A stretch of DNA of 39,477 bases from Thermoplasmatales archaeon (GTDB lineage: Archaea; Thermoplasmatota; E2; DHVEG-1), in NCBI GenBank assembly GCA_020341795.1, contig CP070836.1, positions 1,749,722-1,789,198 of the forward strand, read 5' to 3'. Positions 1 to 39,477 of this stretch are shown here, in pieces; position 1 is the stretch's first letter, and each line of letters begins with the position of its first letter. A program made the translations under genes and the position numbers. The notes beneath the pieces are model-generated. The model did not search any database. It was not told the DNA's origin and worked only from the letters and a program-made list of their open reading frames with translations.

Positions 1-120
1 ACTCAAAAAGAAGATAATGTTACTCTCTATGAAAAGTATGGATTTTCTGTTAAGAAAAAAATAATTCTTCCAGAACCATTGAATTTACCAATGTGGCTTA
101 TGGTTCGAGATGCGAAATAA
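1..120 (+). CDS. GNAT-family N-acetyltransferase, C-terminal fragment (cut by window edge)
   Basis: An open frame runs from base 1 to a TAA at 118-120 and encodes the last 39 residues of a protein. The stretch LYEKYGF followed by a beta strand and the ending MWLMVRDAK matches the last helix and strand of GNAT acetyltransferases (typical form: Y-x-K-x-GF ... M-x-R). GNAT enzymes move an acyl group from acyl-CoA to an amine. The substrate cannot be told because the acetyl-CoA-binding part lies outside the window. It is convergent with the cation exporter downstream. Confidence 0.6.
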   Translation, partial: TQKEDNVTLYEKYGFSVKKKIILPEPLNLPMWLMVRDAK

Positions 121-185
121 ATTTGCAAAACAGTACTCAACTCTTTTTTACTGGTAAAAAAAGAGTTCAAATCACCTGATCTAGT

Positions 186-1400
186 TTAAATTATTCTTTT
201 TTGACATGATATAGTACATATTTTACATTCCTTCCCGCAGGGTTCAAAATGGATATCCACATTGCAAGAATCATATATTTCTTCTAGGCTTGATTTTAAC
301 CTATGGCATAACTCATGTGAGTTCTTTATTGGCATATCTTTATCAACAATGAGATGCATTTTTATATCCTCACCATTAGATCCCCGAATAATCTGAATTT
401 TATGAAAAGAAATAATTTCTTTTTGTTTATTTAATATATTTTCTATGATTCGTCTCTTTGTTTTTAAATCATTTTGTATTACCTTTGGATCGAGATGAAT
501 AATAGTTGAATAGTGTGTTCTGGCACAAATCTTCATCTCTAAATTATCCGCTATCTTATGTGCTTGATTAAGTGAGAGATTACTATCAAACTCTGCATGA
601 ATTGTTAGAATTTTTGTGGTTCCGTAATCATGAATTGATATATCATGAATACCTAGCACATTGTCAGTTTTTTGTGCGATTTCCTTAATTTGTTTAATCA
701 AATCTGGGTCAGGGCTTTGACCTATTAAAAAATTTGATGTAGTTCTTACAAGATTAATACCAACATAGATAATTATTAAAGATACAATTATTCCAAATAT
801 TGGATCAAGAATTGGAAAACCATATCTAGCACCTAAAATTCCAAATGCAACACCAATCGATGAAATTGCATCACTTCTATGATGCCAAGCATCCGCTTTT
901 AAAACATCGCTTTTAATTTTTTTTGCTATAGAATTTGAATATCTAGCCATTAATTCTTTTAAAATTGCCGATATTATTACTATAATACTAATAATTATAG
1001 CATATTCTCCATGTTGTAGGGTTTCTAAATTGATAATACGCTCTATTGATTGTTGAATAAAACCAATACCCACTAAAATCAATAAAATTGCAATTATTAA
1101 GGATGCAATATATTCAGCTCTTCCATGACCATAAGGATGATCTTTATCGGGTTTTTTCTTAGCAATTCTAAATCCAAAAATAACAACACCTGATGTTGAA
1201 ACATCTGATAAAGAGTGTACCCCATCAGCGATGAGTGCAATGCTGTTAATTAAAATTCCTAAAAATAATTTTATAAAAAATATTATAATATTTCCAATAA
1301 TGCTAATTGTTGCTTCTAAATAACCGTATTTTGCTCTAATATTTGGATCATTTATATCACCATAATCTGGAATAATTCTAAATTCATTTGATTTTAACAT
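186..1400 (-). CDS. Cation diffusion facilitator (CDF) metal exporter with cysteine-rich tail
   Basis: This 404-aa protein has six predicted membrane helices and the CDF hallmark residues. TM2 contains ADGVHSLSD (His62, Asp66), the TM2-3 loop contains HPYGHGRAEY, and TM5 contains HHRSD (His173, Asp177). These correspond to the FieF/YiiP-type transport site for Zn2+, Fe2+ or similar ions. The family usually has about 300 residues. The extra ~100 residues extend the cytosolic metal-regulatory region and end in C-x3-C-x2-C-x3-C (PCGKECKICTISC), an added metal-binding tail. A TATA-like box about 25 bp upstream suggests a nearly leaderless transcript. The family is certain; the metal is not readable from the sequence. 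Confidence 0.93.
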   Translation of the reverse strand: MLKSNEFRIIPDYGDINDPNIRAKYGYLEATISIIGNIIIFFIKLFLGILINSIALIADGVHSLSDVSTSGVVIFGFRIAKKKPDKDHPYGHGRAEYIASLIIAILLILVGIGFIQQSIERIINLETLQHGEYAIIISIIVIISAILKELMARYSNSIAKKIKSDVLKADAWHHRSDAISSIGVAFGILGARYGFPILDPIFGIIVSLIIIYVGINLVRTTSNFLIGQSPDPDLIKQIKEIAQKTDNVLGIHDISIHDYGTTKILTIHAEFDSNLSLNQAHKIADNLEMKICARTHYSTIIHLDPKVIQNDLKTKRRIIENILNKQKEIISFHKIQIIRGSNGEDIKMHLIVDKDMPIKNSHELCHRLKSSLEEIYDSCNVDIHFEPCGKECKICTISCQKRII

Positions 1401-1689
1401 TCAAATCCTTGATTTATTAAGGCGATATATGTTTTTGCTTTTAATTATCATTTAAAAATTTCATTTAATAGAGTAATAATGCTATTATTTTATGTAAATG
1501 GAATTCTTCCTCTTATCGTCGTAAATATCGTCAAAATTTCGTCGAAAATCTAAAAGTTTTTTTCTTAAATCTTTCTTTTTTTTATTTTTTTGCTGAAAAT
1601 GAGCCGAAACAAAAGTAATTATTATAGATATTTAAAGGACTTTCTTTATAAATGGAAAAAAAATATTATTATTATGAATGTTAACTGAT
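1401..1689. other. Intergenic region upstream of the CDF exporter, with spaced TCGTC repeats
   Basis: No convincing gene is seen here. It contains the exporter promoter (TATA-like ACATATATCG on the minus strand, 1423-1432). Further upstream are three TCGTC pentamers at 1516, 1528 and 1539, spaced 11-12 bp in otherwise very AT-rich DNA. The spacing is close to one helical turn, so an operator is possible but unproven. Confidence 0.4.
1423..1432 (-). promoter_or_regulatory. TATA-like box for the CDF exporter
   Basis: ACATATATCG on the minus strand is centred about 28 bp before the ATG at 1400. That would put the transcription start almost at the start codon. Inferred from position and composition only. 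Confidence 0.4.
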
Positions 1690-2409
1690 TTACCAAATTC
1701 CAGGTAATATTCTATATTTTACCTCTTTTATATAATCCATATAACCGATTAATTCTTTTTGTAGTGTTTTATCTTCTAAATAAGTTCTTATAAAAATTAA
1801 AACAATAGTAAAAGGTAATGGAATTAATCCCAAAAATGAACCAAGAACAAAAGGAATAGCAATAGTAAATAGAATACCTCCAGCATAACCTGGATGCCTT
1901 ATAAATCGATATGGTCCATCTTTACAGACTTTCTGGTTTCTATCCGATTGAATTCTTACAACTGACGAAAAGAATTTATTCGTCTGTTTTGCCCATAGTA
2001 CAATAGTCTGTCCTATTATATACAATATAACTCCAAAAATTATTAAACCTATAGGAACTTGTAGTCCCCACTCAAAACGACCTGCATCTAAAATTGAAAT
2101 TATAAACATAATAAAAAATATTGGTGTTGAAGTTAAATAATAAATTTTATCCCATTTTTTCATCCCTTTTCCTGGTTTTAGCCTTTCTTTTATAAGATCT
2201 TTCGTATTCAATAATATAATATAAGTTAAAACAATGAAAAAGATATTCAATCCATTGAATACCCACCCTTGCCAATAGTCAATTCGACCTGCTGAGATAA
2301 AAGTAATCGCTAAAAAAACAATGAAAATAAGAATTGATTTTAAAATTAATTTTATGTCTAAAGATTTGTTTTTAAATTTATTTTTTTCTACCACTATAAT
2401 ATCATCCAC
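1690..2409 (-). CDS. Isoprenylcysteine carboxyl methyltransferase (ICMT)-like membrane protein
   Basis: This 239-aa integral membrane protein has about five hydrophobic helices. The C-terminal block reads DGPYRFIRHPGYAGG, then RTYLEDKTL ... Y-x-x-Y ... PGIW. This RHP-x-Y-x-G and late E-x-x-L arrangement is the S-adenosylmethionine-binding signature of the ICMT/PEMT superfamily. Archaea are not known to use CaaX prenylation, so the true substrate (a lipid or small molecule) is unknown. It lies 26 bp downstream of the cyclo-ligase gene on the same strand, so the two are probably cotranscribed. Confidence 0.85.
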   Translation of the reverse strand: MDDIIVVEKNKFKNKSLDIKLILKSILIFIVFLAITFISAGRIDYWQGWVFNGLNIFFIVLTYIILLNTKDLIKERLKPGKGMKKWDKIYYLTSTPIFFIMFIISILDAGRFEWGLQVPIGLIIFGVILYIIGQTIVLWAKQTNKFFSSVVRIQSDRNQKVCKDGPYRFIRHPGYAGGILFTIAIPFVLGSFLGLIPLPFTIVLIFIRTYLEDKTLQKELIGYMDYIKEVKYRILPGIW

Positions 2410-2435
2410 CTATTTTAATCAAAAATAAACATCTA

Positions 2436-3149
2436 TTATTTTAGATTATTTTTTAACATTTTAAGTATAGGTATTTCATTAAATTTATCTCCTAAGATAT
2501 TCCATTTTATACCTAATGGTTTTTCGTAAATTTTTTCTATTTTTATTATTTCATCTTGAGTAACTATATAATCTAGTGGGACATCATGTTCCATCATAGG
2601 AATATCATCTCTCAATATCTGACAGGGATGTACTGTTGAAAGTGTTGGAGTTACTTCATTAACAATATTAAACTCTCTAACAATCGCATATTCAAGATCA
2701 GAAAAACCTCCACCTTTTCCCACTTTTGCCCCAATTCGATTAACTGCAACCGACCCTATTATTATAAGATCTACAGTATCCATCTCATCAGGATATATCA
2801 TCCTTCCATATCTAAACGCTCCTTTTATTGTTGAAGCATAACTAATATTATCAATATTTTTGGGTATCAGTTCTAAAAAACATTTTTTTTCCTTTAAACG
2901 TGGAATAGCTATATACACTTTTTTATTATGCTTTAATGCTTTTTCTCTAATCCATTTTTGAGGTGAATCTGGATTTGATTTAATAATTCTGGATTTTCTC
3001 CATATAGATAATTCTTTTAGTTTTTCAGCAGCAATATTTGCCCCAATAAAATTAGGAATACGATCATAAACAGGCCTTGGAAATGAAGCAATATTCCTTT
3101 CTTCTATCAAATCCCATATATATTTCCTAATTTCTTCTTTATTTTTAAT
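2436..3149 (-). CDS. 5-formyltetrahydrofolate cyclo-ligase family protein
   Basis: The family converts 5-formyl-THF to 5,10-methenyl-THF using ATP. The glycine-rich nucleotide motif GKGGGFSDLEYA and the flanking strands (LIIIGSVAVNR, TPTLSTVH) identify it. The first usable conventional start is TTG at 3110. However, the frame stays open upstream and encodes KEEIRKYIWDLIEERNIA, which is the normal N-terminal helix of this family. No ATG, GTG or TTG lies in frame upstream before a stop, so the true start may be ATT at 3149 or the original start may be mutated. I drew it to 3149; 2436-3110 is the conservative version. Confidence 0.82.
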   Translation of the reverse strand: MKNKEEIRKYIWDLIEERNIASFPRPVYDRIPNFIGANIAAEKLKELSIWRKSRIIKSNPDSPQKWIREKALKHNKKVYIAIPRLKEKKCFLELIPKNIDNISYASTIKGAFRYGRMIYPDEMDTVDLIIIGSVAVNRIGAKVGKGGGFSDLEYAIVREFNIVNEVTPTLSTVHPCQILRDDIPMMEHDVPLDYIVTQDEIIKIEKIYEKPLGIKWNILGDKFNEIPILKMLKNNLK

Positions 3150-3268
3150 TAGACCACGTCCACAAGAATATAAATTTGAAATATATAAAATAATTATGAG
3201 CAGTCTAAATAAAAAATAATCGGGTTTTCTCTTGTTAAGGATTTTTTATTTTTGTGATAAAAAACAAA

Positions 3269-3397
3269 CTATAAAGTCAATGTTGCTACTGCTATTATAA
3301 TTGTAGCTATAGCTATAAAACTTACTCTTTTACATATCAGAGGTTCGAGAGAGATTATTTTAATATCATAAATTATTCGAGCGATTAATAATGACAT
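3269..3397 (-). CDS. Possible 42-aa single-span membrane protein
   Basis: This short ORF runs from ATG (3395-3397) to TAG (3269-3271). It encodes 42 residues: a mixed N-terminal half with Arg, Asp and Lys, then one hydrophobic C-terminal helix (FIAIATIIIAVATLTL), as in a tail-anchored protein. A strong TATA-like run (CGTATATAAAG) lies just upstream, with another TATATT further out. No Shine-Dalgarno site is visible. I recognise no family. It could be a chance ORF in AT-rich DNA. Confidence 0.3.
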   Translation of the reverse strand: MSLLIARIIYDIKIISLEPLICKRVSFIAIATIIIAVATLTL

Positions 3398-3455
3398 AAT
3401 TTTTTACTCTTTATATACGATATACAATATATTCGATGGAATCTAAGATAATAAT

Positions 3456-3632
3456 TTATTTCGAAATTAATTCCAATTGGATTAGACATTTTTCGTATGT
3501 TTCCTTTGCTTTTAATGCAATTTTTTCATCAATCTTTTTACCCTTGTGAATTATATCATTACTGATTTCATGCATTTTGTACACTCGGTTTGCTAAATTG
3601 ACATCAAACGCACGAAAAGCTCTTTCCTTAAA
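3456..3632 (-). pseudogene. C-terminal gene fragment, HEPN/DUF4145-like
   Basis: The minus strand here is open with no upstream start and encodes about 58 residues ending at TAA (3456-3458). The text AFDVNLANRVYKMHEISNDI then IHKGKKIDE, followed by a helix (ALKAKETYEKCLIQLELIS), reads like real protein. It resembles the C-terminal end of HEPN/DUF4145-type helical domains, whose core is often (R/S)N-x-x-IH-x-G. The family assignment is tentative. It overlaps the 5' end of the integrase remnant on the other strand, which suggests two fused gene scraps. An internal ATG at 3575 would give a 39-aa product. Confidence 0.35.
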
Positions 3633-4035
3633 TAGTTTCGGTAAAAGAATTGGTGAACATTTTATCCGAAGTCATCTTAAAGAATGTGCAAGTGAAGCAG
3701 GTATACAAAAAAATGTCTATCCTCATATGTTTCGGGCATCCTGCATAACGCACCTTTTGAATAAAGATATAAATCTACTAACAGTTCAGCACCATGCAGG
3801 TCACAGAGATTTTAGAACAACAATGAAATATAATAGATCAACACAGCAACAAATGAAATCTCAAATTGAACGAGCCTTTGTTATAAAATCAGAGATGATA
3901 GCCGAGGATAGAGCTAAAGCAGTATTTGATAAGTATTTATGGGGAGAAATCACAATGAGCGAACTTAACAAGTTGCTTGAAGTTATGCAACCAAAAGATA
4001 TAAATCCAAATTCCGAATTTACTGGATACGTATAG
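3577..4035 (+). pseudogene. Tyrosine recombinase/integrase, C-terminal remnant
   Basis: The 152 codons contain the C-terminal catalytic half of a phage-type tyrosine integrase. Visible are HMFR (His-x-x-Arg), HAGH (the late His/Trp position) and MKYNRS (the nucleophilic Tyr). The first catalytic Arg and the whole DNA-binding N-terminal domain are absent, and a stop lies just upstream at 3547. The first ~17 residues (from a TTG) do not look like integrase; similarity starts near NSFGKRIGEHFIRSH. After the Tyr an extra helix of ~50 residues follows. It sits 38 bp before tRNA-Cys, a classic integration target, and is read as the remnant of an integrated element. Confidence 0.75.
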
Positions 4036-4073
4036 GACGCATAGCTCCGTTTTGGCCACATAACTCCAAAATT

Positions 4074-4144
4074 GGGCGGGTAACAAAGTGGCTATGTGGC
4101 GGACTGCAGATCCGCATACGGGGGTTCAAATCCCTCCCCGCCCT
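4074..4144 (+). tRNA. tRNA-Cys (GCA)
   Basis: The acceptor stem GGGCGGG (4074-4080) pairs with CCCGCCC (4137-4143). The discriminator base is T (4144), as expected for tRNA-Cys. The anticodon arm GGCGGACTGCAGATCCGC has loop CTGCAGA with anticodon GCA. The T arm GGGGGTTCAAATCCCTC closes normally. No intron is present and CCA is not encoded. An integrase remnant lies directly upstream. Confidence 0.96.
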
Positions 4145-4332
4145 TTAGTTCCAACAGGATAGAAGAGTGTCAATAGATCCTAAAATGGTTGTTTCTTAAA
4201 TTTCAATGTTATTTATCTGATGAATGTTAGGATGCTTGATTATGATAATTTGGTAATTAAAAAAAAGTAACCGTTTTATAAGCTGGAATTAATTCAAAAT
4301 ATGAAGATATTGTAAAAAAAGGAGGAAAAAAT

Positions 4333-4758
4333 ATGGTAATGATTCTGGAAGATGTGAAAGTAAATGTGAAAGTAAAGCTTGCATTATTATGGGTAGCTTT
4401 AATGTTTTTTTATATATATAACGATGTATTCTCATTGTTTCAACCATGGCATGTCGCAGAGTTAGTAGAGGGACATTTAGAAGGTATACAATTTACTCAA
4501 GAACTTTTGTTCGGAGCTGCAATTTTAATGGCACTTCCGAGTATTATGGTTTTTCTGTCCTTGACATTGAAGGCTAATGTGAATCGCATGGTAAATATCA
4601 TAGTAGGTATATTCCACATTATTGTTTTGGTCAGTACATTGCTTGTACCAGGGGATCTTTGGGCTTATTATGCATTATATATGGTTTTTGAAGCAGTATT
4701 TATTTTACTAATTATCTGGACTGCATGGAAGTGGCCTATACAAACAACAAAATCCTAA
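4333..4758 (+). CDS. DUF6326-like four-helix membrane protein
   Basis: This 141-aa protein has four hydrophobic segments after a short charged start (LEDVKVNVKVKLALLW). The pattern FYIYNDVFSL in helix 1, the LPSIMVFLSLTLKANVNR turn and the closing WTAWKWP are what I recall of the DUF6326 family, which has no known function. An excellent Shine-Dalgarno site (AAAGGAGG) lies about 8 bp before the ATG, unlike many neighbours that look leaderless. Together with its place beside the integrase/tRNA scar, this fits an acquired gene. A TATA-like TTTTATAAG lies near 4273-4281. Confidence 0.65.
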   Translation: MVMILEDVKVNVKVKLALLWVALMFFYIYNDVFSLFQPWHVAELVEGHLEGIQFTQELLFGAAILMALPSIMVFLSLTLKANVNRMVNIIVGIFHIIVLVSTLLVPGDLWAYYALYMVFEAVFILLIIWTAWKWPIQTTKS

Positions 4759-4997
4759 TAGTGAATATTGCTTTAAGGAAATATGCCAGATCGATGCGAG
4801 TAGTTATTGAAGAAATAAAGTATTTTTTATCTGTAAAAACAAGTTCAAAACTTTTTCCCGCAAATATAAAGCACTGGCTAATTAAGTCCATGTCCAGATT
4901 CTAACAAATCAACAAGTCGTGTAACAAATCAACCGGTTTGAGCCCCATTTATAACATCGTGATCTAACAGAATAGTCAAATGTAAAATATCTTGTAT
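4759..4997. other. Intergenic, no gene seen; spaced direct repeat
   Basis: No credible ORF is present. The 12-mer TAACAAATCAAC occurs at 4902-4913 and again at 4922-4933, exactly 20 bp apart (two helical turns). It could be a decayed gene or an operator; nothing else supports either. Confidence 0.3.
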
Positions 4998-5200
4998 CTA
5001 AATCTTTTTATTAACTACCCAAGTTTTTCCAATAATTGACCCTAAACGAAAACATAAATTATGCATATCTTTAGGTAGTACCCAACCAGGAAATCTACTA
5101 ATCATTCCAATTAAAGTTACAACAGTTCCCATGCTCTGTTTTTTTTTAAAGGATTACGTATAATAGAACGCCAAAATAGCATTCTTAACCATTGAGGCAT
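4998..5200 (-). pseudogene. Small basic ORF broken by a frameshift in an A9 run
   Basis: On the minus strand an ATG at 5198-5200 begins MPQWLRMLFWRSIIRNPLKK. This frame is lost in a run of nine A and stops soon after. In the neighbouring frame the text continues MGTVVTLIGMISRFPGWVLP and then KDMHNLCFRLGSIIGKTW to a TAG at 4998-5000. Adding one A restores a single 67-aa protein: basic at the N-terminus, hydrophobic in the middle. I do not recognise the family. A sequencing or assembly slip in the homopolymer is as likely as a real mutation. It follows the 65-aa ORF by 34 bp on the same strand. Confidence 0.4.
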
Positions 5201-5234
5201 AGATTAAAAAGATTCATTTTAACCTTAGATTGTT

Positions 5235-5432
5235 TCACCCTAAAACAAAATCGCTTTCATCCTGAACAATTTTATTCTTTACAGATTGAATCTCTTGGTT
5301 TATTTCTTGAATTGATTTTGTATTTGTATTTTTTATCAATACTGGGAGTAATACTCTTTTGTTATCTAATCCCTTTTTAACTGGCATTGCAATAATTAAT
5401 ATTATCAAAGAGAAGAAGCTTGTTTGTTCCAT
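5235..5432 (-). CDS. Small hypothetical protein with N-terminal membrane segment
   Basis: This 65-aa ORF starts at ATG 5432 behind a good Shine-Dalgarno site (AGGAG, about 9 bp upstream). It has one hydrophobic segment (FFSLIILIIAMPV), then a polar tail of charged helix (SIQEINQEIQSVKNKIVQDE). It could be a membrane-anchored or secreted small protein. The overlapping + strand ORF at 5192-5380 lacks such support. No family is recognised. Confidence 0.4.
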   Translation of the reverse strand: MEQTSFFSLIILIIAMPVKKGLDNKRVLLPVLIKNTNTKSIQEINQEIQSVKNKIVQDESDFVLG

Positions 5433-5682
5433 AAAGAAATCTCCTAAAAATATAAAAATTATAGCATCATAAAAATTTTAATTTCCATTGATATTTATGT
5501 TTAATTTAAATAATTTCTAATTATAGTATATATTATATTTTGATATGATTGTAAAAGAATGTTAAGTTGTTAATAATGTGATAAAAAATGTTTTGCTAAT
5601 GTATTTTAGAATTAGTAAATAAAAGAACCAATAAATCCTGATAAAATATAAATTGGACTTAAAACAACAGATTATAAAAACA

Positions 5683-5694
5683 CTATTTATATAG
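5683..5694 (+). promoter_or_regulatory. TATA-like box for the rhomboid gene
   Basis: CTATTTATATAG lies about 60 bp upstream of the ATG at 5750, predicting a start near 5715 and a leader of ~35 nt that contains the ribosome site TTGGAG. The stretch 5433-5734 holds this promoter and the upstream region of the divergent small ORF; nothing else was seen in it. Confidence 0.5.
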
Positions 5695-5749
5695 CAATAC
5701 TATACACAATGACTTTTATACTTATAGAACATAATTGGAGAAAAAGAAA

Positions 5750-6721
5750 ATGGAAATAGTTATTTTACCGTTATCTATTATATCAATATTTACAATTGTT
5801 TTTATTATTGCTGCACTCTTTTATGCAATTTACAAGAAATGGATGATGACATATGCAATTATAGCAATTAGTTTTGTTGTTTTTGTAATTAGTCTTATTT
5901 TTAGTGAAGAAATTGTTGGTGAGCTTGCTTTTAGGCCGATTTATTTAACGGTTGAATTTTTTCCACAACTTTATACATTGTTTTCTTCGATGTTTCTTCA
6001 TAGCATTGTCAATCCTTTGCATATTATTTTTAATATGTTTATTTTTCTTCTGATTGCTCCAAATTTCGAAGATAGAATTGGTGCAAAGAAGTTTTTAGCA
6101 ATATATATTATAACTGGTTTTTGTGCAGCTATTGCTCATTCATTGGTTGCACCATTTTTTTCAAATGATCCAAATATTTCAAAAATTGGTCTAGTTGGTG
6201 CATCAGGTGCAATTGCTGGTATTCTTGGTGCTTATGCATTCTCATATCCACGTGATATGGTGTTTTTCCCTGTGATTTTTATAATCAGAATGCCTGTTAT
6301 TTATGCTGGTATATTTTTCCTTGCGATGAACACTTTTTTTACAATCATGCCTGGGGAAACTAATGTTGCATATTCAGCCCATGTTGGTGGTTTCATAGCC
6401 GGTATAATAATGGGCGCTATTTTTATCAGACGAAAAGGTCCTGCTTTAAATGAACCAATAACTAAAGAACAAAGAATTTATGATTCCTATACGCAACAAA
6501 AACCTAGTAAGATTGATTTTTCAGAATTAAAAAAACTTGCAACAACTCGTGAACTTAAAGAAATGCTTGTAAAAATTAAGGATGAAAACGTTCCACAGGT
6601 AAGAGAAATTTGGCTTGAGCATTTCCTTGAAAAAACAATATGTCCAAAATGTGGAAGCCCACTTAATCACTTTGATGAAAAAATATGGTGTGAAAAGTGT
6701 GATTTTAAAAGTAAATATTAA
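5750..6721 (+). CDS. Rhomboid-family intramembrane serine protease with C-terminal zinc ribbon
   Basis: The protein has 323 residues from the ATG. Seven hydrophobic helices carry the rhomboid signatures: H-x3-N (HIIFN) in TM2, GASG with the catalytic Ser (Ser152) in TM4, and AHVGG with the catalytic His (His211) in TM6. Rhomboids cleave substrate proteins inside the membrane. After a charged cytosolic linker of about 70 residues the protein ends in a zinc ribbon, C-x2-C ... C-x2-C (CPKC ... CEKC). A TTG at 5735 gives five more residues, but the GGAG at 5737-5740 is placed to serve the ATG at 5750. Its stop is 8 bp from the stop of the presenilin-like gene. Confidence 0.92.
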   Translation: MEIVILPLSIISIFTIVFIIAALFYAIYKKWMMTYAIIAISFVVFVISLIFSEEIVGELAFRPIYLTVEFFPQLYTLFSSMFLHSIVNPLHIIFNMFIFLLIAPNFEDRIGAKKFLAIYIITGFCAAIAHSLVAPFFSNDPNISKIGLVGASGAIAGILGAYAFSYPRDMVFFPVIFIIRMPVIYAGIFFLAMNTFFTIMPGETNVAYSAHVGGFIAGIIMGAIFIRRKGPALNEPITKEQRIYDSYTQQKPSKIDFSELKKLATTRELKEMLVKIKDENVPQVREIWLEHFLEKTICPKCGSPLNHFDEKIWCEKCDFKSKY

Positions 6722-6729
6722 ACTACAAT

Positions 6730-7662
6730 TTAAATGCTCAAACCCACAATTTTACCATAAATAATAAAACTGGAAATCAAATAACCGCCTATTGCACCGC
6801 TACAAAGAAGAGGTAAACCTGCTTGTGGTTTCCCTTTCATTACCGATGTCATCAAAATGAGAAAACCTATGAGTGTACCAAGAATTACCGAAAGTGCAAT
6901 TGGAAGTCCATTTTCGATATGTGAATATGCTGCTGCAACAAGTATTCCTGGCATCACAATATCTCCTAGTCCCATGAAAAATGCGTCTCTTTCTTCTCCT
7001 TCTTCAATTTGTTCTTTCAGACGTCTTGTCTCTTTAATTAGTGAATATTTTCTTATCTTTGGCACAACAAGAAGTATCGGTAGTTTAAGATCCATTACAG
7101 TGTCTGCAAGATCAATCATATGCTTGGTTTTGTACACAGATATCGCATCATAAATCGCAAGACCAATAAGCAACAAAATTACAAGTAAAATGCCAAGCGA
7201 TATTCCAAAAATAATAATAGCTCCAACACCAATAATTATCCCTGATAAATCAATAACATACCACTCTGGATATTTATAAAGAATAATAACAAGTATTATC
7301 GCAAGTAAAATAGATAATCCAAGTACGATATATGGATAATTTGGAAATATAATATTTAAAACCGGTAAGAAAAACGCATAAAACGAGGTATAACCAACCG
7401 CGAACAATATTATAAATTGTATAATTTTATCTTTCCAATACCTTGCAATAAGCAATATTACAACTGTAATTGCAAGCATTATGACAATTATCTGAAGAAT
7501 ATTTATTGGATTGTTAATATCCTCACCCCAGACTTGCTCAACACCACCTCGAATTACAAAAGGTTCAATTAGAATAATCACTAGACCATAGATTAACAAA
7601 AATAATAGACCCATAATTGCTACTGCAAAATACTCTTTTTTATCTTTTTTAAACATAAACAT
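6730..7662 (-). CDS. Presenilin/signal peptide peptidase-like (A22) intramembrane aspartyl protease
   Basis: This 310-aa protein has about nine membrane helices. It has the paired catalytic motifs of the family: YD in TM6 (Asp172, in AIYDAISVYKT) and G-x-G-D in TM7 (Asp234, in GLGDIVMPG). The PAL-type motif follows as GLPLL (282-286) in the last helix. The charged loop between the catalytic helices (EETRRLKEQIEEGEER region) is typical of archaeal presenilin homologues. The role is cleavage of membrane proteins or signal peptide remnants. It is convergent with the rhomboid gene and 42 bp downstream of the Na+/Ca2+ antiporter on the same strand. Confidence 0.93.
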   Translation of the reverse strand: MFMFKKDKKEYFAVAIMGLLFLLIYGLVIILIEPFVIRGGVEQVWGEDINNPINILQIIVIMLAITVVILLIARYWKDKIIQFIILFAVGYTSFYAFFLPVLNIIFPNYPYIVLGLSILLAIILVIILYKYPEWYVIDLSGIIIGVGAIIIFGISLGILLVILLLIGLAIYDAISVYKTKHMIDLADTVMDLKLPILLVVPKIRKYSLIKETRRLKEQIEEGEERDAFFMGLGDIVMPGILVAAAYSHIENGLPIALSVILGTLIGFLILMTSVMKGKPQAGLPLLCSGAIGGYLISSFIIYGKIVGLSI

Positions 7663-7704
7663 TTGTGATATAAGTTTTTCACTATTTAACGGGTTTGATA
7701 TTTA

Positions 7705-8664
7705 TCATTTAGGAATTATATACCAGATGAAAATGGCATATATTATAAGCATTAATACCCCTTCTTTTCTGGAAATTATATTTCCTGTGAAACAAATAGG
7801 TATCATTAATAATGAAATTCCTGAAAGTATCAAAATGTTATCAATAGATTCCGCGGCATTTAATGGAATGAAAAGCGCAGCAAAACCTAAAATTAGTAAA
7901 ATATTAAACACATTTGAACCTAGTACATTACCAACTGCAACATCTGATTCACCCTTATAAGCAGCCATCGCTGATACAACTAACTCAGGAAGAGATGTTC
8001 CTATTGCAACCATTGAAATCGCTATTATAAATGTTGGTATACTGAGTATATTAGCAATAGTAACAGCTGATTCAATAAGTAGATATGAACCAATTACGAC
8101 TCCTACAATTCCAAGCATTATAAGAATTATGTTTTTCCAAGTTTTACCAGAGTTGTATTTTTTATTATTGAATCTTTCTTTTTTAGCGCAATAGACGAAA
8201 AATCCGACAAAAACAGTAAAAAGTACAAGAAATGATACTCCTCCTATAATATGATATGATCTATCTAATAGACCAAAATACGCCCAAATTAAAAGTATTA
8301 TTGTAGCAACTATCATTATAGGTACTTCACGTTTTATGATTCCTCCTTTTATTTTTATAGGTTTTATTATTGAAGCGATTCCAAGAACTAACAATAGATT
8401 TGCTATACATGATCCAATTATGTTTCCTAACGAGATACCAGCACTATCAATATTATTCTGAACAGCAGCACCAACAGATATTGCAAACTCTGGTGCACTT
8501 GTTCCAAAACCCACGAGCAAAACAGAGATAATTAAAGCAGAAACCCCCAACTGTACTGCAGTTTTTACAGTACCATCTACTAGAATGTCAGATCCTTTGT
8601 ATAATAATAATACTCCTCCAATAAATGCAGGTATTGCTAGAAACTCAAGACCATTGGTAAACAT
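7705..8664 (-). CDS. Na+/Ca2+ antiporter, CaCA superfamily (YrbG/NCX_Mj type)
   Basis: This 319-aa protein has ten predicted helices built as an inverted repeat. The alpha-1 repeat contains GFGTSAPEFAIS (Glu59) and then GNIIGSCIAN. The alpha-2 repeat contains AIGTSLPELVVS (Glu227) and then GNVLGSNVFN. These are the ion-coordinating residues of the Ca2+/cation exchanger family. A length of about 310-320 aa is normal for the minimal archaeal exchangers. The minus-strand TATA-like box at 8688-8698 is only ~30 bp from the ATG, so the mRNA is probably leaderless. Confidence 0.94.
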   Translation of the reverse strand: MFTNGLEFLAIPAFIGGVLLLYKGSDILVDGTVKTAVQLGVSALIISVLLVGFGTSAPEFAISVGAAVQNNIDSAGISLGNIIGSCIANLLLVLGIASIIKPIKIKGGIIKREVPIMIVATIILLIWAYFGLLDRSYHIIGGVSFLVLFTVFVGFFVYCAKKERFNNKKYNSGKTWKNIILIMLGIVGVVIGSYLLIESAVTIANILSIPTFIIAISMVAIGTSLPELVVSAMAAYKGESDVAVGNVLGSNVFNILLILGFAALFIPLNAAESIDNILILSGISLLMIPICFTGNIISRKEGVLMLIIYAIFIWYIIPK

Positions 8665-8687
8665 TTTGAGGAGTAATAATAACCCTT

Positions 8688-8698
8688 ATTTATATATC
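8688..8698 (-). promoter_or_regulatory. TATA-like box for the Na+/Ca2+ antiporter
   Basis: TATATAAATAA on the minus strand lies ~24-34 bp before the ATG at 8664. The expected start coincides with the start codon, so the transcript is probably leaderless. It is half of a divergent promoter region shared with the diphthine synthase gene. Confidence 0.5.
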
Positions 8699-8748
8699 TA
8701 ACAGTTTTATTATAATATTGAAGATTTGTACAAGTGATAAAGTTTTTC

Positions 8749-8758
8749 TATAAAATAA
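8749..8758 (+). promoter_or_regulatory. TATA-like box for dphB
   Basis: CTATAAAATA lies about 30 bp before the ATG at 8784, predicting a very short or absent leader. No Shine-Dalgarno site is seen at the start codon. Confidence 0.5.
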
Positions 8759-8783
8759 TATTAAGAATAATCAGTGAAAAAGT

Positions 8784-9593
8784 ATGCCAAAAGGAAAATT
8801 AACTTTTATTGGACTTGGACTTTATGATGAAAAAGACATATCAGTTAAAGGATTAGAAGAAATAAAAAAATCAGATAATGTATATGCAGAGTTTTATACA
8901 GCAAAACTAGTTGGTGCTAATTTTAAAAATTTAAATAAAATTACAGGTAAAAAAATTAATATATTAACTCGTGAACAAACTGAAAAAGGAGATATTATAT
9001 TAAGCTCTGCAAAAAATCAAAATGTTGTTTTTTTAACAGCTGGAGATCCAATGACAGCAACAACTCATATAGATATATGTTTAAGAGCAATAAAACAAGG
9101 TATTTTTACAAAAATAATTCATGGTGCAAGTATTGTAACAGCAGTACCTGGGTTACTTGGTCTTCAAAATTATAAGTTTGGACGGACAACAACTCTTGCG
9201 TATCCTGAAGGTGATTATTTCCCAACAAGTCCTTATGATGTTATTATGGATATTAAAAAAATGGGTCTACATACATTAGTTCTTCTTGATATACAAGCTG
9301 AAAAAGAAAAATATATGACTGCTGGAGAAGGAATAAAATATCTTTTAAAAATGGAAGAAAAAAAAGGTATGAAATTATTTAATAATAATAGTATCATATG
9401 TGTTGTAGCCAGTGCTGGTTCAGACAAACCAATTGTAAGAGCAGGAACTATGCAAGATATGCAACAAATGGATTTTGGCCCTCCCCTTCATAGTATTGTT
9501 ATCCCAGGAAAGCTTCATTTCATGGAAATAGAAACACTCATGGTACTTGCACAATTACCTGCACAACAGGGGGAAAAATTGCAAAAAGTATAA
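8784..9593 (+). CDS. dphB: Diphthine synthase
   Basis: This enzyme uses S-adenosylmethionine to methylate the modified histidine of elongation factor 2 (the second step of diphthamide synthesis). The 269-aa protein opens with LTFIGLGLYDEKDIS, and the SAM-binding loop FLTAGDPMTATTH and IIHGASIVTAVPG follow. These blocks, the LGLQNYKFG segment and the usual family length identify DphB clearly. Its substrate EF-2 is encoded 4.3 kb downstream on the same strand with the diphthamide histidine present. The next gene (HerA-like) follows after 43 bp and is probably cotranscribed. Confidence 0.95.
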   Translation: MPKGKLTFIGLGLYDEKDISVKGLEEIKKSDNVYAEFYTAKLVGANFKNLNKITGKKINILTREQTEKGDIILSSAKNQNVVFLTAGDPMTATTHIDICLRAIKQGIFTKIIHGASIVTAVPGLLGLQNYKFGRTTTLAYPEGDYFPTSPYDVIMDIKKMGLHTLVLLDIQAEKEKYMTAGEGIKYLLKMEEKKGMKLFNNNSIICVVASAGSDKPIVRAGTMQDMQQMDFGPPLHSIVIPGKLHFMEIETLMVLAQLPAQQGEKLQKV

Positions 9594-9636
9594 TAAACCC
9601 AGGTTGTATATTGACGAATTAATAAGGGGATTTGAG

Positions 9637-11502
9637 ATGCCACAGAAAGAAAATGTTGTCGGTTATATTTATGGAGATGTAGGCAGTACAGATTTTAATT
9701 TTGCAGTAAATGGACAGAATTTACGTAAGTTTGACTATATTTATGCACCACATAAAGAAGGAAATATTCTTGCACAAATAATGGATATACGAGAAATATC
9801 TGATTTAAAATTTGAAGATGCAACCATGATGATGCATAGCGGTGAGATGCCTACTATTCGCACAAGTCTTTCTGCCTATGCTGATGTAATTGGATATCGT
9901 GATAAAAAAGGACTTCTTCAATCTCCAAAGTCTCCGTTTGGATCTGGGACTGCTATTATGCTAGCTAATGAAGACCTTATTCGTCATGTATTAGGTCTTA
10001 GTGCATCAAAAGAAAACGGTGCATACCTCGGTCTTCTAAAAGGACATAATCTTAAAGTTTTTTTAAATGTTGATTCTCTTGTTCAAAAACATATTTGCAT
10101 TTTAGCTAAAACTGGAGGAGGTAAGTCTTATGCTTGTGGAGTACTTGTTGAAGAAATGATGAAGCATAAGATTCCTATGGTTATAATTGATACTCATGGC
10201 GAGTATCATAGTCTTACTAAACCTAATAAAAATCGCAAAGATCTGAAAAATATGACTCGTTTTGATGTTAAAAACAAATCATACTCATCACAAATAAATG
10301 AATATTCGCCGATCGGTTCACGGGGAAATATTAAACATTTAACTTTGAAAGGAGTGAATTTGAAAGCAAGAGAAATTATTGATCTTTTATCAGCAAAATT
10401 ATCTGGACCACAAGTTGGAGTTCTATATCAAGCAATTAAAGAACTTAAAGAGTATAAAAATGTTTACAATCTTCGTGATATTATTGACTCTGTAAATAGG
10501 AGTAAAAGCAATGCACGTTGGAATGTTATTGCATCTCTTGAATCTCTAGATTCAATAGGTGTTTTTAATGATACAGGAACAAATACTTTAGATATCGTGC
10601 GAAATGGTAAATGTACTCTTATAAATATGAAAGGTGTACCACCTGATGTTCAAGAAGTTGTAGTTGCACGTCTCACCAAAGAGCTTTTTGATGATCGTAA
10701 AGCAGGAAAAATTCCACCATTTCTTATGATTGTTGAAGAAGCACATAATTATTGTCCAGAAAAAGGTGTAGGAAAAGCTGTATCATCAGGTATACTCAGA
10801 ACAGTAGCATCTGAAGGTCGTAAATTTGGAATGGGTCTATGTATTGTAAGTCAACGTCCTGCAAAAGTTGATAAAAACATAATTTCCCAATGTAACACTA
10901 ACATTATCTTAAAGGTCACAAATCCTAATGATCTCAAAGCAATTATTCAGAGCGTTGAGGGATTAACCACTCAGACTTATCGTGAAATACAACGTCTACC
11001 AATTGGTGTTGCACTAATTTCAGGTTCAGGACTTCAAATGCCTGTTATGACAGAAATACGGACTCGGGAAACCAACCATGGTGGTAAATCAGTAAGTATA
11101 TCTGGAAAAGGTGAACAACAGATATCACAGGAACCAAGAGTTCCAAAGGGTCCAGCACCACCTCCAAGGATAAATGCACCTCCAATTAAAACTGAACCAG
11201 ATACAAAAACAGAGCCAATTGTTAAAACAGAAACTGCTACTGATAAAGCAAAAACCGTAAATCGAGTTGCAAAAAGACTTGGATGGGTTGAATCAAATGA
11301 TCCAGATGAAGCAATTAAAATCCTTACTAAAGAAGCAGAGAAAATGAATGAAAACGTTTACAAATATCTTGAGTCATTAGCAAAGCTTGGTACAAAGTTC
11401 TGCTTTGTTGAAAATCCTAACTGCCCAAGTTGTCCAATGAGTCAAGGATGTCTATACAAGGCAACACATCAAACTCAAAAGAAAAGATTTTTTAAAAGAT
11501 AA
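9637..11502 (+). CDS. HerA-like hexameric DNA-translocating ATPase with endonuclease III-type Fe-S tail
   Basis: The protein has 621 residues from the ATG at 9637, which a GGGG-containing site precedes; an in-frame ATG at 9547 lies inside dphB and is unlikely. The N-terminus is a HAS-barrel-like beta region. The RecA-like core has Walker A TGGGKS (159-164), the DTHGEY strand and Walker B FLMIVEEAHN (Glu367-Glu368), with SQRP as sensor; all are HerA/FtsK-family traits. A Pro/Thr-rich linker (~495-537) leads to a segment beginning VNRVAKRLGW and ending C-x6-C-x2-C-x5-C (Cys589, 596, 599, 605). This is the exact cluster spacing of endonuclease III/MutY. HerA works with NurA in DNA end resection; no nurA, mre11 or rad50 is in this window. 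Confidence 0.9.
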   Translation: MPQKENVVGYIYGDVGSTDFNFAVNGQNLRKFDYIYAPHKEGNILAQIMDIREISDLKFEDATMMMHSGEMPTIRTSLSAYADVIGYRDKKGLLQSPKSPFGSGTAIMLANEDLIRHVLGLSASKENGAYLGLLKGHNLKVFLNVDSLVQKHICILAKTGGGKSYACGVLVEEMMKHKIPMVIIDTHGEYHSLTKPNKNRKDLKNMTRFDVKNKSYSSQINEYSPIGSRGNIKHLTLKGVNLKAREIIDLLSAKLSGPQVGVLYQAIKELKEYKNVYNLRDIIDSVNRSKSNARWNVIASLESLDSIGVFNDTGTNTLDIVRNGKCTLINMKGVPPDVQEVVVARLTKELFDDRKAGKIPPFLMIVEEAHNYCPEKGVGKAVSSGILRTVASEGRKFGMGLCIVSQRPAKVDKNIISQCNTNIILKVTNPNDLKAIIQSVEGLTTQTYREIQRLPIGVALISGSGLQMPVMTEIRTRETNHGGKSVSISGKGEQQISQEPRVPKGPAPPPRINAPPIKTEPDTKTEPIVKTETATDKAKTVNRVAKRLGWVESNDPDEAIKILTKEAEKMNENVYKYLESLAKLGTKFCFVENPNCPSCPMSQGCLYKATHQTQKKRFFKR

Positions 11503-11515
11503 ATGAAAGAGTGAA

Positions 11516-12604
11516 ATGTATAAAAAAAACCTACCAAAATTCATAGTTTTAATCTTTATAGTTTTAATAATAACAGGATGTTTCTCAGAAAATAATCTTA
11601 TTATTTATGAATCCCATGCAACAAAAATAAGTTATAGAATAACCTATGGATACCAGATTAATTGTAGCGGAGAAGGTGAATTAACAATTCTTTACGATTG
11701 TGATACTCCTGAAGTTTTAAAAGGTACAACTGAGATTGAAAATATATTAGATAAAACCTATTTTTCAAAAACAATTGCAACACATAACGATATAATAAGC
11801 TGGAATATTACAACAACAAATTGTACAAATTACAAACTTGGTTTGACTGCTAATATTGTAGCTGAAAGCTCTGTAATCTCCGATTTAAATGGTGAAAACG
11901 CACTTAATATTCAACAGATAAAAGAAATACGTCCCGATTTAATAAACAAGTATTGTAACCTTCAAGCAAATGAGACAATAACGTTTATTAATCCAACTGA
12001 TTTAGATATAATTAACCTAGCTTATGAACAATATGAAAAAGCAAACTCAGATAATGCATTAATTGTTGCAAAAGAATTATTTAAATGGTTAAAGGAAAAA
12101 ACAATATATACAACACATATTGATAAAAATAATGTTCAAACATCATCATATACACTAGAAAAATGCACTGGTGACTGTGATGATTTATCATTTTTATATA
12201 TCTCATTATGTAGAGCTGTAAAAATACCAGCAAGATTTATAAGAGGTTTTTTAGTTGAAGATAATAACGCTATTCCACATGCATGGACTGAAGTATACGT
12301 AGGTGGAGGAATTGGCAACAACGGCTGGATCTCGGTTGAATGCGCAGGTACTGCTAAAGGAGATAATAAATTACAATATGAATTACATCAAAATTTTGGT
12401 ATAGAAAGTGCAAATTATCTCAGATTATTTATTGACGATGGATCAAATGAATCTCTCATTGAATCATTCAAAGGTATATCATATCTAGCAGATTCAACAC
12501 TTGATATTGACTCTCCAAGCTCATTAATAAAAGTTCAAAACTACATGGAACTTGAGTCACATGAACTACATGTAGATAAAAACAATATTAGAAAATATAG
12601 ATAG
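11516..12604 (+). CDS. Transglutaminase-like lipoprotein
   Basis: This 362-aa protein has a signal peptide and a lipobox (LIITGC, Cys22), so it should be exported and lipid-anchored. The C-terminal half carries a transglutaminase/papain-like fold: GDCDDLSFL (Cys221), PHAWTEVYV (His255) and WISVECAG. The third catalytic position, usually Asp, is Glu275 here. Such proteins cleave peptide or amide bonds or cross-link proteins at the cell surface; the substrate is unknown. Its ATG is 13 bp after the HerA stop, suggesting cotranscription. The N-terminal ~150 residues are an unassigned beta-rich domain with several Asn-x-Ser/Thr sites. Confidence 0.82.
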   Translation: MYKKNLPKFIVLIFIVLIITGCFSENNLIIYESHATKISYRITYGYQINCSGEGELTILYDCDTPEVLKGTTEIENILDKTYFSKTIATHNDIISWNITTTNCTNYKLGLTANIVAESSVISDLNGENALNIQQIKEIRPDLINKYCNLQANETITFINPTDLDIINLAYEQYEKANSDNALIVAKELFKWLKEKTIYTTHIDKNNVQTSSYTLEKCTGDCDDLSFLYISLCRAVKIPARFIRGFLVEDNNAIPHAWTEVYVGGGIGNNGWISVECAGTAKGDNKLQYELHQNFGIESANYLRLFIDDGSNESLIESFKGISYLADSTLDIDSPSSLIKVQNYMELESHELHVDKNNIRKYR

Positions 12605-12766
12605 ATAACCATTAGAGTTTTATAATATAAAAATATTAAAAAAAATAGTAGGGATGCACAAAGCAACAAATGATCTAGAATCAAATAGACAACCTATATT
12701 ATGCTAAAAATTCGACTAATTAATTATAAATTTGTTGTGGTTTAATAGATTAATTGAACATAATAA

Positions 12767-12778
12767 TTTAAATATAAG
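12767..12778 (+). promoter_or_regulatory. TATA-like box for the uS12-uS7(-EF-2) cluster
   Basis: TTTAAATATAAG lies ~45-55 bp before the uS12 start codon. A start near 12797 would give a ~25-nt leader containing the GGTGA ribosome site at 12810-12814. The rest of the gap 12605-12820 holds no ORF I can support. Confidence 0.5.
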
Positions 12779-12820
12779 AAGTGCATACAGCCGTTACTCT
12801 ATACCAACAGGTGAAAGAAA

Positions 12821-13252
12821 TTGGGTAAAGGAATTAATGCTGCAAGAAAACTAAAAAAAGCAAGAAGAAAACAAAACTGGAATGATCGTTATTACAAAAA
12901 ACGAGTTTTACATTTAAAAGAAAAAGCAGATCCACTTGAGGGTACAGCACAAGCAAGAGGAATCGTAATAGAAAAAGTAGGTATAGAGGCAAAGCAACCA
13001 AATTCTGCAATACGTAAATGTGTTAAAGTACAACTAATTAAAAACGGTCGTCAGATAACAGCTTTTGCACCAGGAAATAACGCAATTAGCTTTATTGATG
13101 AACACGATGAAGTAATGGTTGAAGGTATAGGCGGACGTATGGGACGATCATACGGAGATATTCCAGGTGTACGATTTAAAGTAATAAAAGTAAACGATGT
13201 AAGCCTTAATGAAATGATTAAGGGCAAAGTCGAAAAAGCAATGAGACGATAA
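12821..13252 (+). CDS. rps12: 30S ribosomal protein uS12
   Basis: A 143-aa decoding-centre protein of the archaeal/eukaryotic S12 (S23e) type. The block [19 protein letters not shown] and the closing [20 protein letters not shown] are diagnostic. The start is TTG at 12821, supported by an upstream GGTGA and by the expected [12 protein letters not shown]-terminus. The gene for uS7 follows after 2 bp, and EF-2 after that, the standard translation cluster. Confidence 0.98.
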
Positions 13253-13254
13253 AG

Positions 13255-13848
13255 ATGACAGCAAAAAAAACAAACACAGAAACAATAAATTTTTTCCCTG
13301 TTCTTTCAAAATACAACATGGAAGATGTTAAAATTGAAGATCAAGGTCTTGCAAGATACATCAACTTAGAAACAGAAAATATATACTTAGGTGGTGTATA
13401 TTCAAATAAACTTTTTGCAAAATCAAAAATACCGATAGTAGAGCGATTAATCAACAATTTGATGAGAACTGAAAATTATAATGGTAAAAAAAGCAAAGCA
13501 TACAAGGTTGTTAGAAATACTTTTGAATTTATTGATAAAAAAGCAAAAATAAATCCTGTTCAAGTTTTTGTTCAAGCATTACAAAACGCAGCTCCTAAAG
13601 AAGAAACCACTCGACTTCGTTTTGGAGGGATAAGTGTTCCAAAAGCAGTTGATGTAGCACCACAGAGACGTCTTGATATTGCTCTTAGAAACATATGCAA
13701 AGGAAGTGTTTCTGCAAGTCATAAAAATAAAAAAAGTATTGAAAAATGTCTTGCAGATGAGATTATAAAAGCAAGCAAAAATGATGTTGCATCTTTTGCA
13801 GTTGCTAAGAAAAACGATATTGAGCGTGTAGCTAAATCAGCTCGATAA
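13255..13848 (+). CDS. rps7: 30S ribosomal protein uS7
   Basis: A 197-aa primary 16S rRNA-binding protein. Recognisable parts are PIVERLINNLMRT, the NPVQVFVQALQNAAP helix, and SVPKAVDVAPQRRLDIALR, which is the rRNA- and mRNA-contacting loop. Length and N-terminal extension are those of archaeal S7. It begins 2 bp after uS12 and is surely translated from the same mRNA. Confidence 0.98.
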   Translation: MTAKKTNTETINFFPVLSKYNMEDVKIEDQGLARYINLETENIYLGGVYSNKLFAKSKIPIVERLINNLMRTENYNGKKSKAYKVVRNTFEFIDKKAKINPVQVFVQALQNAAPKEETTRLRFGGISVPKAVDVAPQRRLDIALRNICKGSVSASHKNKKSIEKCLADEIIKASKNDVASFAVAKKNDIERVAKSAR

Positions 13849-13904
13849 AAAAAGATGAAGAATGTAAAAATTTATTTTAATATTAATTAGAGGTGTTAAT
13901 TAGT

Positions 13905-16103
13905 ATGGGAAAAAAAGAAGACAACATCAAAAAAGCAAAAAACTTGATGAACAAACTAGATCAAATAAGAAACATAGGTATAGCAGCACATATTGATCAT
14001 GGAAAAACCACTCTTTCTGATAATCTACTTGCAGGTTGCGGAATGATGAGTGAAGATCTAGCTGGTAAACAACTTGTTCTTGATTATGATGAACAAGAAC
14101 AAAATCGTGGAATAACAATAAATACAGCATCAGCAAGTATGGTTCATGAATTCGAAGAAAAAGAATATCTTGTAAATCTTCTTGACACACCAGGCCACGT
14201 TGATTTCGGTGGTGATGTCACCCGTGCTATGAGAGCAGTTGATGGATGCGTCGTAGTAGTATGTGCAGTAGAAGGGGCAATGCCACAGACAGAAACTGTT
14301 GTCAGACAAGCACTACGAGAAAAAGTAAAACCAGTACTTTTTATAAACAAGGTTGACAGGCTCATTAATGAATTAAGAGTTACACCTGAAGAAATGCAAC
14401 AACGATTTGTTAAAATAATTGCAAAATTCAACGAACTTGTAAACAAAGTAGTACCAGATGAGTTCAAAGGAAAATGGAATGTTAAAGTGGAAGATGGTAG
14501 TGTTGCCTTTGGATCTGCATATTATAACTGGGCAATTTCTGCCCCATATATGCAAAAAAGCGGTCTCAGCTTTAAAGATATATATGACTATTGTCAAAAA
14601 GATGATCAAAAAACACTTGCTAAAAAATCATCTATACATGAAGTCTTGCTTGATATAGTAATAGATCATTTACCATCACCAAAAATTGCACAAAAATATA
14701 GAATTCCACATATTTGGCGTGGAGATGAAAATAACACACTTGGAAAAAGTATGATTGAAACAAATGAAAATGGTCCTCTTGCACTTATGATAACAAAAAT
14801 AATTATGGACCCACACGCTGGAGAAGTCGCAGTTGGTCGAATGTTTAGTGGCAAAATTGAAAGAGGACAAGAATTATATATAATAGGAATGCCTCGATCT
14901 AACCGTATACAGCAAGTAAATCTGATGGTAGGTGCCGATCGAATTCCAGTAGAATATGTAAGCGCCGGAAACATTGTCGCAGTAACAGGATTGCGAGACG
15001 CAATAGCTGGGAGTACAGTTACAGATGATCCTGAAGCAGAACCATTCGAAAGAATTGTACATGTTAGCGAACCAGTTGTAACAGTTGCAGTAGAAGCAAA
15101 AAACATGAAAGATCTTCCAAAACTAATTGAAGTACTAAGAACAGTTAGCAAAGCAGATCCAAGTATCACCATTGATATTAACCAGGAAACTGGTGAAAAC
15201 TTAATGAGTGGAATGGGAGAATTACACCTTGAAATCACGGAATACCGAATTATAAACGAATATGGAGTAGATATAGTAACAAGCGAACCAATTGTTGTTT
15301 ACCGTGAATCAGTTGGTAAAAAAAGTCAACAAAAGTTTGAAGGTAAATCACCAAATAAACATAATAGATTTTACATAGAAGTTGAACCTCTTCCTGAAAA
15401 CTTTACAAAAGCACTTTATAACAATGAAATACCACAAAATATAAAAAAATACAAAAACGAAGCAGTTAAAAAACTCCAAGAACTAGGCATGGAAAAAGAT
15501 ATGGCCAAAGGAGTTTTTGGAGTATATGGACAAAATATTTTAGCAGATACTACAAAGGGAATTCAATACTTATTTGAAACAAGAGAATTAATAAAAGAGG
15601 CCTTCGATGAAGTAATGAAAAGTGGACCCACAGCAGATGAACCATGTCAAGGATTGCTAGTAAAATTAGTGGATGCAAAATTACATGAAGATGCAATTCA
15701 TCGAGGACCCGCACAAGTAATACCAGCTGTAAGAATTGCAATTTATGGATCCATGACAATATCTGATCCGATTATTCTTGAACCAATGCAAAAAGTATTT
15801 ATCAGCACACCACAAGAATTAATGGGAGATGCCTCAAGAGAACTCAACCAAAGAAGAGCAGTAGTAAGAGACATGCAAACAGAAAAAGACATGGTAAATA
15901 TTGATGCTAAAGCACCTGTTGCAGAAATGTTTGGATTCGCAAGTGCAATTAGAAGTGCCACAGGTGGACGAGTACTATGGAATACAGAAAACATAGGATT
16001 CGAACCTCTTCCAAAACAATTACAACCCGATATAATAAAACAAATAAGGGAACGTAAAGGACTCAAACCAGACCCAAATCCAGCAAGCTATTATATGGAT
16101 TAA
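13905..16103 (+). CDS. fusA: Translation elongation factor 2 (EF-2)
   Basis: This GTPase drives ribosomal translocation. The 732-aa protein starts at ATG 13905, set by a strong GAGGTG site 9 bp upstream (a GTG at 13893 is the site itself). It shows G1 AHIDHGKTT, G3 DTPGHVDF and G4 NKVD in the GTPase domain, then domains II-V. The diphthamide loop in domain IV reads LHEDAIHRGPAQVIPAVR with the modifiable His599, the target of DphB encoded upstream. It is 56 bp after uS7; it may share that transcript or use the AT-rich gap (ATTTATTTTAATATTAA) as a second promoter. Confidence 0.97.
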   Translation: MGKKEDNIKKAKNLMNKLDQIRNIGIAAHIDHGKTTLSDNLLAGCGMMSEDLAGKQLVLDYDEQEQNRGITINTASASMVHEFEEKEYLVNLLDTPGHVDFGGDVTRAMRAVDGCVVVVCAVEGAMPQTETVVRQALREKVKPVLFINKVDRLINELRVTPEEMQQRFVKIIAKFNELVNKVVPDEFKGKWNVKVEDGSVAFGSAYYNWAISAPYMQKSGLSFKDIYDYCQKDDQKTLAKKSSIHEVLLDIVIDHLPSPKIAQKYRIPHIWRGDENNTLGKSMIETNENGPLALMITKIIMDPHAGEVAVGRMFSGKIERGQELYIIGMPRSNRIQQVNLMVGADRIPVEYVSAGNIVAVTGLRDAIAGSTVTDDPEAEPFERIVHVSEPVVTVAVEAKNMKDLPKLIEVLRTVSKADPSITIDINQETGENLMSGMGELHLEITEYRIINEYGVDIVTSEPIVVYRESVGKKSQQKFEGKSPNKHNRFYIEVEPLPENFTKALYNNEIPQNIKKYKNEAVKKLQELGMEKDMAKGVFGVYGQNILADTTKGIQYLFETRELIKEAFDEVMKSGPTADEPCQGLLVKLVDAKLHEDAIHRGPAQVIPAVRIAIYGSMTISDPIILEPMQKVFISTPQELMGDASRELNQRRAVVRDMQTEKDMVNIDAKAPVAEMFGFASAIRSATGGRVLWNTENIGFEPLPKQLQPDIIKQIRERKGLKPDPNPASYYMD

Positions 16104-16160
16104 AAAAATTAAAAAATATTATATTCAATATCACTTTATCATATAAATGAGGATGCACCA

Positions 16161-16511
16161 ATGGATCAAGGTATAATTCCAATAGATAAGAATTTTGAAT
16201 TACAATATGTGTATTATGAAAAAAATCCAAAATATAAATATTTTAACAGAAAATTTGAAATTTTTATAGTTGAAAAAAAATCTTTTAAGAAAAAATATGT
16301 TATGCATATGGACAATGCAGATATAAGACAGATGATGCCTCGTATTTTCAAAGCATCAAGTGGTAGCAAACGTCATGATTTTGGCGTAACAACATTAAAC
16401 TGGAACGATATTAAAACCAAGTTTACAGATTATATAGTATCAGAACTTGGAGAAAAACAAAGAAATAATATTAAAAAAGCAGTAGGAAAGCTTAATTCAC
16501 CAAAAATATAA
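16161..16511 (+). CDS. Hypothetical basic protein downstream of EF-2
   Basis: A 116-aa, Lys/Tyr-rich, soluble protein with no membrane or signal segment. I recognise no family. It begins with a beta-rich half (FELQYVYYEK, KFEIFIVEKKSFKKKYVM) and ends in helices (IKTKFTDYIVSELGEKQRNN). A GAGGATG site before the ATG and a 57-bp distance from EF-2 on the same strand suggest it is expressed with EF-2. Its positive charge fits an RNA- or nucleic acid-binding role, but that is only inference. Confidence 0.7.
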   Translation: MDQGIIPIDKNFELQYVYYEKNPKYKYFNRKFEIFIVEKKSFKKKYVMHMDNADIRQMMPRIFKASSGSKRHDFGVTTLNWNDIKTKFTDYIVSELGEKQRNNIKKAVGKLNSPKI

Positions 16512-16542
16512 AAATACATTTATAAATAATTACACCGCAACT

Positions 16543-16552
16543 CTTATAAATA
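16543..16552 (+). promoter_or_regulatory. TATA-like box for the secreted C39-like protein
   Basis: CTTATAAATA is ~30-40 bp before the ATG at 16582, predicting a ~10-nt leader. This supports separate transcription from EF-2. Confidence 0.45.
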
Positions 16553-16581
16553 AAAGACATTAACAACTGTTACGAAAGTTT

Positions 16582-17862
16582 ATGCAAGCAGTTAAGATAT
16601 TAGCAATTATAGTAATCATATCATTGTGTTCATCACAGGTTTTATCAATATCTCCAAAGATAGAATCAAATTTTTCAAACAAAGAGTTACCCGATAGTCA
16701 CGTTATAGAAAATGTACCATATTTCTCTCAAACAGAAGGATATTTCTGCTACTATGCATCAATTGCAATGATTTTTAGTCACATGGGACTTAACACTGAT
16801 CTTGAAGAAATAATATTTCTTGATGGTATTGGATATACACATTCTTATATTAGATCTGAAAAAATTATTAAATCAACACATTATGCTAGCTTAGATTTTG
16901 TTTTTAATTTATTTGGCGTTGAGGAAACCTGGTGGTATCCAAATAGAACATTATCAGATGAACAACGATGGAATTTATTTTTTTCAAATCTAAAAGAAAA
17001 TATATCAAATAACAAACCAGCAATTACAAGAGTTGATCCTTTTTCAATGGGCTCACTTCGAGATCAATTCATAATATCAGATAGTTTATGGAATGCACTA
17101 TTTCCACCTAGTCATCACCTTATTGTAATTGTTGGTTATGATGAAATTAATCAAAGTATCTGTTATCATGATCCAAATGCTGGATACTATGGTGATGGTT
17201 CCTTTGGTAATTATGCATGGATAGATATTACAGATTTTCAAAAAGCAGTTAAACTGGGAACATGGTCAGATTATCTTTTAACAACGTTCATTCAAACCTC
17301 AGATAGTTTTTCAAAAGAAGAAAGATTTGAGCAAGCATTTAAATTAAATATAGAAAAAATTAAAGGCAATTATCAATCTAATCAGAGTTTATTTGGTATA
17401 AATGCATCAAAAGAATTAAAGAAAGCATTTTCAGATGAACAACGTGTTAAAACAATTAAAATTTATAAAAAACTGGAAGATGCAGGATTTAGCTATATAT
17501 TATATGAAACATTGCAGAAACTTACAAAAATTTTATTTTCAAATAAAGCAAATATTTTTGATATCTTTATGGTGGGAAAAAGAATTCCCTTTGAAACAAC
17601 TAGTAATATAATCAAACAGATAGCAGAGTTTTTAGAAAACAACAATTTTCATCAAGATTTATGTACAAATCAATCCTCTTTTTTAAAACAAGAATCAGTA
17701 CTTTGGGCTAAATTTTCAAATTATTTCAAGGTTTTTAAGAGAAAAGGTAAACTAATATCAGATTTTCAAGCTAATATCATAATTAATAAAATGGAAAATG
17801 TGTTAGATGAAATTATTATTATTCAACAGCAAATTATAGATGATGGACAAGATTATTTTTAA
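16582..17862 (+). CDS. Secreted C39/papain-like cysteine peptidase-fold protein
   Basis: This 426-aa protein begins with a signal peptide (about residues 1-22). Residues ~45-230 look like the C39-like papain fold: VPYFSQTEGYFCYYAS with Cys56 preceded by a near-Gln region, HHLIVIVGYD (His178/179) and YHDPNAGYYGDG (Asp197). This gives a plausible Cys-His-Asp triad for an extracellular peptidase or amide-bond hydrolase. The remaining ~200 residues are helical and unassigned. No transporter domain is present, so it is not a classic bacteriocin exporter. Its 3' end overlaps the mcm 3' end by 4 bp in convergent orientation. Confidence 0.7.
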   Translation: MQAVKILAIIVIISLCSSQVLSISPKIESNFSNKELPDSHVIENVPYFSQTEGYFCYYASIAMIFSHMGLNTDLEEIIFLDGIGYTHSYIRSEKIIKSTHYASLDFVFNLFGVEETWWYPNRTLSDEQRWNLFFSNLKENISNNKPAITRVDPFSMGSLRDQFIISDSLWNALFPPSHHLIVIVGYDEINQSICYHDPNAGYYGDGSFGNYAWIDITDFQKAVKLGTWSDYLLTTFIQTSDSFSKEERFEQAFKLNIEKIKGNYQSNQSLFGINASKELKKAFSDEQRVKTIKIYKKLEDAGFSYILYETLQKLTKILFSNKANIFDIFMVGKRIPFETTSNIIKQIAEFLENNNFHQDLCTNQSSFLKQESVLWAKFSNYFKVFKRKGKLISDFQANIIINKMENVLDEIIIIQQQIIDDGQDYF

Positions 17863-19973
17863 TATTCAGTAATTTTGTATTTACCATGGACTGGTTCATA
17901 AATCTGACCTTGACGCTTAAGTCGGTCAAGTGCTTCTTCAACCTTGCTTGATTCAAGACCCTCGATTTCTGCTTCCTGTAAGATATCTCCACGAGTAGCA
18001 TTACCATCTTTTGATTCATTACCAAGTCGTTGAATAATATCCATAAGTGTTCGCATTCGGTCATGTTGGCTATGAGAGATACCAGTTGCAATAATATCAA
18101 TATCAAACCGTCCTGTTTCACGGTCCATCCCAACTCGTCGAAGATATTGGTCTATAATATAGATTGCACGTTTTGCATCATTAACGGTAACCTCTTGGCT
18201 AAGTCGAATCTTAGCACTAGCTTCAGAAAGTCTCACAAAAGCTTCTAGTTGACGTGGTGTAAAAGTAACTGACTCTTCTGATGAACTACGGAAATCAACA
18301 TAATAATTTTTAAGTATCTCAAGTGCTTCATCAGTCATAACTGGGAAAATTTTTCTTTTTGAATAAGCAATATATTTGCGCAGAAATTCTGGATTATATA
18401 TTGGTTCAACAATTTTCATAAACTCTTCTTGCTCTTTTTTCTTATGTTTTGATTTTTTAACACGCATAATTTGCTCGGTTAATTCTCCACCTTTATGTGT
18501 CCTTAGAATATGACTTGCTAGATCAGTGTCTCTTTCACGATTTGGTTTATCAAGAATTGAAAAAATAAGATCAAAACGAGAAAGAAGGGCAGGAGGCATA
18601 TTAATCTGTTCATGAATTGGTAGAAATTCATCAAAACGTCCAAGTTTCGGATTTGCAGCAGCAAGAATTGAGCATCGGGATTTAAGCGTTGCATTAATCC
18701 CTGCTTTAGCAACAGATATTTCTTGTTGCTCCATAGCTTGATGCATACTACTTCTATCACTTTCTTCCATCTTATCGATCTCGTCAATACATGCAATACC
18801 CATATCAGCAAGAACAAGTGCTCCTGCTTCTAGTGTCCATTGACCTTCACCAAATTCATCACGTACTGCAGCAGCTGTTAGTCCTGCTGCTGATGATGCT
18901 TTTCCAGAAGCATAAATACTTCGAGGGGCTAGTTTTGAAAGATAAACCAAGAGCTGTGATTTAGCAGTACCAGGATCTCCTACAAATAAAGTATGTATAT
19001 CACCACGCATACGAGTTCCATCTGGCATATTTTTTGCAAGACCTCCAAATAGTTGTAGAACAAGTGCTTCTTTTTCAATATCCATACCATAAATGGTTGG
19101 GGCAATACTTTTTTTCATTTTATTATATAAATCAGGATCTTTGCTTGTTTTTAGGATTTGTTTTTCATCTTCTGGTGTTATATCAACTTCTTCAAATGCT
19201 AGCTCTTGTGATTCAATACAATTTGCATCCATTGTCTTATCAAAACTTGTAAGTCTAAATGTACCACGACGTCTCTGCATACTATGCAGAATACCATTTA
19301 CAATTACTCTGTCACCAGGTGCTATTTCACCAACAAGGTCATCTTCAAGAAAAACACTTATACGTTCTGGTTGTGCACCACCACGTAATCCTTCAGGATT
19401 TTCCTGAATTTCAATTTTTTGTGAATCAATGAACTGTGAAAGAGTTGGTAGAAGCTTAAATGATGATAAACGTCCACATCCACCCTGATCTTCATAGCAT
19501 TCAGAGGGTTCTTTTAGAATATCTTCTTCTTGTTCAATTCGTATTATCGCTCCACATTTTGAACATTGGAAGGCACCAACTGTGAGTTTAGGTCTAACTT
19601 CTGTACGTTTCTTAACAAGTCCATCAATTGCCATAAATTTTCCAAGATGATTAGCACGAATATTACGTATTATAATTCGATTAGTATCAGGCAAGTTTTT
19701 AATACGAAAATGTAGAATAAGTTTAGATTCAGATGCAACATCTATATTTTTTAAAGCTTCTTCAGCATTATAAACAGCTTTATAAGGTTGATTTAGAAGA
19801 AGTTCTGCAAGTTTTGGATCAATCTCATCAATATCCCAATAATCAACATATAAACTTCGTTTATTAGGATATTCAAGTGCTACTGTTTCTATTTCGGATT
19901 TGTAATGTTCCTCTAAAAACTTCTGCCATTGAGCTACTAAACTCTCATCCTTCAATAACCGTACCAAAGTCAT
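17859..19973 (-). CDS. mcm: Replicative helicase MCM
   Basis: The protein has 704 residues from the ATG at 19973, which a G-rich site (GAGGGG) precedes; an earlier in-frame codon at 20012 would add 13 unlikely residues. Parts in order: N-terminal helical domain, OB fold with zinc-binding cysteines (137, 140, 159, 166), then the AAA+ domain with Walker A GDPGTAKS (332-339), Walker B CIDEIDKM (395-402) and arginine finger LLSRFDL. A C-terminal winged helix follows (GDILQEAEIEGLESSKVEEALDRL, shortened here to its core). It unwinds DNA at the fork. No intein is present. A TATA-like box lies at 20019-20028. Confidence 0.97.
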   Translation of the reverse strand: MTLVRLLKDESLVAQWQKFLEEHYKSEIETVALEYPNKRSLYVDYWDIDEIDPKLAELLLNQPYKAVYNAEEALKNIDVASESKLILHFRIKNLPDTNRIIIRNIRANHLGKFMAIDGLVKKRTEVRPKLTVGAFQCSKCGAIIRIEQEEDILKEPSECYEDQGGCGRLSSFKLLPTLSQFIDSQKIEIQENPEGLRGGAQPERISVFLEDDLVGEIAPGDRVIVNGILHSMQRRRGTFRLTSFDKTMDANCIESQELAFEEVDITPEDEKQILKTSKDPDLYNKMKKSIAPTIYGMDIEKEALVLQLFGGLAKNMPDGTRMRGDIHTLFVGDPGTAKSQLLVYLSKLAPRSIYASGKASSAAGLTAAAVRDEFGEGQWTLEAGALVLADMGIACIDEIDKMEESDRSSMHQAMEQQEISVAKAGINATLKSRCSILAAANPKLGRFDEFLPIHEQINMPPALLSRFDLIFSILDKPNRERDTDLASHILRTHKGGELTEQIMRVKKSKHKKKEQEEFMKIVEPIYNPEFLRKYIAYSKRKIFPVMTDEALEILKNYYVDFRSSSEESVTFTPRQLEAFVRLSEASAKIRLSQEVTVNDAKRAIYIIDQYLRRVGMDRETGRFDIDIIATGISHSQHDRMRTLMDIIQRLGNESKDGNATRGDILQEAEIEGLESSKVEEALDRLKRQGQIYEPVHGKYKITEY

Positions 19974-20018
19974 TCCCCCCTCAAAAATCCGAAGGTAAAA
20001 AAATGATAACAAAATATT

Positions 20019-20028
20019 ATTTATAAAT
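20019..20028 (-). promoter_or_regulatory. TATA-like box for mcm
   Basis: ATTTATAAAT lies ~50 bp before the mcm ATG and just after the SRP RNA 3' end. It predicts a start near 19998 and a ~25-nt leader, so mcm need not depend on read-through from the SRP RNA. Confidence 0.5.
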
Positions 20029-20055
20029 ATTTTTAGTAGGTCACTGAATGTTTTT

Positions 20056-20384
20056 TAGCGGGTGTGGAAACTCCGCGAGTGGTTGCACGTGGCAAAGATT
20101 GACTTCCCAGATGCATTCTCGACCCCGTTAACCCTTCGAGCATCAGCAGTTTGCGGTAAGGCTGCTCACTTCCGTGCCTCACCCGGTTCCCGCAACGAAG
20201 ATGTACATATAACCCTCCAGTTATATGTGGTCATCACCTCTAATCCCAAAGGACAAGGTCTCATAGTCAACAAATGGATCAATAAATGCTCGACGCATCG
20301 CCTCTTGGGTTCGACCTCAGCATGAAGGCGATTTCTGAAAACAGGGAACGCCTACCTCCCCAGTCTATTCCACACCTTTCGCCA
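20056..20384 (-). ncRNA. ffs: Signal recognition particle RNA (7S RNA)
   Basis: This ~330-nt minus-strand gene is far more GC-rich than its surroundings. Read in the RNA sense, the 5' GGTGTGGAA pairs with the 3' TTTCCACACC (helix 1 of archaeal SRP RNA). Helix 6 is a 9-bp hairpin ACATATAAC/GTTATATGT closed on a GGAG loop (loop at 20215-20218), the GNAR tetraloop bound by SRP19. Helix 8 reads GTGAGGCAC-GGAA-GTG-AGCAGCC (GGAA at 20170-20173) with the conserved asymmetric loop bound by the SRP54 M domain. Ends are set by helix 1 and are good to a few bases. It starts 12 bp after the stop of the 85-aa ORF. Confidence 0.95.
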
Positions 20385-20395
20385 AACCATTTTGT

Positions 20396-20653
20396 TTACA
20401 GTGAACGTCGCATAATTGTGAACAAATTACGAAAGAATTGATAAAATATTAAAGCAAGGGCGATAGCAATAACAACCAGGTTAATACTTACGCTTATCCA
20501 AAGATCTCTGCTACTAGTATCAGGATTTACCAGAAATGATCTAACAAGTAGTCCTATGAAGAGTGCTACTATGAAAAATAGCACTATGTTAATGTACACT
20601 GACCACTTGTACCAAGTTTTTTTGCTAGTCTGACGAATTATGTTTTCAACCAT
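20396..20653 (-). CDS. Hypothetical two-helix membrane protein (85 aa)
   Basis: This short protein has two hydrophobic helices (INIVLFFIVALFIGLLV and ISVNLVVIAIALALIFYQFF) separated by a polar loop (NPDTSSRDLW) and flanked by basic ends (MRRSL at the C-terminus). No family is recognised. The start has a Shine-Dalgarno site (AGGAG ~9 bp upstream) and a TATA-like ATTTAAATATAA further up, so it is likely real. It ends 12 bp before the SRP RNA 5' end, so the SRP promoter must lie inside this ORF or the two are cotranscribed and processed. Confidence 0.6.
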   Translation of the reverse strand: MVENIIRQTSKKTWYKWSVYINIVLFFIVALFIGLLVRSFLVNPDTSSRDLWISVSINLVVIAIALALIFYQFFRNLFTIMRRSL

Positions 20654-20726
20654 AATTATTAACTCCTAATAAACACATTGCAATAAATAAAAGGTTATAT
20701 TTAAATTATGCTTAAATTACAAATAA

Positions 20727-23700
20727 TCAGAAGAAATCATCAAGTTTAGTGGTTTTTACTTTGTCACTAATAAATAATGAATCAATAGATTTTTCAACAA
20801 GAACAATACGTTGACGAGCATAAGGAGAAATATTATATCTTTGTGCAATTTCCTTTGAAATTTCAAGGTATTTTTTTACAGATTTCTCATGAACAGTAAG
20901 GGTGAGCTTACCGTTACATTTGTTACAAACACCTTGTAAAGGTGGACGTCTATAAGTAATATTACAAGTAGGACATCTAACTGATTGTTTACTAAAAGCT
21001 CTAAGATTTCCAAGAATATCAGGTAGAAAATGCTTTTCGATTACTTTATAGGCAACATCTGCTTCATCAACAGCTCTTATCTTTGCAGCAAGGCTAAGTT
21101 GTGCATTCATTTTATCCATCATTGTTTTGAGGGTTTTATAATTAGACATCTTTGGACCCTCAGATATATCATCTGTATCATGTGTAAAACCAAAATTTTC
21201 AAATTGTAGTGTTGTACCAAGATGAGAACCTACTAAACCCATAATTTGTTCAAGGTCTTTCGAATGTTCATGACGTAAAGTAGCCTCATAAAAATCCAAT
21301 GGATAACGAGAAAGTATATCCACATTATGTGCTTCCTTGTCTACCTCTGATGGATCAATACGCGTAGTAAGGATAAGTGGTAAATCCATTTTACCTCCCC
21401 GTTTTTCAGGGATGTAAGAATGAGAAAAATTCAAAAGAGCATCCATAAGAAGCATTAAACCATCTTCATCACCATCTGCATTCCGTCGTTTTGATGCATG
21501 ATAAAATGGATGTGCATAGCAAACTTGTGCATCTGTAAATCCAATAATTCGTGAAAGGGATCCTGCAGATGTATGAGGTGCAAGCCCAACAGTTAGATGA
21601 CCTGTTAGATTTTCTAGTTTTTTTAATTTATAAAACCGATTCATGTCATAGAATTTCCATAACAAATCGTCAATGAATTTAGTAACCTGTACAAAATATT
21701 CAGCACATGATTTTGATATTATTACATCTTGTACTTTCAACTCAACGATTTGATCATCAGATACAAGGTCATTATTCAGATAATCTTTTGTATATCCTAG
21801 CTCTTTAAGTCTTTCAATTGATACATTTATTTCTTTTGGTTTGAAATGAGTAAGTGGTGCATCTGTCATATCAAATCTTATTGTTCCATCTTTAAATACA
21901 TGTACTCCATGTTTTGCTCGAAGTATTCCTTTTTCAAGAGGTTCTGGTGTTTTATGTTTTGATATTGTTCCTATAACACCCTTAATTGTTTCTGGGAGAG
22001 TTCTTTCTTTTATGTTTTCTTGTGCAATTTTTAACTCTTCTGCAAGGTTTATTTCAAGTGTTTCTATGTATCCATTCCCCATATCTGTGTGATTTCCACA
22101 ATTGCAGAATAGCCGGTGAGTTTTTTTTCTACAATTTGAACAGTATCTTACACCTGCTTCAATTTCAATTTTTCCAAGTTCTGCAGCATTGCGTATTAGT
22201 CTTTGATTACCTCCATAGTTTCCAATTGGGAAAAGCACATGCGGTGGTGGTCTCATTTTTCGAGCTGCTGCTTTTTCTGGTCTTCCCATTCTGGTTCCAA
22301 TTCTAAAAGGTGCTCGTGGTTGAATACGTATTCCGGATTGTTTTGATACAAGATTTACTGGATTTTTTTCATTTGTTGTTTTTTGATAACGATTTGATTC
22401 AACAATTTTTCCATTTTTAACATCAAGTCCGCAACATTTGATTAATGGATATGAATATCTGTTAAGAATAAGAGTATCATATTTTTGACTATGGAGTGCT
22501 CCCAGGTTGATCAATATTTGTTTTATATCATCATTTTTTGGTAATAATAATGAATTATTTGTTAAGTTACCATTTTCTAAGATATATTTTGATAAATGTA
22601 TTATATCTTCAACCTTTATATCATGCCAAAATAAGTTATAATAAGGATGCAATGGGATTTTATATTTTTTAGAAAGCCCATATGCTTCATCCCAGAGTGG
22701 TTTATGTAAATCAATATCACTTCCAAAATCATTTATTATTTTAGTTAGAGTTTTTTCATCTGCTTGTTTGATATTTTTAAATGTATAATCTTTAGGTAAA
22801 AGATCTAATTTCTTTTGAAGATCTTGTATCCACCACTCATAAACATAACTTGAATCTGGAAGAAGAGCATTATTTTCAATAAATTCACCAAAAGGAATAA
22901 GTATTTCACCAAGATCTATTATTTTTTTAATTTCATTTTTTTTAATATCTTTAAGCGTGTTTAATTGTACAAGATTTCCATTTCGAAGAAGACATATCGG
23001 ACCTTCTATAGTGTTACATGGCGTTCCAATTGTCCCCTTTCCAGGTCTTTCAGTTTTTAACTGAGTTCCAACAGCAATAAAACCATCAAGTATGAACATG
23101 GATGCAGGATTAATCGCAGTAGATGCAAGACCTGCGGTTCTTGCACGACCATATCTGAGTCTAAAACCACCTTTTCTTGATGGATGAGAAAAAACAGGAC
23201 GTCCTGCAATTACATCTCCTATATATTTTGAAGAAGAATCAATTACTGGAATTTCATCTGTTTTTTTTTCATCACTTATAGTTTTAGATTTAAATATATC
23301 TAAAAAATCCCATTCTCTAAGTTTTAGTTTTTTTACATGTTTTAATATTTTTGGAGCCTTTAAACATAAACCTTCAGCGATAACTAGACAAGCTCCTCCA
23401 CGTAGACGGTTTGTACCAACACGAGGCAGATCTCTATATCCAGTTACTTCTTCATCTTCTGTACCTTCACCGTTTATACATATTGGGCAACCTCTAACGA
23501 TTTTATCTATTTCTTCAATACTTGGAGTATATTGTAGATGTTGTGCTCTCTTGTATAAAGGTATTTCTTCCTTATATCTTTCAATTTCTCCATCTGTTGG
23601 TATATATGGTCCGATTTTCATTTCACGACGTACTATATCTGCGATTAGAACACTCATTGCCTGTCCGGTTCCACCGGCTGATCTTATTGGTCCTGAAAAA

Positions 23701-24146
23701 TATAAGTCAATAAAATTAGTTCCATCATTATTGTTACCTAGTTTAACTTCAGCAATCCCCTCAAGTGGTGCAACAAGAACTCCTTCTGTTAGTATCGCAA
23801 GGCCTGTTCTAATTGCTTGGTCTAATGCTTCTTCTGATGTTTTGAAATTATATTTTTTTTCCTTTACAATTTCTTTTGCTATTTCAATAGATACTAATTC
23901 TCTATTTCCAATTTTTTTTGTTACTTGTCTGATTTTTGGAGCGATATTTTTTGGTCCGACAAGTTGTTCTACTCGTGCTGCAAGATCAAGTGCTTGAGGT
24001 ATTTCTACATTAAATTCAGGGTCAAGTCCTTTCTTTCTTGCTTCAATAGCTATTTCATAGCATAAATCAATGTTTTTTTGTAAATTTTGAAAATACTCAT
24101 GCATTTCTGAGCTAGCAACAATATTTTTCGAAAGGTCCCCACCCAT
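20727..24146 (-). CDS. polC: DNA polymerase D large subunit DP2
   Basis: This is the catalytic subunit of archaeal PolD, 1139 aa, full length and without an intein. The N-terminus (MHEYFQNL ... LARVEQLVGP type) and the GPIRSAGGTGQAMSVLIADIVR block are family hallmarks. The active-site segment reads RRNADGDEDGLMLLMDALLNFSHS (given here only as its key NADGDED, near residue 889), with the paired catalytic aspartates. Late zinc cysteines are CPTC ... CNKC. The protein ends TTKLDDFF, a PIP-like PCNA-binding tail that lacks the usual Gln. It lies 94 bp downstream of DP1 on the same strand. Confidence 0.97.
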   Translation of the reverse strand: MGGDLSKNIVASSEMHEYFQNLQKNIDLCYEIAIEARKKGLDPEFNVEIPQALDLAARVEQLVGPKNIAPKIRQVTKKIGNRELVSIEIAKEIVKEKKYNFKTSEEALDQAIRTGLAILTEGVLVAPLEGIAEVKLGNNNDGTNFIDLYFSGPIRSAGGTGQAMSVLIADIVRREMKIGPYIPTDGEIERYKEEIPLYKRAQHLQYTPSIEEIDKIVRGCPICINGEGTEDEEVTGYRDLPRVGTNRLRGGACLVIAEGLCLKAPKILKHVKKLKLREWDFLDIFKSKTISDEKKTDEIPVIDSSSKYIGDVIAGRPVFSHPSRKGGFRLRYGRARTAGLASTAINPASMFILDGFIAVGTQLKTERPGKGTIGTPCNTIEGPICLLRNGNLVQLNTLKDIKKNEIKKIIDLGEILIPFGEFIENNALLPDSSYVYEWWIQDLQKKLDLLPKDYTFKNIKQADEKTLTKIINDFGSDIDLHKPLWDEAYGLSKKYKIPLHPYYNLFWHDIKVEDIIHLSKYILENGNLTNNSLLLPKNDDIKQILINLGALHSQKYDTLILNRYSYPLIKCCGLDVKNGKIVESNRYQKTTNEKNPVNLVSKQSGIRIQPRAPFRIGTRMGRPEKAAARKMRPPPHVLFPIGNYGGNQRLIRNAAELGKIEIEAGVRYCSNCRKKTHRLFCNCGNHTDMGNGYIETLEINLAEELKIAQENIKERTLPETIKGVIGTISKHKTPEPLEKGILRAKHGVHVFKDGTIRFDMTDAPLTHFKPKEINVSIERLKELGYTKDYLNNDLVSDDQIVELKVQDVIISKSCAEYFVQVTKFIDDLLWKFYDMNRFYKLKKLENLTGHLTVGLAPHTSAGSLSRIIGFTDAQVCYAHPFYHASKRRNADGDEDGLMLLMDALLNFSHSYIPEKRGGKMDLPLILTTRIDPSEVDKEAHNVDILSRYPLDFYEATLRHEHSKDLEQIMGLVGSHLGTTLQFENFGFTHDTDDISEGPKMSNYKTLKTMMDKMNAQLSLAAKIRAVDEADVAYKVIEKHFLPDILGNLRAFSKQSVRCPTCNITYRRPPLQGVCNKCNGKLTLTVHEKSVKKYLEISKEIAQRYNISPYARQRIVLVEKSIDSLFISDKVKTTKLDDFF

Positions 24147-24208
24147 GTGTCTCCATCTCTAAAAAAGTAGGTAAAATTCTTAAATGCAAAAAAAACGTTT
24201 AAAGTTTT

Positions 24209-24220
24209 GTATATATTAAA
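24209..24220 (-). promoter_or_regulatory. TATA-like box for DP2
   Basis: TTTAATATATAC on the minus strand sits between the DP1 stop and the DP2 ATG. It predicts a start near 24187 and a ~40-nt leader, so DP2 may have its own promoter in addition to read-through from DP1. Confidence 0.4.
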
Positions 24221-24240
24221 AAATAAAAAATTTTGGATTT

Positions 24241-25905
24241 TTATCTAGCTGTAAAATCCATCATTGTGACATTACCAGTTTTGAGGTCAACAATTGGTAA
24301 TTTTGCAGAATCTGGTATAAAATTAAGCATTTTCTGATAAGAAGTTTGAGATAGCCAGCTTGATGCATTTATAAGTTTTACACCGCGGTAATCACTGAAT
24401 TGCGCAAGATGGACATGTCCGGTTACAAAAATATCAGGTATTCTATCGATAACCATATAATCAAGATGCTCTGGTGCAAGAGGTGTATAACCACCATAAG
24501 TCGGTGCAAGATGATGCTTTCGAAGCATTACCTTCATGATTTCCACCGGATCATTATATTTTAAATGTTGAATGTTTGTAGCAAAATCTAAAAGACTCTG
24601 ACCATGATATGATAAAACCTCAACACCATGTAGAGAAAAATAACAAGGATTTCCAACAAAGGTCATATTCATATCTGAAAATAATTCCTGAATTTCTTTT
24701 TCAAAAGTTGGCTGGGGTTCGGCAGGTCGGACAGCATCATGATTTCCAGGTTGAATAATCATTGAAATATGATCCGGGATTAACTTTAACTGCTCTGCAA
24801 GGGCTTCATATTGTCTATAAACATCAACAATTGAAAGTTCTTTATCTTGGTTAGGATAAATACCTATTCCATCAACAACATCTCCAGGTATAATAATATA
24901 CTTGATTTTTCCAGCGACATCACGCTGACGACTATTACCCATCTCACCATTTATCCATCTGAGAAATCCTTGCCATTCATCTTGCATAAATTGTTTACTT
25001 CCAACATGAATATCAGATAGAAAAGCTGCGTAAACAGGTATATCTGCTTTATGAGACTCATAATGAATACTAATATCTGGAAATACAACGCTTCGAATAA
25101 CTAATAGATCTCCATTTTTACTAAGCTGTCCACGAATACCTATTATTTCATCAAGTACAACTTCATTAGCCATCCGCAGAACATCTCTTTGTTTTTTAAG
25201 AGCGATACAAGTTATTGTATCAGATTCATCTTCAAGCTCTAGTAATCTATGACCATTAGTTGTATTCCTAACATCTTTTACAATACCTATTATTTGAATA
25301 TCCTTAAAACCACTTTTTTTAATTTTATTAATTGGTATTGCATTTGCAAGTTCTCTTCTTTGAAGTCTAAGAATTTTTCTTAAAGAGTTATAACGATTTA
25401 CAAAAAGTTTAGTAAAATCATTCGTGGTTCCTTCACAAATGGAATTACCTGTAATATCTTTGATAATATCAATTTCAGAGTTATATTCTCTAGCTTGCGG
25501 TTTCCATCCTTTCACTTTTTTAATCTCAATTACTTTTGGAAGTGTTTTTTCTGATTCTTCTTCTGGGATACTTATCTGATCCTCCTTATCAGGATCGTCA
25601 TAGTCAAGTTCAGTATCAGCACGTGGATTTATTACTGGTTCATTACCATATAGTGAAGATAGCATTTTAGTTTGTAGTTTTTTAATTTCTAAAGGATCAG
25701 CATCTATTTTTGATGGTTCTTTAGTTGGTATGTTTTGTTCAAGGTTTTTAACCAATTCAACTGTTAATACTAAAGGATATTCCTCTATATTTTTTGTTAT
25801 AAAAGAGACAAATTCATCAGGTTTTTCTTTTGATATTATGTATTCTAGAGTTTCTGGTTGTATAAATGTTCCATGCTCTGAGAATGTTTTGATAATGTGC
25901 TTCAT
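24241..25905 (-). CDS. polB: DNA polymerase D small subunit DP1 (proofreading exonuclease)
   Basis: This 554-aa subunit supplies the 3'-5' exonuclease of PolD. After a helical N-terminus and an acidic linker (~95-125) comes an OB fold (IIGIVKDVRN ... GIRGQLSKNGDLLVI). The calcineurin-like phosphoesterase domain has SDIH (Asp298, His300), GD (341-342), GNHD (387-390), His434 and GHVH (496-499). All metal ligands of the family are present, so the exonuclease should be active. It precedes DP2, its partner, on the same strand. Confidence 0.97.
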   Translation of the reverse strand: MKHIIKTFSEHGTFIQPETLEYIISKEKPDEFVSFITKNIEEYPLVLTVELVKNLEQNIPTKEPSKIDADPLEIKKLQTKMLSSLYGNEPVINPRADTELDYDDPDKEDQISIPEEESEKTLPKVIEIKKVKGWKPQAREYNSEIDIIKDITGNSICEGTTNDFTKLFVNRYNSLRKILRLQRRELANAIPINKIKKSGFKDIQIIGIVKDVRNTTNGHRLLELEDESDTITCIALKKQRDVLRMANEVVLDEIIGIRGQLSKNGDLLVIRSVVFPDISIHYESHKADIPVYAAFLSDIHVGSKQFMQDEWQGFLRWINGEMGNSRQRDVAGKIKYIIIPGDVVDGIGIYPNQDKELSIVDVYRQYEALAEQLKLIPDHISMIIQPGNHDAVRPAEPQPTFEKEIQELFSDMNMTFVGNPCYFSLHGVEVLSYHGQSLLDFATNIQHLKYNDPVEIMKVMLRKHHLAPTYGGYTPLAPEHLDYMVIDRIPDIFVTGHVHLAQFSDYRGVKLINASSWLSQTSYQKMLNFIPDSAKLPIVDLKTGNVTMMDFTAR

Positions 25906-25949
25906 TTTCCCGTCCCATAAAAAATAAATATGTGTAAAAAGGTGTATGT

Positions 25950-25964
25950 AAAAACCTGGTTTTT
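25950..25964. repeat. Short inverted repeat upstream of DP1
   Basis: AAAAACC-T-GGTTTTT is a perfect 7-bp inverted repeat around one base, in the 275-bp AT-rich gap between the divergent DP1 and DUF424 genes. It could bind a dimeric regulator of the polymerase genes. There is nothing like an ORB origin element around it. No gene is seen in this gap. Confidence 0.3.
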
Positions 25965-26137
25965 ATTATTACGGTTAAAAAAACATTTTTAAAAAAAACA
26001 AAACCTCGGTATTAAACTCTAGGTAATATATATATTTTTCTATAAATATAACATTTTATAGTTAAGAAAATACGTTATTTTACATATGAAAATTGAAGTT
26101 ATAAAATATTCATTTTTTTACTTAATTTTTCCAAAAA

Positions 26138-26146
26138 TATATAAAA
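26138..26146 (+). promoter_or_regulatory. TATA-like box for the DUF424 gene
   Basis: TATATAAAA is ~35-43 bp before the ATG at 26181, predicting a leader of ~15 nt. Confidence 0.55.
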
Positions 26147-26180
26147 GAGAAAAATCTAACATTAGAGTGGGAACAAGAAA

Positions 26181-26477
26181 ATGATCAGCCTAAAAATCTA
26201 TAAACAAGGAAACGAACTACTCGTTGGTGCATGCGATGAAAATCTAATAGGAAAAAAAATTGAAGATGGGAAATTCCAATTAGAAATTAAGAAAGAATTT
26301 TATGATGGTGAAAGAGTATCACCAGATATACTAAAACAATTTTTAGCAGAAGCAACAATTGCAAATCTTGTAGGAGAAACAACAATTAAAGTAGCAATAA
26401 AAATGGGACTTATTGATCCTGATTGTATTATAAGAATTAAAGGTATTCCTCATGCTCAGATGGTAAGAATGCTATAA
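26181..26477 (+). CDS. DUF424 family archaeal protein
   Basis: A 98-aa protein of the archaea-specific DUF424 family. Typical blocks are the ACDENLIGKK turn, the KKEFYDGERV strand, EATIANLVGETTIKVAI and the closing IPHAQMVRML. The family is widespread in archaea, of unknown biochemical function, and often close to translation genes; nothing more can be read here. Its 3' end overlaps the 3' end of the Mut7-C gene by 6 bp (convergent). Confidence 0.85.
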   Translation: MISLKIYKQGNELLVGACDENLIGKKIEDGKFQLEIKKEFYDGERVSPDILKQFLAEATIANLVGETTIKVAIKMGLIDPDCIIRIKGIPHAQMVRML

Positions 26478-26924
26478 ACTGTTAATTTTTTGTATCATAT
26501 TTTTAAAATGACTTCCTTGCCAATAAATTTTGTCACATTTTTTACAATACCAAAAATTTTCATTATTTTTAAAAATTCTATTAGGTACTTTATTTTTAAT
26601 ATCATTTTTATTAATCTCGCTGACAAGAGAATTACATAATAAACATCTTGATAAAAAAAATTCTTTATCAATTTTAACTTTTTTTAAGACTTGATTTAAT
26701 TGCTCATCTATATTTTTTTCAGTAACTTTAATTGATTTAATATTTTCTCTTCTTGATTTATAAATAAGTTGTATATCACGAGTAATAAGTATACGGTTTT
26801 CTTTTTTTGCAATTTCTATTAACTTGTTATCATCTAAATCATCTGTAGCATAAAGAGTGTCTAAACCATATATACGCAACCATTTAGCAAGAGTACCAAG
26901 CATTTGATCGCATAGGAATTTCAT
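26472..26924 (-). CDS. Mut7-C (PIN-like) RNase domain protein with zinc ribbon
   Basis: A 150-aa protein of the Mut7-C family: a PIN-like fold (FLCDQMLGTLAKWLRIYG with Asp6; ILITRDIQL) followed by a zinc ribbon with C-x2-C (CLLC) and C-x2-C (CKKC). Named after the C-terminal part of the nematode exonuclease Mut-7, these proteins are predicted RNases. The start codon overlaps the stop of the riboflavin-pathway reductase (ATGA, 26921-26924), so translation is coupled. Confidence 0.88.
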   Translation of the reverse strand: MKFLCDQMLGTLAKWLRIYGLDTLYATDDLDDNKLIEIAKKENRILITRDIQLIYKSRRENIKSIKVTEKNIDEQLNQVLKKVKIDKEFFLSRCLLCNSLVSEINKNDIKNKVPNRIFKNNENFWYCKKCDKIYWQGSHFKNMIQKINSL

Positions 26925-27574
26925 TTTATCAATCTATAATGAACTAATATACCATTACCTATTTTATTTACATCAACAACTTCAAGATTAACAATATTTT
27001 CATTTTTAGTTATACCTTCTCCATCGGCCATAGAAGGAGTGTATTTACCACCTATTATCACTGGACCAATAAATACAAATAAATCATCAACAAAACCCTG
27101 TTTTAAAAAATTCCATATAATTGTACTTCCACCTTCAACCATAAGTTTATTAATTTCATAATTAAGGAGTTTTTCAAGCATTTCTTCAAGATCTATTAAA
27201 CCCTCAGAATCAATCCCACATTGAATGATTTCAACATTATCCCCATATTTTTTATCACATTCTTCATTTGCAAAAATTAAGGTTTTTGCATTTTCATCAA
27301 CAGCGAGTGAATTAGGTTTTGTTCTACAATGGGTATCTAAAATAATTCTTATTGGATTCCTTGGATTTTTCACATATTGTTCTTTTACAGTTAATTTTGG
27401 ATTATCAGAAAGAATTGTACCAACACCAACGAGTACCGCATCGTTACTATTTCTTAGGTTATACATACTTTTAATATCTTCTTCATTTGAAATACGTAAT
27501 TGATGTCCGGTAGGGGATGCGATTTTTCCATCAGCACTCATTGCACAATTTATAATCACATATGGTCTTTTCAT
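26921..27574 (-). CDS. 2,5-diamino-6-ribosylamino-4(3H)-pyrimidinone 5'-phosphate reductase
   Basis: The 217-aa enzyme belongs to the RibD C-terminal (dihydrofolate reductase-like) family and makes the reduction step of archaeal riboflavin synthesis with NAD(P)H. Family blocks are INCAMSADGKIAS at the N-terminus, DAVLVGVGTILSDNP, RIILDT and KLMVEGGSTIIWNFL. There is no fused deaminase domain, which is the archaeal and fungal form. It lies 6 bp after ThyX, a FAD-dependent enzyme, in what looks like a three-gene operon. Confidence 0.92.
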   Translation of the reverse strand: MKRPYVIINCAMSADGKIASPTGHQLRISNEEDIKSMYNLRNSNDAVLVGVGTILSDNPKLTVKEQYVKNPRNPIRIILDTHCRTKPNSLAVDENAKTLIFANEECDKKYGDNVEIIQCGIDSEGLIDLEEMLEKLLNYEINKLMVEGGSTIIWNFLKQGFVDDLFVFIGPVIIGGKYTPSMADGEGITKNENIVNLEVVDVNKIGNGILVHYRLIK

Positions 27575-27580
27575 AAAACA

Positions 27581-28243
27581 TCATTTTGGATAAAGTGGAC
27601 AATCTTTTTTATTTTCAGGACAAATTTTCTTTGTTTTACATGCTGGACCTGCTTTTTTGAATATAGTTGGAGCAATTTTCTTTACTTCTTTAAGCATCTT
27701 GTTTGCAAGTTGACGGATCTCCCATTGTGCATGTTGACAACAACGTAACTCAAAAAAATTCATCAAACTTCGAGCATTCATTGTTACAATAATATTTGTA
27801 CATGTAGCGTTTGGAAGAACAAATCTAGCATCCTCTGCAGGGATACCCATTTCAATCAGTTTATTATATTGGCTCCATATGTTTTCCATTGTCTGATCAT
27901 AGGCTTTTTTCATAATATTATTTTTAATAATTTTAGGAGGAGTAACATAGCAAGGATCATTTAAATTAACATATCGCTGGCTTTGCTGAGCGTAACTTGC
28001 TATACGATGGCGTACAAGTTGATGAGTAAGACTTCGGCTAACATCGCTTATGGCAAAAGTAAAACAAGTATGCTCAATTACACTTGTATGCCCTTGGTTT
28101 ACAACATGATCAAGAATAGCTTTAAGCTCCTTTTCAGATGATTTGTCAAGATCCTCTGGTTTAGTCTTACTATGTGTAAGTTTTGCTGCCATAGCTGGTA
28201 GTTTCTCAGGATTTGGAGTAAAACCTATCAGTTTAACATTCAT
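27581..28243 (-). CDS. thyX: Flavin-dependent thymidylate synthase
   Basis: ThyX makes dTMP from dUMP with methylene-THF, FAD and NADPH. The 220-aa protein has the ThyX signature RHR-x7-S-x-R (RHRIASYAQQSQR, residues 78-90) plus GHTSVIEHTCFTF and NARSLMNFFELRCC. I use ATG 28243, 9-10 bp after a GGAG site; the ATG at 28276 adds 11 residues without a site. The protein ends in a cysteine-rich tail (GPACKTKKIC ... DCPLYPK) common in archaeal ThyX. A 5-formyl-THF cyclo-ligase 25 kb away serves the same folate pool. Confidence 0.95.
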   Translation of the reverse strand: MNVKLIGFTPNPEKLPAMAAKLTHSKTKPEDLDKSSEKELKAILDHVVNQGHTSVIEHTCFTFAISDVSRSLTHQLVRHRIASYAQQSQRYVNLNDPCYVTPPKIIKNNIMKKAYDQTMENIWSQYNKLIEMGIPAEDARFVLPNATCTNIIVTMNARSLMNFFELRCCQHAQWEIRQLANKMLKEVKKIAPTIFKKAGPACKTKKICPENKKDCPLYPK

Positions 28244-28341
28244 ATATATTTCTCCACAGATTTCAAAGGTATGCACTTCGCTTTTATTATTTTTAAGGTG
28301 AGTTAATTTAATAGTTATTAATGCTTAAAATAAAACCATAA

Positions 28342-28352
28342 GCTTTTAAAAA
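28342..28352 (+). promoter_or_regulatory. TATA-like box for the Mrp/Mbh-like operon
   Basis: GCTTTTAAAAA lies ~55-63 bp before the first start codon (28405). A start near 28373 leaves a ~30-nt leader with a strong GGGAGG site. It is the only promoter-like element seen for the whole ten-gene cluster. Confidence 0.4.
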
Positions 28353-28404
28353 CCATTGGAAATACACTCAGGCAATTACATTGAAAAAATAAGGGAGGAT
28401 ATAC

Positions 28405-28938
28405 ATGGTCGCATTTGTAATTACAACTATTGTATGTTTCATAACCTACCTGTTACTCACAACAGGAACAGCAAACAATTCATCCATGGTAAATTTATGG
28501 TTATGGAGTATTGAAGAAATCATTTTAGGACTAATTTTATCGATAATTGTTGGAATCATAGCAAGAAAAATATTTATTAAAAAAAGTATTAGGATGTTAA
28601 ATCCGGTTAGATGGTTTATTTTTATCGGGTATCTTTTTTATTTCTTTTATGAAATGGCAAAAGCAAATTTTGATGTTGCTTACCGTGTGATAACTGGTAA
28701 GATAAATCCTGGTATTGTTAAAATATCACCAGATCTTAAAACAGATCTTGGAACAACAATGCTCGCAAACTCAATTACCCTTACACCAGGGACATTAACT
28801 GTTGATGTAGATGAAGATTGTAACGATTTATATATACACTGGATAAACGTAAAAAAAGAAGCACTTGAGAAAAAACCAGTAGATTGTAAATATGTATGTG
28901 CAGGTTTCCCAAAATGGGTTAGGAGGATTGCGGAATGA
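28405..28938 (+). CDS. mnhE: Mrp-type Na+/H+ antiporter subunit E (MrpE/MbhA-like)
   Basis: A 177-aa membrane protein: three N-terminal helices, then RWFIFIGYLFYFFYEMAKANFDVAYRVI and the cytosolic segment NSITLTPGTLTVDVDEDC ending in IHWINVK. This is the standard MnhE fold and the first gene of Mrp clusters in Mbh-like order. A GGGAGG site lies 8 bp before the ATG. It overlaps the next gene by 4 bp (ATGA). Confidence 0.93.
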   Translation: MVAFVITTIVCFITYLLLTTGTANNSSMVNLWLWSIEEIILGLILSIIVGIIARKIFIKKSIRMLNPVRWFIFIGYLFYFFYEMAKANFDVAYRVITGKINPGIVKISPDLKTDLGTTMLANSITLTPGTLTVDVDEDCNDLYIHWINVKKEALEKKPVDCKYVCAGFPKWVRRIAE

Positions 28939-29216
28939 TCGAGTTTTTTGGTTTAGATGTATCAATACTTCTAATTGTATTAACTCTTTTATTTTTATCA
29001 ATCACAATGGCAATCATAAGAGTTTTAAAAGGACCAACAGCACCAGATAGAGTAGTCGGACTTGATACAATAAATACAATTGTAATAGTAAGTATGATAA
29101 TATATGGTGTTATTAGTAAATCAATTATTTACATAGACGTAGCAATTGTTTATGCGTTTTTATCGTATATATCAACACTTTTTATCGCTAAATATCTAGA
29201 AGGAGGTGAATTCTAA
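28935..29216 (+). CDS. mnhF: Mrp-type antiporter subunit F (MrpF/MbhB-like)
   Basis: A 93-aa protein with three helices. The RVLKGPTAPDRVVGLDTINT loop after helix 1 is the MnhF hallmark. It overlaps subunit E by 4 bp and is followed by subunit G after 2 bp, so translation is coupled. Confidence 0.93.
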   Translation: MIEFFGLDVSILLIVLTLLFLSITMAIIRVLKGPTAPDRVVGLDTINTIVIVSMIIYGVISKSIIYIDVAIVYAFLSYISTLFIAKYLEGGEF

Positions 29217-29218
29217 CC

Positions 29219-29596
29219 ATGTGGTTTGAAATAATAATGTATATCCTTCTTGCTATTGGAGTTTTTTTCAATTTACTTGCAGGAGCTGGTTTACTCAGAT
29301 TCCCAGATGTTTATACAAGGCTTCATGCCGGAACAAAATGTACAACCTTTGGATCTATATTCATATGCGGATCAGTTATACTCCTTGGATTGAAAGCATG
29401 GTTATTTAATGGTAATGATGGTGGTGCATCATTAGCATTGCATACAGGTGTTGCTCTTGCCGCAATATTACTTACAAATCCAACTGGTGCTCATGCGATT
29501 GCTAGAGCTGCACATAGAAGTGGTGTAAAACCTGCCCAAGCAGTTATTGATGAACTTGAAAAAAAACCTGAATCAAAGTATGAGGTGAAAAAATAA
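29219..29596 (+). CDS. mnhG: Mrp-type antiporter subunit G (MrpG/MbhC-like)
   Basis: A 125-aa protein with three helices. The motif GLLRFPDVYTRLHAGTKCTTFG and the later NPTGAHAIARAAHRSG are diagnostic of MnhG. Its stop overlaps the next start codon by one base (TAATG). The polar C-terminal tail is a little longer than usual. Confidence 0.93.
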   Translation: MWFEIIMYILLAIGVFFNLLAGAGLLRFPDVYTRLHAGTKCTTFGSIFICGSVILLGLKAWLFNGNDGGASLALHTGVALAAILLTNPTGAHAIARAAHRSGVKPAQAVIDELEKKPESKYEVKK

Positions 29597-29859
29597 TGAC
29601 AGAAGATCTTCTAATAAGCTTAATTCACATTGTGGTTCCTATTCTAATCATAGCGGCTTCAATTGTTGCTATATATCTTAAAGATTTAATCGCTGCTGCA
29701 ATTGCAGTTGCAGCAATGAGTCTCTTATTATCTCTCGAATTTTTCATACTGCAAGCACCAGATGTTGCAATTGCAGAAGCTGGAGTGGGCGCTTGTCTTA
29801 CAACTGCTATTTTAATTATCGCAATTAAATCAACAAAACGAATGGAGGATGAAGCGTAA
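29596..29859 (+). CDS. MbhD-like subunit (DUF4040; MrpA C-terminal domain)
   Basis: An 87-aa protein of three helices with [23 protein letters not shown], the DUF4040 signature found in MbhD and near the C-terminus of bacterial MrpA. A separate MbhD gene at this place is the archaeal Mbh/Mbx arrangement rather than the bacterial one with a giant MrpA. Start and stop overlap the neighbours (TAATG). Confidence 0.88.
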
Positions 29860-30155
29860 TGACAATGAGAAACGCTGCTGGAGTAATCTTCTTTGCTATT
29901 GTTGCTGTATTTTTTATTTTCAGTATACTAAGTTTACATCCATTTGGTGATTTCGGCGAAGAAGGAGATAAATATTATTTAGAACCTAAAATGGATGATT
30001 ATATAATTGACAACGCTCAAAATGAAACAGGTGCAAACAATGCTGTTACATCTGTAGTATTTGATTATCGAGGTTTTGATACTCTTGGTGAAGCCACTGT
30101 TTTATTCACTGCAGTTGCAGGTGTCATCCTTATCTTTAGGAGGTTGGGTAAATGA
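29859..30155 (+). CDS. MbhE-like subunit (MrpA C-terminal end piece)
   Basis: A 98-aa protein with two helices joined by an extracytoplasmic acidic loop. The block [26 protein letters not shown] is the hallmark of the MbhE/MrpA end domain. It overlaps the MrpB-like gene by 4 bp. The assignment is by motif and by its exact position between MbhD-like and MrpB-like genes. Confidence 0.87.
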
Positions 30156-30643
30156 GTGGTATGTCAAAAATTGTTAAAACAATTACAAGTATTGCATTTC
30201 CTTTTGTAATGATATACGGATTATATGTAATATTACATGGTCATCTTACTCCAGGTGGAGGATTTCAAGGAGGAGCTGTTGTGGCATCTGCATGTGCAAT
30301 GATCGTTGTTGCATTTGGCTCAATTTGGACAATGAAAAAAATAAAAGAAAATCAGCTTTCTATATTAGAAAGTATAGGTGCAATAGGTTTTATTGTATTT
30401 GCATTTTTAGGACTTATTATTCTATTTGATAACAGTGGGATTTTTTTCAAAAATGTATTTGCAAATTCAGTCTATTTATTTGGACAATCAGTTGAATATG
30501 CAAGTACTACAGCTAATATCAACACAGCTGGAACTCTACCTTTAATGAATATTGCTGTGGGATTAAAAGTAATAGCAGGTCTTTTTGTAATTGTATTAGT
30601 GATGGCTTATGCTTCTAATAAAATAAAGGAGAGGGGAGACTAA
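30152..30643 (+). CDS. mnhB: Mrp-type antiporter subunit B (MrpB/MbhF-like)
   Basis: A 163-aa protein with four helices. The [22 protein letters not shown] block with the following A-rich helix is diagnostic of MnhB. It is directly followed by the subunit C gene without a gap. Confidence 0.93.
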
Positions 30644-30994
30644 ATGATGGCTTTTTACGTTCCATATATTGCAGTAGTAGCATTAATACTGATTGGGCTT
30701 TATGCTGTTGTTTTTAAACGTAATTTGATTAAGATTGTAATCGGTATTACATTTATCGAGTGTGGAGTAAATCTATTTTTAATAACACTTGGATATCGTG
30801 AAAAGAGTATTGCACCTATTTATACGAGTTCACCAGGGGGCATTATGAGTTTGCCAGTTCCTCAAGCATTGACTCTTACAAGTATTGTTATAGGTGTTGC
30901 AGTACTTGCTTTGATGCTATCTTTAGTTGTTCACATTTATCGTCATTATAAAACGTTGGATGCTAGAAAAATAATAGGAGGAGATGAAGAATGA
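30644..30994 (+). CDS. mnhC: Mrp-type antiporter subunit C (MrpC/MbhG-like, NuoK homologue)
   Basis: A 116-aa protein of three helices, homologous to NuoK of complex I. Helix 2 holds the buried glutamate in FIECGVNLFLITLGYR. The PVPQALTLTSIVIGVAVLAL block is diagnostic of MnhC. It overlaps subunit D by 4 bp (ATGA). Confidence 0.93.
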   Translation: MMAFYVPYIAVVALILIGLYAVVFKRNLIKIVIGITFIECGVNLFLITLGYREKSIAPIYTSSPGGIMSLPVPQALTLTSIVIGVAVLALMLSLVVHIYRHYKTLDARKIIGGDEE

Positions 30995-32577
30995 ACGGAG
31001 TTGTAGATTGGTTGATTTTACATTCTCCAGCACTTATTATTGCAATTCCATTATTAGGTGCATTTCTAACAATTTTAATAGGTAAGATTGGTCCAAGAAT
31101 TAGAAATGTTTTTGTGATAATAATCATGGCAATTACAAGCTTTTTAATTCTATTATTGGTAAATGATGTTTTTACAAATGGTATTAGAACCTATGTATTT
31201 GGTGGAGGTTCAACATCAATTGAATCCTCTTATGCAATAAGAATTCTATTTGAAATTGATGGACTGAATGCATTTATTGCAATAATTGCAGCTATACTTC
31301 CAATTGTAGCTATAATATATTCCTGGGCTTTTATGAAGGAACATACTGGTTTAGACAAATATTACACATTAATTCTTCTAATGACTGCAGGTATGCTTGG
31401 TATGATTCTTACTGGTGACTTGTTTAATTTCTTTGTGTTTTTAGAAATTACAAGTATTGCATCTGCCGCATTGATTGCTTTTTACTTAGATAAACAAAAT
31501 TCTATTCAAGCAGCATTTAAATACATTGTTATTAGTGCGATTGGTGCACTGTTTTTATTATTTGCAGTAGCTTTGTTCTATGGTCAATATAACGCTTTAA
31601 ATATGGCTGTCATTGCAAATAATATATCTTTTACATTCATAGATAAAATAGCTCTTGTAGTTTTATTTGCTGCTCTTGCAATGAAAGCTGGAATAGTTCC
31701 AATGCATATGTGGCTTCCTGATGCATATGGACGAGCCCCTGCATCTATAACAGTTATACTTATTGGAACTACACTAGCAAGTTTATATGGACTTTTCAGA
31801 GTGATATTCACAATTTATGGAAAATATTTATTCTCATTTGATTCAACACAAATGGCTTTGACCTTAGGAGTTTTAATCATAATTTTAGCAGTGGTTACAA
31901 TAGTAATTGGTGTTTTCATGGCTTTGAAGCAAAATGATTTCAAACGAATGATTGCATTTGCGGCTATAGCTGAAATAGGGTATATGTTTCTTGCTGTGGG
32001 TGCAGCTTTATCAACATATACTTTTGAAAGAGGCGCTGCAATAATATCTGCATCAGGTCAAATGGCACTTAAAGGAGGGATTTTCCATATATTTAATGAT
32101 GCGTTAGATGTTGGACTATTATTCCTTGTTGCTGGTGCTGTTTATTATGCTGCAAAAGAAACATCTTTAAACAAACTTGGAGGACTTGCAAGAAACATGA
32201 AATACACCACTGTTTTTTTCCTCATAGGTCTTGCAGCAGTATCGGGTCTACCACCTATGAATGGATTTGCATCTAAACTTATAATTTATCAATCTATGTT
32301 TCAGATAAATCCATTATTAACCATTGTAGCAATTTTATGTAGTATATTGCTTCTTGCAGTATTTGTAAAGGTTTTTTACTCTGTATTCCTAGGTCCAAAA
32401 CTCCCAAAATTTTCAGGTGTAAAAGAAGTTCCAAAAAGTATGCTTATTGCTATGGGGATAATTGCTAGCATAATAGTTTTCATTGGTCTATTTCCAAACA
32501 TTTTTGTTGAAAACATTGTAACACCAGCCACAAATGCACTTCAAAATGCAACTAGTTACATTGGAGGTGTTTTATAG
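30991..32577 (+). CDS. mnhD: Mrp-type antiporter subunit D (MrpD/MbhH-like, NuoM/N homologue)
   Basis: A 528-aa protein with about 14 helices, the main ion-pumping subunit of this cluster. The conserved TM5 glutamate is Glu152 (FFVFLEITS) and the TM7 lysine is Lys232 (AMKAGIVPMHMWLPDAYGRAP); both are needed for proton translocation in the NuoM/N/MrpD family. The late FASKLIIYQS segment also fits. It is the only large antiporter subunit here; a separate MrpA/NuoL-sized protein is missing, as in Mbh/Mbx complexes. Confidence 0.95.
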   Translation: MNGVVDWLILHSPALIIAIPLLGAFLTILIGKIGPRIRNVFVIIIMAITSFLILLLVNDVFTNGIRTYVFGGGSTSIESSYAIRILFEIDGLNAFIAIIAAILPIVAIIYSWAFMKEHTGLDKYYTLILLMTAGMLGMILTGDLFNFFVFLEITSIASAALIAFYLDKQNSIQAAFKYIVISAIGALFLLFAVALFYGQYNALNMAVIANNISFTFIDKIALVVLFAALAMKAGIVPMHMWLPDAYGRAPASITVILIGTTLASLYGLFRVIFTIYGKYLFSFDSTQMALTLGVLIIILAVVTIVIGVFMALKQNDFKRMIAFAAIAEIGYMFLAVGAALSTYTFERGAAIISASGQMALKGGIFHIFNDALDVGLLFLVAGAVYYAAKETSLNKLGGLARNMKYTTVFFLIGLAAVSGLPPMNGFASKLIIYQSMFQINPLLTIVAILCSILLLAVFVKVFYSVFLGPKLPKFSGVKEVPKSMLIAMGIIASIIVFIGLFPNIFVENIVTPATNALQNATSYIGGVL

Positions 32578-32937
32578 ATGCTTGAATGGATTGAGCCTTT
32601 AATAAAAACACTTACAACAGATAGCGGTTTTTGGAATCCATTAGTATGGGGTATAGTTTTCATAATATCATATCTAGTAATCTATATAGTCAGAGGAATG
32701 GGTAAAAAAGAATACAAAAAAGACACAGGTCAGACTCAAGTGTTTCTCTCAGGAAATCCAGAATACGATAAAGAAAAAATGCATGTACCTGGTGCAAATG
32801 TTTATTGGGGTTTTACAGAAGCATTAAAATGGCTTTATAACAAGTTTGATAAAATGCACACAGGTAATGTTAGCGACTATATTCTATGGTTTGTTTTAAT
32901 AATGGGACTATTTCTAGTTATTATGGTGGTGATCTAA
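32578..32937 (+). CDS. MbhI-like small membrane subunit
   Basis: A 119-aa protein with one helix near residues 20-40, a conserved-looking soluble middle (QTQVFLSGNPEYDKEK, VYWGFTEALKW, KFDKMHTGNVSDY) and a C-terminal helix. The FLSGN and HTG-x-x-SDY pieces and its place just after the MrpD-like gene match MbhI of Pyrococcus-type clusters and the tail of NuoL-like proteins. It starts directly after the subunit D stop. Confidence 0.75.
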   Translation: MLEWIEPLIKTLTTDSGFWNPLVWGIVFIISYLVIYIVRGMGKKEYKKDTGQTQVFLSGNPEYDKEKMHVPGANVYWGFTEALKWLYNKFDKMHTGNVSDYILWFVLIMGLFLVIMVVI

Positions 32938-32939
32938 AA

Positions 32940-34067
32940 ATGTTAGAAATAACAGATCTTTCATTTTTTATTCTTAAAATCATAATAGGAACAATCGGAC
33001 TTATTGCTTTTGGAATCGTATTCGGACTTATATACAAAGGTGTTGACAGGAAATTATCAGCACATATGCAAGGACGAATAGGACCCCCAGTACGCCAACC
33101 ATTTAGAGATATAGTTAAACTATTTACAAAAGAAAATATTGTTCCAGATAATGCAATACCATGGGTTTACAATCTCGCACCTTTGATAGGACTTATTGCT
33201 ACAATGACAATATTATTATACCTACCTATTGGAGGATTTAATCCCCTGCTATCAAATCAAGGAGACCTAATATTAATACTTTATTTATTGTTAATTCCTT
33301 CACTTGCAATGGTAATTGGAGGATTTGCATCAGGATCACCATATGCAACAGTTGGTGCACAAAGAGAAATGGCAACAATGATTGGATATGAGTTTCCACT
33401 TGCTATTGTAATAGTAACTTTTGCATGGGCACTAGGAAATCAATCACTTGCACCAACTGTTATTCAAGGTATATCAGGAGCAGCTGAGCCTGTAGTATTG
33501 CAAAATACATTTTCATTAGCAGTTATTTCAGGAATCCCTATATGGGGAACAGTTGGAATAATAGGTTTAATAGGTATAATAGTCCTGCTTCTTGCACTTC
33601 TTATTGTGACACCTGCTGAGCTTTCAAAAATACCCTTTGACACTCCAGAAGCTGAAACAGAAATCGCAGGAGGTTTATTAACAGAATACAGTGGTAGAAA
33701 CCTTGGTATTTTTTATCTCACTGACGCTGTAAAAACTGTGGTGATGGCATCTATAATTGTTGCATTGTTCTTTCCATGGAATCTAGCAGAATTACTATCT
33801 ATTGAAGATCCAATTTGGCTTGTATATGTACTAAATATCATTTTCTTCCTAATAAAAGTCCTAATCGTAATCATATTTTCAGTTACTCTTATAAGAGTTG
33901 CAATAGCACGTTTAAAAATCGATCAAATAGTATATACATACTGGCTATGGATAACTCTTCTTGCACTAGTTGGATTAATATGTATAATGTGGGATCAGCA
34001 AATGATTGTTAGCCAATGGAATTTCCTTGATGGCTATCAACCAATCGTTTCTTATCTGGGATTATAA
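32940..34067 (+). CDS. NuoH/MbhM-like membrane subunit
   Basis: The protein has 375 residues from the ATG at 32940, which a GGTGGTGAT site precedes. It belongs to the NuoH/EchB/HyfC/MbhM family that joins the peripheral redox arm to the membrane arm. The hallmark RIGPPVRQPFRDIVKLFTKE is near residues 46-65, and TPAELSKIPFDTPEAETEIAGG with its acidic residues is in the middle. Roughly eight helices are present, the normal number. It is the last gene of the operon. In Mbh, NuoB/C/D- and NuoI-like subunits surround this gene; none does so here. Confidence 0.93.
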   Translation: MLEITDLSFFILKIIIGTIGLIAFGIVFGLIYKGVDRKLSAHMQGRIGPPVRQPFRDIVKLFTKENIVPDNAIPWVYNLAPLIGLIATMTILLYLPIGGFNPLLSNQGDLILILYLLLIPSLAMVIGGFASGSPYATVGAQREMATMIGYEFPLAIVIVTFAWALGNQSLAPTVIQGISGAAEPVVLQNTFSLAVISGIPIWGTVGIIGLIGIIVLLLALLIVTPAELSKIPFDTPEAETEIAGGLLTEYSGRNLGIFYLTDAVKTVVMASIIVALFFPWNLAELLSIEDPIWLVYVLNIIFFLIKVLIVIIFSVTLIRVAIARLKIDQIVYTYWLWITLLALVGLICIMWDQQMIVSQWNFLDGYQPIVSYLGL

Positions 34068-34074
34068 AATATCT

Positions 34075-35412
34075 CTATACCATATTTTTTTTCTTTTTCT
34101 TACTAATTTTTTCAAGATATTCTAAATAATCATAGTTTTGTCTGATAATTTTTTTGAATAAATACTTGACATAGAGAGTTTCTAAACCATAAAAAATCTC
34201 ACCATGTCCAAAATGACTAAAGACTTTTGAATTTGAGTAAAAACTTTGATAAGCATCAATTATTCCTTCTTGTAGCTCAAGAGGTGTCATATTTTTCGGG
34301 TAAAAAACAACATGTGTACCATCATAGTAATCCCAATTGTTTGAAAATATTCTATTTTCTGTTTCAAGTTCAGTTCTTATATCTGTTCCTACGTATGGCG
34401 TTAAAGCACTAAAAGTGGGAAAATCTATTTCAGTTTCTTGGCAAAAATCAACTGTTTTTTTATAAACTGATTTATCATCATGATCCGCACCAAAAATAAA
34501 TGATCCGAATACACGAATTCCATAATCTTTTATTTTCTTAATGTTATTTTTAATAATTTCTGGTGTCTGTATTTTATTATAAGAATCAAGTACTTTTTGA
34601 TCAATCGACTCAAGACCTATTGCAAAATGAAAGCTTGATACTTCACTGCACAATTTTAAAAGGACATCATCATTTGCTACATCTATACTAACACTAGGCC
34701 AAGCATATTTGGGTGTAATACTATTTTCTTTCATCTGCTTTAAAATATCAATTGCTCGTTTTTTATCAGCAGTAAAATTAGGCTCATCAAAACATAGAGT
34801 TCTAAGATGATTAAAACTTAATAGATAGTCAATAATCCTTTTTGTAGAAACTACTCTATACTTACGTCCAAACATAGCTTTAAGTGAGCAAAATTTACAG
34901 TTAAAAGGACAACCTCGACTGGTACAAACTGATACATTTTTAGGAGTTTTCATCCCTTCAACAAGATTGTAATCAGGCATGGGAATAGTGTTTAAATCAA
35001 CTACTGGAGAACCCTTTATAATATCTTTTTTTGACTTGTTATTCAGTAAGTTAAATAGAACATTTTCTCCTTCACCTAAAATAACATTATCACAATGATT
35101 TAATGCTTCTTCTGCTTGAAATGTAACATGCAATCCACCCATAAAAACCTTTGAACCTTTCTCTAGAAATAAATCTCCAAGTTCATAAGCACGGTTAACT
35201 GTTGCACTCATAGATGTGATAAGCACATAATCAGCATCTATATTATCATAATTAGGAGTTTTAAATGACTCGTCATACATTTTAACAGAATAACCTTTAT
35301 CACGAAGCATTGTACCAAGAATTAAAATACCAGATAAAGGAGTTTTAATAACAGAGATATCTGAAGCACTCTTATTTTTTGCTCGAGGAGCAACAAGTAG
35401 TACAGATTCCAC
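34075..35412 (-). CDS. B12-binding-domain radical SAM protein
   Basis: A 445-aa enzyme with an N-terminal Rossmann-like cobalamin-binding domain (LSGILILGTMLRDKG ... VFMGGLHVTFQAEE ... ILGEGE). The radical SAM domain carries the 4Fe-4S motif C-x3-C-x2-C (Cys168, 172, 175 in SRGCPFNCKFC). The DxHxxG cobalamin-ligating motif is not present, so cobalamin may bind base-off without a His ligand, or not at all. The family includes methylases and ring-forming enzymes; the substrate cannot be told. It is convergent with the Mrp-like operon (8 bp) and divergent from the archaeosortase gene. Confidence 0.88.
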   Translation of the reverse strand: MESVLLVAPRAKNKSASDISVIKTPLSGILILGTMLRDKGYSVKMYDESFKTPNYDNIDADYVLITSMSATVNRAYELGDLFLEKGSKVFMGGLHVTFQAEEALNHCDNVILGEGENVLFNLLNNKSKKDIIKGSPVVDLNTIPMPDYNLVEGMKTPKNVSVCTSRGCPFNCKFCSLKAMFGRKYRVVSTKRIIDYLLSFNHLRTLCFDEPNFTADKKRAIDILKQMKENSITPKYAWPSVSIDVANDDVLLKLCSEVSSFHFAIGLESIDQKVLDSYNKIQTPEIIKNNIKKIKDYGIRVFGSFIFGADHDDKSVYKKTVDFCQETEIDFPTFSALTPYVGTDIRTELETENRIFSNNWDYYDGTHVVFYPKNMTPLELQEGIIDAYQSFYSNSKVFSHFGHGEIFYGLETLYVKYLFKKIIRQNYDYLEYLEKISKKKKKNMV

Positions 35413-35517
35413 ATTAATCCTTTAATTAATATTTGATTTTAAATTTTTTCTAGACAATTTTCTATAATACTATAATAAGCCTATTAAATCAAATCCGTAT
35501 TTAGCAAACGAATTAAG

Positions 35518-36459
35518 ATGGATTCACCTTTAAAAAAAGCGGAGAGTAACAGTGTAGCGTTTCTATTTATATTAATTCCTACAATAATGTTAATTTTTGG
35601 TTATATTTTATTTCCGGAACCAACCTATTCTGAAGATCTATCAATAATATTATTGCAAATACCGATGTTTTTGGGATTAATTCTTCTGGGAATTGGTTTT
35701 TTTATAAAAAATTCTATTGGTAACATTGTAAAAATATTAGGATGGTTTGTCTTTGCAGCTTACTGGGCAACGCAACCAGCTATAATGTATTTGAGTGAAG
35801 ATGGGGATATTTTCAATGCAGTGGTTGGTATATTAGGTGTCTATATTCTTTGTTATATTGCATACCATGAATGGATCTCATTGGAAAGAAAAGAGAAAAT
35901 AAGCTGCTTAAATTGGATAGCTGGTGCATCAAGTATTGCAGGTATTGTTTATTTTGGAATTGAAAGAACAGCTATTGGCACTTGGCTTACTGAAAGAGTT
36001 GCTGAACAAAGCGAATGGGTTTTAAATTTAATAATTGGAAATTCAGAGATAAGTGGAACACATATATCATTAGATGGGAATTATGCAGTTACAATAATTT
36101 TTGCATGTACTGCGATACAAGCAATGGTTGTTTTCATTGGAATGATAGGTGCATTACCTAAAATAAATCTAAAAAGAAGAATAATCGGACTAATGATAAC
36201 TTTGATACCAATATATATTCTGAATCTTCTTCGCAATGCAATGGTTGCATTTCTTGTTGGACGAGACATCACTGATTTTTTTATAGCTCATAATGTAATT
36301 TCTAAACTTGGTGCTTTAATTACATTAATAATTTTACTTTTTATTGTCATTAAGTTAATACCTGAGATTTTTGATGAAATTATGTGTCTTGTTGATCTTC
36401 ATAAAAGAAATGGACCTATTGAAAAAGCGTTTAAAAAAATATTTGGGAGTAAAAAATAA
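35518..36459 (+). CDS. artA: Archaeosortase A (exosortase-family transpeptidase)
   Basis: A 313-aa protein with about eight membrane helices. The catalytic residues of the exosortase/archaeosortase family are visible: Cys197 in FACTAIQAM, Arg239 in LLRNAMVAF and His258 in AHNVISK. Archaeosortase processes the C-terminal PGF-type tripartite signal of surface proteins and enables their lipid anchoring. The two following genes make the phospholipid archaetidylethanolamine, and a link between ArtA, PssA and PssD is known in haloarchaea. A TATA-like TATAATAAG lies at 35471-35479. Confidence 0.9.
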   Translation: MDSPLKKAESNSVAFLFILIPTIMLIFGYILFPEPTYSEDLSIILLQIPMFLGLILLGIGFFIKNSIGNIVKILGWFVFAAYWATQPAIMYLSEDGDIFNAVVGILGVYILCYIAYHEWISLERKEKISCLNWIAGASSIAGIVYFGIERTAIGTWLTERVAEQSEWVLNLIIGNSEISGTHISLDGNYAVTIIFACTAIQAMVVFIGMIGALPKINLKRRIIGLMITLIPIYILNLLRNAMVAFLVGRDITDFFIAHNVISKLGALITLIILLFIVIKLIPEIFDEIMCLVDLHKRNGPIEKAFKKIFGSKK

Positions 36460-36460
36460 A

Positions 36461-37114
36461 ATGAGAATTGCCCAAGATTCAAAATCATGGATCTATTTTT
36501 TCATTTTTCTATCAATTATTTTTTTAGTTTTATCCTTAGTTTTAATACAATTCAACATATTATTTATAATGTTATTGATTTTTTCGTTTATTTTTTTCTT
36601 GATTTTTTTGTTTTTACTCTTATTTTTCAGAGATCCTAACAGGAAAATCGGATCAGGAGTATTAGCCTGTGCCGATGGTAAAATTAGGAGTATTACGAAT
36701 TTAAAAGATGAAATAATAGGAGATTGCATATGTATTTCTACTTTTATGAATTTGCATAATGTGCATGTTAACCGCTCTCCTTTTGATGGAATTGTTGATA
36801 ACATCAAACATATTTCTGGAATTCATCTACCAGCTTTTAAGAAAGAATCCGAGAAAAATGAACGTGTTATTACCATTATTAACACCTCAATTGGAAATTT
36901 AAAAATAGTACAAATCGCAGGGACATTTGCAAGACGTATTGTACCATATATATCTAAAGGAGACAAGATAAAAAAAGGTGATCGAATTGGAATAATCAGG
37001 TTTGGTTCTCGTGTAGATTTGTATCTTCCAAAAAATAAAATAAATAAATTAAATATTAAAATAGGGGATATTGTATTAGCAGGGGAGGATAGTATTGCAG
37101 AGGTCAATGGTTAA
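36461..37114 (+). CDS. Archaetidylserine decarboxylase (PssD)
   Basis: The protein has 217 residues from the ATG at 36461 (site TTTGGGAG upstream), starting 1 bp after the archaeosortase stop. Two N-terminal helices are followed by the pyruvoyl-dependent decarboxylase domain: FFRDPNR, ADGKIRSI, FMNLHNVHVNRSPFDG and the self-cleavage site FGSRVDLYLP with Ser183. It converts archaetidylserine to archaetidylethanolamine at the membrane. The longer frame from 36371 lies inside artA and is rejected. It overlaps PssA by 20 bp. Confidence 0.92.
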   Translation: MRIAQDSKSWIYFFIFLSIIFLVLSLVLIQFNILFIMLLIFSFIFFLIFLFLLLFFRDPNRKIGSGVLACADGKIRSITNLKDEIIGDCICISTFMNLHNVHVNRSPFDGIVDNIKHISGIHLPAFKKESEKNERVITIINTSIGNLKIVQIAGTFARRIVPYISKGDKIKKGDRIGIIRFGSRVDLYLPKNKINKLNIKIGDIVLAGEDSIAEVNG

Positions 37115-37805
37115 ACTATTATCTCTAGCGGATATATTTTCAATTACAAACGCCATATTTGGATTTCTTGCAATTCTAATACTTTTTACAGATCTAATAG
37201 GTTCTTTTAATATAAAAGTACATATATCTTTATCGTTAATTCTACTCGGCCTTCTTGCAGATGGACTTGATGGAATAATTGCTCGTAAAGTAAAAAAAAG
37301 TCAGATAGGTGAATATCTTGAGACAATGGCTGATATGACTTCAATGTGTGTCGCACCTGCAGCATTCATATTTTTTGTATACTATTCATCAGAAATTATA
37401 ACATTTAGCATTTATAGACACATTTATTTAATTGTCGCTCTTGTATTATTTTTATCATTTGGTATAGTAAGGCTTGCAAGTTTTCATATTATAAAAGAGG
37501 AAAAAATCTACATAGGACTTCCTGCATCAGCTAGTGCCATTTTATTATTGATTCTTGCATATTTTGAAATATGGTTTATATTAATTTTACCTGTAGTAAT
37601 AATAATTGGTGCTTTCATGGCATCCAATATTGTTTTCCCAAAAACTAACTTAAAAATAAATGCAACTGCATTTATTTTGATTCTTTTAACAATAATTATT
37701 GGAAAAGAATTTTTTGGTATAGCCCCATTTCTTCTATTTCTAGCAATCCTTATTTATGTTATTGCTGGTCCAATTTATTTAAAAACATCAAAGAAAAATC
37801 GATAA
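37095..37805 (+). CDS. Archaetidylserine synthase (CDP-alcohol phosphatidyltransferase, PssA)
   Basis: A 236-aa membrane enzyme that joins CDP-archaeol to L-serine. The motif is DGLDGIIARKVKKSQIGEYLE then TMADMTSM. The first two Asp, AR, G and the fourth Asp are present, but the third Asp position is Glu (LETMAD instead of LDSLAD), conservative but unusual. The TTG at 37095 is chosen over ATG 37107 because GGGGAGG lies 6 bp before it. The start sits within the 3' end of PssD, so translation is coupled. Confidence 0.9.
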   Translation: MQRSMVKLLSLADIFSITNAIFGFLAILILFTDLIGSFNIKVHISLSLILLGLLADGLDGIIARKVKKSQIGEYLETMADMTSMCVAPAAFIFFVYYSSEIITFSIYRHIYLIVALVLFLSFGIVRLASFHIIKEEKIYIGLPASASAILLLILAYFEIWFILILPVVIIIGAFMASNIVFPKTNLKINATAFILILLTIIIGKEFFGIAPFLLFLAILIYVIAGPIYLKTSKKNR

Positions 37806-37844
37806 AAACATTTCTAAAGAGAAAACGCATTACCTCTTGCTATT

Positions 37845-38405
37845 ATGGATGATATACCAAAGATTGGTATTACAGGTATGCCAAGTGTGGGGAAGACAGA
37901 AACTCTTCTAAAAATAATTAAATCACTTGAAGACCATGGTTATGTTGTTCAGGGCATGATCACCGAACCTATTATTGAAAAGAAACATCGTGTAGGTTTT
38001 TATGTAACTAATTGGCGAACAAAAGAACACGAAGTCTTTGCCCATATTGAATATGAGCATAAAGAAAAAGTTGGAAAATATGGAGTAGATACAGGTGCTC
38101 TAGATAGAGTCGGTGTTCCTGCTATCGAAGAAGCAATAATTGATGAAGAAGTCAATATAATAGTAATTGATGAAATCGGTAAAATGGAGATGCTCTCTGA
38201 GAAATTCTGTGAAATGGTTATTGAAGCACTGGATTCAGATAAACCAATAATGGTGACACTACATAAGAAATCCCGTACACCATTGTTGCAGGATGTGAGA
38301 CGCCGTGATGACATACGCATTTTAGAGGTAACACCTGTAAACCGTAATCTTCTACCATATAAAATTGAAAAGATAATGGAAGAAAAACTACCTCCTTTGT
38401 TTTAG
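37845..38405 (+). CDS. THEP1-family nucleoside triphosphatase
   Basis: A 186-aa P-loop NTPase. Walker A is GMPSVGKT (11-18), Walker B IIVIDEIGKME. The family block G-x-x-T-x-x-x-x-x-x-x-x-R-V-GF (GMITEPIIEKKHRVGF) and VGKYGVDTGALD identify it as THEP1 (nucleotide phosphatase/kinase-like, MJ1559/TM0036 group). Its cellular role is not settled. It precedes trm1 by 2 bp, so the two may be cotranscribed. Confidence 0.9.
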   Translation: MDDIPKIGITGMPSVGKTETLLKIIKSLEDHGYVVQGMITEPIIEKKHRVGFYVTNWRTKEHEVFAHIEYEHKEKVGKYGVDTGALDRVGVPAIEEAIIDEEVNIIVIDEIGKMEMLSEKFCEMVIEALDSDKPIMVTLHKKSRTPLLQDVRRRDDIRILEVTPVNRNLLPYKIEKIMEEKLPPLF

Positions 38406-38407
38406 TT

Positions 38408-39477
38408 ATGAAACTAAGATCTGTTTTTAAAAAAATAAAAGAAGGAAATACAATTTTTTATGTATTTAGTTATAAAAAAAAAGATAAAGGACCTGGGAAT
38501 AAGTCTGATGCTCCTTTTTATAATCCTGCGATGGAATTGAATCGTGATCTCTCTGTTATTTTATGTCAATGGTTTATTAATAATAATAAGAAAAATTTAA
38601 GATTTGTCGATGGTCTTGCAGCATCTGGCGTTAGAGGTTTTAGACTTGCAAATGAACTCGAGGGAGATTTTAAAATAATAATAAATGATTGGGATTTAAA
38701 TGCTTTTGATCTTATCAAAAAGAATTTTGAAAGTTATAATTATAATAATGTGTTAATTTCAAATGAAGACTTTAACGTCCTTTTATCGGGGGGCAATTTC
38801 GATTATATTGATATCGATCCTTTTGGAAGTCCAGTATATTATATTGATTCAGCAATGAGAAGTATTAAACATAATGGAATTGTTGCTTGTACTGCAACTG
38901 ATACTGCAACACTCTGTGGAGTCTATCCAAAGGTATGTTTTCGCCGATATGCAGCGGTACCTTTTCATTCAAATGCCATGAAAGAGGTAGGTCTTAGGAT
39001 TTTGCTTGGTTTTATTTGTAGAACTGCCGGAATATACGATAAAGCAATTGAACCAATAGTTACTTACACTTCTGATCATTATTTTCGAGTTTATGTTAAA
39101 ATTAGTAATAGCGTTGGACGAACTAATGAATCAATGAAAAACTTTCAGACTATCAAATCAGGAGAATTAATAGGATATGAAAAAACAAAAAAAGATACAG
39201 GGCCACTTTGGATGGGAAAACTTCAAAATGAAAGAATCATAAAAGAACTAATAACTATTCTTTTTAAAAAAGATATTGGAAAGAAAAATCAATTATGGAA
39301 GCTTCTTGATATGTTAGAAGAAGAATCTAACTCACCTGCTTTTTTTTTTACAACAGATGGCTTGGGATCTTACTTTAATAAATCACCTCCTAAAATGAGT
39401 ACATTATTTGAAAAAATTAAATCAAAAGATTATAATATAAGCCGAACACATTTTAGCCAAACAGGTTTTAAAACAAA
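38408..39477 (+). CDS. trm1: tRNA (guanine26-N2)-dimethyltransferase Trm1 (3' end beyond window)
   Basis: The frame opens at ATG 38408 and stays open for 356 codons to the window edge. It shows the Trm1 N-terminus (FYNPAMELNRDLS), SAM-binding motif I (FVDGLAASGVRG), the catalytic DPFGSP, and the family block CTATDTATLCGVYPKVCFRR. Trm1 dimethylates G26 of tRNAs with S-adenosylmethionine. Normal archaeal length is about 380 aa, so only the last ~25 residues are missing. Confidence 0.95.
   Translation, partial: MKLRSVFKKIKEGNTIFYVFSYKKKDKGPGNKSDAPFYNPAMELNRDLSVILCQWFINNNKKNLRFVDGLAASGVRGFRLANELEGDFKIIINDWDLNAFDLIKKNFESYNYNNVLISNEDFNVLLSGGNFDYIDIDPFGSPVYYIDSAMRSIKHNGIVACTATDTATLCGVYPKVCFRRYAAVPFHSNAMKEVGLRILLGFICRTAGIYDKAIEPIVTYTSDHYFRVYVKISNSVGRTNESMKNFQTIKSGELIGYEKTKKDTGPLWMGKLQNERIIKELITILFKKDIGKKNQLWKLLDMLEEESNSPAFFFTTDGLGSYFNKSPPKMSTLFEKIKSKDYNISRTHFSQTGFKT

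Follow-up and report, generated by a model that had tools for sequence, protein, structure and literature searches.

A HerA-family ATPase with the C-terminal half of an endonuclease III-type domain in Thermoplasmata

The window considered here, a stretch of 39,477 nucleotides from a Thermoplasmatales archaeon (contig CP070836.1), contains a gene for a HerA-family ATPase that continues beyond its ATPase core into a linker and a cysteine-containing C-terminal tail (Table 1). An in-frame TTG at 9547 overlaps the upstream dph5 gene, and homologues do not point to it as the start. The residues on which the first-pass annotation based its proposal are found where it had placed them: VNRVAKRLGW begins at 11257 (V541), the motif C-x6-C-x2-C-x5-C is formed by the codons of C589 (11401), C596 (11422), C599 (11431) and C605 (11449), and the stop codon ends at 11502. 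The gene order dph5-herA-transglutaminase is conserved across families f1 to f3 and partly in f4 and f9. A search of gene neighbourhoods for partners returned dph5, the transglutaminase-like gene and translation genes, and among these neighbours there is no nuclease and no obvious partner.

Table 1. Features of the tailed herA gene and its immediate neighbours, in window coordinates
Feature	Position	Strand	Remarks
dph5-type methylase gene (Pfam TP_methylase)	8784..9593	+	conserved upstream neighbour
HerA-family ATPase gene with C-terminal Fe-S-type tail	9637..11502	+	621 aa, ATG start
HerA core, residues 1-490: probable HAS-barrel (8-60) and DUF87/RecA-like ATPase	9637..11106	+	core ends where tailless orthologues stop aligning
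Walker A, residues 157-164, AKTGGGKS	10105..10128	+	sequence
Walker B acidic pair, E367-E368	10735..10740	+	invariant in 32 aligned proteins
Pro/Thr/Lys-rich linker, residues ~491-535, predicted disordered	11107..11241	+	pLDDT, dN
Endonuclease III/MutY-type C-terminal Fe-S half-domain, residues ~536-609	11242..11463	+	profiles, fold
Position of the glycosylase catalytic Asp, Ala538	11248..11250	+	alignment with Nth
Stretch with invariant Arg543 and Arg547, equivalent to MUTYH Arg241 and Arg245	11263..11277	+	43/43 tails
Presumed [4Fe-4S] ligand loop, C589-x6-C596-x2-C599-x5-C605, with invariant Pro594	11401..11451	+	43/43 tails
Basic C-terminal peptide ending KKRFFKR (KKG[LF]F[KR]R in most relatives)	11452..11499	+	
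Transglutaminase-like protein gene	11516..12604	+	conserved downstream neighbour

Other parts of the window hold genes for two adjacent intramembrane proteases that are kept together in many relatives, one presenilin/signal-peptide-peptidase-like (6730-7662, minus strand) and the other rhomboid-like (5735-6721, plus strand), as well as a short C-terminal fragment of the phage-integrase family (3577-4035, plus strand). The genes for MCM and two DNA polymerase D subunits (DP2 and DP1-like) lie near each other at 17859-25905 on the minus strand, downstream of rpsL-rpsG-fusA. Elsewhere in the same genome, nth is broken by a 100-base run of N (G000:C1:373500-378500, locus 2281-2380) that leaves only the C-terminal ~130 residues readable; complete nth genes are present in relatives.

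The core of the protein is recognisable as HerA by several comparisons. It matches Pfam DUF87 at 1e-35, above the curated cut-off, and the solved HerA of Saccharolobus solfataricus (PDB 4d2i) at 2.8e-34 over residues 100-505; the match to NCBIfam HerA has an E-value of 9e-43 and a score of 146 bits, far under the equivalog cut-off of 970. The Pfam HAS-barrel model aligns with residues 8-60 (E=2.4e-4; 21.6 bits, below the cut-off of 25.2), where beta-strands are predicted in the full-length model. Alignment of 32 proteins shows no variation at G160, G162, K163 and S164 of Walker A or at the two Glu of Walker B, so the motor is probably active. With the HerA of Saccharolobus and that of the Thermococcus kodakarensis HerA-NurA complex (PMC12977600) the protein shares the DUF87 RecA-like ATPase, intact Walker A and B motifs and probably a HAS-barrel start; it differs from them in the linker and the Fe-S-type tail that follow the core.

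The tail is homologous to the C-terminal [4Fe-4S] half of endonuclease III and MutY. By itself it matches the NCBIfam models for MutY (1.1e-7) and Nth (1.4e-3), and the tails of 19 of 19 family representatives match MutY below 0.01. The profile built from the tails retrieves endonuclease III as its best match in the PDB (1.7e-9), with ROS1 and MutY behind, and hhalign pairs it with Nth proteins of the same lineage at 98.6% and 8.8e-16, the latter being an E-value for one single pair. For the window tail sequence alone, the short Pfam model EndIII_4Fe-2S gives no significant match. Against UxuA, Prefoldin, UPF0179 and similar Pfam models the tail scores below the cut-off and inconsistently among relatives, and these matches were rejected.

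Structure prediction leads to the same family. The AlphaFold model of the tail alone, which like the full-length model excludes the cluster, consists of four helices with a mean pLDDT of 90; at full length the tail reaches ~95 and the linker stays below 50 over residues 484-531, so that the tail is predicted to be a folded stand-alone unit after a disordered linker. In a Foldseek search of the PDB, the best 49 matches are all chains of Nth, MutY, thymine-DNA glycosylase or ROS1, with probabilities up to 1.00 and TM-scores by query length of ~0.5-0.65; the domain has only ~75 residues, and the E-values are accordingly weak, 0.015 at best. With endonuclease III and MutY (PDB 9nzc, 1p59, 1orn) the tail has in common the C-terminal helices, the C-x6-C-x2-C-x5-C loop, the cluster-holding Arg and Pro residues, and the fold. 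The plant glycosylase ROS1 (PDB 7yho), which is among the tail's best sequence matches to solved structures, differs from the tailed HerA in keeping the glycosylase catalytic half and in having no ATPase. Sequence, profile, fold and phylogeny all support the fusion of HerA to an endonuclease III-type Fe-S segment that the first-pass annotation had described, and profile and fold comparisons, whose failure was to have counted against the proposal, both returned this family.

The first-pass annotation had spoken of an endonuclease III-type domain that lacks the catalytic Asp. The C-terminal Fe-S half of such a domain is indeed present and residue 538 is Ala, yet the loss extends further: similarity to the glycosylases starts at the Asp helix, and the N-terminal half, with the HhH and the catalytic Lys region, is absent. 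Across relatives the catalytic position is Ala in 39 of 43 tails, Thr in two and Asp in two; the latter belong to the divergent families f8 and f9, in which the other glycosylase half is missing too. It is almost certain from these absences that the tail is without glycosylase activity. Relative to endonuclease III/MutY, the hydrophobic faces are also re-patterned: where Nth has hydrophobic residues ahead of the Asp, the tails have Lys and other polar ones, and at several positions of the helices polar and apolar character are exchanged, as would be expected of a domain that has lost the half against which it packed.

The residues expected around a cluster have a different history. Conservation of the four cysteines in homologues had been set beforehand as one point on which the proposal could fail, and they are kept in 43 of 43 tails, as are Pro594, Arg543 and Arg547. 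The only departure in spacing is in genus g27 (L039, L040, L116, L117), in which the first Cys loop is one residue shorter (C-x5-C-x2-C-x5-C). In human MUTYH, the metal cluster is lost upon substitution of Arg241 (R241W), Arg245 (R245H/C), Pro295 (P295L) or the ligand cysteines (C290W, C306W) (PMC12000561); with equivalents assigned by a constant numbering offset in each half of the alignment, R241, R245, C290, P295 and C306 correspond to Arg543, Arg547, C589, Pro594 and C605. Asp236 and Asn238 form, together with Arg241, the path between cluster and active site in MUTYH (PMC12000561), and their positions are not conserved among the 43 tails. Since the cluster-holding equivalents are invariant and these two positions are not, the alignments indicate that the residues holding the cluster have been preserved and the catalytic ones are gone. 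The tail is thus very likely to bind a [4Fe-4S] cluster. The tail is also under purifying selection: in close pairs its dN is 0.00-0.085, compared with 0.05-0.34 for the linker, whose dN exceeds those of both core and tail.

The surface that MutY uses to touch DNA is altered. The MutY loop that links the first and second cysteines makes electrostatic contact with the DNA backbone (PMC12000561). Its counterpart has a net charge between 0 and -3 in every tail but one, which is at +1, whereas Nth proteins of the lineage range from 0 to +3. Because this loop is neutral to acidic in all tails but one, sequence comparison does not support DNA binding in the MutY manner, and the DNA-binding role put forward in the first-pass annotation stays a suggestion. 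The stretch past the last cysteine is basic (+3 to +10), usually ending in KKG[LF]F[KR]R, and these C-terminal residues could contact DNA or a partner.

The tail was found on HerA in 53 of 390 genomes of the phylum, all in one class, at a threshold that could miss very divergent tails; it is thus a clade-wide feature, which was one of the questions raised at the outset. The 53 assemblies include four single-contig genomes. All named records with the tail come from metagenome assemblies of Thermoplasmata or Thermoplasmatota, apart from a few whose label says no more than Euryarchaeota or uncultured archaeon; at 42 of 42 named loci the helix motif and the Cys motif lie in one frame, and a Walker motif is present except in three fragmentary frames. 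Contigs were scanned with a profile from the closer set of tails, the 19-row alignment being too diverse for a scan. When the class is searched with the tail profile, HerA frames score 87-140 bits and glycosylases no more than 55 bits. Seven bacterial matches from the contig scan are glycosylases that retain the Asp-Thr-His catalytic motif and were set aside, and a scan of viral contigs gave no relative of the tail. Orthologues without the tail, 457-519 residues long, occur in families f7 and f10. In a tree of the core, from which the tail columns were excluded, a single change separates tailed from tailless proteins (support 77/73, not strong; one f6 protein running off its contig was left out of the count), a topology that fits a single origin, by one gain or one loss.

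Literature searches on HerA combined with Fe-S or endonuclease III, covering open-licence papers, yielded no description of this fusion, in agreement with the first-pass annotation, to which no described HerA with such a tail was known. The tailed HerA represents a domain architecture new to a known family rather than a system of a new kind.

HerA proteins of HerA-NurA resection complexes occur in genomes that encode NurA, usually in an operon with herA, whereas no NurA was detected in the window genome, which answers the earlier question of whether nurA lies elsewhere. Among 43 genomes of the order NurA was detected only in G021, a bin of 65% completeness that yielded no tailed HerA; NurA is also present in G051 and in the majority of genomes of families f7 and f10. 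In these sister families NurA adjoins another HerA, which stands on a very long separate branch of the core tree, very distant from the tailed HerA, and in G045 such a NurA-type HerA adjoins mre11. This second HerA is absent from the four single-contig genomes with the tail. The tailed protein is the only HerA found in the window genome, and therefore the sole HerA-type candidate there for end processing, a role it may conceivably fill. Most genomes of the order encode Mre11. In the window genome mre11 lies together with a rad50-like gene ~10 kb before the window (G000:C1:1734000-1745500, locus 3542-6783), with no herA or nurA beside the pair; the rad50-like gene was recognised by its ATPase domain, the Rad50 hook search having matched only 3 of 14 controls.

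The explanation that we consider best as a whole, and on balance probable, is a HerA-family translocase with a tethered, glycosylase-derived Fe-S docking half-domain. The predicted assembly is a hexameric dsDNA translocase in which each subunit bears a tail on a flexible tether of ~45 residues, with up to six tails per ring. The cluster would hold a small rigid docking module; by keeping DNA or a partner protein beside the ring, this module may help to recruit or load the translocase, and loss of the cluster would disable it. T. kodakarensis HerA carries the NurA dimer on its HAS-domain face and takes in DNA at the opposite one (PMC12977600); a tail on such a tether could reach either face. 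The specific proposal that the tail is a cluster-stabilised, non-catalytic docking module, whether for DNA or for a partner protein, is put forward more tentatively, as a reading that may well prove wrong.

The main rival is a redox or oxygen sensor, in which oxidation or contact with DNA would alter the state of the [4Fe-4S] cluster and thereby turn the translocase on or off. The tail has the fold and ligands of Nth/MutY, for whose cluster a part in DNA-mediated redox signalling has been proposed (PMC12000561), and Arg543, the equivalent of the MUTYH Arg that connects the cluster with the DNA backbone, is invariant. However, the redox proposal for Nth/MutY depends on DNA binding and the DNA-touching loop is not basic in the tails, and the ~45-residue disordered linker leaves no obvious allosteric path from tail to ATPase; the sensor is accordingly given something over a one-in-five chance in our judgement, which makes it rather unlikely. 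Slightly less likely still is a bolder version in which the freed Fe-S half serves as an autonomous, cluster-dependent sensor of DNA state or redox for the translocase ring and the tailed HerA, with a different nuclease, replaces a lost HerA-NurA.

If the four cysteines bound zinc instead, the tail might be a structural knuckle that merely aids folding or assembly, an idea compatible with the detachment of the domain from the remaining glycosylase and with the slightly shifted spacing in g27; all other tails nevertheless keep the ligand spacing, and the residues that hold the cluster in MUTYH are kept, so that we regard zinc as improbable. Retention of glycosylase or AP-lyase function in an active base-excision module would accord with the homology, and a related archaeal HhH-GPD protein with Ser at the catalytic Asp position reportedly repairs alkylated DNA (PMC11754123). 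In the tails, though, it is not the Asp alone but the whole N-terminal half with HhH and catalytic Lys that is missing, and the same genomes carry separate Nth-type genes, which makes this possibility very remote. More remote still is a fusion or assembly artefact, or a decaying nth remnant read through from herA: such cases are occasionally expected in draft metagenome assemblies, but a tail conserved in 53 assemblies, single-contig genomes among them, with invariant cysteines and low dN, refutes it.

DNA motor proteins with a [4Fe-4S] module are familiar from the Fe-S helicases and helicase-nucleases, including DNA2, AddB, XPD/DinG and the bacterial Bad, and the tailed HerA resembles them in this respect. 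Their clusters reside in other folds, within nuclease or helicase domains, and to our knowledge none joins an Nth-type module to a HerA ring. What the [4Fe-4S] cluster does in endonuclease III and MutY is a matter of continuing debate; here evolution has separated the cluster half from the catalytic half and retained it for another purpose, and it so offers a natural minimal construct for the function of the cluster alone. The lineage also presents a branch of HerA that apparently works without NurA, in archaea that retain Mre11-Rad50.

There is some further variety among the HerA relatives. Linkers are far longer in families f4 (L041, 185 residues) and f8 (L043, 112 residues) than the ~38-52 residues found in the order, and several f1 genomes contain a third group of HerA-like ATPases (L163, L164, L171) of ~430 residues that are ~25% identical to the window protein. 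The tailless orthologues of family f10 (L047-L049) end in a basic-aromatic peptide, for example RRGLFSRFGRQ, that resembles the KKGLFKR of the tailed proteins, as if the Fe-S domain had been inserted ahead of a pre-existing C-terminal motif.
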